A stretch of 64,000 nt of DNA from Luteitalea sp. TBR-22 (GTDB lineage: Bacteria; Acidobacteriota; Vicinamibacteria; Vicinamibacterales; Vicinamibacteraceae), in NCBI RefSeq assembly GCF_016865485.1, contig NZ_AP024452.1:2812501-2876500 (forward strand), written 5' to 3'. The notes beneath the pieces are model-generated. The model did no database searches. It was not told the origin of the DNA and saw nothing but the letters and a program-made list of their open reading frames with translations. This document shows, piece after piece, positions 1 to 64,000 of the stretch. Every line of letters starts with the position of its first letter. The stretch's first letter is position 1. The position numbers and the translations under genes are program-made.

Positions 1-677
1 CGCTCGGCGGGCAGGTGGGCGTCGAGCAGGCACGCGGCAGGACGCAGCCCCTGTGGCGGGTCGACGGTGCGTGGCACCAGACGGGCGGCCAGGCCGTCCA
101 GGTGGAAGCGTTCCGCGAGTCGCCCTGGCGTGCCGAGACGTGGGACGCCCGCATGCGCTACAACCGGATCACGGACCTGGCCAGCATCCCGGGCGACTTC
201 CACGCGACGGGCGTGCGCGTCGGTGGCGTGCTGCCGATCACCGACCACCAGGAACTGCAGGGCAACGTGGCGATGCGCGACTTCAGCGACGGGAACCGGC
301 AGTCGCAGGCCTACCTGCAGTACCAGCTGCCGTTGTCGAGCCGACGTGACACGTGGGTCGCCCTGCAGCCCTACGGCTACGTCGAGCAGTGGGCCCGCCC
401 CGACCCGCGATACTTCAGCCCCGAGCAGCAGGTCACGGCGGGTGCGACGCTGCGGGCCATCGTCACGCGTGGGCCGTGGCAGATCGACATGTCGGCCACG
501 CCGCAGTACCTCGAGAGCGAGAGCCGCCGCGGCTTCGGCTACTCGGCGGTCGGCAGCCTGCGCCGCGATGCCGGCCCGGTGTCGGTCGGCGTGTCCGGCA
601 TGGTGTTCGACGACCGCAAGATGGCCTATCGGGTGCAGCGGATCACGCTCGACGTGCAGGTGCCGATCGGACGATGA
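1..677 (+). CDS. C-terminal part of an outer-membrane beta-barrel protein (5' end off window)
   Basis: The frame is open from the window edge, so the N-terminus is missing; about 225 residues are visible. They alternate polar and hydrophobic/aromatic positions in short strand-like blocks (for example YLQYQLPL and DTWVALQPYGYVEQW) and end in a strand-like tail (RITLDVQVPIGR), the pattern of an outer-membrane barrel. Its stop overlaps the start of a GH8 lipoprotein (ATGA). A barrel next to a GH8 enzyme resembles the BcsC/BcsZ or PgaA-type arrangement of exopolysaccharide secretion loci, so a role in polysaccharide export is inferred. The upstream TPR part that would settle this is outside the window. 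Confidence 0.6.
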   Translation, partial: LGGQVGVEQARGRTQPLWRVDGAWHQTGGQAVQVEAFRESPWRAETWDARMRYNRITDLASIPGDFHATGVRVGGVLPITDHQELQGNVAMRDFSDGNRQSQAYLQYQLPLSSRRDTWVALQPYGYVEQWARPDPRYFSPEQQVTAGATLRAIVTRGPWQIDMSATPQYLESESRRGFGYSAVGSLRRDAGPVSVGVSGMVFDDRKMAYRVQRITLDVQVPIGR

Positions 678-1819
678 CGCTCGCCCGCCCGGCCGCGGTC
701 CTCCTGATCCTCGTGATCGCGACGGCAGCGGGGTGTCGCCCGGGTGGCCCCCCGCGCACGCCGGACGCGCGGCTCGGGGCACTGTGGTCCAGTTTCCTCG
801 GCCGATACGTGCGCCCGTCCGGCGCGGTGGTCGATCCGCTGCGCGATGGCCAGGTGTCCTCCGAGGCGCAGTCCTACGCGCTCGTGCGCGCCGTGTGGAT
901 GCGGGATCGGGCGACGTTCAGGCGCGTGCTGGCGTGGACCGAGGCGCATCTCGATCGGCCGGACGGACTGCGTTCGTGGCTGTGGGACCCGGCCACGGGG
1001 CGGGTGCGCGACGCCAACACCGCCACCGACGGCGACATCGAGATCGCGTGGGCGCTGGCCCTGGCTTCCATCGTGTTCGACGAGCCGGCGTACGCCACGC
1101 GGGCCGCGACGCTGGTGCGGGCGATTCGCACGCAGACCGGCATCCCGGTCGGCGATGCCTGGTTCCCCTCGGCCGGCAACTGGGCGCGCCGCGAGCGCAT
1201 CGTCAACCTCTCGTACTTCTATCCTTACGCGTTCGCCTGGTTCGCCCGCCTCGACCCGCAGGGCAGGTGGGAGGAGGCCACGGCCGTCGGCTACCGCCTG
1301 CTGGCGCGATCGCTGGCGTCGGACCCGGGAGCCCTGCCCGTCGACTTCAACATCGTCTCGCCCGACGGGGAACTGTCGGCGCTGCCCGAGGGGCACATGC
1401 TCGGGCGCACCTTCTCGTTCGACAGCATCCGCATCGTGTGGCGCGTCGACCTGGCCTGCCGGCTGCAGGCCGACCGGCGCGCCTGCGAGCTTGCAGCGAC
1501 CCTCGCCCGGCGCCTCGACGGCATCCTCGCGCGCGATGGTCGCTTCGTGACCAGCTACGACGCGTCGGGCCGGCCGCTGACCCGCGAGACGTCGCTCAGC
1601 TTCCCGGCGGCGTTCCTGCCGGCCATGACCCGGGTGGTGCCCGAGCGTGCCCGCCAGTGGAGGGACACCGACCTGGGCGACGACGCGCTCGACGTGTTGA
1701 TGCGCGCCGACGATCGCTACTACGACGCCAACTGGGCCTGGTTCGGCTTGGCCGCCGCCGACGGCTTCATCGAGCGACGCACGCCCGCCCTCGGCGCGCT
1801 GCGTGCTCCGGCACGCTGA
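674..1819 (+). CDS. Glycoside hydrolase family 8 lipoprotein (BcsZ-like endoglucanase)
   Basis: This 381-residue protein starts with a lipoprotein signal (hydrophobic stretch, then ATAAGC with Cys21), so it should be anchored in the envelope. SSEAQSYAL (about residues 62-70) fits the GH8 block holding the catalytic acid Glu (Glu64), and TATDGDIEIAWAL (about 116-128) fits the block with the catalytic Asp. GH8 enzymes cleave beta-1,4 or related glucans and accompany cellulose synthases as BcsZ. The ATG overlaps the preceding barrel gene by 4 nt, so the two are co-translated. The substrate could be cellulose or another exopolysaccharide; the family call is firm, the substrate is not. Confidence 0.82.
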   Translation: MTLARPAAVLLILVIATAAGCRPGGPPRTPDARLGALWSSFLGRYVRPSGAVVDPLRDGQVSSEAQSYALVRAVWMRDRATFRRVLAWTEAHLDRPDGLRSWLWDPATGRVRDANTATDGDIEIAWALALASIVFDEPAYATRAATLVRAIRTQTGIPVGDAWFPSAGNWARRERIVNLSYFYPYAFAWFARLDPQGRWEEATAVGYRLLARSLASDPGALPVDFNIVSPDGELSALPEGHMLGRTFSFDSIRIVWRVDLACRLQADRRACELAATLARRLDGILARDGRFVTSYDASGRPLTRETSLSFPAAFLPAMTRVVPERARQWRDTDLGDDALDVLMRADDRYYDANWAWFGLAAADGFIERRTPALGALRAPAR

Positions 1820-1886
1820 CCGCGCCCCCCGCGCGGCCCCCGACTCGTGGCCCGGGCCCTGTGGCCAGCGTCCGGTCCACGTGCGG

Positions 1887-1892
1887 TATAGT
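1887..1892 (+). promoter_or_regulatory. -10-like TATAGT before the DUF1080 gene
   Basis: TATAGT differs from TATAAT at one position and lies 12 nt before the ATG at 1905. That predicts a transcript with a leader of only about 5-6 nt. No Shine-Dalgarno fits in between. Confidence 0.5.
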
Positions 1893-1904
1893 CGCCGCAC
1901 AGCC

Positions 1905-2705
1905 ATGACGACCCGACTCTCCCTGTCTGCGGCGTGCCTGTTCGCCACGCTGCTTGCTGCCACCCTCGCCGCGCAACAGCCGTCGGCGCCGACCGCACCC
2001 AAGCCGAGCCCGAAGGACACCGAGGTCTGGGATCCCGAGCCCCGGGTGGTCACGCCGGGAGCGACCGACGCCCAGGCGCCGTCGGACGCGATCGTGCTGT
2101 TCGACGGCAGGAACCTCGACGAGTGGGTGAACGTGAAGGGCGGCGGCCCCGCCGGCTGGACGGTCGCCGACGGCACGTTCACCGTGAACAAGCCGGTGGG
2201 CAACATCCAGACGCGGCGGGCCTTCGGCAGCTACCAGCTGCACATCGAGTGGCGCGTCCCGGCCTCGATCACCGGCAAGGACCAGGGCCGCGGCAACAGC
2301 GGCCTGTTCCTGGCCTCCACGGGCGGCGGCGACGCGGGGTACGAACTGCAGATCCTCGACTCGTACCAGAACCGCACCTATGCCAACGGGCAGGCCGCGA
2401 GCATCTACAAGCAGGCGATGCCCCTGGTCAACGCGATGCGCAAGCCGGGTGAGTGGAACGCCTACGACGTGGTGTGGACGGCGCCCGCCTTCAACGCCGA
2501 CGGCACGCTGAAGTCGCCGGCCCGCGTGACGGTGCTGCACAACGGCGTGCTCGTCCAGAACGCCTACGAGCTCACGGGCGAAACGCTCTACATCGGCAAG
2601 CCGTCGTACAAGGCGCACGGCAAGTCGCCGATCAAGCTGCAGGCCCACGGCGATCCGAGCGAGCCCCTGAGCTTCCGCAACATCTGGGTGCGTGAGCTGA
2701 ACTAG
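1905..2705 (+). CDS. Secreted 3-keto-disaccharide hydrolase domain protein (DUF1080)
   Basis: This 266-residue protein has a signal peptide (about residues 1-22, ending AAQ) and a proline-rich linker. It then has one DUF1080 domain, recognisable by IVLFDGRNLDEW, GDAGYELQILDSY and the ending LSFRNIWVREL. The fold is a concanavalin-like jelly roll, and characterised members hydrolyse 3-keto-glycosides made by Gfo/Idh/MocA-type oxidoreductases. Two exported Gfo/Idh/MocA proteins occur at 35.8-38.5 kb, so a shared 3-keto-sugar pathway is possible but not shown by linkage. The ATG is set by the close TATAGT box; the open frame continues upstream without a signal-like start. Confidence 0.85.
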   Translation: MTTRLSLSAACLFATLLAATLAAQQPSAPTAPKPSPKDTEVWDPEPRVVTPGATDAQAPSDAIVLFDGRNLDEWVNVKGGGPAGWTVADGTFTVNKPVGNIQTRRAFGSYQLHIEWRVPASITGKDQGRGNSGLFLASTGGGDAGYELQILDSYQNRTYANGQAASIYKQAMPLVNAMRKPGEWNAYDVVWTAPAFNADGTLKSPARVTVLHNGVLVQNAYELTGETLYIGKPSYKAHGKSPIKLQAHGDPSEPLSFRNIWVRELN

Positions 2706-2724
2706 GCCGGCGCGCCGCGCCGGC
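2706..2724 (+). terminator. GC-rich hairpin directly after the DUF1080 stop codon
   Basis: GCCGGCGC (2706-2713) pairs with GCGCCGGC (2717-2724) around a 3-nt loop and begins right after the TAG. There is no T-tract, so it could be a transcript-end stabiliser rather than an intrinsic terminator. Confidence 0.4.
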
Positions 2725-2799
2725 GCGGTACGGGCGGGATCCCCGGCGGCCTCCCGTGACACGCGGTCGGCGACCGCGCCCGCGCCCACGTCGTCGATC

Positions 2800-5238
2800 G
2801 TGTCACCACTCCCCGAGCCCGCGTTGCCCGACCAGAGGCCCCCCGACACCCACGTGCGTGGCGTGGGGCTCGCGCTGTTCGTCCTGGCCGGGCTCTCGTT
2901 GATCGCGCCGCTGGCCAGCGGCACGACGATGCACCGCATCGGCTTCTTCCTCGTGCTGGCCGGGCTGCTCGAGGTGTACGACGGGTCGCGGCGGGCGCGC
3001 GACGCCGACGCGCGCGCGGCCTGGTCCAACGGCGCGAGCACCGCCCTCATCGGGTTGCTCGTGCTCAACGGCGGCTCGCTGGTGGCGGGCGCCTTCATGG
3101 TGGTGCTGGGCGCGTGGTTCCTGATCGATGCGCTGCGCTACGCGTCGCGCGGCGTGGCCGCCGTCAGGGCAGGGCGCGAGGGCGCCGATCTTCGCGTCTG
3201 GATCCTGCCGCTGCTCGGCAACCTGGTGCTAGGTCTGGCGATCCTGATCCTGCGCGAGCACCTGCAGCCGGTCACCATCGCCGTCACCGCCTTCCTGCGC
3301 ATCCTGGGCTCGGCGTGGAACGTCCTGGCCTCGCCGATCCTCGCGCCGACCGACGCGGGCGACAGCGCGCTCGTCGACCTCGGACTCGCCGAGCACCCCG
3401 AGCTGATCGTCATCGCCAACCGCATCGAGGACGAAGAAGTCGCGCGCGGCCCGTTCGATCGCGAGTGGATCGTCGGCTTCACGGCGACGCTCTTCGCGCT
3501 GCACGCCGGTCGCATGGGCTTCGACCGCACCCTCGTCGGGCTGTTGTCGCCGTCGGTCGCGGTGCTGGGCGATTGGTGCATCGCGCTGCTGGTGGCGGCC
3601 TTCGTGGTCGTGCCGGCGCGGCTCGGCGTCCGCAAGCTGACGCGCCCCTTCGAGCGCGCGGCGTGGTCGCTCGCGCTCGGCGGGTGGCCGTCGCGCCTCG
3701 TCCGCATCGGCCAGCGCGCGACCAGGTTCTGGCTCGAGGCACGCCTGCGGTTCGCGATCAGGCTGCGACTGGCGAGATACTCGCCGCGCACGGCGCTGCG
3801 CCGCGGCCTGCGCATCGGGCTGCCGGTGTCGGCGGTGATTGCGGCGACGGTGCCGGTGTGGGGCATGAGCTGGTACTTCGACACGGAGAACTGGGCCGCG
3901 GGCGTCTGGAACTCGTGGGCGGAGGCCCGTACCGACACGTGGCGCGAGGCCATGGTGCAGCGCGTGCGGGCCAGCGGGCCGCCGGCCGCGGGGGCGCAGG
4001 CGTTCGCCGTGACGCCGGCGCACCTGCCGGCCCGCGGCGACTTCTCGTTCATCGTGATCGGCGACACCGGCGAGGGCGACGCGTCACAGCACGTGCTGCG
4101 CGACTCGCTGTGGCAGGCGGCGGCCCAGCCCGACGTGCGCTTCGTCGTGCTCTCCTCCGATGTCGTCTACCCGACGGGGGCGATGCGCAACTACGAGGCC
4201 AACTTCTGGCTGCCGTTCAAGGGGGTGCGCGTGCCCGTCTACGCCATTCCCGGCAACCACGACTGGTACGACGCGCTCGAGGGCTTCGCGGCGACCTTCC
4301 TCGAACCCTCGGCGGCCCGCCTGGCGATGCGGGCGCGCATCGAGGCCGACGAGCGACTCACCACCACCACCGACCACGACATCGAGGCGCTGATCGCGAC
4401 CGCGGCCCGCCTCGGCCGCGAGTACGGCGTGCGCGTGGCGGGGCAGCGGGCGTCGTTCTTCCAGGTGCAGACCGAGGAGTTCGCGCTCATCGCCGTCGAC
4501 ACCGGCGTCGCGCGCCGCGTCGATGCCGAGCAGTGGGCGTGGTTGCAGTCGGCGCTGCAGGCTGCGCAGGGCAAGTTCATCATGGCGGTGCTCGGCCATC
4601 CGCTCTACGCCGGTGGTCACTACCTGGTCGATCGTGAAGACGACGATCCGACCGGGTTTGCCGCCATCCACGCCCTGCTGCGCCGGCACGGCGCAGCCAT
4701 CGTCATGGCCGGCGACACCCACGATCTCGAGTACTACGTCGAACCGCCGGCCGCGGGCGCCGCGCCGAGGCCGATGTACCACTGGGTGAACGGCGGCGGC
4801 GGGGCGTATCTCAGCTTCGGCACGGCACTCGCGTGGCCCGACACGCCAGCGACACGCGAGTGGGCGCACTATCCGCGGCGTCAGGACGTGGCCGACAAGA
4901 TCGAGGCCTCGACGCCGTGGTGGCGGCGTCCCGCGTGGTGGTGGACGCGCGACCTCGGTGCCTGGCCGTTCTCGGCCGAGTGGCTCTCGGCGTTGTTCGA
5001 CTCCAACGAGGCGCCGTTCTTCCAGAGTTTCGTCGAGGTGCGCGTCGAGCCGTCGGCGCGGCGCGTGCGTGTGCTGCCGTGGGGCGTGCACGGCCGGCTG
5101 CGATGGAGCGACCTGCAGGCCTCGCCAGGATTGCGCCCGGCCGGCGTCGCCACTGACGCGCCGATCGAATGGCTGGTGCCGTGGCCCGACGGGCCAGCCG
5201 CAGCCCGGCCGACCGACACCCACGGCTCCGGGTCGTGA
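2800..5238 (+). CDS. Membrane-anchored calcineurin-like metallophosphoesterase with HdeD-like N-terminus
   Basis: This 812-residue protein starts at GTG. Residues about 20-190 hold at least five hydrophobic helices in a DUF308/HdeD-like arrangement; more membrane segments follow at about 250-275 and 345-360. The C-terminal half is a metallophosphoesterase: FIVIGDTGEGD (about 416-427), SSDVVYPTG (about 449-457), GNHDWYDAL (about 485-493), GHPLYAGGH (about 599-607) and GDTHDLEYY (about 638-646). The last motif resembles GHDHNLQY of purple acid phosphatases but has Asp where the first metal-ligand His is expected. The C-terminal domain is probably periplasmic; the substrate is unknown. No obvious promoter or Shine-Dalgarno was found, so the GTG is the best available start rather than a proven one. 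Confidence 0.72.
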   Translation: MSPLPEPALPDQRPPDTHVRGVGLALFVLAGLSLIAPLASGTTMHRIGFFLVLAGLLEVYDGSRRARDADARAAWSNGASTALIGLLVLNGGSLVAGAFMVVLGAWFLIDALRYASRGVAAVRAGREGADLRVWILPLLGNLVLGLAILILREHLQPVTIAVTAFLRILGSAWNVLASPILAPTDAGDSALVDLGLAEHPELIVIANRIEDEEVARGPFDREWIVGFTATLFALHAGRMGFDRTLVGLLSPSVAVLGDWCIALLVAAFVVVPARLGVRKLTRPFERAAWSLALGGWPSRLVRIGQRATRFWLEARLRFAIRLRLARYSPRTALRRGLRIGLPVSAVIAATVPVWGMSWYFDTENWAAGVWNSWAEARTDTWREAMVQRVRASGPPAAGAQAFAVTPAHLPARGDFSFIVIGDTGEGDASQHVLRDSLWQAAAQPDVRFVVLSSDVVYPTGAMRNYEANFWLPFKGVRVPVYAIPGNHDWYDALEGFAATFLEPSAARLAMRARIEADERLTTTTDHDIEALIATAARLGREYGVRVAGQRASFFQVQTEEFALIAVDTGVARRVDAEQWAWLQSALQAAQGKFIMAVLGHPLYAGGHYLVDREDDDPTGFAAIHALLRRHGAAIVMAGDTHDLEYYVEPPAAGAAPRPMYHWVNGGGGAYLSFGTALAWPDTPATREWAHYPRRQDVADKIEASTPWWRRPAWWWTRDLGAWPFSAEWLSALFDSNEAPFFQSFVEVRVEPSARRVRVLPWGVHGRLRWSDLQASPGLRPAGVATDAPIEWLVPWPDGPAAARPTDTHGSGS

Positions 5239-5254
5239 TCGGCAATCGCTGGCG

Positions 5255-5995
5255 CTATTCCCACCGGAACACGCGGGCGGCAATCGCGGTGCCCGCGAGG
5301 AACATCGCGGTGAGCACCGTAATCTCGGTGAGGTGCGCCGTCCAGCCGTCGCCGCGCCACACGCCCCGCAGCAGCGAGACCGCGTAGGACAGCGGCAATA
5401 GGTGAGCCACGGCCTGCAGCGCGGGCGGCAGTCGCTCGATGCTGACGAACAGGCCCGAGAGTCCGAGCATCGCGTAGACGACCAGCGTGCTGAGCGGCTG
5501 CGCGAATCGCGCCGTGGGCACGAGACTCGCGATGATGAACGCGATCGAGAGCAGGCACAGCGTCGTGAACAGGAGCGCCAGCGCGAACGACGCCAACGGC
5601 ACGCCGGCAGCCGGGCCGAAGCTGCGCGCGCCGGCCAGCACGAGCGCCGCGAGCGACACCGCGGTGAAGCCGAGCTTGACGATCACGTGCGAGAGCAGGA
5701 TGGTCACCGGGTGCAACGGCGTCGCGCGCAGGCGCTTGAGGATGCCGCCCTCGCGATAGATGGCGACGATGGCCACCAGCGAGATCACCGCGCCCACCGC
5801 CGACATCACCGCCGCGAAGATCGGCAGGTCGTTGGAGAGCAGCGGTGGCAGCGCGCTCGGCGCGACGCCACGCCCCATCCGTCGCATCAGCAGGAAGAGC
5901 AGGATGGGGAAGCCCACCGTGCCGACGACCCCGAGCGGTTCGCGGAGGAAGATCTTGGTCTCGATCCAGGTGAGCGTCCAGAGTCCACGCAGCAT
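5255..5995 (-). CDS. ABC-2 type transporter permease
   Basis: This 246-residue integral membrane protein has six hydrophobic helices. The N-terminal segment after TWIETKIFLREP (about residues 8-19), the cytoplasmic REGGILKRLRATPL turn and the late LSGLFVSIERLP loop are typical of ABC-2 permeases. Its ATG lies 4 nt after the stop of the ATPase gene upstream on the same strand, so the two form an exporter operon. A longer frame upstream overlaps the ATPase gene and was not used. Substrate cannot be read from sequence; drug, lipid or polysaccharide export are all possible. Confidence 0.85.
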   Translation of the reverse strand: MLRGLWTLTWIETKIFLREPLGVVGTVGFPILLFLLMRRMGRGVAPSALPPLLSNDLPIFAAVMSAVGAVISLVAIVAIYREGGILKRLRATPLHPVTILLSHVIVKLGFTAVSLAALVLAGARSFGPAAGVPLASFALALLFTTLCLLSIAFIIASLVPTARFAQPLSTLVVYAMLGLSGLFVSIERLPPALQAVAHLLPLSYAVSLLRGVWRGDGWTAHLTEITVLTAMFLAGTAIAARVFRWE

Positions 5996-5999
5996 GCCG

Positions 6000-6914
6000 T
6001 CAGTCTCGAATGGAGTGACCGGTGAGTCGGAGGAAGACGTCCTCGAGGGTGGCGACCTGTGACTGGAGCGCCACGACGTGCACGCCGTTGGTCGACAGGC
6101 ACGCCAGCACGTCATCGAGGAAGTCCGATGAGGCGCCGTGCGCGGTGCAGCCGCCGGCCACCGGCTCGACGCGCGTGACCGAGCGGCAGGCGGCCAGCAG
6201 CGCAGGCATCCGGTGGTCGTCGGTCGTGATCCTGACGGCCTGTTCGGGGCAGTGGCGGCGCACGAGATCGGCGGGCGCCCCGACGTCGATGATCCGCCCG
6301 TGGTCGATGATGGCCACCCGGTCGCAGAGGCGCTCGGCCTCTTCCATCAGGTGGGTGGTGAGCACCACCGTCTTGCCACGTGACCTGATGCCTCGCACCA
6401 GGTCCCAGATGGCGCGCCGGGCCTGGGGGTCGAGTCCGGTCGTCAGCTCGTCGAGGAACACGACCTCGGGATCGTGGATGAGCGCGAGCGCGATGAACAG
6501 CCGCTGCTTCTGTCCGCCCGACAGCGTCATGAACCAGCTGTCGCGCTTGTCCTGCAGCCCCAACTGCTGCAGGAGCAACTCCGGATCGACCGTGTGCGCG
6601 TACAGGCGGCTCCAGAGCGTGACGGCCTCACGCACCGTGATGCGCTTCTGCAGGTGAGCCTCCTGCAGTTGCACGCCGATCCGCGGGTGCAGTGCGCGGG
6701 CTTCGCGCGCCGGATCGCGCGCCAGCACGCGGATACGCCCGGCATCGGGGCGGCGCAGGCCCTCGACGCACTCGAGCGTGGTCGTCTTGCCCGCGCCGTT
6801 GGGCCCGATCAGGCCGAAGATCTCGCCGGCGTGGACGTCGAACGACACGTCCTCCACGGCCCGGACCTTTCCGTACGCCTTGCGCAAGGACGCGACTTCG
6901 ATGACGAGCGACAC
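6000..6914 (-). CDS. ABC transporter ATP-binding protein
   Basis: This 304-residue ATPase has Walker A GPNGAGKTT (about 37-45), signature LSGGQKQR (131-138) and Walker B VVFLDE (151-156) followed by LTTGLDP and the H-loop TTHLMEEAE. It belongs to the DrrA/CcmA-like group that pairs with ABC-2 permeases, and the permease gene follows 4 nt downstream. The start is GTG. A -10-like TAGTCT sits exactly 6 nt before it with no Shine-Dalgarno, so the mRNA is probably leaderless. Confidence 0.92.
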   Translation of the reverse strand: MSLVIEVASLRKAYGKVRAVEDVSFDVHAGEIFGLIGPNGAGKTTTLECVEGLRRPDAGRIRVLARDPAREARALHPRIGVQLQEAHLQKRITVREAVTLWSRLYAHTVDPELLLQQLGLQDKRDSWFMTLSGGQKQRLFIALALIHDPEVVFLDELTTGLDPQARRAIWDLVRGIRSRGKTVVLTTHLMEEAERLCDRVAIIDHGRIIDVGAPADLVRRHCPEQAVRITTDDHRMPALLAACRSVTRVEPVAGGCTAHGASSDFLDDVLACLSTNGVHVVALQSQVATLEDVFLRLTGHSIRD

Positions 6915-6926
6915 GCCGCTAGACTA
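6915..6926 (-). promoter_or_regulatory. Leaderless promoter of the ABC ATPase
   Basis: On the minus strand TAGTCT (6926-6921) is followed by six bases, AGCGGC, and then the GTG start. A sigma70-type start site about 7 nt after the hexamer would fall on the start codon. Confidence 0.6.
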
Positions 6927-7079
6927 CGCCGAACCGGCCGCGTCACGACCGGGGTGCGGCCGGTCAGCCGCCTTGCCGGGCATGTGCCACGACGGTCGGG
7001 TTGGCGTGATCCGCTGCGTGCGGCCGGGATGGTTCCCGCGGAAGTGGCAGTAGAATCGCCGCTCCCACGGAGCGTCAGG

Positions 7080-8261
7080 TTGTCTTCCGCATCCTCCTCG
7101 CGACTCGCCGCCCTCGACGCCCTGCGCGGCCTGGTCATCGTGCTGATGGCGATCGACCACGCCCGCGACTTCTTCCACGCGGGCGCGATGACCGGCGTGC
7201 CCACCGACCTTGCCACGACCACGCCGCTGCTGTTCGCCACGCGCTGGATCACCCATCTGTGCGCGCCGGTGTTTGCCTGGGCTGCAGGGGCCGGTGCGTG
7301 GCTCCGCCTGCAGCGTCCCGGTCAGTCGCCGGGCGCGCTCGCACGCTACCTGGTCTGGCGGGGCCTCGGCCTGATCGTCCTCGAGGTCACCGTGATGCGC
7401 GTAGCGATGACGTTCTCGTTGTCGCCGACCTGGCCGGTCCTGCTGCTGGTACTGTGGATGCTCGGGGTGTCGATGATGGCGCTCGCCGCCCTGCAGTACC
7501 TGCCGTTGCGCCTGCTGCTGTGGGGGAGCCTGGCAGTGATCGCGCTGCACCACCTCGCCGACGGCATCCGCCCGGAAGCGCTCGGGGCGTGGGCCGGTCT
7601 GTGGCGCGTGCTGCACGTGCCGGGCGTCATCACGCCAGGTGGCGTGGTGGCCGTGGTCGGCTACCCGCTGGTGCCGTGGGTGGCCGTGATGGCGGCCGGG
7701 TTCGCGATGGCGCCGATTTTCACCTGGGCGCCCGAGGTCAGGCGGCGGTGGCTGCTGGCCGGTGGCCTGATCGGCGTGCTGGGCTTCGTGGTGCTCCGGA
7801 CCCTGAACGTGTACGGCGATCCGTCGCCCTGGGCGCGGCAGCCGTCGGCGGTGATGACCCTCGTGTCGTTCCTGAACACGACGAAGTACCCGCCGTCGCT
7901 GGCGTTCCTGCTGATGACGCTGGGGCCGGCGGCGTGGCTGCTGGCCTGGCTCGACCGCCGCGCGCTACGGCCGTCCCACCCGTTCCTGGTCTTCGGGCGG
8001 GTGCCGCTGTTCTTCTACGTCACGCACTTCTTCCTGCTGCACGCGCTCGCGGTGGCGGCGGCGTGGTGGACCTACGGAGGCGCGGCCTGGTCGTTCGCCT
8101 GGATGCCACTGCCGTCGATGGGCGGCCCTGCGGCCGCCTTTCCGCCGGGGTTCGGCTACGCGCTTCCGATCACGTACGTCGCCTGGGCCGCCGTGGTGGG
8201 GCTGCTGTATCCGGCATGCCGCTGGTGGGGACGCCGGGACGTGCCGCGGACGCGGGGCTGA
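7080..8261 (+). CDS. Multi-pass membrane protein of the DUF1624 / heparan-alpha-glucosaminide acetyltransferase-like family
   Basis: This 393-residue protein has about ten hydrophobic helices. It opens with RLAALDALRGLVIVLMAIDH, the family signature (xxDxxRG followed by MxxDH), and later has LFFYVTHFFLLHALAV. Related proteins transfer acyl groups across or at the membrane to sugars, but many bacterial members are uncharacterised. TTG at 7080 was chosen because GGAG lies 7 nt upstream and TAGAAT (7051-7056) supplies a -10 box; an in-frame GTG at 7044 precedes that box. The acceptor is unknown. Confidence 0.75.
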   Translation: MSSASSSRLAALDALRGLVIVLMAIDHARDFFHAGAMTGVPTDLATTTPLLFATRWITHLCAPVFAWAAGAGAWLRLQRPGQSPGALARYLVWRGLGLIVLEVTVMRVAMTFSLSPTWPVLLLVLWMLGVSMMALAALQYLPLRLLLWGSLAVIALHHLADGIRPEALGAWAGLWRVLHVPGVITPGGVVAVVGYPLVPWVAVMAAGFAMAPIFTWAPEVRRRWLLAGGLIGVLGFVVLRTLNVYGDPSPWARQPSAVMTLVSFLNTTKYPPSLAFLLMTLGPAAWLLAWLDRRALRPSHPFLVFGRVPLFFYVTHFFLLHALAVAAAWWTYGGAAWSFAWMPLPSMGGPAAAFPPGFGYALPITYVAWAAVVGLLYPACRWWGRRDVPRTRG

Positions 8262-8278
8262 CCTCGAGCGGAGCCCCG
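8251..8278. terminator. Bidirectional hairpin between convergent genes
   Basis: GCGGGGCT (8251-8258) pairs with AGCCCCGC (8271-8278) around a 12-nt loop that contains the stop codon of the membrane protein gene. It lies between convergent genes and could act on both transcripts. No T-tract. Confidence 0.4.
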
Positions 8279-8298
8279 CGACCCGCGGTCCGTGACCG

Positions 8299-8853
8299 TT
8301 ACTGCTGGGCGGGCACGGCCTGCACCGACAGGGAGATCTTCACCTCGTCACCCACCAGGAAGCCGCCCGTCTCGAGCGCGGCGTTCCACATCAGGCCGTA
8401 ATCCTTGCGGTTGACCGTGTACTCGGCCTCGAACGCGATGCGCTCGTTGCCCCACGGGTCCTTGGCCTTGCCGAGGAAGGTCACCGGCAGCGTGATGCTG
8501 CGCGTGACGTCCCGGATGGTGAAGTCGCCGGTCACCGCGTAGGCCTCGCCGCCAGCGGCCTCGATCCTCGTGCTGCGGAACGTGATCGTCGGGTACTTCT
8601 CGACCTCGAAGAAGTCGGCCGAGCGCAGGTGCGCGTCGCGGTCCTTCTGGTTGGTGTCGATGCTCGCGGCCTTGATCGTGAAGGCCACGTCGGACCGCGT
8701 CGGGTCGGCGGCATCGAAGTGGATCGTTCCCTCGAACTCGGCGAAGCGGCCCCGCACCTTGGTGATGAGGTGGCGGACCGTGAAGGCCGCCTCCGAGTGC
8801 GCGGCGTCGACGGCGTAGGTGGCGAGCGTGGTGGTGTCGGTGGCGGTGGTCAT
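8299..8853 (-). CDS. YceI family protein
   Basis: This 184-residue protein has the lipocalin-like YceI fold, seen in YAVDAAHSEAAFTVRHL at the N-terminus, VEKYPTITFRST in the middle and FEAEYTVNRKDYGLMWN near the end. YceI proteins bind polyisoprenoids or similar amphiphiles. Unlike E. coli YceI there is no signal peptide, so this copy is probably cytoplasmic. AGGAGG lies just before the ATG. The gene follows marR by 68 nt on the same strand and is probably controlled by it. The family is certain; the ligand and any stress role are inferred. Confidence 0.9.
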   Translation of the reverse strand: MTTATDTTTLATYAVDAAHSEAAFTVRHLITKVRGRFAEFEGTIHFDAADPTRSDVAFTIKAASIDTNQKDRDAHLRSADFFEVEKYPTITFRSTRIEAAGGEAYAVTGDFTIRDVTRSITLPVTFLGKAKDPWGNERIAFEAEYTVNRKDYGLMWNAALETGGFLVGDEVKISLSVQAVPAQQ

Positions 8854-8921
8854 GGCGTGGTCTCCTCCTGGAATCGAAGCCGGTGGCCGGCAGTTGGTCG
8901 TGGGCAGCGGGTGTTGACGTG

Positions 8922-9398
8922 TCAGGCGTCGTCGGTGGCGCGGCGCAGCGCGGTGAGCGCGCCGATGAGTGCCTGCAACTGGTCGGCATCGAGCACCCCG
9001 GCGTACCGGCCGAGGAAGTTGCCGACGATGGTGTCGAGGTCCGCGAGGGCAGCGAGGCCTGCGGGGGTGATGCGCGTGGTCACGTAGCGGCGGTCGTCGC
9101 CGCCGCGAGTGCGGCCGATGTAGCCGGCTTCCTCGAGTCGGTCCAGCAGGCGGGTCACGTCCGGAACACGGCGCACCATGCGCTCGCCGACCTCGGTCCG
9201 GCACAGGCCCTGTTCGCCGGCACCGCGCAGGATCCGCAGCACGTTGTACTGGGTGCTGGTGATGCCCGAGGGCTTGAGCGCCGTCTCCAGCGCGTGCTCC
9301 AGCACGGCCGCGGTGCGCTGGAGGCCCACGAAGGCTTCCTCGATGGGGGATCGGAAGGGGCGAGTCTGCTTGAGTTCCGCCTGCAGGTCGGTCTGCAT
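8922..9398 (-). CDS. MarR family transcriptional regulator
   Basis: This 158-residue winged-helix repressor shows TSTQYNVLRIL, LCRTEVGERMVRRVPDVTRL (recognition helix) and the wing GGDDRRYVTTRITPAG. Members sense small phenolic or oxidative signals and usually repress their own operon. The ATG at 9398 lies 6 nt after a strong -10 box. A farther GTG at 9425 falls inside the promoter and is excluded. A long palindrome overlaps the promoter, fitting autorepression. The yceI gene downstream is the likely co-regulated target. Confidence 0.9.
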   Translation of the reverse strand: MQTDLQAELKQTRPFRSPIEEAFVGLQRTAAVLEHALETALKPSGITSTQYNVLRILRGAGEQGLCRTEVGERMVRRVPDVTRLLDRLEEAGYIGRTRGGDDRRYVTTRITPAGLAALADLDTIVGNFLGRYAGVLDADQLQALIGALTALRRATDDA

Positions 9399-9402
9399 GT
9401 GA

Positions 9403-9433
9403 TGACAATAGATGTTTGAACACACATTGTCAA
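9403..9433 (-). promoter_or_regulatory. marR promoter with overlapping palindromic operator
   Basis: On the minus strand TTGACA (9433-9428), 17 nt, TATTGT (9410-9405), 6 nt, ATG forms a near-consensus sigma70 promoter with no leader. Superimposed and centred at 9417.5 are two nested dyads: TGACAAT (9403-9409) with ATTGTCA (9426-9432), and TGTT-TG-AACA (9413-9422). The outer arms cover the -10 and most of the -35 box, so a bound MarR dimer would exclude RNA polymerase. Confidence 0.8.
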
Positions 9434-9436
9434 CGA

Positions 9437-9467
9437 GAAAAGTGGGCGTCGGTCCCGAACGCCCACT
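9437..9467 (-). terminator. Intrinsic terminator after the first diheme cytochrome gene
   Basis: On the minus strand AGTGGGCGT (9467-9459) pairs with ACGCCCACT (9449-9441) around a 9-nt loop, followed by TTTCTC. It lies 64 nt past the cytochrome stop and just before the marR promoter, insulating the two units. Confidence 0.7.
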
Positions 9468-9530
9468 CGTCCTTCACGAGCGGCAGTGCGCCGCGTCGCG
9501 CCAATCCGCCCGTGGGCGGTCACGACGCTG

Positions 9531-10037
9531 CTACGGCCGAGGCGGAGCGGCAGGCGCGCCGGGGGTCGCCGGCGCCTTGGCCTTGACGGGCGGGTGCCGC
9601 TGGCCCTGGTGGCACGTGTAGCACGTCACGTACGATTCGCCCGGCTTGGGAGCCTCGCCGACCTCCTTCGGGAACGCCTGGTTCACCGCGTCGGTGTACT
9701 TCATCATCGCCCGCGTGGCTTCCTTGTGCTCCTTGCGATCACTCTCGAAGTTGTACGCGCTCATGTCGTTCGGATCGGGGCCGGCGACGTGGCAGTAGAC
9801 ACAGCGCACGCCCATCGCCGCATTGAAGCCGCGCATGATCTCCATGAGCTGCTTCGGGTCGGTGTCCTTGGGCAGGAGCTTGAGGTTCTTCGGTGTCGGC
9901 GGCAGCCAGTCGGCAGGTGGGCCGCCCGCCGGCGCGGGTGCCTGTGGAGCGGCAGGGGCCGGAGGCTGCGCCTGGCCCGCCACCATGACGACGGTGCCGC
10001 AGAGCAGGAGCGCGGCGAGGGACACGAAACGGCGCAT
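9531..10037 (-). CDS. Periplasmic diheme c-type cytochrome (reaction-centre cytochrome c-like)
   Basis: This 168-residue protein has a signal peptide (about 1-21), a Pro/Ala-rich linker and two haem-binding motifs, CVYCH (79-83) and CYTCH (139-143). PKNLKLLPKD and MRGFNAAMGVRC before the first haem match the family named after the photosynthetic reaction-centre cytochrome subunit, common in non-phototrophic acidobacteria. It should carry electrons in the periplasm; its partner is unknown. A paralogue lies 65 nt upstream on the same strand with haems at identical residue numbers. GGGAGAA before the ATG supports the start. Confidence 0.88.
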   Translation of the reverse strand: MRRFVSLAALLLCGTVVMVAGQAQPPAPAAPQAPAPAGGPPADWLPPTPKNLKLLPKDTDPKQLMEIMRGFNAAMGVRCVYCHVAGPDPNDMSAYNFESDRKEHKEATRAMMKYTDAVNQAFPKEVGEAPKPGESYVTCYTCHQGQRHPPVKAKAPATPGAPAAPPRP

Positions 10038-10102
10038 CGGTACGTTCTCCCGGAAAAGCGATGGCGATCGGGTGGACTGCCGCATGCTACCGCAGTTGCG
10101 CG

Positions 10103-10666
10103 CTAGATGGCCGGCGGCCGCGGTGGCGGTCCCGGCTGACCCGGCGGCAGCGCCCCGCCAGGGCCGCCCGGCGCACCCGGGGCGCCCGGACCACCAGGCT
10201 GCTCCGGCCGACGCGTCTGCGGTTCCTTCTCGCCGCGATGGCACGTCCAGCAGGTCACGCGCCGCTCGCCCTCGGCCGGCGGATCACCGACGTCGGTGGG
10301 GAAGTCGCGATTGAGTGCCATGGTGAACTTCAGCATCGACCGCGCCTCCTTCTTGTTCGCCTTCTCGTCGCTGGCGAAGTCGTAGGTGCCGAGGTCCTGC
10401 TCGTTGGCGCCCGGGACGTGGCAGTACACGCAGCGCACGCCGAGTGCCTGCGTGAAGCCGCGCATCACGCCGGCCACCGCGCGCCCGTCCATCTCCTTGG
10501 GGAGCACCTGGAGGTTCTTCGGCGTGGGGAAGTTCATGGGAGGGCGGCCGCCCGGCGGGCCGCCCTGGGGACCGCCCGGCGGAGGGGCCTGGGGAGCCTG
10601 GGCGGCGACGGTGGCCGACACGCCGAGCCACACGAGGGCGGCGACTGAGGCGAGGCCTCGGGACAT
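10103..10666 (-). CDS. Periplasmic diheme c-type cytochrome, paralogue
   Basis: This 187-residue protein has a signal peptide (about 1-22), a Gly/Pro-rich linker, then CVYCH (79-83) and CWTCH (139-143), and a Gly/Pro-rich tail of about 40 residues. The core PTPKNLQVLPKEMDG and MRGFTQALGVRC aligns with the next gene downstream, so the pair arose by tandem duplication. AGGAG precedes the ATG. TAGGAT on the minus strand (10717-10712) may be its -10 box. The low-complexity ends differ between the copies, which suggests different docking rather than redundancy. Confidence 0.87.
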   Translation of the reverse strand: MSRGLASVAALVWLGVSATVAAQAPQAPPPGGPQGGPPGGRPPMNFPTPKNLQVLPKEMDGRAVAGVMRGFTQALGVRCVYCHVPGANEQDLGTYDFASDEKANKKEARSMLKFTMALNRDFPTDVGDPPAEGERRVTCWTCHRGEKEPQTRRPEQPGGPGAPGAPGGPGGALPPGQPGPPPRPPAI

Positions 10667-10810
10667 CTGACTCTCCTGGAAGGGGCCAGCTGCGCTGCTG
10701 GTGCGCCACATCCTAGGCGATGCCCTATCGGAAGTTGTGGCAGATCCGTGGAAAATTGCCCCTGCCGACCGACCGCCGGGATCGCCGGTCACTGCGGCAG
10801 GCGGCGATCG

Positions 10811-11677
10811 TCAGGCCGTCGGCTGGCGTTGCTTGCGCACGGCGTCGATCGCCCGCGATGCGATGGCGAACTGCTCCGGCGAGATGCCGTGCGAGATCGT
10901 CACGCCGTAGTGACGGTGGAGGTAGTCCTCGATGGAGATCCACGCGTCCCCGTCGTGCACGGTATGTGACCAGGCGCACATGGTGACGATCTGCTCGTGC
11001 TGGTGGAGGCGTCGGAGCAGTTCGCGGACGCCGGCCAGCAGCGTCAGGCCGAGCACCGCCAGCATCGTCCACAGCGTCAGCGACTGGGCGCGCAAGGCCC
11101 GGCGTAGCGCGTCCGACCTCGCGACCTGCAGGGTCGATTGATCGGCATCGACCCGCGCCACGGCCGCCCGCAGCCGGTCCATGACGCGCTTGCCCTCGCC
11201 ATCGGCGACGGCAGCGCGCGCCTCGGCGAACCGGCCCGCCCGGGCCAGGGCCAGTCGCGCCTCCATCAGCCGCATCCGGCTCTCCGCGAGGCGGCGCACC
11301 TCGGTGGCGTGGTCCCGCTCGTCGGCGCCGGCCACCGTCTCCAGCCTGGCGAGCAGTGCCGGGATGCGCGGGGCCGATGCGCCGTAGGCGTCGAGGAACT
11401 GCGGATTCTCGGTGACGAGGTAGCCTCGCGTGCCGGTCTCGGCATCGGTCACCGCCGACAGCACGTCGCGCGCGCTGCGCTGCAGGTCCGTCGATCTTGC
11501 CGACATCGCGATCGCCTCGACCACCCGGCGATGCGCCAGCAGTGCCGCCCAGGTCGCAGCGGCCGCGACGGCCACCGGAAGCCCGACGATCAGCGCGGTC
11601 AGGACGAGGGGAGAGACGCGACCGAGGAGCGAACGAAGACCAATCATGGGCACGCGGCCGCCGGGGAGCGCCGCCAT
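10811..11677 (-). CDS. Membrane CHASE3-domain sensor-like protein without output domain
   Basis: This 288-residue protein has a first membrane helix (about 22-45), a periplasmic CHASE3 domain with the hallmark DAETGTRGYLVT, and a second membrane helix (about 200-222). CHASE3 domains usually sit in front of kinases or cyclases; here none follows. The last 50 residues (MCAWSHTVHDGD to SHGISPEQ) resemble a small module common at the ends of bacterial signalling proteins with CxxC and SHGICPEC, but three of the four cysteines are replaced. ATG 11677 lies 5 nt after TAAAGT; ATG 11647 is an alternative. Confidence 0.72.
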   Translation of the reverse strand: MAALPGGRVPMIGLRSLLGRVSPLVLTALIVGLPVAVAAAATWAALLAHRRVVEAIAMSARSTDLQRSARDVLSAVTDAETGTRGYLVTENPQFLDAYGASAPRIPALLARLETVAGADERDHATEVRRLAESRMRLMEARLALARAGRFAEARAAVADGEGKRVMDRLRAAVARVDADQSTLQVARSDALRRALRAQSLTLWTMLAVLGLTLLAGVRELLRRLHQHEQIVTMCAWSHTVHDGDAWISIEDYLHRHYGVTISHGISPEQFAIASRAIDAVRKQRQPTA

Positions 11678-11745
11678 TGCTGACTTTACGCCTGTCAACA
11701 CCAGCGCGCCACAGCAATGCGATCGAGGTGTCGTTCGTCGGCGCG

Positions 11746-12552
11746 TCACTCCGACAGGTGCGCCAGCACGCCGCCGATCGAGCGTGCGTCGGGTGCGACG
11801 CGCTGCAGTGCGTACCCGGCGCCCGACAGGCACAACGCCACCACGAGCGCGGGCAGCCACGTGCGACGCATCACGCCGACGCTCCAGTGCTGCACGTCGT
11901 GCGGACGGAGTCGCCGGTACATGGTGGTGACCAGCGCCGCATCGAGCATGACTTCGGCGAGCAGCGCCGGCGCAATCCAGATCACGTAGCCGACGGCGAT
12001 GGCGCCCGCGCACACCAGCGCGCCAGCCACGACGAGCCAGGCGGCATCGTCGGCGTCGACGCTCAACCCGCCGAACCAGTCGCTGCCGGTGCCCCCCGTT
12101 GATGCGCGAGCGTGTGACGGGGCGACCACCCCGCGCGCGTCGCCGTCGCCCCACCGGGCGCCGCCCCCGCCGCCTCCGCTGCGTCCGCCCGCGAAGGACG
12201 ACGACCACGTGTCGCCATCGGCGCCGTCATGGATCACGCCATCGGCGCCGTCTCCGGCCCGCTCCCAGCGGTGCAGCGCGATCCAGACCTGCAGCAGGGC
12301 GAGGAACGCGAGGTAGCCACTCGCCACCGCCACGGCGTAGCGGAGCCACATCACGTCGACCCCGGCGTGCAGCAAGCCGACCGACGTCAGGAATCCGCCA
12401 AGCCCCGCGCCGACGACGATCAGCGAGAGCTGGAGACGGGGAAAGCGCCTCGAGACCGTCGTGGCCTCGAGGTCGCTGATGAGGGCCTCGCGCTCGCCGC
12501 GCGGCGTCAGGGCCGGCTTACCGCTTGGCGGGCGCGGTCGTCGGGAAGCCAC
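11746..12552 (-). CDS. Integral membrane protein with Gly-rich loop, function unknown
   Basis: About 268 residues with four to five hydrophobic helices (two N-terminal, two after the middle, one near the end). A polar middle of roughly 70 residues contains a run of six glycines (RSGGGGGGARWG), reminiscent of the Gly-rich tails of TPM-domain proteins. No standard start codon exists downstream of the peptidase stop, so the gene must begin inside that gene's 3' end. GTG 12552 is used; GTG 12585 is the alternative. I do not recognise a family. Overlap with the M3 peptidase suggests translational coupling. Confidence 0.5.
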   Translation of the reverse strand: MASRRPRPPSGKPALTPRGEREALISDLEATTVSRRFPRLQLSLIVVGAGLGGFLTSVGLLHAGVDVMWLRYAVAVASGYLAFLALLQVWIALHRWERAGDGADGVIHDGADGDTWSSSFAGGRSGGGGGGARWGDGDARGVVAPSHARASTGGTGSDWFGGLSVDADDAAWLVVAGALVCAGAIAVGYVIWIAPALLAEVMLDAALVTTMYRRLRPHDVQHWSVGVMRRTWLPALVVALCLSGAGYALQRVAPDARSIGGVLAHLSE

Positions 12553-14665
12553 GGTTGGCCAGCAGCGCGTTGACGTCCGGTTCACGACCGCGGAACTGGC
12601 GGTACGCCTCCGCCCGGTCGATGCGGTTGCCGGTCGCCAGGATGATGTCCTTGAACTTGCCTGCCACGGCGGGATCCCACGGACTTCCCGCTTCCTCGAA
12701 CGCCGCCCACGCGTCGGAGGCCATCACGTCCGACCACAGGTAGCTGTAGTAGCCCGCCGAGTACGAGTCGGAGGTGAACAGGTGGTTGAACTGCGGCAGG
12801 CGGTGCCGCATGGCCACTTCCTTCGGGGCGCCGATCGCCGTCAGCGTGTCGCGTTCGAAGGCGTCCGCGTCGACGACGCCCCCCGGCAGCAGGTGCAGGC
12901 GCATGTCGACGATGGCCGAGGCGAGGTACTCGACGGTGGCGTAGCCCTGGTTGAACTTCGCGGCGTTCTTCACCTTGTCGACCAGTGCCTGCGGCATCGG
13001 GGCCCTGGTCTTGTAGTGACGGAAGTAGGTGTCGAGCAGGTCGCGCGTGAGCACCCAGTTCTCGTGCACCTGGCTGGGGAACTCCACGAAGTCGCGCGGC
13101 GTGCCCGCCAGGCCCGGGTACGTCACGTTCATCAACAGCCCGTGCAGGGCATGCCCGAACTCGTGGAACAGCGTCCTGGCGTCGTCGAGGCTGATGAGCA
13201 CCGGTTCACCGGCGGCGCCCTTGACGAAGTTGTTGTTGTTGGACGTGATCGGGGTGACCGGGCCGTCGAAGGTGCGCTGCCCCCGGTAGCCCGACGCCCA
13301 CGCGCCGGAACGCTTGTACTGGCGCGCGAAGTCGTCGCGGTAGTAGACGCCGACGTGCCTGCCGGTGGCCTTGTCCTTGACCTCGTACACGCGCACGTCG
13401 GGATGGAACACGGGCACGGTGCCGGTGATCTCGGTGAACGTCAGGCCGTACAGCTTTTCGGCCATCGCGTACGACGCCGCGATGACGTTGTTCAGCTCGA
13501 AGTAGGGCTTCAGTTCGTTGGTGTCGAGCGCGTACTTCGCCTTGCGCACCTTCTCGGCGTAGTACAGGTAGTCCCAGGGCTCGATGGTGATCGCCTGGCC
13601 CTCCTTGGCGGCGACCGCCTGCATGTCGGCGACCTCCTCCTTGACGCGGGCCACGGCCGGGGCCCACACGCGCAGCATGAGGTCCATCGCCTTCTGCGGA
13701 TCGCGGGCCATGGTGTCGTCCATGCGCCAGTGCGCATGGGTGGGGTAGCCGAGCAGCGCGGCGCGCTCGGCGCGCAGCTTGACGATGCGGGCGATCACCG
13801 CGTTGGTGTCGTTGGCGTTGCCGTTGTCGCCGCGGCTCTTGAAGGTCTTCCACACCTTCTCGCGCAGGTCACGGCGAGAGGAGAAGGTCAGGAACGGGTC
13901 GACCGAGGAACGGGTGTTGACGACCGCCCACTTGCCGGGCAGCTTGCGCTCCTCCGCGGCGGCCTTGTACGCGGACACGAGGGCGGGCGGCAGTCCGGCG
14001 AGGTCGGCCTCGCTGTCGAGCGTCGTCCAGGTGTCCTCGTCGGCGAGGACCTTCGTCGCGAAGTCGGAAAAGGCGCTGGCCAGGTCCTGGTTGATCCGCG
14101 AGAGCTCCTTCTTCTGGGCGGCGCCCAGCTTCGCGCCCTGGCGCACGAAGCCGTCGTAGGTTCGCTGGGTCAGGCGCTGCTGCTCCGGCGTCAGGCCGGC
14201 CGTGGCCATCGATGCCTGCACGGCGGCGACGCGCGCGAACAGCTTCTCGTTGAAGGTGGTCTCGTCGTCGGCAGCGGCGAACACCGGCGACAGCTCGCGG
14301 TCCAGCGCCTGGTACTCGGGAGCGTTGCGGTTGTTGGTCATCACGCCGAACAGCACGTCGATGCGCCCGAGGGCCCGCCCGGCGCGCTGCAGCGCCTCGA
14401 TCGTGTTGGCGAACGAGGGTGGGGCCGGGTTGCTCGTGATCGCGTCGATCTCCTTGCGCTGCAGGTCGATGGCGGCCAGGAAGGCGGGCTTGAACAGCGC
14501 CGGATCGACCTTGTCCCAGGGCGGCACGCCGCCGTAGGGGCCCGTCCACTCCTGCAGGAGCGGGTTGCTGGCGGCGGTGGTGGCGGGCTGGGCGGGGGTG
14601 GGCACGGCGGTCGTCAGGAGGCCCAGCGCGGCGAGGCCGGCGGGCAGGAAAGGCTTCAGTGGCAC
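12518..14665 (-). CDS. Exported M3 family metallopeptidase (oligopeptidase / peptidyl-dipeptidase type)
   Basis: This 715-residue protein has a signal peptide (about 1-22) and the zinc motif HEFGH (about 501-505) in the family context FHEFGHALHG. Further M3 signatures are PWDYLYYAEKVRKAKYALD and SYLWSDVMASDAW. It should cut short peptides in the periplasm, like Dcp. The GTG start is preceded by GGAGGA at a good distance, which decides against the much longer open frame upstream. The 3' end overlaps a small membrane protein gene. Confidence 0.92.
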   Translation of the reverse strand: MPLKPFLPAGLAALGLLTTAVPTPAQPATTAASNPLLQEWTGPYGGVPPWDKVDPALFKPAFLAAIDLQRKEIDAITSNPAPPSFANTIEALQRAGRALGRIDVLFGVMTNNRNAPEYQALDRELSPVFAAADDETTFNEKLFARVAAVQASMATAGLTPEQQRLTQRTYDGFVRQGAKLGAAQKKELSRINQDLASAFSDFATKVLADEDTWTTLDSEADLAGLPPALVSAYKAAAEERKLPGKWAVVNTRSSVDPFLTFSSRRDLREKVWKTFKSRGDNGNANDTNAVIARIVKLRAERAALLGYPTHAHWRMDDTMARDPQKAMDLMLRVWAPAVARVKEEVADMQAVAAKEGQAITIEPWDYLYYAEKVRKAKYALDTNELKPYFELNNVIAASYAMAEKLYGLTFTEITGTVPVFHPDVRVYEVKDKATGRHVGVYYRDDFARQYKRSGAWASGYRGQRTFDGPVTPITSNNNNFVKGAAGEPVLISLDDARTLFHEFGHALHGLLMNVTYPGLAGTPRDFVEFPSQVHENWVLTRDLLDTYFRHYKTRAPMPQALVDKVKNAAKFNQGYATVEYLASAIVDMRLHLLPGGVVDADAFERDTLTAIGAPKEVAMRHRLPQFNHLFTSDSYSAGYYSYLWSDVMASDAWAAFEEAGSPWDPAVAGKFKDIILATGNRIDRAEAYRQFRGREPDVNALLANRGFPTTAPAKR

Positions 14666-14759
14666 ACGTCCTCCAGACCGATCACGTTGCGCCGGCCGGG
14701 CGGCGGAGTCAAGTCGCGCCGACCTGTTCGGCCATGCGTCCGGCGACGTTGGTCCGGGC

Positions 14760-15569
14760 GTGCGCTTCCCGATCGCCTGCGTGCTCATCGGCGCCCTGCT
14801 GTCAGGGGTGCCGGTGTCGGCCGATCCACCCCAGGCCGACGCGCGAGCCCGTCGCGTCTTCCGCCTGGCGACCATCGGTGATCCACTGGTCCTCGCACAC
14901 GACGCCGTGCTCCGTCTGCCCGGGACGTCACGCGAACGGGCCCTGGCGCCAGCCGGGTCCCGACTCGAGGACCTGCAGCGGACGACCGTGCGCTCGCCGG
15001 ACGGCCCGGTGGACCTGCTCCTCTGGTCGGTGCGTCGTGGGGAGGAGGCCGCCGGGGGCTTCGGCGACGAGGTGGCCGTGCTCGCCGCCTTCCCGGCCGG
15101 GCAGGAGGCGCCTACCGACGTCGTGGAGGTCAAGCTCGATCGGTTCACGGCCTTCGGCGAGCTGCCGTGGCTGTCGATCGGCACGGGCGATGCCTTCGCC
15201 ATTCGCAATACGCATCACAATGCCGGCCAGCCCTACCTGATCGAGGCCCTGTTCCACGTCGTCGGCGGCCGCATCCGCCGCATTGCGGAGGTGCAGACGT
15301 TGGGCGAATCGAGCGGCTGCGGCAACGCATTCACCGAGACGCTGACCTGGCACGCCCGGCCGGGCAAGGGACCGTGGGCCACGGTGGTGGCGCGCGTCGA
15401 CCTGGTGCGCGCGCCGGCCGACGCGCAGACCGATTGCGAGCCTCCCCATCCCCCCGAACGCCGGACACGGTACGAGGGCACCTTTGCCTGGGACGCAACG
15501 GCGCGACGCTACCGGCCTGCCGGCGGCACGCTCGACCAACTGGCGGCCTGGAACGAGAAGAGGTTCTAG
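14760..15569 (+). CDS. Secreted protein of unknown function
   Basis: About 269 residues. GTG 14760 opens a clear signal peptide (RFPIACVLIGALLSGVPVSA). The mature part has a DLLLWSVRRGEEAAGGFGDE block, a VEVKLDRFTAF strand and two cysteines (SSGCGNAF and TDCEPPHP) that could form a disulfide. I recognise no family. The start is weakly supported because no Shine-Dalgarno is visible. It is divergent from the M3 peptidase, with 94 nt between starts, and is followed closely by yaeQ. Confidence 0.6.
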   Translation: MRFPIACVLIGALLSGVPVSADPPQADARARRVFRLATIGDPLVLAHDAVLRLPGTSRERALAPAGSRLEDLQRTTVRSPDGPVDLLLWSVRRGEEAAGGFGDEVAVLAAFPAGQEAPTDVVEVKLDRFTAFGELPWLSIGTGDAFAIRNTHHNAGQPYLIEALFHVVGGRIRRIAEVQTLGESSGCGNAFTETLTWHARPGKGPWATVVARVDLVRAPADAQTDCEPPHPPERRTRYEGTFAWDATARRYRPAGGTLDQLAAWNEKRF

Positions 15570-15598
15570 CGCGTCCCCGCGTGTGGCCTAATCGTGGG

Positions 15599-16141
15599 GT
15601 GGCGCTCACCGCAACCGTCTACACGATCGACCTCGACATCACCGACCACGACCGCGGTGTGTACGACTCGCTGGCCCTGCGGGTGGCCCGCCATCCTTCG
15701 GAATCGGACGAGTACCTGGTGACGCGCGTCCTGGCGTACGCGCTCGAGTACGTCGAGGGCCTGGCGTTCTCGTCCGGCGGGCTGTCGTCGCCCGAGGAGC
15801 CGGCCCTGGCGGTCCGAGACCTCACCGGCGCCCTTCGCACCTGGATCGAGGTCGGCTGGCCCGACGCCGACCGCTTGCACAAGGCGGCCAAGGCCGCGGC
15901 GCGCGTCGTCGTGTACCCCCACAAGGATCCGGCGCAGTGGCTGCGCCGGCTCGCGGGGGCGGCGATTCATCGGGGGGCGGCGATCGAGGTGCGCAGCATC
16001 GACCTGGCGTTGATCGAGGCGCTGGTGGCGCGGCTCGACCGGCGTACGGCCTGGAGCGTCGCTGTGTCCGGGCAGGAGGTGTTCGTGTCGGTGGGGGAGG
16101 CGACGCTGTCGGGAGGGATGTCGGTGACCACCCTCCGATAG
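15599..16141 (+). CDS. yaeQ: YaeQ family protein
   Basis: This 180-residue protein matches YaeQ along its length: LTATVYTIDLDITDHDRGVY, RVARHPSESDEYLVTRVLAYAL, LSSPEEPALAVRDLTG and WIEVGWPDADRLHKA. YaeQ has a PD-(D/E)XK nuclease-like fold; in enterobacteria it has been linked to suppression of RfaH defects, but its activity is unknown. The GTG lies 6 nt after CCTAAT, similar to the leaderless starts elsewhere here. The long frame open upstream is a shadow of the preceding gene. Confidence 0.88.
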   Translation: MALTATVYTIDLDITDHDRGVYDSLALRVARHPSESDEYLVTRVLAYALEYVEGLAFSSGGLSSPEEPALAVRDLTGALRTWIEVGWPDADRLHKAAKAAARVVVYPHKDPAQWLRRLAGAAIHRGAAIEVRSIDLALIEALVARLDRRTAWSVAVSGQEVFVSVGEATLSGGMSVTTLR

Positions 16142-16209
16142 CTCGCGTCGGCCCTCACCGCGCCGCGCCTTGCCTTCTTCCCCGTAGTCGCGCAGCATTC
16201 GGGCTCCAC

Positions 16210-17067
16210 ATGCTTGCCAGCGTCGTTGCCCTCGCCACGCCGGTGATCACGCTGCTGCTGCTGGCCGCGGTCGGCCTCGATGTGCGCGTGGCCGACCTGG
16301 CGGCCATCCGGCAGCGGCCGCTTCTGGTGGTCTCCGGCCTCGCCCTGCCGGTGCTGGCGATGCCATTGCTCGCGTGGGGGCTGACGCGGCTGCTGAACCC
16401 GGGAGCGGCAGTGGCAGGGGGCCTGCTCCTGCTGTCGATCTGCCCGACCGGAGGGCTGTCGACCACCTACAGCCTGCTGGCGCGCGCCAACGCGGCGCTG
16501 GCCGTGACGCTCGCCGCCGTCGCCTGCGTCGCGGCCATCGTCTCGATCCCGCTGGCATCGGCGGGCCTCGAACTGCTGACCGGGGACGGTGGGCCCGTGC
16601 CGGCGCCAGTCGGCACGCTCGTGCGCCAGGTCCTGCTCGTGTTCGCGCCGCCCATCGTCCTCGGGATGGCCCTTCGCGCGCGGTGGCCGGTGGAGGCGGT
16701 GCGCCTGCTGCCGGTCGTGCAGCGCGCCGGGTTCGCCCTCCTCGCGGTGCTCATGGCGCTCGTGCTCGCCGACGCCGCGAGCCGTCCCGCCGTGCCGTGG
16801 CGGGCCGCCATCACGACGATGGCGGCGTTCGTGTCGCTGTCGTTCGTGATCGGTATCGCCTGCGCGCGCCTGCTCGCAGCACCGGCCGACGACAGGTTCG
16901 TGCTCGGGGCCGTGTTCGCGACACGCAATGTGGCTGCGGCGCTCGCCGTGGCGCTGGCGCTCGGGCGACAGGCGGAGTTCCTGTGGGTCGCCTTCGTCTA
17001 CCTGCTCGTCCAGATCCCCCTGCTCTCCGTCGCGGCGGCCGTCCGCGCCCGCCTCTCGTCGGCCTGA
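16210..17067 (+). CDS. Bile acid:sodium symporter (BASS) family transporter
   Basis: This 285-residue protein has nine to ten hydrophobic helices and no signal peptide. LLLLSICPTGGLSTTYSLLARANAALAVTL matches the first discontinuous BASS motif and LGAVFATRNVAAALAVAL the second, which together form the sodium and substrate sites. Bacterial members move bile-acid-like, pantoate or other organic anions; the substrate here is unknown. The gene ends 240 bp before the arylsulfatase, and the conserved promoter element lies in that gap. No convincing Shine-Dalgarno was seen. Confidence 0.85.
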   Translation: MLASVVALATPVITLLLLAAVGLDVRVADLAAIRQRPLLVVSGLALPVLAMPLLAWGLTRLLNPGAAVAGGLLLLSICPTGGLSTTYSLLARANAALAVTLAAVACVAAIVSIPLASAGLELLTGDGGPVPAPVGTLVRQVLLVFAPPIVLGMALRARWPVEAVRLLPVVQRAGFALLAVLMALVLADAASRPAVPWRAAITTMAAFVSLSFVIGIACARLLAAPADDRFVLGAVFATRNVAAALAVALALGRQAEFLWVAFVYLLVQIPLLSVAAAVRARLSSA

Positions 17068-17089
17068 CCCTTCCGCGCCGCGGCGCCCA

Positions 17090-17154
17090 TGCCCTTTGGG
17101 GCAACGGCGCTGCCCCTCGTTCGCCTTTGCAGGGCCTCGCCCGGGCGTGATGAT
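17090..17154 (+). promoter_or_regulatory. Conserved activator-type promoter, copy A (before arylsulfatase)
   Basis: The order is palindrome TGCCCTTTGGGGCA (17090-17103), 7 nt, TGCCCCTCGTTCG (17111-17123), 25 nt, GATGAT (17149-17154). TTTGCA (17126-17131) lies 17 nt before GATGAT as a weak -35. The two TGCCC half-sites in the same orientation start 21 bp apart, two helical turns. The same layout with identical spacings recurs at 25171-25235. Predicted start of transcription is about 17161, leaving a leader of about 147 nt to the arylsulfatase. Confidence 0.7.
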
Positions 17155-17307
17155 GCCGGCGGGGGCCGGGTCTGCCGGTCGGCAGCCACGTCGCGCCCGC
17201 CGGCGCGTCGGGCCGCGACACCGCCGACCCGCAAGCCGCCGATGACGCCCACAGCCCTGGCCGTCCCGACTCGGGCCGGTTCACCTGACGCGGAGGAGAC
17301 AGAACGC

Positions 17308-18858
17308 ATGCAGTCGACCAACAAGCTCACGGCCGTCGTCCTCGCGTGCGCCGGCGTGCTCGCCCTCGGGGCCGGTACGGCGGCGGCGCAGGCGGCCAGG
17401 AAGCCGAACATCCTGATCATCTGGGGCGACGACATCGGCCAGTTCAACATCAGCGCGAACAACCGCGGGATGATGGGGTACCGGACCCCGAACATCGACC
17501 GCATCGCCAACGAGGGCGCGACGTTCACCGACTGGTACGGGCAGCAGTCCTGCACGGCGGGCCGCGCCGCGTTCATCACGGGCCAGTCGCCGATCCGCAC
17601 GGGCCTGACCAAGGTCGGCCTGCCGGGTGCCCCCGAAGGCATGAAGAAGGAAGACCCGACCATCGCCACCCTGCTCAAGGCGCAGGGCTACATGACGGGC
17701 CAGTTCGGCAAGAACCACCTCGGCGACTCCAACGAGACGCTGCCGACCAACCACGGCTTCGACGAGTTCTTCGGCAACCTGTACCACCTCAACGCCGAGG
17801 AGGAGCCCGAGAATCCCGACTACCCGAAGGATCCTGCCTTCAAGAAGAAGTTCGGGCCGCGCGGCGTCATCCACAGCTTTGCCGACGGACGGATGACCGA
17901 CACCGGTCCGCTCACGAAGAAGCGCATGGAGACGATCGACGAGGAGGTCAACGCCAGGGCGATCGACTTCATGACCCGCGCCAAGGCCGCGGGCAAGCCG
18001 TTCTTCATGTGGTGGAACTCCACCCGCATGCACATCTTCACGCACCTCAAGCCCGGCTCGGTGGGCAAGACCGGCCTCGGCATCTACGCCGACGGGATGG
18101 TGGAGCACGACGGCCACGTCGGCATCCTGCTCGACAAGCTGAAGGAACTCGGCTTCGAGGACGACACCATCGTGATGTACTCGAGCGACAACGGCGCCGA
18201 GACCTTCACGTGGCCCGACGGCGGCACCACGATGTTCAAGGGCGAGAAGAACACGAACTGGGAGGGCGGCTACCGCGTGCCCACGTTCATCAGGTGGCCG
18301 GGCACGATCAAGCCGGGCACGATCGTCAACAACATCGGCGCCCACGAGGACATGCTCCCGACGCTGCTCGCCGCGGCCGGTGACACGACGTCGGTCAACA
18401 GCCTGCTGACCGGCATGAAGATCGGCGATCGCTCGTACAAGGTGCACATCGACGGCTACGACCTCGGCCCTGCCCTGCGCGGCCAGGCCGAGTGGCCGCG
18501 CAAGGAGTTCATCTACTGGACCGACGACGGCAGCGTGGCTGCGCTCCGCTACGAGGCCTGGAAGATCACCTTCCTCGCCCAGCAATCGCACGGCATGGAC
18601 GTGTGGCTGCAGCCCTTCACGCCGCTGCGCGCGCCGATCATCACCAACCTCCTGATGGATCCGTTCGAGCGCGCCAAGGACGAGCACGCGATCGGCTACC
18701 AGCGCTGGTACCTCGATCACATGTTCGCCATCGCGCCGGCCGGCGGCTACGTGGCCAGGTGGCTGCAGTCCTTCAAGGACTACCCGCCGCGCCAGAAGCC
18801 GGGCAGCTTCAACCTCGATCGCGTGATGGAATCGGTCATGGGCAGCAGCAAGCAGTAG
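17308..18858 (+). CDS. Exported arylsulfatase (sulfatase family, formylglycine type)
   Basis: This 516-residue protein has a signal peptide (about 1-29, AAAQA) followed by PNILIIWGDDIGQFN, the first metal-binding block with paired Asp. CTAGR (Cys82) is the C-x-[PA]-x-R site where Cys is converted to formylglycine. GQFGKNHLGD and MYSSDNGAE supply further active-site residues. It should hydrolyse sulfate esters in the periplasm; the converting enzyme is not in this window. GGAGGAG precedes the ATG. The upstream promoter element suggests activation by the sensor kinase/regulator pair 5 kb downstream. Confidence 0.93.
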   Translation: MQSTNKLTAVVLACAGVLALGAGTAAAQAARKPNILIIWGDDIGQFNISANNRGMMGYRTPNIDRIANEGATFTDWYGQQSCTAGRAAFITGQSPIRTGLTKVGLPGAPEGMKKEDPTIATLLKAQGYMTGQFGKNHLGDSNETLPTNHGFDEFFGNLYHLNAEEEPENPDYPKDPAFKKKFGPRGVIHSFADGRMTDTGPLTKKRMETIDEEVNARAIDFMTRAKAAGKPFFMWWNSTRMHIFTHLKPGSVGKTGLGIYADGMVEHDGHVGILLDKLKELGFEDDTIVMYSSDNGAETFTWPDGGTTMFKGEKNTNWEGGYRVPTFIRWPGTIKPGTIVNNIGAHEDMLPTLLAAAGDTTSVNSLLTGMKIGDRSYKVHIDGYDLGPALRGQAEWPRKEFIYWTDDGSVAALRYEAWKITFLAQQSHGMDVWLQPFTPLRAPIITNLLMDPFERAKDEHAIGYQRWYLDHMFAIAPAGGYVARWLQSFKDYPPRQKPGSFNLDRVMESVMGSSKQ

Positions 18859-19173
18859 CGCTGCACTCCCGTCGCAACGCGGGGCGGGAGCCCGGGCGTT
18901 GGCGTCGGGAGTGGCGAAGCGGGACGGGCCGTTGGCAGCGGTCGCGGCGGCCAGCCGCCGCGACCCTCCATGATGCTGGCGCGGCACCGCTGGCCGTCCT
19001 GGCCGGTCGACTCGCCCCCCGAGAGATGGCGTGTCGTCGACGCGCTGCAGGCCGAGATCTCCTTCAAGGGCCACTCTGCACGGTCGTCGCGCAGGACGAG
19101 ACCTGGGTCGACCCGCGGTGCTCCAGGGCCTTTCGCGCTGGACGCGGGGCGCACATCCGTGGATGCTGTGGGC
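18859..19173. other. Intergenic spacer of 315 bp
   Basis: Apart from a perfect hairpin near its middle I see no gene. Short frames exist but lack codon bias or a recognisable product. GATGCT (19162-19167) lies 6 nt before the next start codon. Confidence 0.5.
18940..18965 (+). terminator. Strong hairpin after arylsulfatase
   Basis: GGTCGCGGCGG (18940-18950) pairs perfectly with CCGCCGCGACC (18955-18965) around CCAG. It lies about 80 nt after the arylsulfatase stop. There is no T-tract, so termination is likely but not certain. Confidence 0.5.
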
Positions 19174-20205
19174 GTGCGCGGCCTGATCCGGTTCGTCTGC
19201 GGCGTCGTGGCGTGTCTGCTCGTCGTCGCCTCGAGGGCCGACGCGGGGCCGAAGCTGGATTACGTCGTCTTCGAGAACGGCGACGGCATCGTGTGCGAGA
19301 TCAAGGGCCTCTCGCGTGGCCGCCTGAGTGTCAACACCGACGCGTTCGACACGATCAAGGTCTACTGGAGCCGGGTCACGCGGATTGGCAGCGGACGACC
19401 ACTGCAGATCGAGATGGCGGGCGGGCAGCGGTACTTCGCCACCATCGTGGCGGTCGGCGAACGTCGTGCCGGGCTGATCCGGCCGGGCGCCGACCGGCTC
19501 GACGTCGCGCTCGGCGACATCGTCCGGATCACGCCGGTGGAGGCGGGAATCTGGCACCAGTTCGATGGTTCGATCGACCTCGGGTTCAGCTTCGCCAAGG
19601 CCAATCGTGAGACGCGCTACACGCTCAACGCGAGCAACACCTTCCGGAACACGCGGTACGAGAGCCGGATGTCGCTCAACGGCCAGACCACGCTGCGCGA
19701 CGACGCCGACCGGGTGCAGCGGCTGTCGGCGTCCCTCAACGGCAACCGGTTCATCGGGCCTCGCTGGTCGGCGCTGGCCCTGGGCCAGTACCAGGCCAAC
19801 GATGAACTCGACCTCGAAGGACGCACGGTGCTGGGCGGCGGCATCGGCCGGTACCTGGCCCAGTCCAACAGCACCATGCTGCAGGCCTACGGGGGCGTCG
19901 GCTGGACCCGCGAACGGTTCACCGGCCAGCCCGGCACGGACCGGCCCGAAGCCGTGCTCGGCGCGAACTTCGACTGGTTCAGCCCGCGCGACAAGAGCGT
20001 CGACCTCACGTCATCGGTGATCACCTACTACGCGCTGAACAGCGATCGACGCACGCGCCTCGAGACCCAGAGCGCGGTCCGCTTCGAGTTCTGGGGCGAT
20101 TTCTACGCGAGCGTGAACGGCTACACCAGCTACGACACGCACCCGCCTTCCGGACGCGAGAAGGTGGACGGCGGCATCAGCGTCTCGCTCGGCTGGTCGT
20201 ACTAG
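19174..20205 (+). CDS. Outer-membrane DUF481 (YdiY-like) beta-barrel protein
   Basis: This 343-residue protein has a signal peptide (about 1-24). A small SH3-like N-terminal domain contains ENGDGIVCEIKGLSRGRL, the NGD...GEI-type repeat often found before DUF481. The barrel follows from about residue 130 (IDLGFSFAKANRETRYTLN) and ends GGISVSLGWSY with the terminal aromatic of outer-membrane proteins. E. coli YdiY is salt-induced; the function is unknown. GTG 19174 is chosen to give a short signal peptide; in-frame upstream GTGs cannot be excluded. Confidence 0.8.
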   Translation: MRGLIRFVCGVVACLLVVASRADAGPKLDYVVFENGDGIVCEIKGLSRGRLSVNTDAFDTIKVYWSRVTRIGSGRPLQIEMAGGQRYFATIVAVGERRAGLIRPGADRLDVALGDIVRITPVEAGIWHQFDGSIDLGFSFAKANRETRYTLNASNTFRNTRYESRMSLNGQTTLRDDADRVQRLSASLNGNRFIGPRWSALALGQYQANDELDLEGRTVLGGGIGRYLAQSNSTMLQAYGGVGWTRERFTGQPGTDRPEAVLGANFDWFSPRDKSVDLTSSVITYYALNSDRRTRLETQSAVRFEFWGDFYASVNGYTSYDTHPPSGREKVDGGISVSLGWSY

Positions 20206-20239
20206 TGCCACCTGCCGGCCGCCGTGCTGTGATACTCGT

Positions 20240-22618
20240 GTGACCGTCGTGCCCGATTCCGCCCGCCTGATGTCCCGCATCCGCGGCGCCTTCGTGGGCG
20301 CCGCCCTCGTCGCCGTGCTGACGGCCACCGGCTGTTCCTCCTCGCGTGAGCCGGCCAGCGTGGCCGGCGGCGGGACGGCCCCGGCGATGCTTGCCGCCTC
20401 GGCGACCTACGTCGGACGGGGCAGGTGCGTCACGTGTCACCAGGAGGAGAACGCCCGCTATCAGGGCTCGCACCATGATCTGGCGATGCAGGAGGCGACG
20501 CCGGCCACCGTGCTGGGCGACTTCTCGGATGCCACGTTCTCCTATGCCGGCACGGTCAGCCGGTTCACCACCCGCGACGGCAAGTACATCGTCACCACGG
20601 ACGGGCCCGACGGGCGGGTGCGCGACTTCGAGGTGGCCTACGTCTTCGGTGTCTATCCGCTGCAGCAGTACCTGATCGGCTTCCCCGACGGGCGATACCA
20701 GGCGCTCAGCATCGCCTGGGACGCGCGGCCGAAGGCACAGGGCGGGCAGCGCTGGTACCACCTGTACCCGGACGAGAAGGTGACGCACACCGACGTCCTT
20801 CACTGGACCAGGTTCAGTCAGAACTGGAACGCGCAGTGCGCGACGTGCCACTCGACCAACCTCCGCAAGGCGTACGACCGCGCCACCGACACGTACAAGA
20901 CGACGTGGTCGGAGCTCGACGTGTCGTGCGAGTCGTGTCACGGTCCGGCCTCGGCGCACGTAGCCTGGGCCGAGCGGCACGGCCCGGGCAAGGCCGATCC
21001 GTCGCTGTCGGCGACCGACCTGGGATTGACGGTGTCCCTGCGGGAGCGTCGCGGCGCGACGTGGACCATGCAGGGCACCAGGGGCATCGCGGCGCGGACG
21101 CCGGCGCCCGGTGCGACGCGCGCCGAGGTGGAGATCTGTGCGCCGTGCCACGCGCGCCGCGCCGAGCGCGTCGACGCCCACGTGCCGGGGCAGCCCCTCC
21201 TGATGTCCTATCGACCGACGTTCCTCTCCGCGGGGTTGTACCGGCCCGACGGGCAGATGGAGGACGAGGTCTACAACTACGGCTCGTTCCTCCAGAGCCG
21301 GATGCACGCCGCCGGCGTGACCTGCTCGGACTGCCACGATCCGCACAGCCTGAAGCAGAAGGGGGAGGGCAACGGGGTGTGCGCGCAGTGCCACCTGCCG
21401 ACGACCTTCGATGTCAGGAGCCATCACGGGCACGAGCCGGGCACGCCGGGCGCGTCGTGCGTGGCCTGCCACATGCCCACGGTCACCTACATGGGCGTCG
21501 ACGCGCGGCACGACCACAGCTTCCGCGTACCGCGCCCCGATTTCTCGGAGCGCTTCGGCACGCCCGACACCTGCACCTCGTGCCACAAGGGCAAGACGCC
21601 GGCCTGGGCGGCAGCGGCGCTCGACCGGTGGCGCACACCCGCCTGGCGGCAGCGCCCGCACTTCGCCCCCGCGTTCGCGGCGGCGGCGCAGGGCCGTGTC
21701 GATGCAGCCGGGCCGCTCAGGGCCATCGCGTCGGACGCCACCCAGCCGGCCATCACGAGAGCCACCGCGCTCGAGTGGCTCTCGGCCACCGCGCCCGAAC
21801 AGGCCGAGCAGGCCCTCGATGCCCTGGCCCGCGATCCACAGCCGCTCGTGCGGCTGTCGGTGGCACAGGGCCTGTCCCGCCTCGAGCCGGCGGCGCGGGC
21901 CCGCGTCGGCGGCGCCCTGCTCGAGGACCCGATGCGGGTCATCCGCCTCGATGCAGCCTCGGCGCTGGCCGGGGAGCCGGCACAGTGGCTGCCGGCCGGC
22001 CAGCGGGCGGCGCTCGAACGCGCGATGGCGGACCTGCGGACGTCGGAGGTCTTCAACGGCGATCGGCCGGAGTCGTACGTCAACCTGGCGCTCATGGAGG
22101 AGCGCCGCGGCAACGTGGCGGGTGCCATCGCCGAGTACGAGGCGGCCACCAGATACGCCCCCTGGTTCCTCCCGGCCTACGTCAACCTCGCGGAGCTGCA
22201 GCGGCAGGGCGGCGACGAGGTCAAGGCGGAGGCCACGCTTCGCCGGGCGCTGGTCGCCGTTCCCGGCGATCCCGGTGTCCTCTACGCCCTCGGCCTCTCG
22301 GTGTATCGCCAGCAGCGAGCCCTCGAGGCGGTCGACCTCCTGAAGCAGGCCGCGGCGCGCGGGCCGGAGGTGCCGCGGTATCCCTTCGCTTACGCGTTGG
22401 CCCTGGAATCCCAGCGCAAGTACGACGAGGCGCTCGCGGTGATCGACGCCGCCCTGGTGCGTCATCCCGACAACCGTGACCTGCTCGACGCGGGCCTGGG
22501 GATCGCCCAGAAGGCCTCCGACGTGAACCGCGCGCGCGGGTACGTGCGCCGGCTGCTGCTGGTCGTCCCCGGCGACCCTGCCTTGGTCCAGTTGGCAAGG
22601 ACCCTCGGGGTGCGGTGA
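20240..22618 (+). CDS. Octaheme c-type cytochrome with TPR C-terminus (lipoprotein)
   Basis: About 792 residues. A lipoprotein signal ends TATGC. The first 470 residues hold eight CxxCH haem sites (CVTCH, CATCH, CESCH, CAPCH, CSDCH, CAQCH, CVACH, CTSCH), in a cytochrome c554-like order with DCHDPHSLKQ. Then come a HEAT-like helical part and about four TPR units (ESYVNLALMEERRGNVAGAI and following). It is a periplasmic or outer-surface electron carrier with a scaffold for partners. GTG 20240 sits close to GATACT; ATG 20270 gives a more compact signal and is a real alternative. It directly precedes the sensor kinase. Confidence 0.85.
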   Translation: MTVVPDSARLMSRIRGAFVGAALVAVLTATGCSSSREPASVAGGGTAPAMLAASATYVGRGRCVTCHQEENARYQGSHHDLAMQEATPATVLGDFSDATFSYAGTVSRFTTRDGKYIVTTDGPDGRVRDFEVAYVFGVYPLQQYLIGFPDGRYQALSIAWDARPKAQGGQRWYHLYPDEKVTHTDVLHWTRFSQNWNAQCATCHSTNLRKAYDRATDTYKTTWSELDVSCESCHGPASAHVAWAERHGPGKADPSLSATDLGLTVSLRERRGATWTMQGTRGIAARTPAPGATRAEVEICAPCHARRAERVDAHVPGQPLLMSYRPTFLSAGLYRPDGQMEDEVYNYGSFLQSRMHAAGVTCSDCHDPHSLKQKGEGNGVCAQCHLPTTFDVRSHHGHEPGTPGASCVACHMPTVTYMGVDARHDHSFRVPRPDFSERFGTPDTCTSCHKGKTPAWAAAALDRWRTPAWRQRPHFAPAFAAAAQGRVDAAGPLRAIASDATQPAITRATALEWLSATAPEQAEQALDALARDPQPLVRLSVAQGLSRLEPAARARVGGALLEDPMRVIRLDAASALAGEPAQWLPAGQRAALERAMADLRTSEVFNGDRPESYVNLALMEERRGNVAGAIAEYEAATRYAPWFLPAYVNLAELQRQGGDEVKAEATLRRALVAVPGDPGVLYALGLSVYRQQRALEAVDLLKQAAARGPEVPRYPFAYALALESQRKYDEALAVIDAALVRHPDNRDLLDAGLGIAQKASDVNRARGYVRRLLLVVPGDPALVQLARTLGVR

Positions 22619-22665
22619 TCTGAGACAGCCCGGTGTGGCGCTCATGCCGCATCGGCTGCCTCGCG

Positions 22666-24546
22666 ATGTCACCCACGCGCCTCGCGCGCCTGTTCGGCCT
22701 GCTTGCCGTGTCCCTGTCGTGGATCGTCGCGGGGACCGCGCACGCCGAGGCGGCCAAGCGGGTCCTTGTCCTCTACTCCGTGGGCCGACTGCTGCCGGCG
22801 GTCCTCGAGTTCGATCGGGGCTTCCGTGCAGAACTCCCGCACCCGCCCGGGCAGGAGGTCGAGATCTACGAGGAGTTCCTCGACGCCGCGCGCTTCAACG
22901 GCGCCGAGTACGACGACGCGCTCGCCGATCACCTCATACGCAAGTATCGCCACCTCCGGCCCGATGTCGTCGTGGCGGCGGCGCGCGAGGCCCTCGCCTT
23001 CGTGCTCCGGAGGCGCGACCAGTTGCCGCCGGGCGTCGCCGTGGTGCACGCCGTGACCACCCGAGAGGATCTCGTGCGACTCGGCCCCCTGCCGCCAGGC
23101 GTCGTCGGCGTGCCGACCGAGGACGTGTTCGCCAGGACCGTGGCGCAGGCACTCCGCTGGCATCCGCAGGCGACGCGCGTGGTGGTCGTCGTCGGCCGGC
23201 GCGTGCTGCGCGACCGGATCTGGTACGAGCGCGTCCTGGCCGAGCAGGCTCGCCTGCCCCCCCGCGCGAAGGTCGAGGTGCTGGCCGACCTGCCGACCGC
23301 CGAGGTCGTCGCGCGCCTCGGCGCTCTTGGCGATGACGCCGTGGTGTTCACGCCCGGCTTCCAGCAGGATGGGGCCGGCGTGTTCATGACCCCCTTCGAG
23401 TCGGTGAAGGCGATGCGTGCGGCGACGCGCGCCCCCGTCTACGGCGCCTCCAGCACATTCCTCGAGGCGGGAATCACCGGAGGCTACTGGGCCGATTTCG
23501 AGTCGCAGGGACGCGAGGCGGGGCGTGCGGTCTCGCAGTTGCTGGCCGGTACGGCCGCCTCGGCCCTCCGAGTCCCCTCGACCGTGCCGGCAGTGATGCA
23601 CGCCAACTGGCGGGAGTTGCGTCGGTTCGGCATCCGCGACGGGGCGGTGCCGGCAGCAACGGTGGTGCACTTCCGTGAGCCGTCCCTGTGGGAGCGCGAC
23701 CGGAACCAGGTGTTGGGCGCGCTGGGCGTGATCGCCGTGCAGACGGTGCTCATCGCCGGCCTGCTGTGGGAGCGTCGCCGTCGTCGCGAGGCCGAGAGCA
23801 GCGTCGCGCAGTCGCGCCTGGAACTGGCGCACGCCTCGCGGCTGGCCGTGGCCGGCGAACTCGCCGCGGCGCTGGCCCACGAGATCAACCAGCCCCTCGG
23901 CGCCATCCTGAGCAACGCCGACACGGCGGAACTGATCCTGGAGTCGGGTGCAGGGAAGCCGGAACTGCTGCGGCAGATCCTGGCCGATATCCGACGCGAC
24001 GATGTACGGGCCAGCGAGGTGATCAAGCGCTTGCGAACCCTGCTGCGGAAGAACGAGGTCGAGCGCCTGCCGGTCGTGCTCGACGAGATCGTCGCCGACT
24101 GCGAATTGGTGCTGCGCTCGGAGGCGCGGCGGCGAGGTGCCGCCCTCACCGTCACCACGCCGGTCGAGCGCTCCACGGTGCTGGCCGACCGCATCCAGAT
24201 CCAGCAGGTGCTCATCAACCTCGTGCTCAACGCCTTCGACGCCACGGCCGACCTGCCGGAAGCACGCCGGACGGTGACGATCAGCGTGCAGCGGCACGCC
24301 GCCGACGTCAGCGTCTCGGTGCGCGACCTGGGGCCGGGCATCACGGCCGTCCCGGTGGACAAGGTCTTCGACTCGTTCTTCACCACGAAGCGGACCGGTA
24401 TGGGCCTGGGTCTTTCCATCGCCCGCAGCATCGTCGAGGCCCATCGCGGCCGTATCGGCGCGGCCAACGTCGACGGCGGCGGCGCGGTCTTCACGATGGT
24501 GCTGCCGTACGCGGTCGTCGATCCGGGTGTGGGGAGGGCGGCATGA
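22666..24546 (+). CDS. Sensor histidine kinase with periplasmic-binding-protein-like sensor domain
   Basis: This 626-residue protein has a signal/anchor helix (about 5-26), an ABC substrate-binding-like periplasmic domain (about 30-330, VLVLYSVGRLLPAVLEFDRG to GREAGRAVSQLLAG) and a membrane helix (about 347-366). The kinase part has H-box LAHEINQPLGAIL (His405), N-box INLVLNAFDA, VRDLGPGI and a G2 box GMGLGLSI. The sensor should bind a small solute in the periplasm. Its stop overlaps the regulator start (ATGA), so they form a two-component pair. ATG 22666 is preferred over the GTG at 22633 because it opens directly with a signal-like segment. Confidence 0.92.
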   Translation: MSPTRLARLFGLLAVSLSWIVAGTAHAEAAKRVLVLYSVGRLLPAVLEFDRGFRAELPHPPGQEVEIYEEFLDAARFNGAEYDDALADHLIRKYRHLRPDVVVAAAREALAFVLRRRDQLPPGVAVVHAVTTREDLVRLGPLPPGVVGVPTEDVFARTVAQALRWHPQATRVVVVVGRRVLRDRIWYERVLAEQARLPPRAKVEVLADLPTAEVVARLGALGDDAVVFTPGFQQDGAGVFMTPFESVKAMRAATRAPVYGASSTFLEAGITGGYWADFESQGREAGRAVSQLLAGTAASALRVPSTVPAVMHANWRELRRFGIRDGAVPAATVVHFREPSLWERDRNQVLGALGVIAVQTVLIAGLLWERRRRREAESSVAQSRLELAHASRLAVAGELAAALAHEINQPLGAILSNADTAELILESGAGKPELLRQILADIRRDDVRASEVIKRLRTLLRKNEVERLPVVLDEIVADCELVLRSEARRRGAALTVTTPVERSTVLADRIQIQQVLINLVLNAFDATADLPEARRTVTISVQRHAADVSVSVRDLGPGITAVPVDKVFDSFFTTKRTGMGLGLSIARSIVEAHRGRIGAANVDGGGAVFTMVLPYAVVDPGVGRAA

Positions 24547-25163
24547 GCGAGGTGGCCGTGATCCACGTGGTCGACGACGACGAGTCGCTGCGGATGGCGC
24601 TGGTGCGCCTCCTCGAGGCGCTGGGGCACGAGGCGCGCGGCTACGCGACGACCGGGGACTTCCTGTTGCACTTGCCGGAGGACCGCCACGGCTGCGTGCT
24701 GCTCGACGTGCAGTTGCCCGGCCCGTCCGGACTGGAGTTGCAGGCGGGGCTGCACGGCAAGGGCGTCGCCCTGCCGGTGATCGTGATGACCGGTCACCCG
24801 GACGTGGCGGCGAGCGTCGCGGCGATGAAGGCGGGGGCCGTCGACTTCCTGACCAAGCCGATCGACAGGGCCGCGTTGGTCGAGGCCGTCGGGCATGCCC
24901 TGAGACGGGACACGGAACGGCGCGCCGCTGCCGGCGCCGCCGCGGCGCTCAAGCGCCTGTTCGAAGGGCTCTCCCCAATCGAGCGGAACGTCTTCGACGG
25001 CATCGTGATGGGTCGCTTGAACAAGCAGATCGCCGACGACCTGCGCATCGCTGAACGAACCGTCAAGCTGCATCGAGCCCGACTGATGGAGAAGCTGGGT
25101 GTCGACTCGGCGGCGGCACTCGGGCGCCTGGCAGAGCGGCTGGCACAGGCGGGCGGCCAATGA
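24543..25163 (+). CDS. NarL/FixJ-type response regulator (REC + LuxR HTH)
   Basis: This 206-residue regulator has a receiver domain with acidic triad HVVDDDES, phospho-acceptor Asp55 (LLDVQLPGPSG) and LTKPID. A LuxR-type HTH follows (LSPIERNVFDGIVMGRLNKQ, IAERTVKLHRARLMEKL). Such regulators dimerise on phosphorylation and activate at palindromes. It overlaps the kinase gene by 4 nt. Just 8 nt after its stop begins a palindrome-based promoter that recurs before the arylsulfatase; that is the natural candidate target. Confidence 0.93.
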   Translation: MSEVAVIHVVDDDESLRMALVRLLEALGHEARGYATTGDFLLHLPEDRHGCVLLDVQLPGPSGLELQAGLHGKGVALPVIVMTGHPDVAASVAAMKAGAVDFLTKPIDRAALVEAVGHALRRDTERRAAAGAAAALKRLFEGLSPIERNVFDGIVMGRLNKQIADDLRIAERTVKLHRARLMEKLGVDSAAALGRLAERLAQAGGQ

Positions 25164-25170
25164 GGACGGT

Positions 25171-25235
25171 TGCCCCTTGGGGCAGGATCCTTGCCCCTCG
25201 TTCGGTTGGGCGCAGACGCGCCGACATCGGATCAT
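25171..25235 (+). promoter_or_regulatory. Conserved activator-type promoter, copy B (before lone receiver)
   Basis: Palindrome TGCCCCTTGGGGCA (25171-25184), 7 nt, TGCCCCTCGTTCG (25192-25204), 25 nt, GATCAT (25230-25235). Outside the spacers it matches copy A at 26 of 27 bases, and all spacings are identical. TTGGGC (25206-25211) is a weak -35. A start near 25242 gives a 55-nt leader to the receiver gene. Confidence 0.7.
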
Positions 25236-25296
25236 CGACTGTGCCGTTCCGTTCGAGTCGACCTTGCGTGCCCCGTGTGTCGGGAATGGTTACCCG

Positions 25297-25668
25297 ATGA
25301 CCGGCAGTCCGGTGGTCATCGTGGTGGACGACGACGACAGCCTGCGGGACGCGATGCGTCGACTGCTCGAGGCGGCCGGGTTCACGCCCATGGCGTATCC
25401 TTGTGGCGAGGCGCTCATCGCCGAGGGAGTGACTCCCGAGGCCGCGTGCGTCGTCACCGATCTGAAGCTGCCGGGCATGACCGGGCTCGACCTGCTCGCC
25501 CGCCTCAAGACGCTCCGGCCGGGGTTGCCCGTCGTGCTCATCACCGCGCACGACGACCCGGCGACCCGTGAGCACGCCCTGCAGCACGGCGCGTCGGCGT
25601 ACATCGCCAAGCCGTTTCGCGGTACCGCGCTGCTGCAGGTAATCACGTCGGTACTCGTTCGGGCCTAG
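25297..25668 (+). CDS. Single-domain response regulator (lone receiver)
   Basis: This 123-residue protein is a receiver domain only: VIVVDDDDSLRDAM, phospho-acceptor Asp55 (VVTDLKLPGMTG), switch Thr in LITAHDD and Lys in YIAKPF. It has no output domain. Behind its own copy of the conserved promoter and next to a kinase/regulator pair, it may act as a phosphate sink or feedback element, as lone receivers do elsewhere; that is inference. The sequence fits the FixJ/TodT receiver group, so it could have arisen from a second regulator that lost its HTH. Confidence 0.9.
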   Translation: MTGSPVVIVVDDDDSLRDAMRRLLEAAGFTPMAYPCGEALIAEGVTPEAACVVTDLKLPGMTGLDLLARLKTLRPGLPVVLITAHDDPATREHALQHGASAYIAKPFRGTALLQVITSVLVRA

Positions 25669-25741
25669 CCCGGTGGGCGCCGGCATCACCCGAGCGCGGC
25701 GGTGGACCGCGACGGTTTCATCCCCCATCCCTGGAGTCCTG

Positions 25742-26626
25742 ATGTCCTCAGTCCTGCTTCGCGTCCTGACCGCCTCGGCGTGCACGCTGGCGCTCGCGGC
25801 GCCTGCGTCCGCGCAAGCGCCCGACACGACCGACGTGCCCGCGCGGCTCTCGCTCACCCTCCCCGGCGTGCTGCCGGCACCCGAATCGGTCGCGGCGGCG
25901 CGAGAGGGCACGGCCTCGACAAAGCAGGTGAGCACGTCGTCATCGGGCGACTGGAAGTTCACCGTGTATCCGATCCTGGTGTGGGTGCCGATCAACGTGG
26001 GCCTGGAGGTCGACTTGCCCTTCGACGTCGGTGGCGGCAGCGGCGGCGGCGGTGGGGTCGGCAGCGGCAGTTCGGGGCGCGTCGATCTCGTGGACACGCG
26101 GTTCGACGGTGCGGCCCTGGTGGGCTTTGCGGCCACCAACGGCACGTGGCGGTTCGACTTCGACGGCGTCTACGCGGCCGTCGGTGGCGACATCGACCTG
26201 CCGTCCATCCAGCTCGACGCCACGCTCATCTACGGTCACGCAACCGTGAGCCGCAAGCTGTTCGGCGACCTCTTCGTGTCGGGTGGCGTGCGCCGCCTGG
26301 CCACCAAGTACGAGGCCCGCGTGCTCGACCGGTACGACTTCGAGAGCAAGCCGGGGATCTGGGATCCGCTGGTCGGCGTGGGGTACCACAAGGTGGGCGA
26401 CACCCTCGAACTGCACGCGATTGCCGAGTACGGTGGCTTCGGTGTCGGCGCCGACTCCGACTTCGGAGCGGCCGTACGGCTCGACTGGAAGCCCTGGTCG
26501 CACGTCGGCTTCACGGCCGGCTACAGCTTCTTCCAGTTCCGGTTCACCAAGGAGCTGGGACCGTTCGACTTCACGGCACGGCAGCACGTCGCCGGTCCGA
26601 CGCTCGGCCTCGGCCTCTACTTCTAG
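25742..26626 (+). CDS. Outer-membrane beta-barrel protein, function unknown
   Basis: This 294-residue protein has a signal peptide ending ASAQA. A low-complexity stretch (GGGSGGGGGVGSGSSG, about 99-114) interrupts the first strands, and the protein ends PTLGLGLYF with a terminal Phe as barrel proteins do. Alternating strands such as WRFDFDGVYAAV and VGFTAGYSFFQFRF support a small barrel. GGAG lies before the ATG. It follows the lone receiver by 73 nt and may share its promoter. No family can be named with confidence. Confidence 0.68.
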   Translation: MSSVLLRVLTASACTLALAAPASAQAPDTTDVPARLSLTLPGVLPAPESVAAAREGTASTKQVSTSSSGDWKFTVYPILVWVPINVGLEVDLPFDVGGGSGGGGGVGSGSSGRVDLVDTRFDGAALVGFAATNGTWRFDFDGVYAAVGGDIDLPSIQLDATLIYGHATVSRKLFGDLFVSGGVRRLATKYEARVLDRYDFESKPGIWDPLVGVGYHKVGDTLELHAIAEYGGFGVGADSDFGAAVRLDWKPWSHVGFTAGYSFFQFRFTKELGPFDFTARQHVAGPTLGLGLYF

Positions 26627-26645
26627 GCCGGGTCCGGGCGGGCCG

Positions 26646-26657
26646 CATACTGGACGC
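26646..26657 (+). promoter_or_regulatory. Leaderless promoter of the nitrilase-type gene
   Basis: CATACT (26646-26651) is followed by GGACGC and then the GTG start at 26658: six nucleotides, no Shine-Dalgarno. Confidence 0.5.
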
Positions 26658-27443
26658 GTGAGCACCTGCCGTGTCGCCCTTGCCAACCTGCCGTTTCCCA
26701 CGGGCCCGGACGACGCCGTCGACCGGGTTCGCGCGGCGATCGTCGAGGCCGCCGCAGCCGGTGCGGCAGTCGTGTGCTTCCCGGAGTGCTACGTGCCGGG
26801 CTATCGCGCGCCGGGCAAGCACGTGGCTCCGCCCGATCCCGCCTTCCTCGGCCGCGCCGTCACGGAAGTGGCGCAGCTGGCCGCCGCCAACCGGGTCGGC
26901 GTCGTGCTCGGCACCGAGCGGGTGGTGGACGGGGCGCTGCGGGCCTGCGCCGTGGTGGTCGACGAGGCGGGCACCGTGGTGGGGGTGCAGGACAAGGTGC
27001 AGATCGATCCGTCCGAGGAGGGCCTCTACGCGCCCGGCGGCGGGCGTGTGCTCTGCGTCGTCGCGGGCGTGACGGTCGGCGTGACCATTTGCCACGAGGG
27101 CTGGCGTTACCCGGAGACCGTGCGGTGGGCCGCCCGGCGCGGGGCGCAGATCGTGTTCCACCAGGCCTTCCACGAGGCGGAGTCCGGTGGGTTCCGCCCC
27201 TCGACCTTCGCCGACCCGCGCAACACGTTCCACGAGAAGGCGGTCCTGTGTCGCGCCGCCGAGAACACCTGCTTTGTCGCGACCGTGAATTACGCCAGCG
27301 AGGGGTCGCCCACCACGTCGGCCATCGCGCGTCCGGACGGGACGGTGCAGGCCTGGCAGCCGTACGGCGTCGCCGGCCTGCTGGTCGCCGACCTCGACCT
27401 GTCGCAGGCCACGGGCCTGCTCGCGCAGCGCTGTCGCTACTGA
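26658..27443 (+). CDS. Carbon-nitrogen hydrolase (nitrilase superfamily amidase)
   Basis: This 261-residue protein shows the superfamily's catalytic triad: Glu43 (CFPECYVPGY), Lys113 (QDKVQIDPSEEG) and Cys145 (VTICHEGWRYPE). It should hydrolyse a linear amide; nitrilase activity is less likely given the short length and ICHEGWRYPE context. It has no signal peptide, so it is cytoplasmic. It starts at GTG with a -10-like box 6 nt upstream. The reading frame continues far upstream as a shadow of the barrel gene and was trimmed. Confidence 0.9.
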   Translation: MSTCRVALANLPFPTGPDDAVDRVRAAIVEAAAAGAAVVCFPECYVPGYRAPGKHVAPPDPAFLGRAVTEVAQLAAANRVGVVLGTERVVDGALRACAVVVDEAGTVVGVQDKVQIDPSEEGLYAPGGGRVLCVVAGVTVGVTICHEGWRYPETVRWAARRGAQIVFHQAFHEAESGGFRPSTFADPRNTFHEKAVLCRAAENTCFVATVNYASEGSPTTSAIARPDGTVQAWQPYGVAGLLVADLDLSQATGLLAQRCRY

Positions 27444-27520
27444 CCGCGGCGGCGCGCGTCGCTTCCGGGACGCGTCGCGTGGCCCTCGCGGACGACCCAC
27501 GCGGCGGCCTGACGCCCCCG

Positions 27521-27526
27521 TACAAT
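27521..27526 (+). promoter_or_regulatory. -10-like TACAAT before a secreted-protein gene
   Basis: TACAAT (one mismatch to TATAAT) lies 39 nt before the ATG at 27566. That gene also has AAGGAG 5 nt before its start, so this is a conventional leadered unit, in contrast to the leaderless genes nearby. Confidence 0.5.
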
Positions 27527-27565
27527 GGTCGTTCTGCCGGGCGGCGCTCGGCGCAAGGAGTCCTG

Positions 27566-28183
27566 ATGATTCGCACCTTCATGCGCGCGGTCGTGCTCGC
27601 GGCGGCGCTGCCCGTCGTGCTGCTCGCCGGCACGAAGTTCACCTCCACGTGGGCCGCGCCCGAAGCACGCGGCGTCCAGCTGACCGGCAAGAAGGTCGTC
27701 GTCCTGGTGATGTCGCCCGACGACAGCCTGCGCATGTCGGGCGAGGAGGGCATGGTCGACCAACTGAAGCCGCGCGGCATCGAGGCGGTGGCCGCATACC
27801 GGACCATCCCGAAGGAGGTCCTGAAGGACACCGAGCAGGCACGCGGCTGGTTCGAGCGGGCCGGCGTGGAGGGGGTGGTGGTGCTGCGGCTGGTGGGCAA
27901 CGATCGGCGCACCACATACGTTCCGCCGTCGTGGACGGAGGGGTACTACACCTCGCTGTGGGGGTACTACGGCTACGGGTGGGGCGCGATGTACGACCCC
28001 GGGTACACACGCCAGGACCACGTGGTCTCGATCGAGTCGCTGGTGTTCAGCGTGCCGATGAACAAGTTGCTGTGGGCCGGATCGAGCGAGAGCAGCAATC
28101 CGAAGGACTCGCGCAAGCTCCTGGCGGACCTCGTGAAGGAGGCGGCCAAGGAGATGAAGAAGCAGGGGCTCGCGGTGCGCTAG
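27566..28183 (+). CDS. Small secreted protein, function unknown
   Basis: This 205-residue protein has a signal peptide (about 1-30). Repeated elements suggest an alpha/beta fold: KKVVVLVMSPDDSLRMSGE near the start, a VEGVVVLRLVGNDRRT strand, a Tyr/Gly/Trp-rich loop (SLWGYYGYGWGAMYDP, about 130-145) and a charged C-terminal helix (KEAAKEMKKQG). This outline resembles DUF4136-like envelope proteins, but I cannot assign a family. AAGGAG at good distance and a clear -10 box make the start secure. It stands alone between the amidase and a convergent small gene. Confidence 0.72.
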   Translation: MIRTFMRAVVLAAALPVVLLAGTKFTSTWAAPEARGVQLTGKKVVVLVMSPDDSLRMSGEEGMVDQLKPRGIEAVAAYRTIPKEVLKDTEQARGWFERAGVEGVVVLRLVGNDRRTTYVPPSWTEGYYTSLWGYYGYGWGAMYDPGYTRQDHVVSIESLVFSVPMNKLLWAGSSESSNPKDSRKLLADLVKEAAKEMKKQGLAVR

Positions 28184-28186
28184 TCG

Positions 28187-28203
28187 CCCCGGGGCCCGGG
28201 GCC
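28187..28203. terminator. Palindrome between convergent genes
   Basis: GCCCCGG and CCGGGGC form a near-perfect 17-bp palindrome (28187-28203) just after the secreted-protein stop codon and before the convergent small gene. A bidirectional terminator role is possible; no T-tract. Confidence 0.35.
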
Positions 28204-28216
28204 GGACGCCGGGCGG

Positions 28217-28462
28217 CTACCGCTTCACGGAACGCCGCGGCCGGGGAGGTGCCTGTCCGGCGGGCAGGGTGGCGCCCTCCGCCGGGAACCTGGCGAGGAC
28301 GTCGTGCAGGTGGTCGTCGGGGTGATCGACGACCACGACCTCGGCGACCCGCTCGTGGCGTCGGGGCGAGGCCGGATGGGGGTGCCCTGGCGACCCGGTA
28401 CCCGTTTGCGTCGGCGCGGGGCCGAGGAGCAGGTCGGTGAAGATGTGGGCGAGTTTTCGCAT
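28217..28462 (-). CDS. Small hypothetical protein
   Basis: An 81-residue reading frame starting MRKLAHIFTDLLLGP and ending PRPRRSVKR. About 85% of codons end in G or C, like neighbouring genes, and a purine-rich GGGGAA lies before the ATG. The middle (ERVAEVVVVDHPDDHLHDVL) could be one strand and a helix; both ends are Pro/Arg-rich. No family recognised. It fills the gap between two well-supported genes, but a chance frame in GC-rich DNA cannot be excluded. Confidence 0.42.
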   Translation of the reverse strand: MRKLAHIFTDLLLGPAPTQTGTGSPGHPHPASPRRHERVAEVVVVDHPDDHLHDVLARFPAEGATLPAGQAPPRPRRSVKR

Positions 28463-28631
28463 GCATTCCCCGGCCACGCGGCATACCGGGCGAGGCGCCT
28501 CATGGCCCCGGCGACAGTGCCTGGGCCGCGGCGAGCGTCCGGTGCCGCGCGTGCGGGCGACTCCTTAGACGCGTGCGGCGGCCCTCATGTTGCACATCGG
28601 CCCGACGACCGGCGTTCGTGAGCCCGGCGCG

Positions 28632-29975
28632 TCAGTCGGCCACGACCCCCGAGGGCGGTGCGCCGGGGGCAGGAGCCGCGACGGTGCGTCCGGGGCCGCG
28701 TAAGGTGAGGCCGACGTACACGGGGACGCCGAGGACCAGCAATGCGAGGCCCCAGGCGGCCGTCGACCAACCCACGCTGGCGATCACCCAGGCGCACGCC
28801 AGCAGCGCGCACATCGCGACCGCGACATGGCGGCTGCGGGCCGGATCGGTGCGGCCCGTGCGTCCGAGCACGAGGCTGGCCAGCGCCGCGGCGGCGTAGG
28901 GCACCACGGTGGTGAGCGTCGCGAGCAGGCCCATGAACGTGAACGCGTGCACCAGGCCGTCGGCGGCGTTCAGGAGCAGCAGCCCGCTCGCGAGGCCGCC
29001 GGCGACGATGTAGGACTGCGCCGGGACGCCCTGCGGCGACAGGCGGGCGAACGGCGAGGGGAACAACCCGTCGCGGGCAGCGGCCATCGCCGTCTGGCCG
29101 GCCTCGAGCATCGTGACGTTCAGGCAGCCTGCCACCGAGACGATGGCCCCGAGCGTGATGACCGTGGCGGCGAGCGGGCCGAGCACCTGGCGTCCGACGT
29201 CGGCCAGTGGCGCCCGAGAGGCGAGGAGCGCATCGGGCGCGACGCGCGTGAGCGACACGTACGACACGAGCAGGTAGATCGCGCCGACGGTCAGCGTGCC
29301 CCACAGCAGCGCGCGCGGCACGGTACGCGCCGAGTTGGTCACGTGCTCGGAGGGCACGGTCGCCGCCTCGATCCCCACGAAGTTCCAGAACGCGAGCGCG
29401 AACACGGAGCCGAGGAGCATGACCGGCGAGCCGGGCACCGTCGCGGCCGGCAGGGGCGCCGCCTCGCCGATCCAGAGGCCACCGAGGCCCACCACCAGGA
29501 GCGGCGCGATCTTCAGCACCGTGGTCACCAGCGACACCAGCCCTGACTCGCGCACCCCGATGCAGTTCACGCCGACGGTGAGCCAGACGGCCGCCAGGCC
29601 GCAGGCCACCGTCACGCTGCGGCTCGCCGCGATGGCCGGCACCAGCGCGCCGACGTAGGACGCGCACGCCAGCGCCATGGCGGCCACCGACACCCACAGG
29701 CTGATCCAGAATCCCCAGGCGACGAGGAAGGCGGGGAAGTCGCCGAATGCGGCGCGCGTGTACGCGTAGCAGCCGCCACTGGACGTGATCCGGCGCGCCA
29801 GGTGCCCGAGGGTGAGCGCGATGGCCAGGGCCCCGGCGGTGGCCGCGGCCAGGCCGACGAGGCCGGTGCGGCCGTACGGTGCCATCACGGCCGGCATCAT
29901 GAAGACGGCACTGCCGATCGCGCCGCCGACGACGAGGCTCCAGCACTGCCAGAATCCCAATGACTTGGCTGACAC
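28632..29975 (-). CDS. APC superfamily amino acid permease
   Basis: This 447-residue protein has twelve hydrophobic helices. The N-terminal VVGGAIGSAVFMMPAV matches the first unwound helix (GSGIF-type) of the APC fold, and FALAFWNFVGIEAATVPSEH matches helix 6 with the substrate-gating region (FxGxEAxxxxxxE). It should import or exchange an amino acid or amine; AdiC/YjeH-type exchangers are nearest in style. It starts at GTG with GGAG 6 nt upstream. The tRNA-Val gene lies upstream on the same strand. Confidence 0.88.
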   Translation of the reverse strand: MSAKSLGFWQCWSLVVGGAIGSAVFMMPAVMAPYGRTGLVGLAAATAGALAIALTLGHLARRITSSGGCYAYTRAAFGDFPAFLVAWGFWISLWVSVAAMALACASYVGALVPAIAASRSVTVACGLAAVWLTVGVNCIGVRESGLVSLVTTVLKIAPLLVVGLGGLWIGEAAPLPAATVPGSPVMLLGSVFALAFWNFVGIEAATVPSEHVTNSARTVPRALLWGTLTVGAIYLLVSYVSLTRVAPDALLASRAPLADVGRQVLGPLAATVITLGAIVSVAGCLNVTMLEAGQTAMAAARDGLFPSPFARLSPQGVPAQSYIVAGGLASGLLLLNAADGLVHAFTFMGLLATLTTVVPYAAAALASLVLGRTGRTDPARSRHVAVAMCALLACAWVIASVGWSTAAWGLALLVLGVPVYVGLTLRGPGRTVAAPAPGAPPSGVVAD

Positions 29976-30115
29976 GGCGACTCCGGCAGTTGCCTGCGGT
30001 GACCTGTCCGCCCGCCCACGATTCGATTCACTGTGGGCCGGACAGTCGGGGCGATCCGGTTCCTGACCGAGACCTCAGGACGCCGACCGCCATGCACTCG
30101 AGCTCGAGGCGGCGG

Positions 30116-30121
30116 AGTATA
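30116..30121 (-). promoter_or_regulatory. -10-like TATACT between tRNA-Val and the APC permease
   Basis: On the minus strand TATACT (one mismatch to TATAAT) could drive the permease with a leader of about 135 nt. No good -35 hexamer is visible at 16-18 nt, so this is tentative. The rest of the 29976-30234 spacer holds nothing I recognise. Confidence 0.35.
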
Positions 30122-30234
30122 GCAGAGCCGGCCCGTGGTGGCCCTTCGCCAGCGCGTCGGAGACACCGCCACGCGCGGCAGCGCACGCTTCCGGAAAGGA
30201 AGCACGGTTGTGACCGGAATCGACCCTGCGAGGA

Positions 30235-30309
30235 TGGTGCGCAGTACTGGATTCGAACCAGTGACCCCCGCCGTGTGAAGGCGGTGCTCTACCGCTGAGC
30301 CAACTGCGC
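30235..30309 (-). tRNA. tRNA-Val (anticodon CAC), CCA encoded
   Basis: Read on the minus strand: acceptor GCGCAGT pairs with ACTGCGC; D-stem GCTC/GAGC; anticodon stem CCGCC/GGCGG with loop TTCACAC, giving anticodon CAC; T-arm ACTGG-TTCGAAT-CCAGT; discriminator A followed by an encoded CCA. All stems are fully paired, 75 nt in total. It decodes GUG, a frequent codon in this GC-rich genome. Confidence 0.97.
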
Positions 30310-30367
30310 ACTCGAGGTGGGGAGTGCTTCGGACAGGTCGCACACTCGCGACCAGCACGAACCTCGG

Positions 30368-30396
30368 ACTATAGCGCAGCTGCCAGGGTGAGGCAA
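30368..30396 (-). promoter_or_regulatory. Promoter of tRNA-Val
   Basis: On the minus strand TTGCCT (30396-30391), 17 nt, TATAGT (30373-30368). The predicted start is about 50 nt before the tRNA 5' end, leaving a leader to be removed by RNase P. Confidence 0.65.
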
Positions 30397-30415
30397 GTCC
30401 TCGGGGCGCTCCGCA

Positions 30416-31237
30416 TCACCCCCAGGCGTGCACCGCGAGCCACCACGCGGCCGCCACGCCAACGCCCAGGATCGTGTCGACCAGGAAGTGGTAGCGACCC
30501 ACTACGGTCGCCACGCAGATGGCAGCGGCAGTCGCCCCGAAGACTGCCGCCCAGGGCGCCCCGAGCCCGACGAGCGCCATGGCCACCGCCGCGGCGCCGG
30601 CTGCGTGACCGCTCGGAATCGTGTTCATCAGGTGACTGCCGCGCGCCAGCACGAATTCGTTCGCGCCGCGCAGCGCAGAACGCGTCCGCAGCTCCGTCGT
30701 CCACGCCTCGAGGGTGCGTGGCGGCCGCGTGGGCAGCCAGGCGAGCGCCAGGTAACACGTCGCCTCGGCCGGAAACACCACGCGCCAGTACTGGTCCACG
30801 GCGTCGACCCCGCCCGCAGCCCACGCCGACCACGCGCCGAGCGGCAGCATCGCGTACACCGCGAGGTATGCCGCCTCCAGCAGGCCGAGCAGCCACGGCT
30901 GATCCCGAAGCCAGTGCTCGGGATGCGCAGCGCCCATCGCGCGGCGGTCGACCTCGACCAGCCACGCCTCCAGGCGCGTGTCGGGGGCGAGGAAGAATGC
31001 CCCGCAGATCCGGTATGCCGCGAGCACGTACAGGGCCGGCACGAGGTTGCGGACGGCGACTGCCACGCCCGTGTCCGGGAGGAGCGCCACCAACCGCACG
31101 ACCGCGCCAAGCCCGAGGATCCCCGTCACCACGCGCATGCGCGCCGTGGACGGAACGCGTCGACGCATCGACACCAGCAGCGCCACGGCGCACCACGCCA
31201 ACACGAGCAACTCGGACCCACGCAGCGCTGGCATCAT
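30416..31237 (-). CDS. PAP2-superfamily integral membrane phosphatase-like protein
   Basis: This 273-residue protein has about seven hydrophobic helices. The C-terminal third carries IPSGHAAGAAAVAMAL and GRYHFLVDTILGV, the second and third PAP2 motifs with the catalytic histidines. The first (K-x6-RP) motif is not evident; RGSHLMNT precedes PSGH. Family members dephosphorylate lipid phosphates or act as transferases. The start is ambiguous: GTG 31240 and ATGs 31237 and 31234 are consecutive in frame and none has a Shine-Dalgarno. A heptamer repeat array lies just upstream. Confidence 0.78.
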   Translation of the reverse strand: MMPALRGSELLVLAWCAVALLVSMRRRVPSTARMRVVTGILGLGAVVRLVALLPDTGVAVAVRNLVPALYVLAAYRICGAFFLAPDTRLEAWLVEVDRRAMGAAHPEHWLRDQPWLLGLLEAAYLAVYAMLPLGAWSAWAAGGVDAVDQYWRVVFPAEATCYLALAWLPTRPPRTLEAWTTELRTRSALRGANEFVLARGSHLMNTIPSGHAAGAAAVAMALVGLGAPWAAVFGATAAAICVATVVGRYHFLVDTILGVGVAAAWWLAVHAWG

Positions 31238-31304
31238 CACGGAGTGTGTGGAGTGTGCCCCAAACGGCTCATGGGCATACGTCCATGTCCCCTCACCGTG
31301 CTTT

Positions 31305-31409
31305 CTGAGCCCTGAGCCCTGAGCCCTGAGCCCTGAGCCCTGAGCCTTGAGCCGGAAGCCTTGCCCCTCGAGCTCGGACCGATGCCCCTCGAGCCCTGAG
31401 CCCTGAGCC
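31305..31409. repeat. Heptamer array (CTGAGCC)n
   Basis: Six perfect CTGAGCC units and one TTGAGCC run from 31305 to 31353. After about 40 nt of unrelated sequence, two more units occur at 31396-31409. The array fills most of the spacer between divergent PAP2 and yciH. Confidence 0.9.
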
Positions 31410-31425
31410 GTGTGATCATCGCCTC

Positions 31426-31782
31426 GTGACCGATCGCGGCTCGCGCCTCGTCTACTCGTCCGACGGTGGGAAGACCTGCCCGAAGTGCGGCTGGCCCGCC
31501 ACCAACTGCCAGTGCTCCACGCAGCGGGCAGCGCAGGAGCCCCTCCCGACGCGCATCACCGCCAGGCTCCGCATGGAGAAGAAGGGCCGCGGCGGCAAGA
31601 CCATGACCGTCGTCGACGGCCTGCCGCGCAACGACGCCTTCCTGAAGGACCTTTGCGCCGAGTTGAAGCGCCTGTGCGGCACGGGCGGCGCCGTCGCCGA
31701 CGGCGCCATCGAGCTTCAGGGCGACCTGCGCGATCGCCTTCGGCCGCACCTCCTCGCCAGGGGTTACATCGTCAAGGGCTGA
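31426..31782 (+). CDS. yciH: SUI1/eIF1-like translation factor (YciH family)
   Basis: This 118-residue protein has an N-terminal CPKCGWPATNCQC zinc-finger-like segment (about 18-30) and a SUI1 domain: RLRMEKKGRGGKTMTVVDGL (about 48-67) and LKRLCGTGGAVADGAIELQG. Bacterial YciH is the eIF1 homologue and affects start-codon fidelity in vitro. That is worth noting in a genome with many apparent leaderless GTG starts. It starts at GTG; GATCAT lies 6 nt before it. Confidence 0.92.
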   Translation: MTDRGSRLVYSSDGGKTCPKCGWPATNCQCSTQRAAQEPLPTRITARLRMEKKGRGGKTMTVVDGLPRNDAFLKDLCAELKRLCGTGGAVADGAIELQGDLRDRLRPHLLARGYIVKG

Positions 31783-31850
31783 ACGCCGAACGGGCAAACG
31801 CAGAACGTCGGACGCCAGACCACGAAGGCCGAAGGCCGAATGACGAAGGC
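31781..31850. repeat. Heptamer array, (GAACGCC)n then (GAAGGCC)n
   Basis: Successive near-7-bp units run GAACGCC, GAACGGG, CAAACGCA, GAACGTC, GGACGCC, AGACCAC, GAAGGCC, GAAGGCC, GAATGAC, GAAGGCC. The array begins inside the yciH stop codon. A similar ordered array is found at 53627-53693. Confidence 0.85.
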
Positions 31851-31882
31851 CGGCCGTCGACCGGAGTACGATGTCGCCACCG

Positions 31883-33268
31883 ATGCGACTCCTCCATCTT
31901 CCTGACGTTCGCCTGGCCCTGTCGTGTGCGCTCGTAGCCACGGGGCTCGCGCTTCCCGTTGCCGCGCAGGACGTGGTGACGGGGACTCCCGAGATCGTCG
32001 TCACGCCGACCGTTCCATCGTGGACCTATCCCGTCGGCGCGCCGGCGTCGTTCCGCGTCGAGGTGCGACGCGACGGGCATCCGCTCCCTGGCGTCGCCGT
32101 CACGGTGCGATGCGGTCCGGAGATGCTGCCGCCGACGCTGACCAGGGAGATCACCAGCGGCACCGCGCCGGTGACCATCGACGCCGGCACGATGAGCACT
32201 CCGGGTTTCCTGCGGTGCATCGGTACGGCGCAACACGAGGGCCGCAGCTATCGCGGCCTCGGCACGGCCGGCTTCGACCCGCAGAAGCTCGCGCCCACCG
32301 TCACCGATCCGGCCGACTTCGATGCCTTCTGGGACGCCGGCAAGGCGGCGCTGGCAAGGATTCCCATCGACCTGACGCGTGAGCTGCTGCCGTCGTATGG
32401 CGGTCCGGGCATCACGGTGTCGCACGTGAGCTTCCAGACCGTCGGACTCGATCCCAACGGCACCGGCACGAGCCGGATCTACGGCATCCTGTGCGAGCCG
32501 TCAGCGCCCGGACGGTACCCGGCGCTGCTGTCGGTGCCCGGTGCGGGCGTGCGGCCGTACCGCGGACTCATCGCGCCGTGCCAGCGCGGCATCATCACGC
32601 TCCAGATCGGCATCCACGGCCTGCCGGTCACGCTCGACCCCGCGGTGTACACGGGGCTGGGCGCCGGCAGCCTGAATCGCTACTTCATGAACAACGTCGA
32701 GGACCGCGATCGATTCTTCTACCGTCGCGTGTACCTCTCGACGGTCCGCGCCAACGACGTGCTCGCCAGCCTGCCCAACTACGACGGCACGAACCTCGGC
32801 GTCGTCGGCGGCAGCCAGGGCGGCGCCCTCGCGATCGTCACCGCTGCCCTCGACGCGCGCGTCAAGGGCCTCTCCTCCACGTACCCTGCGCTCGCCGATC
32901 TCACCGGCTATCTGAACGGGCGTGCCGGTGGCTGGCCGCACTTCTTCCATCCGACGCGGCCGGGCCCGAAGCCCACGCCCGAGGCGCTCCGCACGCTGCC
33001 GTACTACGACGTGGTCAACTTCGCGCGCCGCGTCAAGGCGCCCGGCATCTACACGTGGGGCTACAACGACGAGACCGTGCCGCCGACCTCGATCTTCTCG
33101 GCGTTCAACGTGATCACGGCGCCGAAGCACTGGATGCTGGCGCTGACGACAGGGCACAACACGACGCCGGAGCAGAACGGTCGCATGGAGGCCTGGATGG
33201 AGGAGTTGCTCAGGACGGGCCGCCGCCCCGCAGCGATTCCGATGCCGCCGCCCCCGACCCTGCCGTAG
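31883..33268 (+). CDS. Secreted alpha/beta-hydrolase, acetyl xylan esterase (AXE1/CE7-like)
   Basis: This 461-residue protein has a signal peptide (about 5-28, PVAAQ), an Ig-like N-terminal domain, then an AXE1-type hydrolase. Key sites are nucleophile Ser in VVGGSQGGALAI, Asp in GYNDETVPPTS and His in TTGHNTTPEQ. CE7 enzymes deacetylate xylo-oligosaccharides and similar esters. ATG 31883 lies 10 nt after TACGAT; ATG 31871 (MSPPMRLL) is an alternative with GGAG 4 nt upstream. Together with GH8, DUF1080 and the sulfatase it points to polysaccharide use. Confidence 0.85.
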   Translation: MRLLHLPDVRLALSCALVATGLALPVAAQDVVTGTPEIVVTPTVPSWTYPVGAPASFRVEVRRDGHPLPGVAVTVRCGPEMLPPTLTREITSGTAPVTIDAGTMSTPGFLRCIGTAQHEGRSYRGLGTAGFDPQKLAPTVTDPADFDAFWDAGKAALARIPIDLTRELLPSYGGPGITVSHVSFQTVGLDPNGTGTSRIYGILCEPSAPGRYPALLSVPGAGVRPYRGLIAPCQRGIITLQIGIHGLPVTLDPAVYTGLGAGSLNRYFMNNVEDRDRFFYRRVYLSTVRANDVLASLPNYDGTNLGVVGGSQGGALAIVTAALDARVKGLSSTYPALADLTGYLNGRAGGWPHFFHPTRPGPKPTPEALRTLPYYDVVNFARRVKAPGIYTWGYNDETVPPTSIFSAFNVITAPKHWMLALTTGHNTTPEQNGRMEAWMEELLRTGRRPAAIPMPPPPTLP

Positions 33269-33315
33269 GTGCAGGCGTCGACCGCTACACCTTCAACACC
33301 GGACGCCGGCCGTCG

Positions 33316-33939
33316 CTACACCGTGCCGAACAGGCGGTCGCCGAAGTCGCCGAGGCCGGGCACGATGAACTTCTGCGCGTTCAGGTGGCTGTCGATGGCG
33401 GCGGTGTAGACCTGCACGTCGGGGAAGTGCCGCTCGACCTCGGCGATGCCCTCGGGCGCCGCGACGATGCACAGCAGGCGCAGGCGACGCGCGCCACGCG
33501 AGGCGAGGAGTTCGAGCGAGGCGACGGCGCTGCCACCGGTGGCCAGCATGGGATCGATCAGCAGGACTTCGCTGGCGTCGAGTCCCACCGGGAACTTCGC
33601 GTAGTACTGCGAGGCGACGGCGGTCGCCTCGTCGCGCTGCAGCCCGATGTGCCCGACGCGAGCGTGCGGCACCACCGACAACACCGCCTCCAGCATGCCC
33701 AGTCCCGCGCGCAGGACGGGGACGACCACCACGTCGGTCGCGATGCGCGCGCCCTCGGCGGGTCCGAGCGGCGTCTCGACCGTGATGACCTCGGTCGGGA
33801 GATCGCGCATCGCCTCGGTCGCAATCAGCACGCTCAACCGCTGCGCGTACTGGCGGAAGAGGGGCGAGGGCGTCTGCTTGTCGCGCAGCTGCGTCAGCAG
33901 CGCGCGGGCCACGGGATGGGAGATGAGGTGGACCGGCAC
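33316..33939 (-). CDS. upp: Uracil phosphoribosyltransferase
   Basis: This 207-residue enzyme makes UMP from uracil and PRPP. The PRPP loop is LLIDPMLATGGSA (about 127-139), and the uracil-binding end matches VPGLGDFGDRLFGT at the C-terminus. LISHPVARALLTQLRD at the N-terminus is typical. Length is normal for the family. It starts at GTG, 6 nt after TAGAGT, with TTGCGT 17 nt further upstream: a complete leaderless promoter. Confidence 0.97.
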   Translation of the reverse strand: MPVHLISHPVARALLTQLRDKQTPSPLFRQYAQRLSVLIATEAMRDLPTEVITVETPLGPAEGARIATDVVVVPVLRAGLGMLEAVLSVVPHARVGHIGLQRDEATAVASQYYAKFPVGLDASEVLLIDPMLATGGSAVASLELLASRGARRLRLLCIVAAPEGIAEVERHFPDVQVYTAAIDSHLNAQKFIVPGLGDFGDRLFGTV

Positions 33940-33974
33940 GCCCCGACTCTACCCGCACACCAACCGGTACGCAA
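33940..33974 (-). promoter_or_regulatory. Leaderless promoter of upp
   Basis: On the minus strand TTGCGT (33974-33969), 17 nt, TAGAGT (33951-33946), CGGGGC, then GTG. Spacing to the start codon is 6 nt. Confidence 0.65.
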
Positions 33975-33995
33975 TCGGCGACGCGTCGTCGCGCG

Positions 33996-34694
33996 TCAGG
34001 ACCAGGTCTCGACCCGGACGGGGCCGCCGAGCGCGGCCTCGACGGCGCGACGCGTCTGCGCCGACGGGCAGACCAGCACGCGGACCGCAGACGCACGCAG
34101 CAGCGGCACGTCGCGGGCGCTGTCGGTGTAGCACGCACGCCAGGGCGGCGGCACGCCGGCGGCCTCGGCAAGAGGCACCTTGCGCTCGCCGTAGCAGTGC
34201 ACGGCGATCACGAGTCCGCCGACGCGCCACCGGGCCACCGATCCCACCACGCGCACCCGTGGCAGCCCGAGGGCCAGCACGAACGCGTGCGCGAGAGGCG
34301 CCGCGCAGCCGGTGACCACGGCGACCGGCACGCCGCGCTCGCTCTCGGCGCGCAGGCGCTCGATGGCCGGCCCACGCAGCTTGGTGCGCGACGGTGGCCG
34401 GGGCGCAACGAAGCTGCGCGCGAAGCGGCGGAACTCACGGAAGACCTCCCGCGGACGTCGCCCCACCGTCGCGATCCAGAAGAACGTGGTCGTGGCGTGG
34501 CGCCGCCATCGCGGCGAGAGGAAGAGCGGCAGCACGAGAGGGGCGACCAGGAGCGCAGGCAGCATGCGGACCGGCCGCCGCCGCATCGCGTCGAGCAGAT
34601 ACCAGCGGGCGAGGTCGCCACGAATCAGCGTGCCGTCGAGATCGAACAGGATCGCGCCGTGAACGGGCTGCGGCTGACCGGCACGCGGGGACAT
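33996..34694 (-). CDS. HAD-superfamily phosphatase, subclass IB (SerB/CicA-like)
   Basis: This 232-residue protein has nucleophile motif ILFDLDGTLIRGD (about 15-27), motif II VVTGCAAPLA, Lys in GERKV and motif IV YTDSARDVPLL. A hydrophobic stretch (MLPALLVAPLVLPLFL, about 44-59) lies in the cap region, as in related phospholipid- or glycerol-phosphate-linked HAD-IB proteins. Substrate unknown. CAGAAT lies exactly 6 nt before the ATG. It follows apbE by 31 nt but seems to have its own promoter. Confidence 0.85.
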   Translation of the reverse strand: MSPRAGQPQPVHGAILFDLDGTLIRGDLARWYLLDAMRRRPVRMLPALLVAPLVLPLFLSPRWRRHATTTFFWIATVGRRPREVFREFRRFARSFVAPRPPSRTKLRGPAIERLRAESERGVPVAVVTGCAAPLAHAFVLALGLPRVRVVGSVARWRVGGLVIAVHCYGERKVPLAEAAGVPPPWRACYTDSARDVPLLRASAVRVLVCPSAQTRRAVEAALGGPVRVETWS

Positions 34695-34706
34695 GGCTCC
34701 ATTCTG
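34695..34706 (-). promoter_or_regulatory. Leaderless promoter of the HAD phosphatase
   Basis: Minus strand: CAGAAT (34706-34701), GGAGCC, ATG. The GGAG lies only 2 nt from the ATG, too close to serve as a Shine-Dalgarno. Confidence 0.45.
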
Positions 34707-34725
34707 TCCGGGCAGGCGCCCGATG

Positions 34726-35589
34726 TTATCTCGTCCATCCGTCGTACCCGGGCCAGCGCTGCCGGAACTCCGGCAGCCACGATGGGCCGCGCACGAGCAG
34801 AGCCGTGGAGCAGGCGTCGCACACGAGCGACGAGGGGCCGGTCACCCCGGCGCCCCGCGCCTGCTGGACCGGTTCGCCCGTGGCCGGGTCGAGCACGTGA
34901 CCGTACGACACGCCATCGACCTCGAAGGCGCGACCGTGCGGGGCCGAGACCGCCAGCGCGCCGTCACGCAGCCGGATGCCCCCATTCGGACCGTCCCAGC
35001 CGATGGGCCAGGCGTCGTCGCCAGGCGGGTGCCCGATCACGTGCACGCTGCTCGTCCCCCCGTGCAGCAGCGCCGACGTGACGCCGTGCTCGCGCAGCAC
35101 GCCGATCGCGAGATCGATGGCGTAGCCCTTGCCGGCCGCGCCGAGGTCGATGGCCACGCCCGGGCGCGCGAGCGCGACGGTGAGCGCGTCCTCGTCGACG
35201 ATCACCTGGTCGGCGCCGACGAGCAACCGCGCCTCCGCAATGGCTGCGGCGTCGGGCACGACGCCGACCTCGCCAGCCGCTCGCCACAGGCGGACGAGCG
35301 GCCCCACCGTGACGTCGAAGGCCCCATGAGTGGCCCGCGCCAGTCCAAGGCACTGTCGCAGCACGCGGCAGGTCTCCGCCATGACGCGTACCGGCCCGGC
35401 CGCGCCGTCGCGGTTGATGCGGCCGATGTCGCTCGCCGGGGCGTAAGCCGAGAGCAGCTGCTCGGCGCGCGTGATCTCGGCGAGCGCCTCCTCGCCGGCC
35501 GCGCGGAGCCGCATGGCGTCGTCGCCGTGCAGCACGAGCTCGAACCGTGTCGCCATGGCGTGCACGGCGAGGAGAACGGGGGCAGGCAC
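34726..35589 (-). CDS. apbE: FAD:protein FMN transferase (ApbE family)
   Basis: This 287-residue enzyme attaches FMN to Thr/Ser of target proteins such as NqrB/C or RnfG. Family blocks: AMATRFELVLHGDD (N-terminal), THGAFDVTVGPLVRLW, VAIDLGAAGKGYAID (FAD/Mg site) and YGHVLDPATGEPV. It has no signal peptide, so unlike many ApbE proteins it is probably cytoplasmic. No target flavoprotein is encoded nearby. It starts at GTG 6 nt after TACCCT. Confidence 0.94.
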   Translation of the reverse strand: MPAPVLLAVHAMATRFELVLHGDDAMRLRAAGEEALAEITRAEQLLSAYAPASDIGRINRDGAAGPVRVMAETCRVLRQCLGLARATHGAFDVTVGPLVRLWRAAGEVGVVPDAAAIAEARLLVGADQVIVDEDALTVALARPGVAIDLGAAGKGYAIDLAIGVLREHGVTSALLHGGTSSVHVIGHPPGDDAWPIGWDGPNGGIRLRDGALAVSAPHGRAFEVDGVSYGHVLDPATGEPVQQARGAGVTGPSSLVCDACSTALLVRGPSWLPEFRQRWPGYDGWTR

Positions 35590-35601
35590 GGGGACAGGGT
35601 A
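35590..35601 (-). promoter_or_regulatory. Leaderless promoter of apbE
   Basis: Minus strand: TACCCT (35601-35596), GTCCCC, GTG. Six-nucleotide gap, no Shine-Dalgarno. Confidence 0.5.
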
Positions 35602-35613
35602 GACGGGTATGGC

Positions 35614-35662
35614 GGAACGCGGATCGGGGAACGCGGATCGGGGATCGCGAATCGGCGAGCGG
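35614..35662. repeat. Heptamer array (GGAACGC/GGATCGG)n
   Basis: Seven contiguous 7-bp units: GGAACGC, GGATCGG, GGAACGC, GGATCGG, GGATCGC, GAATCGG, CGAGCGG. It starts 13 nt upstream of the apbE -10 box. The remaining spacer to 35837 is GC-rich and shows nothing else. Confidence 0.85.
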
Positions 35663-35837
35663 TTGGGTGGGGGAAGTCGGAGGGCCGCACGGGAAGTCCG
35701 GCCGCGCGCGGGTGCGTGGCCGGGCGCGGCCCTCCGGACAGGGCGGCGACGCCGGAAGCGGCAGGGAGGGACATGCCGCGCCCGGCGTCACCAGGAACCG
35801 GCGAGGGAGGCAGGGCTCGCCGGCTCGGGAATCGACG

Positions 35838-37175
35838 CTAAGTGAGGCGCTTCTTCGTTTCGTCGAAGCTGACCTGGCGCTTCTGGCGATACGCGGTCTC
35901 GGCCATCGAGACGATGGTCTGCACGCGCACGCCGAGTTCGATGTCGCAGTTGGGTGGCGTGTTGGTGCGCATCGACTGGATGAAGTTGCGCATGTGCTTG
36001 AGGTGCGACTCACCGGAATCGGGCACGGACTCGTCGCTGGCCTCGATCTCGTCGGTGTAGGGGCGCTCCGGCTGGAGGAGCAGCTTGGTGCCGCCGGCCA
36101 GCAGGTTCGCCTTGTTGCCGCGGATCACGTCGTCGACGCCGCGCTCGTTGGTCGTCGCCCCGGCCAGGAAGATCATCTGGCCCGACGGGAACTCGACCAT
36201 CATCAGGGTGGTGTCGGCCACTTCCCGCGGGTCGCCCCACGGCTTGCCGTCCGGCCCCGGTCCCTTGTCGGTGCCGACCAGATCGCCGCCCATGCAGGCG
36301 ACGCGGCTCGGGTAGTCCTTGATGTCCATCGCGAGCATCAACGGGTGCAGTCGGTGCGGCCACAGGTCGCCGATGATGCCGTTGCCGTAGTCCCAGTACT
36401 TGCGCCACCGGAAGTAGCGCTCGGCGCTGAAGGCGCGCTTGGGGGCGGGGCCCAGCCACGTCTGCCAGTCGATCGTCTCGGGCGTGCCCTCGGGATCGAT
36501 CTCGTAGTTCCACTCACCCTTCGGGTTGTTGCGGCAGTAGCTGCCGGTGGCCCACAACACCTTGCCGAGCTTGCCGGCCTTGACGACCTCGCGGGCCTTC
36601 AGCCACTTCGGGTCGGAGCAGCCTTGCGAGCCGACCTGCACCAGCTTGCCCGACGCCTTCGCGGCGGCCTGCACCTTGAAGGCCTCCTCGAGCGTGTGCG
36701 TCATCGGCTTCTCGACGTACACGTGCTTGCCGGCGTTGAGCGACGCGATCGTCAGCGCGGCGTGCCAGTGGTCCGGCGTCGCGACGACGACGGCGTCGAT
36801 GTCCTTGCCGACCGCGGCCATCATCTTGTCGTAGTGCGGGTAGGCGATCGACTCCTGCAGCTTGTTCAGCTCACAGGCCTTGGCGCGTGCCTTCGACCAC
36901 ACGTCGCAGATGGCGACGACCTGCACGTTGTCGTTCTGCGTCAGCTCGCCCGCCAGGTTGCGCAGGTGGCCGCCGCCCATGCCCTTCACCCCCACCACCG
37001 CGAAGTTGATGCGGTCGTTGGCGCCAAGGACGCGGCCCGCCGACTTCGCGGTCTGCGGCAGCGCGCTCGCGGGCCTGGCGGCGACGATCGACGCGGCGAC
37101 GGCGCCGGCGGTCGTGCCGGCGGTGGTGCGGATGAAGTCCCGGCGGGACAAGCCCGGGGTGTGCTCGGTGGCCAT
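35838..37175 (-). CDS. TAT-exported Gfo/Idh/MocA family oxidoreductase
   Basis: This 445-residue protein has a twin-arginine signal (SRRDFIRTT, then a hydrophobic stretch to about residue 37). The Rossmann part has FAVVGVKGMGGGHL, and the catalytic EKP motif is present (VEKPMTHTLEEA). IGDLWPHRLHPLMLAMD holds the His expected in the active-site helix. Such proteins oxidise sugar hydroxyls with a tightly bound NAD(P); exported ones are linked to 3-keto-glycoside metabolism. AAGGAG is upstream of the ATG. It lies downstream of a second member in one operon. Confidence 0.9.
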   Translation of the reverse strand: MATEHTPGLSRRDFIRTTAGTTAGAVAASIVAARPASALPQTAKSAGRVLGANDRINFAVVGVKGMGGGHLRNLAGELTQNDNVQVVAICDVWSKARAKACELNKLQESIAYPHYDKMMAAVGKDIDAVVVATPDHWHAALTIASLNAGKHVYVEKPMTHTLEEAFKVQAAAKASGKLVQVGSQGCSDPKWLKAREVVKAGKLGKVLWATGSYCRNNPKGEWNYEIDPEGTPETIDWQTWLGPAPKRAFSAERYFRWRKYWDYGNGIIGDLWPHRLHPLMLAMDIKDYPSRVACMGGDLVGTDKGPGPDGKPWGDPREVADTTLMMVEFPSGQMIFLAGATTNERGVDDVIRGNKANLLAGGTKLLLQPERPYTDEIEASDESVPDSGESHLKHMRNFIQSMRTNTPPNCDIELGVRVQTIVSMAETAYRQKRQVSFDETKKRLT

Positions 37176-37205
37176 GGGTGTCGGCTCCTTCTGGTGGTGG
37201 ACGCG

Positions 37206-37225
37206 GCCGGCCCGTCCGGGCCGGC
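37206..37225 (-). terminator. Hairpin between the two Gfo/Idh/MocA genes
   Basis: GCCGGCCC (37206-37213) pairs with GGGCCGGC (37218-37225) around GTCC. It sits in the 82-nt spacer, so it may attenuate read-through or stabilise the upstream transcript end. Confidence 0.4.
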
Positions 37226-37257
37226 GCACGTGCCGGCCCCGGGCGCCGACCGTCTGG

Positions 37258-38523
37258 CTACAGCGTGAACGACTCGGGTGCGAGCTCGATGCGCGTGCCG
37301 GTGAGCGAGGCCTCGTGGGCCTTGATCGCCGTCACGGTGGCTTGCAGGCCCTCGAGGGCGCCTGCGTTCACCGGGGCCTTGCCGCGCATCGCCCAGGCGA
37401 AGTTGTCGAGCGCAAGGTACAGCGCCTCCTGCTCGGGCTCGACCGGTCCATCCTTGCCCGGCTCCTTGCCGGCCGCGAGGATCTTGGTGGCGTCGGCCAC
37501 GAGGGCGATGCCGACGTCGTCGTGCACCGGCTCCTTGCGGGCGTAGACTTCCCACCCGAGCAGGGCCGAGTCCGCTTCCTTGAACAGCCAGGCGCGCTTC
37601 TCGCGCACCAGCAGACTGCTGTTGTTGCCCTGGAAGGTCGCGTAACTGCCGCCGAACGAACTGGTGAGGGTCGCCGCGTACGTCGCGCGGATCGCCTTGC
37701 CGTACTCGAACAGGCACGTGACCGAGTCGGGGATCTCGCGGCCGTCGTTCCAGGCGACGAGGGCGCTCGAGCCGCTCACGGCGGTGGGCAGCTTGTCGAG
37801 GTAGCTGGTGGCGAGGTCGAAGTGGTGGATGCCGATCTCGCCGGGCAGGCCCGCCGACGTCGCCCTGGCGAGCCGCCAGTTGACCACTTTCTCGCGCTCC
37901 GGGGTGGGCGCGGCGCGGCGCCAGCTGTCCTTCTTGTTCCACTGCGCCTTCACCAGGGCCGTCTCGCCGAGCACCCCGGACTTCACGAAGTTCCATACGT
38001 GCTTCTGGAGCGCGTTGGAGCGGCCCTGGAGCCCGCTCGCGAAGACCAGCGTGCCAGCGCCCTTGGCCGCCTGCGCGATGGCGCGCGTGTCGTCGACGGT
38101 CGAAGCCAGCGGCGCCTCGCAGTAGACGTGCTTGCCGGCCTGCAGCGCCGCCAGCACGATTTCCTTGTGTGTGTGCGTCGGCGTCGCGATGATCACGCCC
38201 TCGACGTCGGCCATCGCCAGCACGGCCTTGTAGTCGGCCACGGCCTGCGCTTTCGGGGCGGCCTCCTGCGCGCGCTTGAGGAACGGCGCGTAGCTGTCGC
38301 ACACGGCGACCAGCGCCAGGGCGTTGACGCGGGAGAGGTGGGTGAGCAGTTCGCGCCCCCACGGGCCGACGCCGATCAGGGCGACCTTGACGGGCGGCCC
38401 CTCCCAGACGGGCTCGTCCTGGGGCGGAAGGTGAGCGGCCGACAGGCCGCGCTCACCGAGGAGGGCGCCGAGGGTGGCTGCCGCGCCTGCGAGGAACAAG
38501 CGACGGTCGAGAGGATCTGCCAT
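37258..38523 (-). CDS. TAT-exported Gfo/Idh/MocA-like protein lacking the EKP lysine
   Basis: This 421-residue protein starts with a twin-arginine-like signal ([18 protein letters not shown]). The Rossmann motif [14 protein letters not shown] and [14 protein letters not shown] are in place. At the site where the family has E-K-P the sequence reads [12 protein letters not shown], so the conserved lysine is Ala. It may bind the cofactor and act differently from, or only together with, the intact neighbour downstream. It is the promoter-proximal gene of the pair; no clear -10 box was identified before it. Confidence 0.86.
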
Positions 38524-38700
38524 GCGGGCTCCTGCCGGAAATCCGGCGGTCGACGCAGTATCCCTCTGAAACCGCCGGTTTTCCGCCTGATATTCGTGTC
38601 GGATTCGGCCTACAGCGTTCCCATCAGCAGGAGTGGCAGGACCCCGCCTGCCGCCGGCGTCATGGCCGCCGTCCCAGGTCGCCGGGCTGTGGGTACGTAG

Positions 38701-38726
38701 CCGCCGACCTTCAGGTCGGCGGGCGG
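38701..38726. repeat. REP-like palindrome upstream of ychF
   Basis: CCGCCGACCT, loop TCA, GGTCGGCGG form a near-perfect hairpin, 5 nt before the TACAAT box of ychF. The form resembles repetitive extragenic palindromes. Only one copy lies in this window. The rest of 38524-38790 shows no gene. Confidence 0.45.
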
Positions 38727-38731
38727 CACGC

Positions 38732-38737
38732 TACAAT
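38732..38737 (+). promoter_or_regulatory. -10-like TACAAT upstream of ychF
   Basis: TACAAT gives a predicted start near 38744 and a leader of about 47 nt to ATG 38791. The 17 nt upstream are occupied by the REP-like palindrome, so no -35 hexamer of consensus type is present. Confidence 0.45.
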
Positions 38738-38790
38738 GGGCAGTTCGCGACCGGGCGGATGGACCGTCCGTGGCCGCGACCCTTCTTCCC

Positions 38791-39888
38791 ATGCTTCGAC
38801 TCGGCATCGTCGGACTCCCGAACGTCGGCAAGTCCACGCTCTTCAACGCGCTCACGTCGGCCGGGGCCCTCGTGGCCAACTACCCGTTTGCCACCATCGA
38901 GCCCAACACCGGGATCGTCACGGTGCCCGATCACCGCCTGGGCACGCTGGCCGAACTCGTGTCGCCCGAGCGCACGGTGCCCGCGTCGGTGGAGTTCGTC
39001 GACATCGCCGGCCTGGTGAAGGGCGCGAGCCAGGGCGAGGGCCTCGGCAACCAGTTCCTCCACAACATCCGCGAAGTCGATGCCATCGTCCACGTGATCC
39101 GCTGCTTCGAGGACGAGAACATCCAGCACGTGATGGGCGCGCCCGATCCGTCGCGCGACCGCGAGATCATCAACATCGAGCTGGGCCTGGCCGACCTGTC
39201 GACGGTGGAGAAGCGCCTCGAGAAGTCCGTGAAGATGGCCCGTTCCGGCGACGCCGCAGCCAAGGCCGAAGTCGCGATGGTGGAGGCCGTCAAGGCGCTC
39301 CTCGAAGCCGGCAAGCCGGCGCGCCTGTACGAGCCGACCGACGAGATGCGGCCCGCCTTCAAGGGGCTGAACCTCCTCACGTCCAAGCCGGTGCTGTACG
39401 CCGCGAACGTGCGCGAGGACGAAGCGGCCGACGGCAATGCCTTCGTCGAGGCCCTGAAGGCGCGCATCGACGAGGAGCACGAGACGGCGGAGGTCGTGGT
39501 GTTCTCCGCCAAGGTGGAGGCCGAACTGGCCGAACTCGAGCCCGAGGAGCGCGCCGAGTTCCTCGGGTCGCTGGGGCTCACCGAATCCGGGCTCGATCGT
39601 CTGGCGCGCGCCGCGTACCACCTGCTCGGCCTGCGCAGCTACTTCACTGCCGGCGAGAAGGAGGTCCGCGCGTGGACCATTCATGCCGGCGACAAGGCGC
39701 CGGCCGCCGCGGGCGTCATCCACACCGACTTCGAGAAGGGCTTCATCCGGGCCGAGACGGTGGCGTTCGACGACTTCGTCCGCGTCGGCGGCTGGAAGCC
39801 GGCGCGCGAGCAGGGACTCGTCCGCTCGGAAGGCAAGGAGTACGTCGTGCAGGACGGCGACGTGCTGCTGTTCCGGTTCAACGTCTGA
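38791..39888 (+). CDS. ychF: Ribosome-associated ATPase YchF (OLA1 family)
   Basis: This 365-residue protein has P-loop GLPNVGKSTLFNAL (about 8-21), switch region FVDIAGLVKGASQGEGLGNQ (about 69-88) and a C-terminal TGS domain (about 275-365) with RAWTIHAGDKAPAAAGVIHT and DFEKGFIRAE. YchF binds ribosomes and, unusually for an Obg-family P-loop protein, prefers ATP. ATG 38791 fits all homologues; a GTG at 38770 would add seven residues. Full normal length. Confidence 0.95.
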   Translation: MLRLGIVGLPNVGKSTLFNALTSAGALVANYPFATIEPNTGIVTVPDHRLGTLAELVSPERTVPASVEFVDIAGLVKGASQGEGLGNQFLHNIREVDAIVHVIRCFEDENIQHVMGAPDPSRDREIINIELGLADLSTVEKRLEKSVKMARSGDAAAKAEVAMVEAVKALLEAGKPARLYEPTDEMRPAFKGLNLLTSKPVLYAANVREDEAADGNAFVEALKARIDEEHETAEVVVFSAKVEAELAELEPEERAEFLGSLGLTESGLDRLARAAYHLLGLRSYFTAGEKEVRAWTIHAGDKAPAAAGVIHTDFEKGFIRAETVAFDDFVRVGGWKPAREQGLVRSEGKEYVVQDGDVLLFRFNV

Positions 39889-39905
39889 GCCGTGCCAGCG
39901 CCGAT

Positions 39906-41393
39906 CTAGCGCGACGCCAGCTGGGTCGCCATCGGGAGACGGATCTCGAAGGCGGCGCCAGTGCCGGGTCCGTCGCTGTGCACGTGCACGGCGCCACCGT
40001 GCCGCAGGACGATGGAGTGGACCAGGGCGAGTCCAACGCCCAGCCGCGCCGCCCCGGCCCGGTCGTCCTGCAGGAACAACGAGAAGATCTGCGGCAACAA
40101 CTCGAGGTCGATGCCGGTGCCCGTGTCCACCACGCGCACCACGGCGTCGTCGCCGTCCCGCGTCGCCGCGATCGACACGGTCCCGCCGGGGGGCGTGGCG
40201 CGCGCGGCATTGTGCAGGAGGTTGGCCAGGGCCTGCTGCAGTCGCGCGGCATCGGCCGAGACCTCGAGCGGCGCTTCGGGCACCTTCACCTCCAGGCGGA
40301 CGCCGTGCTCGGCGAGCCATTCCCTGTGGCCGTCGACCGCGCCGGTGATGACGTCGCAGAGATCGCACGGGCCGGTCTCGAACTGGAGTCGGCCCTGCTT
40401 GATGCGCGTCAGGTCGTTCAGGTCGCTGATGAGGCGCGACAACTGCGCCACCTGGCGGTCGACGATGCGCGCGACGTGCCCGCGGTCCGCCGCCGGGTCG
40501 CGCAGCGCCCGCGCCGCCACGGTGATGGCCTGCAGCGGTTGCCGCAGTTCATGCGCGAGGACGGCGAGGAAGTGGTCCTTGTAGGCGTCGCGGGAGGCCA
40601 GTTCTGCCTCGAGTTGCTTCTCGGCGGTGATGTCGAGGAAGGCGACGGCGACGCCATCGCCAAGCGGCACGGCGATGTTGCGGTACCAGCCGTCGATGCC
40701 ATCGGCCCGGTAGTGGAGCGTCGTGTCATGCGGCTGGCGCGTCGTCACCACGCTGCAGTACAGCGGGAACAGCGTGTCGCGGTTTCCAGGCACGACGTCC
40801 AGCAGCCGCCGGCCGGTGAGCTCGGTGAGCGAGGCGTGCAGGGCGCGTTCGGCGGCGGCATTGGCGTACAGCCAGCGGAAGTCGACGATGGCCCCGGCCT
40901 GGTCGCGGACGGCTTCGAGCACGGTGAACGGCTGCAGCGAGGCGTCCTGCGCGGCCCTGAAGCGTGCCTCGCTCGCCGCGAGCGCATCGCGGGCAGCCGT
41001 GCGCTCCCGCACCTCCGCTTCCAGCGCCATGCGGGCGTCTTCTGCCTCGCGCCGGGCTCGCTGGAGTCGCTCCGCGCCCACCGCCGTCAACACGCCGATC
41101 GTTGCGAAGATCCCCAGGGCCACCAGCGTCGCCGGGTCGTCGATCGCCCAGCGCCGCACGGGCTCCAGCAGCGCATAGCTGACGAACAGCAAGGAGATGG
41201 CCAACGACAACAGCCCGGCGCTGAGGCCGCCGGCCAGGCTCGAGAGGATGACCGCGCCGTAGAACAGCAGGAACGGGAAGCGAGGGCCGATCAGCGGCGT
41301 CAGGGCCACCTGGGCCGTGCCCAGGGCGAGCGTCAGCGCCGCGGCAAGGGCGTACCGCGCCGGTCCTGCAACGGGGCGTCGCAAGCCAGGCAT
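39906..41393 (-). CDS. Membrane sensor histidine kinase with PAS domain
   Basis: This 495-residue protein has an N-terminal bundle of three to four helices resembling DUF4118/MASE-type sensors (FPFLLFYGAVILSSLAGGLS), a coiled coil (about 100-135), a PAS domain (about 135-255, ending VAFLDITAEKQ) and a kinase core. H-box LAVLAHELRQPLQAI (His about 280), N-box LANLLHNAARA, VRVVDTGTGI, and a G2 box reading RLGVGLAL. No response regulator is adjacent, so it is an orphan kinase. TACGAT on the minus strand (41420-41415) is the probable -10. Confidence 0.88.
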   Translation of the reverse strand: MPGLRRPVAGPARYALAAALTLALGTAQVALTPLIGPRFPFLLFYGAVILSSLAGGLSAGLLSLAISLLFVSYALLEPVRRWAIDDPATLVALGIFATIGVLTAVGAERLQRARREAEDARMALEAEVRERTAARDALAASEARFRAAQDASLQPFTVLEAVRDQAGAIVDFRWLYANAAAERALHASLTELTGRRLLDVVPGNRDTLFPLYCSVVTTRQPHDTTLHYRADGIDGWYRNIAVPLGDGVAVAFLDITAEKQLEAELASRDAYKDHFLAVLAHELRQPLQAITVAARALRDPAADRGHVARIVDRQVAQLSRLISDLNDLTRIKQGRLQFETGPCDLCDVITGAVDGHREWLAEHGVRLEVKVPEAPLEVSADAARLQQALANLLHNAARATPPGGTVSIAATRDGDDAVVRVVDTGTGIDLELLPQIFSLFLQDDRAGAARLGVGLALVHSIVLRHGGAVHVHSDGPGTGAAFEIRLPMATQLASR

Positions 41394-41461
41394 GTCGGTC
41401 AGGGATCCGGGCTCATCGTAGGGAGTGCGCGGCGGCGCGTCAACGCGGCTGATTAGTCCTG

Positions 41462-41467
41462 TACGAT
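41462..41467 (+). promoter_or_regulatory. -10-like TACGAT before the amidohydrolase
   Basis: TACGAT lies 7 nt before the ATG at 41475, predicting a leaderless or one-base-leader mRNA. A divergent TACGAT (41415-41420, minus strand) serves the kinase gene. Confidence 0.5.
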
Positions 41468-41474
41468 CGCGCCG

Positions 41475-42914
41475 ATGAGTCTCCGTCGCCTCACGCCATC
41501 CGTGGCGCGCGCCCTGCGCCTCCTCGTCATCACCGCGCTGGCCGTCGCCGGCCCCGGCGCCTCCTCGGCGCGGCCGACGGGGCAGGGCCGCCAGGCGGCC
41601 TCGATCGTCATCACCGGCGGTACGGTCGTCACCGTCGACGACCAACGACGCATTCTCGCGCCCGGCGCCATCGCCATCGCCGGCACCGACATCGTCGGCG
41701 TGGGCACGCCCGAGGAGATTGCCGCTCGCTTCGTCGCCAGCGAGACGATCGATGCGACCGGGCAGGTCGTGATGCCGGGCCTCGTGAACACCCACACGCA
41801 TGCCGCGATGGTGCTGTTCCGCGGGCTCGGCAACGATCTCAACCTGCAGGACTGGCTGACGAAGTACATCTTTCCGGCAGAGGGCAAGACCGTGGCCGCC
41901 GACTTCGTGCGGGCGGGCACCCGGCTGGCGGCGCTGGAGATGATCCTCGGCGGGACGACGACCTTCGTCGACATGTACTACTTCGAGGAAGAAGTGGCCA
42001 AGGTCGCGCGCGAGGCGGGCCTGCGGGGCGTGCTCGGGCAGACCGTCATCCAGTTTCCCGTCGGCGACGCGAAGACACCCGAGGAGGCGCTGGCGCGCAC
42101 GCGTGCCTTTGCCACGGCCTTCCGTGGCGACCCGCTGGTCACGCCGGCGGTGGCCCCGCACTCGATGTACACGCTCAGCGCCGAGACGTTGCAGGCGGCC
42201 GACCGCCTGGCGCGCGAACTGCGCATCCCGCTGCTGATCCACCTCGAGGAGACGAAGACCGAGCGCGACGACTCGCTGAAGGCGCACGGCCTGACGCCGA
42301 CCGCCTATCTGTCGAAGCTGGGGGTGCTCGGCCCGCACGTCCTCGGCGCGCACGGCGTGTGGCTCGGCCCCGACGACATCGCGACGGCGGCGAGGGCCGG
42401 CATGGGCATCTCGCACAACCCGGAGAGCAACATGAAGCTGGCCAGCGGCACGGCGCCGGTAGCCGCCTACGTGGCCGCGGGCGTGCCGCTCGGCCTCGGT
42501 ACCGACGGCGCGGCGAGCAACAACGATCTGGACATGTTCGAGGCGATGCGCCAGGCGGCCTTCCTGCAGAAGGTGGTCCGCAACGATCCCACTGCAGCCC
42601 CGGCGTCCCTCGTGCTGGAGATGGCGACGCGACGGGGCGCGGCCGCGATCGGGATGGCCGATCGCATCGGCCAGTTGACGCCGGGACGACGCGCCGACGT
42701 GATCATCGTCGACACGCGCGCGCCGCACCTGCAGCCGATGTTCGATCCCGTCGCGCAGGTCGTCTACGCCGCGAAGGGCAGCGACGTGCGGACGACGATC
42801 GTCAACGGCCGCGTCCTGATGCACGACCGGGTGGTCAGGACGCTGCCGTCAGGCGAGGTGCTCGCGGAGGCAGCGAAGATGGCCGAGCGCGTGAAGGCGG
42901 CGCTGCCGAGGTAA
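41475..42914 (+). CDS. Amidohydrolase of the SAH/MTA deaminase type, with export signal
   Basis: This 479-residue metal-dependent deaminase has metal ligands in VNTHTHAAM (about 109-117), LIHLEETKTE, SHNPESNMKLASG and GTDGAASNNDLDMF. The family deaminates 5-methylthioadenosine, S-adenosylhomocysteine and related nucleosides. The first 36 residues look like a signal peptide (RLLVITALAVAGPGASSA), unusual for an enzyme of cytosolic substrates. The TAA stop lies inside the first arm of a long inverted heptamer repeat. Confidence 0.88.
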   Translation: MSLRRLTPSVARALRLLVITALAVAGPGASSARPTGQGRQAASIVITGGTVVTVDDQRRILAPGAIAIAGTDIVGVGTPEEIAARFVASETIDATGQVVMPGLVNTHTHAAMVLFRGLGNDLNLQDWLTKYIFPAEGKTVAADFVRAGTRLAALEMILGGTTTFVDMYYFEEEVAKVAREAGLRGVLGQTVIQFPVGDAKTPEEALARTRAFATAFRGDPLVTPAVAPHSMYTLSAETLQAADRLARELRIPLLIHLEETKTERDDSLKAHGLTPTAYLSKLGVLGPHVLGAHGVWLGPDDIATAARAGMGISHNPESNMKLASGTAPVAAYVAAGVPLGLGTDGAASNNDLDMFEAMRQAAFLQKVVRNDPTAAPASLVLEMATRRGAAAIGMADRIGQLTPGRRADVIIVDTRAPHLQPMFDPVAQVVYAAKGSDVRTTIVNGRVLMHDRVVRTLPSGEVLAEAAKMAERVKAALPR

Positions 42915-43017
42915 TTTGAAATTGGAAATTCGAAATTCTTCGCGCGCCGGCTACGCCTGGCGCGGCGAGGGCCGATAGGCCGAGCCGCCGGGAATTTCAA
43001 ATTTCAAATTTCAAATT
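42912..43017. repeat. Inverted pair of AT-rich heptamer arrays (TTGAAAT type) around a GC core
   Basis: Left arm 42912-42938 and right arm 42992-43017 (GAATTTC, AAATTTC, AAATTTC, AAATT) are inverted copies; between them lie about 53 GC-rich bases. The arms could fold into a stem of about 26 bp with few mismatches. It fills the spacer between convergent amidohydrolase and hpt genes. Confidence 0.85.
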
Positions 43018-43022
43018 GCCAC

Positions 43023-43571
43023 CTATCCCTCGTCGAGCACGCCGATGTAGGGCAGGTTCCGGTAGATCTCGGCGTAGTCGAGGCCGTAGCCGATCACGAA
43101 GCGGTCCTCGATGGTGAAACCCACGTAGTCCACGGGGACCTCCACCTTGCGCCGTGAGGGCTTGCTCAACAGGCAGGCTGTCTTCAGCGATCTCGGCCCG
43201 CGGGCCCGCAGGATCTCCTGCAGGTACGTCAGCGTGAGCCCGGTGTCGACGATGTCCTCGACGATGATGACGTCGCGGCCTTCGATGCCGGTGTCGAGGT
43301 CCTTGACCAGGCGGACCTCGCCCGACGACCGCGTCGCCTTCTGGTAGCTCGAGACGACGATGAAGTCCAGGGTCACCCGCCGATCGAGCGCCCGGACCAG
43401 GTCCGAGAAGAAGACGAAGGCGCCTTTCAGCACGCAGACCATGTGCAGGTCGCGGGTGCTGGCATAATCAGCGCGGATCTGTGCGGCGAGGTCGGCCACC
43501 CGGGCGGTAATCGCCTCCTGCGTCAGCAGCGGGGTGGGGTGGTCGGGGAGGGACTCGGGATCGAGGGCCAT
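43023..43571 (-). CDS. hpt: Hypoxanthine phosphoribosyltransferase
   Basis: This 182-residue purine salvage enzyme has the PRPP loop VIIVEDIVDTGLTL (about 92-105), the N-terminal MVCVLKGAFVFFSDLVRAL and the C-terminal DYVGFTIEDRFVIGYGLDY. It converts hypoxanthine or guanine with PRPP to IMP/GMP. ATG 43571 is chosen over an upstream in-frame start because TAGCCT (minus strand, 43588-43583) lies between them, 11 nt before the ATG. The gene is divergent from rpiB. Confidence 0.96.
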   Translation of the reverse strand: MALDPESLPDHPTPLLTQEAITARVADLAAQIRADYASTRDLHMVCVLKGAFVFFSDLVRALDRRVTLDFIVVSSYQKATRSSGEVRLVKDLDTGIEGRDVIIVEDIVDTGLTLTYLQEILRARGPRSLKTACLLSKPSRRKVEVPVDYVGFTIEDRFVIGYGLDYAEIYRNLPYIGVLDEG

Positions 43572-43594
43572 TCGACCGGCGCAGGCTAGCACAC

Positions 43595-44239
43595 ATGGCA
43601 CGTTTCGCGATGATCACGGAGGCCGACGCCCGCATGCTGCCCGAGGGCAGCACGGTGGAGCTGTTGCCCAGGGGGCACATCACCCCGCTGGCCGCCGACA
43701 CCCTCCGCGATCGGCGCATCACCGTCATCCGTGCCGATCAGGCGGTGGAGGGGGATGGCGCCGACCTCGTACCGGTCGCCCCGGTGCGGCGAATCGTCGT
43801 CGGCAGCGACCACACGGGCGTGGCGCTCAAGGCCTTCCTCGTGTCGGCCCTGCGCGGACGCGGACTGGCCGTGGCGGCGGTGGGGCCGGAAGGGGCGGCG
43901 CCCGCGCCCGCCGACTACCCGGACATCGCCGAGCAGGTGGGGCTGGCCGTGGTGCGCAAGGAAGCCGACGCCGGCATCGTCATCGACGGCGCGGGACTGG
44001 GCTCCACCATGGCGGCCAACAAGGTCGCGGGGGTGCGTGCGGCGCTCTGCCTGAACGAGACGTTGGCGCGCTATGCACGGCAGCACAACGGCGCCAACGT
44101 CCTGGCCCTCGGGGCTTCGCTGCTGTCGACCACCGACGCCCTGACCATCGTCGACACGTTCCTGGCCACGCCGATGACCGAGCCGCGCTACATCCGGAGA
44201 TTGCTGAAGCTGCAGCGCCTCGACAAGACACGCGGGTAG
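43595..44239 (+). CDS. rpiB: Ribose-5-phosphate isomerase B with N-terminal extension
   Basis: This 214-residue protein is longer than the usual ~150. The C-terminal domain from about residue 66 is RpiB/LacAB: IVVGSDHTGVALKAFL, IDGAGLGSTMAANKVAGVRAALCL (the catalytic position of the GTGxG loop carries Ala-Gly-Leu-Gly instead of Cys-Gly-Thr-Gly), and NGANVLALGA. The first 50 residues (MITEADARMLPEGSTVELLP, then GHITPLAADTL) form an extra module that I associate with enzymes of bacterial microcompartment loci. It is followed by deoC across a spacer made only of heptamer repeats. Confidence 0.9.
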   Translation: MARFAMITEADARMLPEGSTVELLPRGHITPLAADTLRDRRITVIRADQAVEGDGADLVPVAPVRRIVVGSDHTGVALKAFLVSALRGRGLAVAAVGPEGAAPAPADYPDIAEQVGLAVVRKEADAGIVIDGAGLGSTMAANKVAGVRAALCLNETLARYARQHNGANVLALGASLLSTTDALTIVDTFLATPMTEPRYIRRLLKLQRLDKTRG

Positions 44240-44241
44240 CC

Positions 44242-44311
44242 CCCGACTCCCGATTCCCGACTCCCGACTCCCGACTCCCGATTCCCGACTCCCGATTCCC
44301 GACTCCCGACT
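44242..44311 (+). repeat. Heptamer array (CCCGACT/CCCGATT)10
   Basis: Ten uninterrupted 7-bp units, seven CCCGACT and three CCCGATT, fill the whole spacer between the rpiB stop and the deoC GTG at 44315, with 2-3 nt at each side. No Shine-Dalgarno remains for deoC. Confidence 0.95.
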
Positions 44312-44314
44312 CCC

Positions 44315-45202
44315 GTGTCCTTCACCGCCCTCGACGTCGATCGACTCGTCGCCATCATCACCGAGGAAGTCCTGCGCGCCACCGGCGTGGCCGGACCCGT
44401 CGGCCGTTGTCCGTGCCACGACCTGCACGCGGAGTGCTGTCCCGACCGGCTACGCGGGGTGCTCGACGCCGGTGCGTCGCGGCTCGGGCTGCAGGCCTCG
44501 GGGGCGCCGACCGGGTCGGTGGCCGGCCTCATCGACCACACCCTGCTCAAGCCCGACGCGACGCGCGCCGAGATCGAGACGCTGTGCGCCGAGGCGCGCC
44601 AGTACTCGTTCGCCACCGTGTGCGTCAACCCGACGTGGGTCCCCTCGTGCGCGCGCCTGCTGCGCGGCAGCGCCGTGGGCGTGTGTACGGTGGTCGGCTT
44701 TCCCCTCGGGGCGACGACGGCCGACGTGAAGCAGTACGAGACGCGGCGGGTGATCTTCGACGGCGCCACCGAGGTGGACATGGTGATCAACATCGGCGCG
44801 CTCAAGTCGGGCGACGTACGCACCGTGCAGCTCGACATCGAGGCCGTGGTCGACGTGTGTCGCGCCGCCGGCATCGTCAGCAAGGTGATCATCGAGACGG
44901 CGTTGCTGACCGACGAGGAGAAGGTGACGGCCTGCACCCTGTCCAAGGCGGCAGGCGCGACGTTCGTGAAGACGTCGACGGGCTTTGCCAAGCACGGCGC
45001 CACGCCTGCCGACGTGGCCCTGATGCGTCGCGTGGTCGGCGCCGAGATGGGCGTGAAGGCGGCGGGTGGTGTGCGCGACCTGAGCGGCGCGCAGGAGATG
45101 GTCAAGGCCGGCGCCACCCGGATCGGGGCGAGCGCCGGCGTCAGGATCGTGCAGGAAGCCAAGGGCGGCGCCGTCGCGTCCGGCCCTGGTGGTGGCTACT
45201 GA
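44315..45202 (+). CDS. deoC: Deoxyribose-phosphate aldolase with N-terminal targeting-like extension
   Basis: This 295-residue protein exceeds the usual ~220. The aldolase starts near residue 68 ([20 protein letters not shown]), with [12 protein letters not shown], Schiff-base Lys in [15 protein letters not shown] and [10 protein letters not shown]. The N-terminus begins with an amphipathic helix ([19 protein letters not shown]) followed by a Cys-rich linker ([15 protein letters not shown]), as in cargo enzymes that enter microcompartments. It should split 2-deoxyribose-5-phosphate into acetaldehyde and glyceraldehyde-3-phosphate. Its GTG start abuts the repeat array. Confidence 0.93.
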
Positions 45203-45203
45203 T

Positions 45204-45330
45204 AATTCGAAATGTGAAATTTGAAATTGATCGGCGGCCGGCCTGTCGGCCTTGCCGCGCGCAGCATCTCGAGGGGCGGCGGCGAAGCCCCGCCCCCCGT
45301 GAATTTCAAGTTTCGACTTTCAAATTGTGA
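45204..45330. repeat. Inverted pair of AT-rich heptamer arrays between deoC and hemQ
   Basis: Left arm 45204-45232 (GAAATGT, GAAATTT, GAAATTG) and right arm about 45299-45330 (GAATTTC, AAGTTTC, GACTTTC, AAATTG) are inverted relatives with a GC-rich core of about 66 nt between. The right arm extends into the hemQ stop codon and last codons. Confidence 0.8.
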
Positions 45331-46144
45331 GGGTCGGCGTGCGGCCTTCCACCCACTCGGCGACCTGCGAGGGCGAGAACTGGACGCCGGTGTAGAACGG
45401 GCCGAACTCGCCGTAGTCGGCACTCGCCTCGTCGAAGCGCATCTCGTAGATCAGCTTCTTGAAGACCACCGGGTCGTCGGCGAACAGGTCGACGCCCCAC
45501 TCCCAGTCGTCGAAGCCGATCGAGCCCGAGATGATCTGCGTGACCTCGCCAGCGTAGAGGCGGCCGATGTGGCCGTGCTCGCGCATCATGGCGGCGCGCT
45601 TGTCGAACGGCGTGCTGTACCAGTTCTTGATCTCGCCGCGCCGCTTGTCCATCGGGTAGAAGCACACGTAGCGGCGAGACGGGAACGCCGTGAACAGGCG
45701 GCTGCTGACGCGTCCCTGCTGCGCCTGCATGGCCTCCTTCTGCGCGGCGCGGTACTCGTCGGTGCCGTGCGCGAGTCCACGCTCGGTGAGCTGCTCGTGG
45801 ATCTTGGCCGTCATCTCGTACATGCCCAGCTCGACGATCGACACATAGGAGGTCGTCGACTCGAACGCCTCGGCGATGGGCAACCGGCTCACGTCCAGTT
45901 GTGCCTGCACCAGCGCGTCGAACGTGCGGCGCGCGTGGACCAGCATCAGGTCGGCCTTGTGGCCCAGCATCGCCACGGCGATGGTGGCGCCGTCGCCGGC
46001 GACGCTCTGCTCGAGGAAGCCACGCAAGCCGTCGGCCAGTTCGGCGCGCTCGTCGTTGGTGGCCTGCACGAGCGTCGGCCAGGAGACACGGAACATCTGG
46101 TGCAGCAGGCACCAGCCTTCGAGGGTTTCAGGTACGGTCAGCAC
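45320..46144 (-). CDS. hemQ: Coproheme decarboxylase / chlorite dismutase-like protein (HemQ)
   Basis: This 274-residue protein belongs to the Cld/HemQ family: TTSYVSIVELGMYEM, FTAFPSRRYVCFYPMDKRR, NWYSTPFDKRAAMMREHGHI (with the proximal haem-ligand His region) and ISGSIGFDDWEWGVDLF. HemQ converts coproheme III to haem b in the coproporphyrin-dependent pathway. It has no signal peptide. It starts at GTG 6 nt after TAGCCT. Several c-type cytochromes in the window create a haem demand, but no other haem gene is near. Confidence 0.93.
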   Translation of the reverse strand: MLTVPETLEGWCLLHQMFRVSWPTLVQATNDERAELADGLRGFLEQSVAGDGATIAVAMLGHKADLMLVHARRTFDALVQAQLDVSRLPIAEAFESTTSYVSIVELGMYEMTAKIHEQLTERGLAHGTDEYRAAQKEAMQAQQGRVSSRLFTAFPSRRYVCFYPMDKRRGEIKNWYSTPFDKRAAMMREHGHIGRLYAGEVTQIISGSIGFDDWEWGVDLFADDPVVFKKLIYEMRFDEASADYGEFGPFYTGVQFSPSQVAEWVEGRTPTLTI

Positions 46145-46156
46145 ACCGACAGGCTA
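46145..46156 (-). promoter_or_regulatory. Leaderless promoter of hemQ
   Basis: Minus strand: TAGCCT (46156-46151), GTCGGT, GTG. TGACGC lies about 18 nt further upstream as a possible -35. This lets hemQ be expressed apart from the operon that ends 35 nt before it. Confidence 0.55.
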
Positions 46157-46179
46157 CAACACGCCGCCGGCTCGGCGCG

Positions 46180-48234
46180 TCAGCGGCGCAGGATCCCCAG
46201 CAGGTGGCTGGAGGTGTCGGTCCAGGGGCGGCCGCGCGGGGCCTGCCGGACGTCCCCGAACGTCGTGAGCGCGCCGGGGTCGCGGGCCAGCAGGACCCAG
46301 GTGCTGCGAGAGGTGTCGTTGTCGACCAGGTCGTCCTGAACGATCACCGAGGCGAGCCCGGCCGTGGCTCCCCCTGCCTCGACAATGCCTTCGAGGTCGA
46401 GGTACCGGTTCGACACGTGGACCGCCAACACGCTCCGCGGGCCGGCCAGGTGGCGGGCATAGATGGCGAACGCCTCTTGCGTGAGCAGGTGCACCGGCAC
46501 CGCGTCGCCGCTGAACGCATCGACCGCGAACACGTCGAAGCGGCGGGGAGCCGAGGCGGCCAGCGAGAGCCGCGCGTCGCCGTCCACGATCTCGACGCTG
46601 GCCGGCGTGTCGCGCAGGTACGTGAACCACGGCCGGTCCCCCATGCTCAACGCGACGACGTCCGGGTCGATCTCGAAGTACACGAATGCGTCACCGGACC
46701 GCCCGTAGGCGGCGAGCGTGCCGGTGCCCAGCCCGATCACGCCGACGCGCGCCGGCCGCGACAGGGTCGAGAGCGCGCCGAGTGCCAGCCCGACGCCGCT
46801 GGTCGGCGTGTAGTAGGTCGTCGGGCGCATGGCCTTGTCCGATGCCAGGTACTGGTGTCCGTGCATGGTCGTGCCGTGCTGCAGGATGCGGTAGCGATCG
46901 CCGTTGTCGAAGGCGGTCTCGCGCACTCGCAGCGCGCCGTAGAAGCTGCGCGACGTGAAGACCGCGTCGCTGGTGAACGTCTTCCAGTCCACGAACGTCT
47001 TGCCGGCCAGCACCCCGCCGAGAATCGACAGGAGGAGGCTCGCCGCGACGCCGATGCGACGTCCGGGCGCGGATGTGGCGCTTCCGGACGCGAGGCCGTG
47101 CACCAGCGCCAGCAGGAAGGCGGCGGCGGCCAGGGCGAGCGGGTACTCGTAGATGCCGTCGAAGGCCACCGGCGCGCCCAGCGCCACCAGGCCGCTGCCC
47201 AGCGCACCGCCCGCGGCGACCAGCAGGTAGAAGCGCGTGAGCCACGCTGGCGCCGGCGCCCGCAGTGCCAGCTCGCCATGGAAGCACCACCCGACGGCGG
47301 CCAGTTCGGCCACCGTCACCGCGAGCATGACGCGCGTCGACCACTCGACGAGCGCCGCGGCCGCGCCAAGCGACACCAGCAGCGTCAACAGCGTGCGGTG
47401 GTACCACCGCGGCCGCTCGAAGGCGACGATGAAGGTCACCAGGTAGACGGCCAGCGGCACCATCCACAGGAAGGGCACGGCGGCGATGTCCTGCGTGATT
47501 CGCGTCGTGGTGGCCTGCAGCAGCGCGGCGGGAACCGCGGCCAGCGCCACCCAGAGGATCTGGGCGTCGCGCCCGGGTGCGTCGTCCTCGCCCGTGGGCG
47601 CATCGACCGATGGCCGCGGCACCGCGACGCCGCGCATCCCCAACGCACACGCCAGCAGGGCCGCTGCGCACAGCGCGAAGAGCCACGTCCATGCTCGACC
47701 CTGGGCGTGGACGTCGAGCGCGGGTTCGACCAGCAGCGGATAGGAGATCAGTCCGAACAGCGACCCGAGATTCGACAGGGCGTACAGGCGGTACGGGGAT
47801 CGACCCGGGTAGCGCTCGGCGAACCAGTGCTGGACGAGCGGACTGGTGCTGGCGAGCACGAGGAACGGCAAGCCGATCGCCGTGAGCAGCAACAGGCCGA
47901 TCTGCCACTCGGGCGATCCGCCCGGCCCGGGCGCCCAGGTGTCGCCGGGCGTGACCGGCGACGGCCACCTGATGGCCCGCCAGGCCAGCAACGCCAGGGT
48001 GGTGAGGATCAGCCCGACGTGGACGCGCACCTGCACGTGACGTGGCCGGCGCGCCAGCGCGTGCGCGTACCCGTAGCCGGCCAGCAGCAGCACCTGGAAC
48101 GCGACCAGGCAGGTGGACCAGACGGCCGCTGCGCCACCGAACCACGGCAGCACCAGCTTGGCCAGCAGGAACTGGATCTGGAACAGCAGGCAGGCGCCGA
48201 TCGCGATGGCAGTTCCCAGCAGCGCGGCGCTCAC
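46180..48234 (-). CDS. Membrane-fused spermidine-synthase-like protein, copy 2
   Basis: This 684-residue protein has about twelve hydrophobic helices (residues 1-420) followed by a spermidine-synthase-like Rossmann domain: RVGVIGLGTGTLAAYG, YFEIDPDVV, VDGDARLSL and FDVFAVDAFSGDAVPVHLLT. It has no polyamine-gatekeeper region I can identify, so substrate and reaction are open. GTG 48234 lies 4 nt after the stop of its paralogue, with GGTGA upstream. It is the last gene of the ppa-mscS operon. Confidence 0.82.
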   Translation of the reverse strand: MSAALLGTAIAIGACLLFQIQFLLAKLVLPWFGGAAAVWSTCLVAFQVLLLAGYGYAHALARRPRHVQVRVHVGLILTTLALLAWRAIRWPSPVTPGDTWAPGPGGSPEWQIGLLLLTAIGLPFLVLASTSPLVQHWFAERYPGRSPYRLYALSNLGSLFGLISYPLLVEPALDVHAQGRAWTWLFALCAAALLACALGMRGVAVPRPSVDAPTGEDDAPGRDAQILWVALAAVPAALLQATTTRITQDIAAVPFLWMVPLAVYLVTFIVAFERPRWYHRTLLTLLVSLGAAAALVEWSTRVMLAVTVAELAAVGWCFHGELALRAPAPAWLTRFYLLVAAGGALGSGLVALGAPVAFDGIYEYPLALAAAAFLLALVHGLASGSATSAPGRRIGVAASLLLSILGGVLAGKTFVDWKTFTSDAVFTSRSFYGALRVRETAFDNGDRYRILQHGTTMHGHQYLASDKAMRPTTYYTPTSGVGLALGALSTLSRPARVGVIGLGTGTLAAYGRSGDAFVYFEIDPDVVALSMGDRPWFTYLRDTPASVEIVDGDARLSLAASAPRRFDVFAVDAFSGDAVPVHLLTQEAFAIYARHLAGPRSVLAVHVSNRYLDLEGIVEAGGATAGLASVIVQDDLVDNDTSRSTWVLLARDPGALTTFGDVRQAPRGRPWTDTSSHLLGILRR

Positions 48235-48238
48235 GCGT

Positions 48239-50302
48239 TCACCAACGGAGGGCGTCGAGCAGGTGGCTCGAGGCGTCGGTCCAGGCCTCGGCGGGTCCCG
48301 CGGCACGCGGCGTACCGAGTCCGGACAGGCGCGCGGGGTCGCGTGACAGCAGCATCCAGGAGGTCTTCACGGCGTGGCCCGCGTCGGGCTCGTGCTCGAC
48401 GCTCACCGCGCTGAACCCGGCCGCCGCGCCCCCGGCCTGCACGATGTCTTCAAGGTCGAGGTAGCGGCTCGAGACGTGTACCGCGAGGATGCTGTCCCGG
48501 CGCCGCAGGTGCCGGGCGTACAACGTGAAGGCCTCGCGCGTCACCAGGTGTGCCGGCACGGCGTCGCCGCAGAACGCGTCGATGACCAGGATGTCGAACG
48601 CCGACCCGGGCGCGCGTTCGAGCGCGAGGCGGGCGTCGCCCTCGACCACCGACACCTCGGCGTGCGAGTCGCGCAGGTACCGGAATACTGGCGTCTCGGT
48701 GGTGGAGAGCTCGACGATGCGGCGGTCGATCTCGAAGAAGGTGAAGGCATCGCCGGGGCGACCGTACACGGCCAGCGTGCCGGTGCCGAGGCCGACGACG
48801 CCGACGCGCACCGGAGTGGCGGAGGCATGCACGGCGGCGAAGGCGCGACCGATGCCGCTGTCGTGGGCGTAATAGGCCATCGGCTCCCGCCTGCGCGCCT
48901 CGTCGAGGAACTGCTGCCCATGCAGCGTGGTGCCGTGCTGCAACAGGCGCACGCGGGCGCCCGAGGGGTGCACTTCGTCGCGCACGCGCACCGGACCGAA
49001 GAAGCTGCGGGAGGCGTGCACCACGTCGGCGCCACTGGTGAAGGTGGCCAGCACGAGGCCGGCGCCGACCATGCCGGCGACCCACGCGAGGGCCATCGCG
49101 ATCGCGCGGTGGCGGGCCCCCGCCGGTCCCGGCGTCGCCTGTCCGTCGATGGCCCTGACGGTGGCCAGCGCCAGCAGCACCGCGATCAGCGTGATCGGGT
49201 ACTCGATGGTGCTCGTGAAGAGCAGTGGCGCGCCGAGGCCGACCACGGCGCTCCCGAGCACGCCACCGCTCGACACCAGCAGGTAGTAGCGAGTGAGGGC
49301 AGACGGCGCCGGAGCGCGCACGGCCAGGTGGGCGTGCAAGGTCAGGCAGCCGAGCGAGAGCATCGTGAGCGTCACGGCGATGCCGATGGCCACCGGCCAC
49401 TCGGGCAGCGCCAGCACGAGGCACAGCGTCGTCAGGGCGCTCAGCGTGGTGCGCGCGGGCACGCGGCGAATCTCGAAGGCCACGATGAAGGTCAGCAGGT
49501 ACAGGGCCAGGGGCACCATCCAGAGGAAGGGCATCGCGGCGATGTCCTGCGTCAGGCGGGTCGTCGTGGCCTGCAGCAGCGCCGCAGGGACGGCCGACAG
49601 CAGCAGCCACAACGCCTGCGTGGAGAGGGCCGGCGCGGCGGCCGGCGCCGACGCTTCGGCGCGGCGTGGCGCGGCGACCGGCGGCACCCGTCGCATGCGG
49701 GCGACGATGCCCAGCATGACGAGGGTGTAAGCGGCGAACCCCACCGACCAGGCCGTGCCCTGCTGCCGCACGTCGAGATATGGCTCGACCAGGAACGGGT
49801 AGGTGACCAGGCCGAGGAGCGAGCCGACGTTGGACAGGGCGTACAACCGGTACGGCGAATCGTCGGGGAACAGGTCGGCGTACCACCGCTGGACGAGTGG
49901 GCTGGTGCTGGCCAGCACCATGAACGGCAGGCCCACGGCCGTGCCGATCAGCGCGGTGATCTGCCACACCGGCGAGCCGGCAGGCGACGGCTTCCAGTCC
50001 TCGCCGGGAGTGATCGGCGACGGCCACGCGAACGCACGAAGGCCGAGCAGCACGAGCACCGAGGCCAGCAGGGCGGCGTGCGTGGCCAGCTGCCGGCGGC
50101 GGGAGCCGCGCGTCGCGATGCCGTGCGCATAGGCGTAGCCGGCCAGGAGCAGCGCCTGGTAAATCACCAGAGCCGTCGACCACACCGCGGGCGCTCCGCC
50201 GAACCAGGGCAGCACCAGCTTGGCCAGCAGGAACTGGACCTGGAAGAGCAGGCAGGCGCCCAGGGCGACGGCCATGCCGAACGCTGCGGCGGCAAACCTC
50301 AT
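48239..50302 (-). CDS. Membrane-fused spermidine-synthase-like protein, copy 1
   Basis: This 687-residue paralogue of the next gene shares TTTRLTQDIAAMPFLWMVPL in the membrane part and VGVVGLGTGTLAVYG, FFEIDRRIVELS, VEGDARLALERA and DILVIDAFCGDAVPAHLVT in the synthase-like part. Its ATG overlaps the mscS stop by 4 nt. Fusion of a transporter-like membrane domain to an aminopropyltransferase-like domain suggests modification of a lipid-linked or transported amine; that is inference. Confidence 0.83.
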   Translation of the reverse strand: MRFAAAAFGMAVALGACLLFQVQFLLAKLVLPWFGGAPAVWSTALVIYQALLLAGYAYAHGIATRGSRRRQLATHAALLASVLVLLGLRAFAWPSPITPGEDWKPSPAGSPVWQITALIGTAVGLPFMVLASTSPLVQRWYADLFPDDSPYRLYALSNVGSLLGLVTYPFLVEPYLDVRQQGTAWSVGFAAYTLVMLGIVARMRRVPPVAAPRRAEASAPAAAPALSTQALWLLLSAVPAALLQATTTRLTQDIAAMPFLWMVPLALYLLTFIVAFEIRRVPARTTLSALTTLCLVLALPEWPVAIGIAVTLTMLSLGCLTLHAHLAVRAPAPSALTRYYLLVSSGGVLGSAVVGLGAPLLFTSTIEYPITLIAVLLALATVRAIDGQATPGPAGARHRAIAMALAWVAGMVGAGLVLATFTSGADVVHASRSFFGPVRVRDEVHPSGARVRLLQHGTTLHGQQFLDEARRREPMAYYAHDSGIGRAFAAVHASATPVRVGVVGLGTGTLAVYGRPGDAFTFFEIDRRIVELSTTETPVFRYLRDSHAEVSVVEGDARLALERAPGSAFDILVIDAFCGDAVPAHLVTREAFTLYARHLRRRDSILAVHVSSRYLDLEDIVQAGGAAAGFSAVSVEHEPDAGHAVKTSWMLLSRDPARLSGLGTPRAAGPAEAWTDASSHLLDALRW

Positions 50303-51456
50303 GACGGCGGCGGGGTGTCCGGGCCGGGGTCGGGGGGCACCATCGGCGCCTGGCTCACCAACAGCGTGCGATGGGCGACGGGCAGCTCGATGCCTTCGTC
50401 CTCGAAGCTGCGCTTGACGCGGCGCAGGAACTCACGGCCGATCACCCACTGCTTGCTGGGGACCGTCTTCAGCCGCATCTTCACGTCGACGGCCGCATCG
50501 TTGAACCGGTCGACGCCCAGCACCTCCAGCGGACCGAGCATGAACGGCGCGAACTCGACGTCCTGCTGCATGCCGTCGGCGACCCGGGTGAGCACCTGCG
50601 TGACGCGGTCGGTGTCCTCGCGGATGTTGACGCTCACCGAGGTCACGTAGAACGAGAAGTCCTTGGTCTGGTTCGACAGCCGCTGGATGCTGCCGTTGGG
50701 AATCACGTGGACCGTGCCCGTCTCGTCGCGCAGGATGATGGTGCGCAGCGTGATGCGCTCGACCAGCCCGCCGGTCCCGTCGATGTTGGCCACGTCGCCG
50801 ACCCGGATCTGGTCCTCGAGGATCAGGAAGAAGCCGCTGATGATGTCCTTGACCAGCGACTGGGCCCCGAAGCCGACCGCCAGGCCGACGATGCCGGCGC
50901 CGGTCAGGATGGGCGTGATGTCGACGTTCAACTCGCGCAGGATCATCAACAGCGAGATGGTCGACACCAGCACGTAGATGGTGTTCTGGATCAGGGTGCC
51001 GAGGGTCCGGGCCCGCTTGGCGCGCTCGATGACGTCGACGGTCGCCGAGGTGCCGATCTCGCCTTCGAGCCGCCGCACCACGAGCCCGGTCACGTGGACC
51101 ACCAGCCACGCCAGCAGGGCGATCAGGGCGATCCGCAACCCCGAGCCCGTCAGCCAGGTCGCCAGGTGCTCCGGCGAGAGGCCGATGCGCGACTCGATCC
51201 CCACCATCGACATGGCAGGGAAGATCAGGACCGCCGCGACGAGCAGCGTGATGATGAAGCGCACCAGGCGCAGGGCCGCCCGGGTGGACTTGCGCTGGCT
51301 CAAGTCACCAGGGACGTGCCGGTTGATGCGTTCGACCAGGGCCGCCAGCACGCGCGACACCAGCTCGGCCACCAGGTAGGCGAGTGCCAGCACGATGACC
51401 CCGGCCAGCGTGGCACGCACCCAGTATGGGTAGCCTTCGAAGAGTCCCTGCAACAT
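50299..51456 (-). CDS. Small-conductance mechanosensitive channel (MscS family)
   Basis: This 385-residue protein has N-terminal helices, then the pore helix and beta domain signature: GIVGLAVGFGAQSLVKDIIS (pore helix, about 192-211), GFFLILEDQIRVGD and VIPNGSIQRLSNQTKDF. The C-terminal domain (DRFNDAAVDVKMRLKT, FLRRVKRSFEDEGIELP) is complete. It releases solutes on hypo-osmotic shock. It follows ppa by 22 nt and overlaps the next gene by 4 nt. Confidence 0.93.
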   Translation of the reverse strand: MLQGLFEGYPYWVRATLAGVIVLALAYLVAELVSRVLAALVERINRHVPGDLSQRKSTRAALRLVRFIITLLVAAVLIFPAMSMVGIESRIGLSPEHLATWLTGSGLRIALIALLAWLVVHVTGLVVRRLEGEIGTSATVDVIERAKRARTLGTLIQNTIYVLVSTISLLMILRELNVDITPILTGAGIVGLAVGFGAQSLVKDIISGFFLILEDQIRVGDVANIDGTGGLVERITLRTIILRDETGTVHVIPNGSIQRLSNQTKDFSFYVTSVSVNIREDTDRVTQVLTRVADGMQQDVEFAPFMLGPLEVLGVDRFNDAAVDVKMRLKTVPSKQWVIGREFLRRVKRSFEDEGIELPVAHRTLLVSQAPMVPPDPGPDTPPPS

Positions 51457-51478
51457 GGAAAGGCCGATGGCCGGGAAG

Positions 51479-52027
51479 CTACTTGCCGTAGAGCTCGCCC
51501 CGCCGCAGGCGCCGGTACATGTCCAGCGCGTCGTGGAGGATCGTCACCGCTTCGTCGGGACCGAGGAAGTCGGTGACCTCGACGGCCTTGTTCTCCAGGG
51601 TCTTGTAGTCCTCGAAGAAGCGCTTGATCTCGCGAAGGGTGTGCCCCGGCAGCTGGGTGTGGTCCATGTAGTCGTTGAACGCCGGGTCGAGGGTGCTGAC
51701 GGCGATGATCTTGTCGTCCAGCCCCTTCTCGTCGCGCATCCGCATCACGCCGATGGCCCGGGCCTGCACCACGGTCAGGGGGTGCACCGGCTCCTGCCCG
51801 AGCACCAGGGCGTCGAGCGGGTCGCCATCGTCACAGAACGACCGGGGGATGAACCCGTAGTTGGCCGGGTAGTAGACCGCGCTGTAGAGCACCCGGTCCA
51901 GCCGCATCAGGCCCGACTCCTTGTCGAGCTCGTACTTGTTCTTGCTCCCCATCGGCACCTCGATGACGACGGGGAAGGTCTTCGCGATGAGGTGGTCGTC
52001 GACGTAGATGTCGTGCCAGGGATGCAT
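51479..52027 (-). CDS. ppa: Inorganic pyrophosphatase, family I
   Basis: This 182-residue enzyme hydrolyses pyrophosphate. It shows EVPMGSKNKYELDKESG, YPANYGFIPRS, the metal-binding DDGDPLDALVLG (DxDPxD) and FFEDYKTLENK. Length is typical. It is first in an operon with mscS and two membrane-fused spermidine-synthase-like genes. TACAAT on the minus strand (52042-52037) lies 9 nt before the ATG. Confidence 0.96.
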   Translation of the reverse strand: MHPWHDIYVDDHLIAKTFPVVIEVPMGSKNKYELDKESGLMRLDRVLYSAVYYPANYGFIPRSFCDDGDPLDALVLGQEPVHPLTVVQARAIGVMRMRDEKGLDDKIIAVSTLDPAFNDYMDHTQLPGHTLREIKRFFEDYKTLENKAVEVTDFLGPDEAVTILHDALDMYRRLRRGELYGK

Positions 52028-52036
52028 GCCGGGGCA

Positions 52037-52042
52037 ATTGTA
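52037..52042 (-). promoter_or_regulatory. -10 TACAAT of the ppa-mscS operon
   Basis: Minus strand TACAAT, 9 nt, ATG; predicted leader of 2-3 nt. The region upstream where a -35 would lie merges into a heptamer repeat array. Confidence 0.5.
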
Positions 52043-52044
52043 CC

Positions 52045-52285
52045 GTTCCGGCCAGGGACAAGGGACGAGGACGCAAGACACGAGGGAGACAAGGGACAAG
52101 GGGAGAGGCACAGGGGACGAGGGACGAGGCTGGGTGTGCGGCAGCGGCCGGTCGGAACGGCGGAAACGCGAGCTTGGGACGCTCGTGCCGTGACCCCCGT
52201 GGCTGGTCCTCGGTCCCTTGTTCCTGTCCCTCCTGCCTTGTCTTCCTTGTGACTGCGTACCCGTCCCTCGTCCCTCGCCCGCCCG
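52045..52285. repeat. Inverted heptamer arrays (GGGACAA/GGGACGA type) in a divergent spacer
   Basis: About 52053-52130 runs GGGACAA, GGGACGA, then degenerate units to GGGACGA. About 52203-52278 holds the inverted counterpart (TCCCTTG, TCCCTCG units). The arms flank about 70 nt of unrelated DNA. They occupy most of the 330-bp spacer between divergent ppa and the RND adaptor; no gene is seen. Confidence 0.75.
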
Positions 52286-52357
52286 GTACCCTCCCTTATG
52301 CATGGCCCGACCGCGATAAGCGCCGGCGGCGTCGCTGTCGTACTCTAGGACGGTTAA

Positions 52358-53626
52358 ATGTCTCGCGTTGCCCACCACCTGTCCGCTGTCGTCGCGTCCT
52401 CCATCCGCCCGCGCCGCTCGCCGGCGCTGACGTCGCTCGTCCTGGCCGCCACGGCCGGGCTGGCCGCCTGCGGTGGCGGGCAGGGCAGCCCCGCCGCCAA
52501 GGGCGACGGGCGTGGCATCGCCCCCAAGGGCGCGCCGGTGCCGGTCAACGTCCGGCCGGCGCAGGAAGCCTCGCTCGAGCGGGCAGTCACGGTGAGCGGG
52601 ACCCTGGCGGCCGAGGATCAGGTTGCGTTGGGGTTCAAGGTGGCAGGGCGGATCGAGACCATTGCGGTCGACCTCGGCAGCCGCGTCCAGCGCGGCCAGA
52701 CCATCGCCCGGCTTGCTCCCGTCGACTTCCAGCTGCGCGTCGAGCAGGCCGAGGCGGCCCTGCAGCAGGCGCGCGCGCGCCTCGGACTCGATCCGAAGGG
52801 CGCCAGCGAGGAGGTCGACCCTGACCGGACCGCCGTCGTGCGGCAGGCCCGGGCCGTCCTGGACGAGGCGAAGCTGAACTACAGCCGCGTGAAGACGTTC
52901 GTCGACCGCGGCATCTCATCACGCGCCGAGCTCGACTCGGCCGACGCGGCGCTCAAGGTGGCCGACGGGCGCTACGAAGATGCCGTCGAGGAGGTCCGCA
53001 ATCGACAGGCGCTGCTGACCCAGCGCAAGACGGAGCTCGACCTGGCGCGCCAGCAGCTGAGCGACTCGACGCTCATCGCGCCCTTCGACGGCATCATCCG
53101 CGAGCGCACGGTGTCGCCGGGGCAGTACGTGAACGCCGGCGCCCCCATCGCCACGCTGGTCCGGATGCACCCGCTGCGCCTGCAGGCCGACGTGCCGGAG
53201 CGCGACGCCAGCAGCGTGAAGGTCGGCCAGGCCGTGAAGGTGCGGGTCGAAGGGGACGCCACCAGCTACGAGGGACGCGTGGTCCGCGTCAGCCCCGCCA
53301 TCGACGAGCAGAGCCGGTCGCTCCGTATCGAGGCCGAGGTGGGCAATCAGGCCGGCACGATTCGTCCTGGCTCGTTTGCCACCGCCGACATCGTCATTGC
53401 CTCGGCGTCGCCGGCCATTGTCGTCCCGGCCAGCGCCATCGTCTCCTTTGCCGGCGTGGAGAAGGTCCTGACCGTGGCGGACGGCAAGGTGGTCGAGCGT
53501 CGGATCGAGCTCGGCCGTCGCGAGGGCAAGGCCGTGGAGGTGTTGAAGGGCCTCACGGCTGGCGAACGCGTCATCGTCGAGCCGGGCAACCTGGTCGACG
53601 GCGAGGCCGTGAAGGTGAATCCATAG
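52358..53626 (+). CDS. RND efflux periplasmic adaptor (HlyD/AcrA family lipoprotein)
   Basis: This 422-residue protein has a signal with lipobox GLAACG. The first half of the lipoyl domain is VTVSGTLAAEDQVALGFKVA; a coiled-coil hairpin spans about 125-225 (QAEAALQQARARLGL to QRKTELDLARQQLSD), and the second lipoyl half is IAPFDGIIRERTVSPGQYV. Beta-barrel and membrane-proximal domains follow. It links the RND pump encoded 70 nt downstream to an outer-membrane channel, which is not encoded here. TACTCT (52341-52346) is a possible -10. Confidence 0.93.
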   Translation: MSRVAHHLSAVVASSIRPRRSPALTSLVLAATAGLAACGGGQGSPAAKGDGRGIAPKGAPVPVNVRPAQEASLERAVTVSGTLAAEDQVALGFKVAGRIETIAVDLGSRVQRGQTIARLAPVDFQLRVEQAEAALQQARARLGLDPKGASEEVDPDRTAVVRQARAVLDEAKLNYSRVKTFVDRGISSRAELDSADAALKVADGRYEDAVEEVRNRQALLTQRKTELDLARQQLSDSTLIAPFDGIIRERTVSPGQYVNAGAPIATLVRMHPLRLQADVPERDASSVKVGQAVKVRVEGDATSYEGRVVRVSPAIDEQSRSLRIEAEVGNQAGTIRPGSFATADIVIASASPAIVVPASAIVSFAGVEKVLTVADGKVVERRIELGRREGKAVEVLKGLTAGERVIVEPGNLVDGEAVKVNP

Positions 53627-53693
53627 CAACGCCGACCGCCGAACGCCGGACGTGGGCCCGAAGGCCGAGGGCCGCATGACGAAGGCCGAGTAA
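53627..53693. repeat. Heptamer array, second copy of the (GAACGCC)n-(GAAGGCC)n element
   Basis: Units CAACGCC, GACCGCC, GAACGCC, GGACGTG, GGCCC, GAAGGCC, GAGGGCC, GCATGAC, GAAGGCC. The order parallels that at 31781-31850, ending in the same run around GAATGAC/GCATGAC. It fills the spacer between the adaptor and pump genes and leaves no clear Shine-Dalgarno for the pump. Confidence 0.8.
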
Positions 53694-53696
53694 TCC

Positions 53697-56885
<3,189 letters not shown>

Positions 56886-56886
56886 G

Positions 56887-56975
56887 CATTTCAGGATTGC
56901 AGAATTTCAGAATGTCACCACCGCCGAAGCGTCTCGAAGGTTGGCGGTGGTCATGAAATTCTGAAATTCCTGAAC
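56887..56975. repeat. Inverted pair of 8-bp repeat arrays (CATTTCAG type)
   Basis: Left arm CATTTCAG, GATTGCAG, AATTTCAG, AATGTCAC (56887-56918) then CACCGCC; right arm starts GGCGGTGG (56943) and continues ATGAAATT, CTGAAATT, CCTGAAC. The arms pair around a loop of about 18 nt. It lies between the RND pump and the MFS gene, and the unit is 8 bp instead of 7. Confidence 0.75.
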
Positions 56976-56998
56976 TTGTGCAAGTATCCCGTCCACCC

Positions 56999-58234
56999 AT
57001 GGCTCAGCCCTCAGCCACGCGCGACAGCCAGCGCGCCATCACCCTGTCGGTGATGGTCGCGGCGCTCGGCTACTTCGTCGACATCTACGACCTGCTCCTG
57101 TTCAGCATCGTCCGCGTCCCCAGCCTGCGCAGCCTGGGCATCGAGGGCGACGAGCTGCTGCGGGCCGGGGAGCGGCTGCTCAACATGCAGATGACCGGCA
57201 TGTTGCTCGGCGGGCTGTTGTGGGGCGTGCTCGGGGACCGCAAGGGCCGCCTCAGCGTGCTGTTCGGGTCGATCTTCATGTACTCGGCGGCCAACATCGC
57301 CAACGCGTGGGTGCAGAGCGTCGAGGCGTACGCCTGGCTGCGGTTCATCGCCGGCATCGGCCTGGCCGGTGAACTGGGCGCCGGCATCACGCTGGTCAGC
57401 GAGATCATGCCGAAGGAGACCCGTGGCTACGGCACGACCATCGTCGCCGCGACGGGCATCCTGGGCGCCGTCTTCGCGGCGCTGGTCGGCGACATGTTCG
57501 ACTGGCGCGTCTCCTACATCGTCGGCGGCGTGATGGGCTTCGCGTTGCTGGCGCTGCGCATCGGCGTGTACGAGTCGGGCATGTTCGAGGCCGTCAAGCA
57601 GATCGGCAGCAGCCGGGGCAACGTGCTGCAGCTGTTCAACCGGTGGGATCGAGCCCGCAAGTACTTCGCGGTGATCCTGATCGGCGTGCCGATCTGGTAC
57701 GTGATCGGCATCCTCATCACCTTCTCGCCGGAACTGGGCAAGGCGCTCGGCATGACCGAAGTCCCCGCGGCGGGGCGGGCGGTGATGTTCGCCTATCTCG
57801 GGTTGGCGGGCGGCGACTTCGCGAGCGGGTTCTTCTCGCAGTTCATCGGCAGTCGTCGCCGCGTGGTGCTGCTCTTCCAGCTGCTGACGACGGTGTTTGT
57901 CGCCACCTACTTCTTCCTCGCGCCCTTCACGTTGACCGGCTTCTACGCGCTGTGCGTCGCGCTCGGGTTCAGCGTCGGCTACTGGGCGGTGTTCGTCACG
58001 GTCGCCTCGGAACAGTTCGGCACGAACATCCGGGCGACGGCCACGACCACGGTGCCCAACGTGGTGCGCGGATCGGTGGTGCTCCTGACCTCGTCGGTGG
58101 CGTGGCTGCGCCCGCAGGTCGGCGTCGTGCGCAGCGCCATCATCGTCGGCATGGTGGCGCTGGCCATCAGCTACGTCGCCCTGTGGGGCCTCGAGGAGAC
58201 CTTCGGGAAGGACCTCGATTACGTGGAGGAGTAG
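56999..58234 (+). CDS. MFS transporter
   Basis: This 411-residue protein has twelve hydrophobic helices. GLLWGVLGDRKGRLSVLFGS (about 77-96) is the MFS motif A between helices 2 and 3, and WLRFIAGIGLAGELGAG matches the sugar/organic-acid porter group. FVDIYDLLLFSIV in helix 1 carries acidic residues typical of aromatic-acid or sialate-type proton symporters. Substrate unknown. TATCCC (56985-56990) may be the -10, after an inverted repeat that could end the RND transcript. Confidence 0.88.
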   Translation: MAQPSATRDSQRAITLSVMVAALGYFVDIYDLLLFSIVRVPSLRSLGIEGDELLRAGERLLNMQMTGMLLGGLLWGVLGDRKGRLSVLFGSIFMYSAANIANAWVQSVEAYAWLRFIAGIGLAGELGAGITLVSEIMPKETRGYGTTIVAATGILGAVFAALVGDMFDWRVSYIVGGVMGFALLALRIGVYESGMFEAVKQIGSSRGNVLQLFNRWDRARKYFAVILIGVPIWYVIGILITFSPELGKALGMTEVPAAGRAVMFAYLGLAGGDFASGFFSQFIGSRRRVVLLFQLLTTVFVATYFFLAPFTLTGFYALCVALGFSVGYWAVFVTVASEQFGTNIRATATTTVPNVVRGSVVLLTSSVAWLRPQVGVVRSAIIVGMVALAISYVALWGLEETFGKDLDYVEE

Positions 58235-58281
58235 AGGGCGGGGAAACCGCGGGCGCGCCGGGAGCGTCCTTCCGGAATGGC

Positions 58282-58824
58282 ATGACCACCGACGTGTTGC
58301 CAGCCACCATCGATCTCCATCGTCCCCTGAAGCGGGCCACCTTCGAACTGTCCACCACGGCGTGGCTGCCGCAGTCGGTGGACGAGGTCTTCCCGTTCTT
58401 CGGCGACGCCCACAACCTGGACATCCTGACGCCGCCCTGGCTCCGCTTCGCGATCCTCACCCCGAAGCCGATTCCGATGCACGCAGGTACGTTGATCGAC
58501 TACCGCATCAGCCTGCGCGGCCTCCCGATGCGTTGGCGCACCCGCATCAGCCTCTGGGAACCGAACCGTCGCTTCGTGGACGAGCAGTTGCGCGGGCCGT
58601 ACCTCGAGTGGATCCACACCCACACCTTCGAGCCGCTCGACGGGGGCACGTTGATGAAGGACACGGTGCGGTATCGGGTGCCAGGGGGCGGACTGGTCAA
58701 CCGCTTCTTCGTGCAGCACGACGTGGAGCGGATCTTCCGCTATCGCCTCGAGGCGCTCCGCAGGCACTTCGGCTGCGGCCCGAGCCCGCACGACCGCGAC
58801 GTGGCCGTGCGGCGGCTGCGGTGA
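58282..58824 (+). CDS. SRPBCC (START-like) ligand-binding protein
   Basis: This 180-residue protein shows the START/polyketide-cyclase outline: VDEVFPFFGDAHNLDILTPP near residue 35, IDYRISLRGLPMRWRTRISL, RFVDEQLRGPYLEWIHTHTF and a C-terminal helix (VERIFRYRLEALRRHF). Related single-domain proteins accompany sugar-nucleotide epimerases or act alone on hydrophobic ligands. Function unknown. It is 47 nt after the MFS gene, possibly co-transcribed. Confidence 0.8.
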   Translation: MTTDVLPATIDLHRPLKRATFELSTTAWLPQSVDEVFPFFGDAHNLDILTPPWLRFAILTPKPIPMHAGTLIDYRISLRGLPMRWRTRISLWEPNRRFVDEQLRGPYLEWIHTHTFEPLDGGTLMKDTVRYRVPGGGLVNRFFVQHDVERIFRYRLEALRRHFGCGPSPHDRDVAVRRLR

Positions 58825-58833
58825 TTGTGGCGA

Positions 58834-58940
58834 TGTGAAATTTGAAACTTGAAATTCGACGGCGGCCTGGCCTTCGGCCGCCTTGGCGCCAGGCGCAGCC
58901 GGCGCGCGAGAATTGCAAATCTCAGATTTCGAATTACTGA
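58834..58940. repeat. Inverted pair of AT-rich heptamer arrays between convergent genes
   Basis: Left arm TGAAATT, TGAAACT, TGAAATT (58836-58856); right arm AATTGCA, AATCTCA, GATTTCG, AATTACT (58911-58938). They are inverted around a GC-rich core with its own GGCGGCC and GGCCGCC inverted repeats. The right arm enters the end of the ATP-grasp gene. Confidence 0.78.
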
Positions 58941-60133
58941 GGCCGCTCCATCGGGGGAAGGACCGCCAGGAAGTCCTGCTCGAATCGCCGCGCATACTCG
59001 CCCAGCAGGTGCTGCACGCGATCGTAGTCGGGCGATCCGACGATGAGCGCGACGTGATGGCGCTTGGCGGGGCGCAGCACGATCTCCGGATCGGTGTACG
59101 CGCCCGTGTCGGGCCACTCCTGGCGGGCGAGGGCGAGCACGACCCCCGCGTAGTCGCCCCGCTGCGGCGGCAGCGCATACGGCTCCTCGCCCCTGGCGAT
59201 TTCCAGGTTCGCCCACTCGCGCCAGACGTTGACGCCGGTGGCTGCCTCGAGCGAGTCGGCGATGAACGCGCCGCCGACGCGCCCGGCCACTTCGAGGAAG
59301 TAGAACTCGCCGTCGGCCGAGCGGATGAACTCGGCGTGCGTGGCGCCGCGCTTGAAGCCCAGCGTCGTCAGCAGCGCCCGGTTCATCTCCAGCAGCGCCC
59401 GCTCCTCGTCCGAGCCGCGACGCACGGTGTTGGTGAGGAAGACGCCGCCCGAGTGGGCCACTTCCATCGGTGGTCGCCAGTACCGGTTGACCCCGGCGAA
59501 GATCACCTCGCCGCCCTCCACGAGGGAGTCGACGTGGAACACGTCCCCGGGGACGAACTTCTCGAGCAGGTAGTGCGTGGATCGCTCGGTCACCACCGGA
59601 CGCGCGTCGAGGGCGTCGATGGCGCGCCAGACCAGCTCGGGGTCGTGCAGCTTCTGGATGCCGACCGCCGACACGTCCGACCGGGGCTTGAGCACCCAGG
59701 GGCCAGGCACCGCCTGCATGTACCCGCGGATCTCGTCGTAGTTGAGCACGTGGACGAAGTCGGGCACGCGGATGCCGGCCTCGAAGGCCTTGACGCGCAT
59801 GGCCAGCTTGTCGCGGAACAGGCGCGCCGTGGTGGTGCCCATGCCCGGGATGCGCAGGTGCTCGCGGATCATCGCCGCGTGCATGACGTCGTACTCCTCG
59901 AGGGCGACGATGCGGTCCACGCGGTTGTGACGGGCGAACTCCGAGACGACCTCCACGAAGACGTCCGCGCCGGCCGCATTGGGCACCGTGAGCGTCTCGT
60001 CGATGCTGTCGCGCGCCCAGTCCTCGTCCCGGAGCTTCTCCTTGATCACCAGCACGACGCGGCAGCCGCGGCGCCGCAGCTGGCGCAGGAACTCGTTGCC
60101 CTTGAAGTAGCTCGCAAGACAGACGACGGTCAT
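58934..60133 (-). CDS. ATP-grasp domain ligase, substrate unknown
   Basis: This 399-residue protein has a pre-ATP-grasp domain (MTVVCLASYFKGNEFLRQLR), then the ATP-grasp core: KAFEAGIRVPDF, PGPWVLKPRSDVSAVGIQKL (ATP-binding Lys), YLLEKFVPGDVFHVDSLVEG, THAEFIRSADGEFYFLEVAG (metal-binding Glu) and RVGGAFIADSLE. The family forms amide or peptide-like bonds between a carboxylate and an amine. No biosynthetic partner genes are adjacent, so the product cannot be guessed. The ~185-bp spacer upstream contains an AT-richer patch but no clear promoter. Confidence 0.87.
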   Translation of the reverse strand: MTVVCLASYFKGNEFLRQLRRRGCRVVLVIKEKLRDEDWARDSIDETLTVPNAAGADVFVEVVSEFARHNRVDRIVALEEYDVMHAAMIREHLRIPGMGTTTARLFRDKLAMRVKAFEAGIRVPDFVHVLNYDEIRGYMQAVPGPWVLKPRSDVSAVGIQKLHDPELVWRAIDALDARPVVTERSTHYLLEKFVPGDVFHVDSLVEGGEVIFAGVNRYWRPPMEVAHSGGVFLTNTVRRGSDEERALLEMNRALLTTLGFKRGATHAEFIRSADGEFYFLEVAGRVGGAFIADSLEAATGVNVWREWANLEIARGEEPYALPPQRGDYAGVVLALARQEWPDTGAYTDPEIVLRPAKRHHVALIVGSPDYDRVQHLLGEYARRFEQDFLAVLPPMERPQ

Positions 60134-60318
60134 CGACGCACCATGGGAGTGTTCAGGACGGCAGGGACGCAGGGCACCGACGCGACGCGCGGGGAGCGAG
60201 GGTGGGGGGCGACGGAGACCGCCGGGCGTCCTGCCAGGACCAATCCTTCACAATCTGAACGAATTCGCCGGAACCTGCAATCGCAAATTGACGCAATGGC
60301 GTCGCTGCCGTTCCGGTC

Positions 60319-60711
60319 TCACTCCAGGATCTTGGCGCGCAGCGCCGCGTCGGGCAGTTCGCAGGCGGGCAGCATCCCGGAGATCCGGTGCCGGATGGCG
60401 GCCACCACGCGGTAGGCCGCATCCCGCAACGGCCTCGGCACCAGCAGGAGGACACCGGCGGCCGACCACGGGCGGCCCAACTGGACGGCGATGCGGAGGA
60501 CGGCGTCGGACCGCAGCCAGGTCCCTTCCTCGTCCAGCAGGACCATCGAATTGGGGGCCAGGCCGACGCCCGCCTCGGCCAGCAGGCGGGTCCCCGCGGC
60601 GGCCTGTCGCGCCGCGAAGCGGAAGCGGTCGCGCCGGTCGTGACGATGGATGAAGCGCACGGAGCGCTGGCAGAACAGGCAGTCGCCGTCGAACACCACG
60701 GTGGCGGGCAC
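60319..60711 (-). CDS. DCC family thiol-disulfide oxidoreductase-like protein (DUF393, YuxK type)
   Basis: This 130-residue protein opens with the DCC signature VVFDGDCLFCQRSVRFI (Asp and paired Cys) and continues with a thioredoxin-like pattern (LLDEEGTWLRSDAVLRIAVQ). The biochemical role of DCC proteins is poorly defined. It starts at GTG with GGAGG 6 nt upstream, 23 nt after the truA stop, so it is the third gene of the DUF5924-truA-DCC operon. Confidence 0.85.
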   Translation of the reverse strand: MPATVVFDGDCLFCQRSVRFIHRHDRRDRFRFAARQAAAGTRLLAEAGVGLAPNSMVLLDEEGTWLRSDAVLRIAVQLGRPWSAAGVLLLVPRPLRDAAYRVVAAIRHRISGMLPACELPDAALRAKILE

Positions 60712-60734
60712 GCGCAACCTCCAGAGGTGAGACG

Positions 60735-61517
60735 TCAGCCGATGCGCATCGGCCCCCGCGGCCGGTCGTCGAACGTCTCGCCCGGGTAGAGCACCTGCTC
60801 GAGGAAGAGCCCGGCGGCCGGCGCGGTCAGGCGCGCCACCTCGGCCCCGTCGCCGCGCAGCAACCGGGTCACGTCGGCCTCGCGCAACTCGCCCGTGCCC
60901 ACTCGCACGAGCACGCCCACCATGCGCCGCACCATCCGCCAGAGGAAGTGCGAGCCGGTCACCCTGATCAGGACCAGCGCGTCGTCTTCGACGATCTCCA
61001 CCGCATCGACCTGCACGATGGTGCTCTTCTCGTCGGCGTCGTCGTCGGTGAACGCCTCGTAGTCGAGCCGACCCACCAGTCGCGCCGCGCCACGCCGCAT
61101 GGCCTCGACGTCGAGCGGGTCGCGCACCCACCACACGAAGGGCTTGGCGAACGCCGTGCGCCGCCGGCTCACCTGGTACACGTAGCGGCGCGCCACGGCA
61201 TCGTGCCTGGCGTGGAAGCGGTGCGGCACCGTGCGCAGGTCGCGCACGCAGATGTCGGAGGGCAGCGCCTCGTTGAGGCGTGCCAGCAGCGTCGCAGGTG
61301 GCAGGGTGGTGGCGACGTCGAGGTGCGCCACCTGACCCAATGCATGCACGCCGGCGTCGGTGCGACCCGCGCCGTAGACCTCGACCCGGTCCCGGCGGCC
61401 GGTGACCTTCTGGACGGCCTCGAGCAGGTCGCCCTGCACGGTGCGGGCGTTGCGCTGCACCTGCCAGCCGGAATACCGGGTGCCGTTGTACTCGACGAGG
61501 AGGCGAAAGCGGGGCAC
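60735..61517 (-). CDS. truA: tRNA pseudouridine synthase A
   Basis: This 260-residue enzyme modifies uridines 38-40 of tRNA. The catalytic Asp is in [17 protein letters not shown] (about 52-68), with [20 protein letters not shown] at the N-terminus and THFLWRMVR-type [14 protein letters not shown] near the end. GTG 61517 begins 2 nt after the stop of the DUF5924/DUF2914 gene, indicating translational coupling. Confidence 0.96.
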
Positions 61518-61519
61518 GG

Positions 61520-62605
61520 CTACTGCCCCGGCCCGATGGTCGGGGCAGCGGGCAGCGAGGCCCGGCCGATGAGCTGGCCGCCTTCGGTCTCGACGTCGAC
61601 GTGCAGCGCCTTGCCGGCCAGGTCTGGCGACAGCGACAGCGGCGTCCAGAGTCGGTAGCCTTCCTTGCGGCCGCCATCGACGTCGTACCACCGCGAACGC
61701 TTGATCGCCTGGTCCCCCAGGTACCACACGTGCCGCACCCGATCGTGCAGCCCGCTCGGCGCGTGGATCGCCGTCACCACGTACACCTGGCCACGCGGGT
61801 CGCTGGGCGTCGCGGCGATCACCTTGCGGATCTGCGGCCCGTTGCGCATGTCCACCTGCGTGCCGAACGCTGCCGCCTGGATCCGCAGCGGCGCCGGCGG
61901 GATGAACGGCCGGCCGTACTCGACGATGAGGAACAGGCCGAGCACGATGAGCCCGCCGGCGAACCACGTGCGCTGCCAGTCGATCCGCTTCTCGCTCATG
62001 ATCAGCGTGGTCGCGCCGAGGGCCGCGATCCCGGCCGCCATCCACAGCGCCTGCGCCGACCGGATCTGCCAGAGGATCGGCAGCGCCGCCGCCGCGCCGG
62101 CGAACACCGAGAAGGCGAAGAACAGGGCGGTCAGCACGCGCCGCATCGCGACGTGCCGGTCGTAGACCAGGTCCATCGTGGAGAGCAGTGCCGCGGTGGC
62201 CAGCAGCACGACGAACAGCACGTTGCGGCTGCCCGTCGTCGTGCTCAGCCAGTACACGGGCAGGATGAAGAACAGCAGCTGCTGGTAGAAGTTCTTGTTC
62301 AAGTAGTTGATGACCAGTTGCGCGCGCAGCCGCCACGTGCGCGACAACCCGCCGCCCCGCACGATGAAGGGCAGCGCCATGCTGGTCACCCAGATGAACC
62401 CCACGTGGATCACCGCGATGCGCAGGTACGCGACGTTGCGCGAGCCGAGCCACATCACGCCGATGCCGAAGGCGAGCGCCCAGAGGCTGTGGAGCCACCA
62501 GAGCTGCGTCTCGTGGGCCTCGAGCCAACCGGTCGCGCCTTCCCAGGCCGCGCGCGGCAACCAGCGCAGGGCGGGGCGCTCACGGGGTTCGTCGAGGACC
62601 TCCAC
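61520..62605 (-). CDS. DUF5924/DUF2914 membrane protein
   Basis: This 361-residue protein has six to seven hydrophobic helices in the first 240 residues and a soluble C-terminal domain (about 265-350) matching DUF2914: [20 protein letters not shown] and [20 protein letters not shown]. Function unknown. It starts at GTG, exactly 6 nt after TAGAAT, with no Shine-Dalgarno, and is the first gene of an operon with truA and a DCC protein. Confidence 0.85.
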
Positions 62606-62617
62606 TCCCCAATTCTA
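62606..62617 (-). promoter_or_regulatory. Leaderless promoter of the DUF5924-truA-DCC operon
   Basis: Minus strand: TAGAAT (62617-62612), TGGGGA, GTG. TAGAAT has one mismatch to TATAAT; the 6-nt gap places the expected transcript start on the GTG. Confidence 0.6.
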
Positions 62618-63586
62618 CGGGACGCGTCCCCCTTGCTGCCGGGCCTGCTTGCGCAGGCGATCGATCAGGTCGCGCAGGTCGTCGGGCAGCGGCGCCGTCA
62701 GTTCGACCTGCGCGCCGGTGACCGGATGCGCGAAGGCCAGGCGTTGCGCGTGCAACGCCTGCCTCGGGAACCGCACGCCGTGGCCCGGCGCTCCCTCGCG
62801 TGGACGGTAGCGGCGATCGCCGACCAGGGAGTGGCCCCGCAAGTGCGCCTGTGCCCGAATCTGGCCTTGCCGGCCCGTGTGCAAGGTGATCTCGAGGAGC
62901 GTCGTCTCGGCAAACCGACTCACCACGCGATAGGCGCACGACGCGTCGCGTGCCTCGGGATCGCCCTCGCGCGCCGGTCGCTGCACGAAGGCCTCCTCGT
63001 CCCAGCTCAGCCGATCTTCCCAGATGCCCTCGGCGGGCGACGGGTGGCCGTTGACCAGCGCCAGGTAGATGCGGGTCGGCGTGCGGCGTGCGAACTGGTG
63101 CACGAGGGTCATCCGCGCCCGTTCCGTGAGGGCGAAGAGCACGAGCCCCGAGGTGTCCTTGTCGATCCGGTGCACGACCAGCGGCGCCCGGGTGCGGTGC
63201 GAGCGGTATCGGTCGTGGAGCAGTGCCAAGACGGATGGCGTGGCGCTCTCGCCGTCGAGCGGCACGGTGAGCAGGCCGGCAGGCTTGTTGACCACGACCA
63301 GCGACTCGTCCTCGTGCAGGATGTCGAGCCCGTCACGTGCGGCAGGCCGTGGGGCCTTCGCCGCCGAGCCCGGACGGTCCATCCAGAGGCGAATACGGTC
63401 GCCGACGGCCAGTTCCCTCGACGCTGCCGGCAGGCCGACCTCCTCGTCGTTGACGAAGACGCGGCCGCGCGCCAGCGCGTCGGCGGCGCGGCTGCGAGAC
63501 GCGGCACGGCCCGGGACCGCCAGGAACTTGTCGAGGCGCTGCCCGGCATCGGCGTCCTGGACCTCCCAGGTCTGGTCACTCTTCAC
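62615..63586 (-). CDS. RluA family 23S rRNA/tRNA pseudouridine synthase
   Basis: This 323-residue protein has an N-terminal S4 domain (QRLDKFLAV through [11 protein letters not shown]) and a RluA catalytic domain with nucleophile Asp in [16 protein letters not shown] (about 134-149). [20 protein letters not shown] and [13 protein letters not shown] complete it. It is RluC/RluD-like; the target position cannot be assigned. Start GTG 63586 lies 6 nt after TACGCT. Its 3' end overlaps the promoter of the next operon, since they run in the same direction. Confidence 0.92.
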
Positions 63587-63598
63587 TCGACAAGCGTA
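63587..63598 (-). promoter_or_regulatory. Leaderless promoter of the RluA-family gene
   Basis: Minus strand: TACGCT (63598-63593), TGTCGA, GTG. Same 6-nt spacing as at eight other genes in the window. Confidence 0.45.
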
Positions 63599-63680
63599 CC
63601 GCTTCGGCGTCGTCGGGCGTCGGTGCATGGCCCTGTGGGGCAGGGGCGGCGCATGGTCGGGTCGGGGCCGCGCCTCGTGC

Positions 63681-63686
63681 TACCCT
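63681..63686 (+). promoter_or_regulatory. -10-like TACCCT before the ROK kinase
   Basis: TACCCT lies 11 nt before the ATG at 63698, predicting a leader of about 5 nt. The 111-bp divergent spacer holds no other recognisable signal. Confidence 0.35.
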
Positions 63687-63697
63687 GCCGGCCGGCC

Positions 63698-64000
63698 ATG
63701 CGCATCGGAATCGACCTGGGCGGCACCAAGATCGAGGCTCTGGCACTCGGCGACCACGGCGAATCGCTCCATCGCGAGCGGCTGCCGACGCCGCGGCACG
63801 ACTACGAGGGCACGCTGGCGGCGATCGGCGAACTGGTGCGCCGCTGCGAGAGCGCCACGGGCAGGACGGGCACGGTCGGCGTCGGCATGCCCGGGGCGAT
63901 CTCGCCGGCGACCGGCCTGGTCAAGAACGCCAACTCCACCTGGTTGAACCGCCAGCCCTTCGCCGAGGATCTGCAGCGGGTGCTCGGGCGTCAGGTCCGG
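63698..64000 (+). CDS. ROK family sugar kinase (3' end off window)
   Basis: The first 101 residues are visible and the frame is open to the window edge. [17 protein letters not shown] is the phosphate-1 motif of the ROK/hexokinase fold, and [21 protein letters not shown] matches the following ROK segment that leads to the sugar-binding loop. It has no N-terminal HTH, so it is a kinase (fructokinase, glucokinase or N-acetylglucosamine kinase type) and not a ROK repressor. The substrate-defining residues lie beyond the window. Confidence 0.9.

Follow-up and report, generated by a model that had tools for sequence, protein, structure and literature searches.

The genome of Luteitalea sp. TBR-22 (6,468,984 bp), a duckweed isolate according to the available part of the TBR-22 paper, is the source of the 64,000-nucleotide stretch analysed here (the window). 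On its + strand lie, in order, genes for a type I arylsulfatase (17308–18858), a DUF481 outer-membrane-type barrel (19162–20205, start codon uncertain; PF04338, E 5e-24), an octaheme HEAT/TPR cytochrome (20240–22618), a histidine kinase with a periplasmic solute-binding-protein sensor (22633–24546), a FixJ-like response regulator (24543–25163), a lone receiver (25297–25668) and a second outer-membrane-type protein (25742–26626), the last classed by its appearance. The open reading frames of the window include all five co-directional genes that a first-pass annotation had described, from the cytochrome to the second outer-membrane-type protein. Four of the five identities held; the fifth, a "barrel" at 25742–26626, has no Pfam or NCBIfam match, so that this name rests on the look of the protein. 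Of the two barrels proposed, only the one before the cytochrome matches DUF481. The protein at 25742–26626 has homologues in two other genomes (G040 and G049) and a remnant in a third (G001). The arylsulfatase, which is the most conserved partner, lies outside the interval 20240–26626 covered by that annotation.

The kinase and regulator genes overlap by 4 nt. The gap between the sulfatase and DUF481 genes is 303 nt and could contain another promoter; a consensus scan of the region found no sigma-70 promoters and no terminators.

The kinase contains HisKA and HATPase_c domains, and ATG 22666 is a possible alternative start. Its sensor scores 16.3 bits (E 0.0058) against ABC_sub_bind (PF04392), below the gathering score of 25.9 bits. 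The AF2 model of the sensor (residues 28–380, pLDDT 90) shows a two-lobed binding-protein fold, with 3lft, 6hni, 3lkv and 6hnj as the top structure matches (E 3e-12 to 7e-11). This predicted fold agrees with the earlier description of the sensor as solute-binding-protein-like. The closest relatives of known structure had Trp in the crystal or are tied to Tyr import.

The regulator, a receiver joined to a LuxR/GerE HTH, aligns near full length with FixJ, and the best score of the kinase core is to FixL. Both scores, however, are below the equivalog cut-offs: the regulator reaches 184 bits against 255 for FixJ (NF006900) and the kinase 169 bits against 850 for FixL (NF041777), with only the kinase core matching, and neither assignment was accepted. 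FixL senses through a heme-PAS domain, whereas the kinase here carries a binding-protein fold, and the target genes differ. TtrS/TtrR is a periplasmic binding-protein-like sensor kinase and FixJ-like regulator encoded beside an envelope redox enzyme. The locus resembles it in all of these features, but its targets differ and membership was rejected, the scores being 112 and 149 bits against cut-offs of 750 and 290.

The lone receiver (PF00072, E 2e-25) spans 123 codons to the stop; ATG 25297 is a likelier start codon for it than GTG 25099. PF00072 is its sole family above cut-off; the switch residues Asp, Thr and Lys are kept and no output domain is present, as in single-domain response regulators. 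Together with those of 12 other clusters it forms a clade of 13 lone receivers, apart from 15 regulator receivers (support 0.973).

In the sulfatase (PF00884, E 3e-51) the SCTAGR motif with its catalytic Cys is intact. PF00884 and a C/S-x-P/A-x-R signature with a catalytic Cys or Ser place it among the type I enzymes; the usual signature of these formylglycine arylsulfatases is C-x-P-x-R, whereas here Ala replaces Pro. The protein shares 78–79% identity with its counterparts in the G193 and Burkholderiales clusters, and the closest solved structure by sequence is 7aj0. Five PF03781 (FGE-fold) genes are present in the genome, all outside the cluster.

The cytochrome is defined by eight CXXCH motifs and its HEAT/TPR matches; ATG 20270 is a possible alternative start, and the N terminus appears lipoprotein-like. 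Its heme core is nearest to OcwA (6i5b, E 3.1e-23), followed by 6qvm and MccA (4rkm, E 4.9e-9), and this similarity to solved members places it in the NrfA/HAO/OcwA multiheme superfamily. The AF2 model of the heme part has pLDDT mostly below 50. The protein thus shares a related heme core with OcwA (as described in the available part of PMC6703420), MccA and cytochrome c554. It differs from them in combining eight CXXCH motifs with a long HEAT/TPR tail and in its genetic linkage to sulfatases, seen in many genomes.

Two putative control sites share the consensus TGCCC(C/T)TT(C/G)GGGCA-N6-9-GCCCCT, a palindrome followed by a half-site. The first, TGCCCTTTGGGGCA-N7-TGCCCCTCGTTCG (17090–17123, + strand), lies 184 nt 5' of the sulfatase start. 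The second, TGCCCCTTGGGGCA-N7-TGCCCCTCGTTCG (25171–25204, + strand), lies before the lone receiver in the gap behind the regulator, which is 133 nt long if the receiver begins at ATG 25297. These are the only two exact matches in the TBR-22 genome, and 100 shuffles of the window gave none; the occurrence of the site exceeds chance. The same form is conserved in G193, G350 and Thiocapsa, with one copy per genome, each at the cluster, and no match for a backwards control; in G193 and G350 the copy also stands before the lone receiver. The exact site was not found in the cluster-bearing Holophagae and Burkholderiales genomes, the latter having a variant. A related alphaproteobacterial form, drawn by eye from S. 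meliloti, refined on R. leguminosarum WSM1325 and counted on loci partly seen beforehand, occurs in 16 copies in 318,408 bp (15 loci; backwards control 0). All 16 are in gaps adjoining kinase, regulator, receiver or sulfatase genes; three loci (L154, L221 and L226) gave no site of this type. A search of 396 genomes allowing two mismatches returned 3 foreign matches against 5 for the backwards control, which is chance level.

Predicted shared control of the cluster is well supported by these sites, which would be the target bound by the FixJ-like regulator. In the first-pass annotation, kinase and receiver shared one promoter. This did not survive in simple form, since the receiver has a putative control site of its own in the 133-nt gap; on the same ground a single promoter common to all five genes was rejected. 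It looks like a target of the regulator, suggesting feedback and not a continuation of the kinase transcript.

The link between the neighbouring genes is stronger than the sequence of the window alone could reveal. Kinase, FixJ-like regulator, lone receiver, sulfatase (usually with a HAD hydrolase) and octaheme-TPR cytochrome co-recur in Acidobacteriota, Alpha- and Betaproteobacteria. The order kinase-regulator-receiver-sulfatase is found in G193, G350, a Holophagae contig and S. meliloti. All five parts, cytochrome included, lie in one cluster in the window, G193, Mesorhizobium, R129_A and a Burkholderiales MAG, as well as in R. leguminosarum WSM1325, S. meliloti ml28 and Alloyangia. The linkage of kinase, regulator and receiver is kept across phyla, which supports the grouping made in the earlier annotation. 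Among the matches listed, a sulfatase accompanies the kinase in 8 of 22 sensor-bearing loci against 1 of 58 others (Fisher p 8e-5), with a floor of 30% identity and 100 aa for sulfatase matches, three loci (L168, L183 and L218) moved post hoc to the sensor-bearing group as their matches reach into the sensor, and three (L155, L184 and L203) dropped. Without these corrections the counts among the same listed matches become 7 of 19 and 5 of 61. Nine Bradyrhizobium loci listed carry this type of kinase, and in eight of them no sulfatase was matched.

The cytochrome is found in 30 of 396 Acidobacteriota genomes (E 1e-100), where it is commoner than the module. The sulfatase is present in 24 and both in 8, a co-occurrence with p 1e-4 that ignores relatedness, genome size and contig breaks. 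A universal cytochrome-sulfatase linkage is ruled out, as 30 of 38 acidobacterial cytochrome loci, several of them short contigs, have no sulfatase match nearby. On plasmids, an arylsulfatase lies within about 9 kb of the cytochrome in 10 of 12 loci, or 9 of 11 without WSM1325, which was chosen knowing that a sulfatase match was near; Alloyangia was viewed further upstream because a HAD gene stood at the edge, and Alteromonas and Qingshengfaniella were not extended. In WSM1325 and S. meliloti the cytochrome is third in an operon behind the control site. In WSM1325 a DUF481-family gene follows it; tblastn found no similarity between this gene and the DUF481 protein of the window.

Taken together, we consider it probable that the genes form one regulated envelope module, in which two-component control extends over the sulfatase, the octaheme cytochrome and an outer-membrane set, with feedback through the receiver. 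It counts in favour of this reading that G001 and G004 lack both site-bearing blocks but retain the cytochrome that lies between them. Judging from family and gene pairing, the sensor kinase would pass phosphate to the FixJ-like regulator, which would activate two promoters bearing the same palindrome and half-site. One would drive the arylsulfatase and, by co-direction, also the DUF481 barrel, the cytochrome and the kinase-regulator pair; the other would drive the lone receiver and the second outer-membrane-type protein. With its promoter under the regulator, the receiver would be produced once the system is active, and its most likely role is that of a brake damping the kinase. A precedent is the Osp/CckA loop of Rhodobacter sphaeroides where, according to the available part of PMC9430884, a single-domain receiver is under the control of the system's own regulator and acts back on the kinase. 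The putative arrangement here is alike, although the receiver adjoins a simple kinase-regulator pair, and kinase inhibition is proposed from gene position. The conserved linkage further suggests that the periplasmic sulfate-ester hydrolase acts in concert with a multi-electron cytochrome, for which the TPR part would provide the docking. We infer the kinase ligand, the sulfatase substrate, the cytochrome reaction and the action of the receiver.

Instead of a phosphate sink or kinase inhibitor, the receiver could be an output, its phosphorylated form controlling a protein partner or relaying phosphate to another pathway. Single-domain receivers are reported, in the available parts of the sources, as an integrating hub (MrrA, PMC5964349) and as activating exopolysaccharide synthesis (PMC12802240), and in the window, G193 and G350 the receiver stands before effector genes. 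We regard this as possible but doubtful: in most clusters found the receiver adjoins its own kinase and regulator and is under the same kind of control site, a layout like that of the Osp feedback loop (PMC9430884, available part). A different concern is the cytochrome, which the earlier annotation had linked to the kinase. That link stands in clusters of several phyla and fails in all 16 other cytochrome loci from the same taxonomic order (L092–L094 and L127–L139), none of which has the sensor-kinase type of the cluster. Fourteen of the 16, including three Luteitalea relatives, also have no sulfatase match. Given its wider distribution, the cytochrome could be an old resident in TBR-22, around which an unrelated kinase-regulator-receiver-sulfatase regulon came to lie. 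Consistent with a vertically inherited bystander, the cytochrome is 66–76% identical in G001, G002 and G004, where the kinase type, the regulator, the lone receiver and the sulfatase of the cluster are all missing beside it; G001 and G004 contain no sulfatase genome-wide at E 1e-100. Yet members of this cytochrome family occur in clusters of the same kind in G193, Alpha- and Betaproteobacteria, and the plasmid loci and the WSM1325 and S. meliloti operons described above also oppose this explanation, which we judge unlikely. A chance link specific to Luteitalea is ruled out by the clusters and plasmid loci elsewhere.

The sub-threshold TtrS/TtrR scores and the kinship of the heme core with OcwA, MccA and cytochrome c554 would also fit a respiratory switch like TtrSR. 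Here an electron acceptor would be the signal for the sensor, the cytochrome would act as terminal reductase, and the sulfatase would belong to a different step of the same pathway. This seems improbable: the scores are far under the cut-offs, none of the 23 solved structures matched by the heme core is octaheme tetrathionate reductase, and three clusters (L140, L141 and L153) have sulfatase and HAD genes and no cytochrome in the stretch covered. More speculatively, and with very little expectation that it is correct, the cytochrome could be dedicated to the sulfatase, with a TPR arm that holds the exported enzyme while the hemes perform chemistry that it needs. They would either oxidise the SCTAGR Cys to formylglycine in an oxygen-independent way, which would add another maturation route, or take electrons from the aromatic product freed by the sulfatase. 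If this were true, the locus would encode a sulfatase-redox machine that is switched by a ligand, contains its own off-switch and is often plasmid-borne.

No description of such a cluster was found in literature on combinations of its parts, and it does not appear in the available parts of PMC6703420, PMC5936775, PMC8528874 and PMC12285233. Nor did the literature searched describe a link between octaheme-TPR cytochromes and sulfatases. For the regulated module that we favour, the suggestion of an envelope process under common control stands in that the cytochrome recurs in the clusters; the main partner, the sulfatase, had been missed. What was a gene-order inference becomes a candidate regulon whose control site is defined, including a candidate feedback circuit in which the regulator would make the damper of its own kinase. 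Octaheme-TPR cytochromes, a widespread family to which no function is assigned, are now tied to sulfatases, and the presence of the cluster in the easily manipulated S. meliloti and R. leguminosarum makes the ligand, the substrate and the role of the cytochrome directly testable.

The Luteitalea sp. TBR-22 genome is a single contig of 6,468,984 bp, with the window at 2812501-2876500; the strain is an acidobacterium (Vicinamibacteria) of duckweed origin (PMC8852301). The cluster lies on the forward strand and comprises an arylsulfatase (17308-18858), a DUF481 protein (19162-20205), a HEAT/TPR cytochrome with eight CXXCH motifs (20240-22618), a kinase with a binding-protein sensor (22633-24546), a FixJ-like regulator (24543-25163) overlapping the kinase by 4 nt, a lone receiver (25297-25668) and an unassigned outer-membrane-type protein (25742-26626). 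The sulfatase and DUF481 genes are separated by 303 nt; the gap preceding the cytochrome measures 34 nt, that preceding the kinase 14 nt and that preceding the receiver 133 nt. The first-pass annotation had named an octaheme TPR cytochrome, a binding-protein kinase, a regulator and a lone receiver here, and these identities are borne out, that of the sensor by its predicted fold. Every part except the last gene belongs to a known family.

One sequence occurs twice in the gaps of the cluster, once upstream of the sulfatase and once upstream of the lone receiver. The pattern TTGGGGCA-N7-TGCCCCTCGTTCG matches the window twice, with no extra sites at up to 3 mismatches, and TTGGGGCA-N4-14-TGCCCCT finds the same two sites, and no others, in the whole genome. 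Directly upstream of the first site is a sodium/bile-acid symporter family gene (PF01758, 15937-17067), whose product might carry a solute of the same pathway. A two-mismatch search of 396 Acidobacteriota genomes gave 1 match in each of 3 other genomes, which we attribute to chance because the backwards control gave 5. A wider form, TGCCCYTTSGGGCA-N6-9-GCCCCT, was derived from G193 and G350, members of two other acidobacterial families, and searched in six genomes. It matches twice in the window genome and once each in G193, G350 and Thiocapsa, with 5/5 matches at this cluster and 0 in the backwards control; Thiocapsa did not contribute to the pattern, though its locus had been inspected beforehand. 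The Holophagae and Burkholderiales genomes have 0 matches, and the Burkholderiales locus carries a variant site between cytochrome and receiver.

A related site, approximately CCY-N2-4-RG(G/T)NCAATA(G/T), is present in 16 copies in 318,408 bp from 15 alphaproteobacterial loci. All 16 lie in gaps adjoining kinase, regulator, receiver or sulfatase genes (backwards control 0), with a pattern drawn by eye, partly on loci later counted. The site is absent from 5/15 loci (L154, L221, L226, L038 and L040), of which L038 and L040 were chosen for the sulfatase alone. In Rhizobium leguminosarum WSM1325 and Sinorhizobium meliloti, it precedes a sulfatase-HAD hydrolase-cytochrome operon.

The order kinase-regulator-receiver-sulfatase recurs in G193, G350, a Holophagae contig and the S. 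meliloti pSymA locus L041. In L041 the lone receiver appears by eye to be frameshifted (~11570-12000), although the reading frames of kinase, regulator and sulfatase are intact and the locus has three control-type sites; the replicon also bears a second, complete cluster (L259) that includes the cytochrome. Among the at least 19 full-length kinase relatives listed, and within the stretches examined, some of them short contigs, a sulfatase match accompanies 7/19 (weak in L155), a receiver scored as lone 7/19, a regulator 13/19 and the cytochrome 3/19. The second receivers of two loci, L143 and L153, were scored as regulators; with 127 and 121 codons to the stop, they too are lone. Among the kinase matches listed, 8/9 Bradyrhizobium loci have no sulfatase match, and DUF3300 and DUF2950 genes are found instead in 4/19 loci; perhaps these form a second target set of the same kind of regulator. 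The two genes adjoin this kinase type in L144, L146, L156, L157 and L041 (Bradyrhizobium and S. meliloti). Thirteen lone receivers from clusters of this kind, with 117-128 codons to the stop, group in a single clade (support 0.973), separate from 15 regulator receivers, so they most likely descend from a single lone receiver.

The cytochrome is 76%, 72% and 66% identical in the Luteitalea relatives G001, G004 and G002, where none of the cluster kinase, regulator, receiver or sulfatase stands beside it; an unrelated receiver at the start of the G001 stretch is 11.6 kb away. In G001 and G004 a search at E 1e-100 finds no sulfatase, and a close kinase is lacking as well; the top G001 match (34% over the kinase length) lies elsewhere in the genome. 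At the DNA level both lack two window blocks, ~16.1-20.4 kb and 22.6-26.4/26.7 kb, which flank the cytochrome and hold one control site each. The symporter-family gene falls largely inside the first. G001 still carries a piece of the last gene at 71% identity, an indication that the second block was lost in this genome. Across the 396 genomes, 30 have the cytochrome, 24 the sulfatase and 8 both (the window genome G000, G060, G090, G143, G170, G193, G203 and G311), against ~1.8 expected (p 1e-4, genome kinship ignored). Of 38 acidobacterial cytochrome loci (the window, L092-L094, L097, L127-L139 and L231-L250), 8 have any sulfatase match: the window, G193, G090 (at 9 kb), G370, G397 and, weakly, L136, L138 and L247. 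The other 30, several of them short contigs, have none, and only the window and G193 place this sensor-kinase type beside the cytochrome. In the G193 locus L097, a lipoprotein-like gene with no Pfam match precedes the cytochrome and recurs near another cytochrome in L250; the genes behind the G193 cytochrome (14578-19296) are presumably two DUF3604-like genes and one peptidyl-prolyl-isomerase-like gene.

The picture outside the phylum is different. Of 12 partly related plasmid loci from cytochrome searches (two Rhizobium, two Sinorhizobium; WSM1325 selected with its sulfatase already known), 10 carry an arylsulfatase no more than ~9 kb away. Neither Alteromonas 76-1 nor Qingshengfaniella has one within 8 kb. 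Kinase, regulator, lone receiver, sulfatase, HAD hydrolase and cytochrome occur together in WSM1325, which adds DUF481, a formylglycine-type maturation (FGE) gene and a second sulfatase, and in S. meliloti ml28, Alloyangia (kinase 32% identical across sensor and core), Mesorhizobium, Rhizobiales R129_A and a Burkholderiales MAG. No HAD gene was found in the window or G193 set. In Alloyangia, a MoxR/DUF58/VWA block (L257, 1483-7848) lies between HAD gene and cytochrome; such operons often include a TPR protein. A Rokuibacteriota contig (L218, 7083-9296) joins a kinase-sensor match to the cytochrome (48%), with no sulfatase match.

Eight CXXCH motifs are present in 11/13 aligned cytochrome homologues. 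In the R. binae protein (L221) the first motif is missing, as the annotated start falls downstream of it, and the last motif in G193 is CX4CH. Additional His residues at 240, 369, 395, 398 and 426 do not vary and those at 79 and 188 hardly do; together they would suffice for bis-His ligation of most hemes. The heme core is closest to OcwA (6i5b, E 3e-23), followed by 6qvm, MccA (4rkm) and cytochrome c554. Its 23 solved-structure matches do not include octaheme tetrathionate reductase. Nitrite reduction by OcwA is slow, and the protein is similar to NrfA and MccA (PMC6703420). The AF2 model is confident for the HEAT/TPR tail and unusable for the heme domain. The catalytic Cys is retained in the sulfatases examined; it usually sits in SCTAGR, sometimes in SCTPGR, SCTSGR or SCTAAR, and the clusters of R. 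binae and the methanotroph have CSPTR. Five FGE-fold genes (PF03781) lie elsewhere in the window genome, all outside the cluster, and sulfatase maturation therefore need not involve the cytochrome.

The kinase sensor matches ABC_sub_bind below threshold (E 0.0058). Its predicted fold (pLDDT 90) is most similar to the solute-binding proteins 3lft, solved with L-Trp, and 6hni/6hnj, which are CD0873, reported to act in tyrosine import (PMC6816091). Four further window-genome proteins (at 432419, 111476, 5063122 and 2152575) match the sensor region at 30-33% identity; by this measure the sensor type is multiplied in TBR-22.

We propose that the regulator would bind the control site, that sulfatase, barrel, cytochrome and kinase-regulator genes may share a transcript, and that the lone receiver, expressed from a target promoter, would feed back on the kinase. 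Such feedback has a precedent in Rhodobacter sphaeroides, where the single-domain receiver Osp, whose expression depends on CtrA, inhibits the CckA kinase (PMC9430884). Among titles and abstract openings searched for combinations of the parts, we found no description of the cluster; other papers may hold one. We read the cluster as an envelope module under two-component control that is linked to a sulfatase and a multiheme cytochrome and probably has its own feedback built in.
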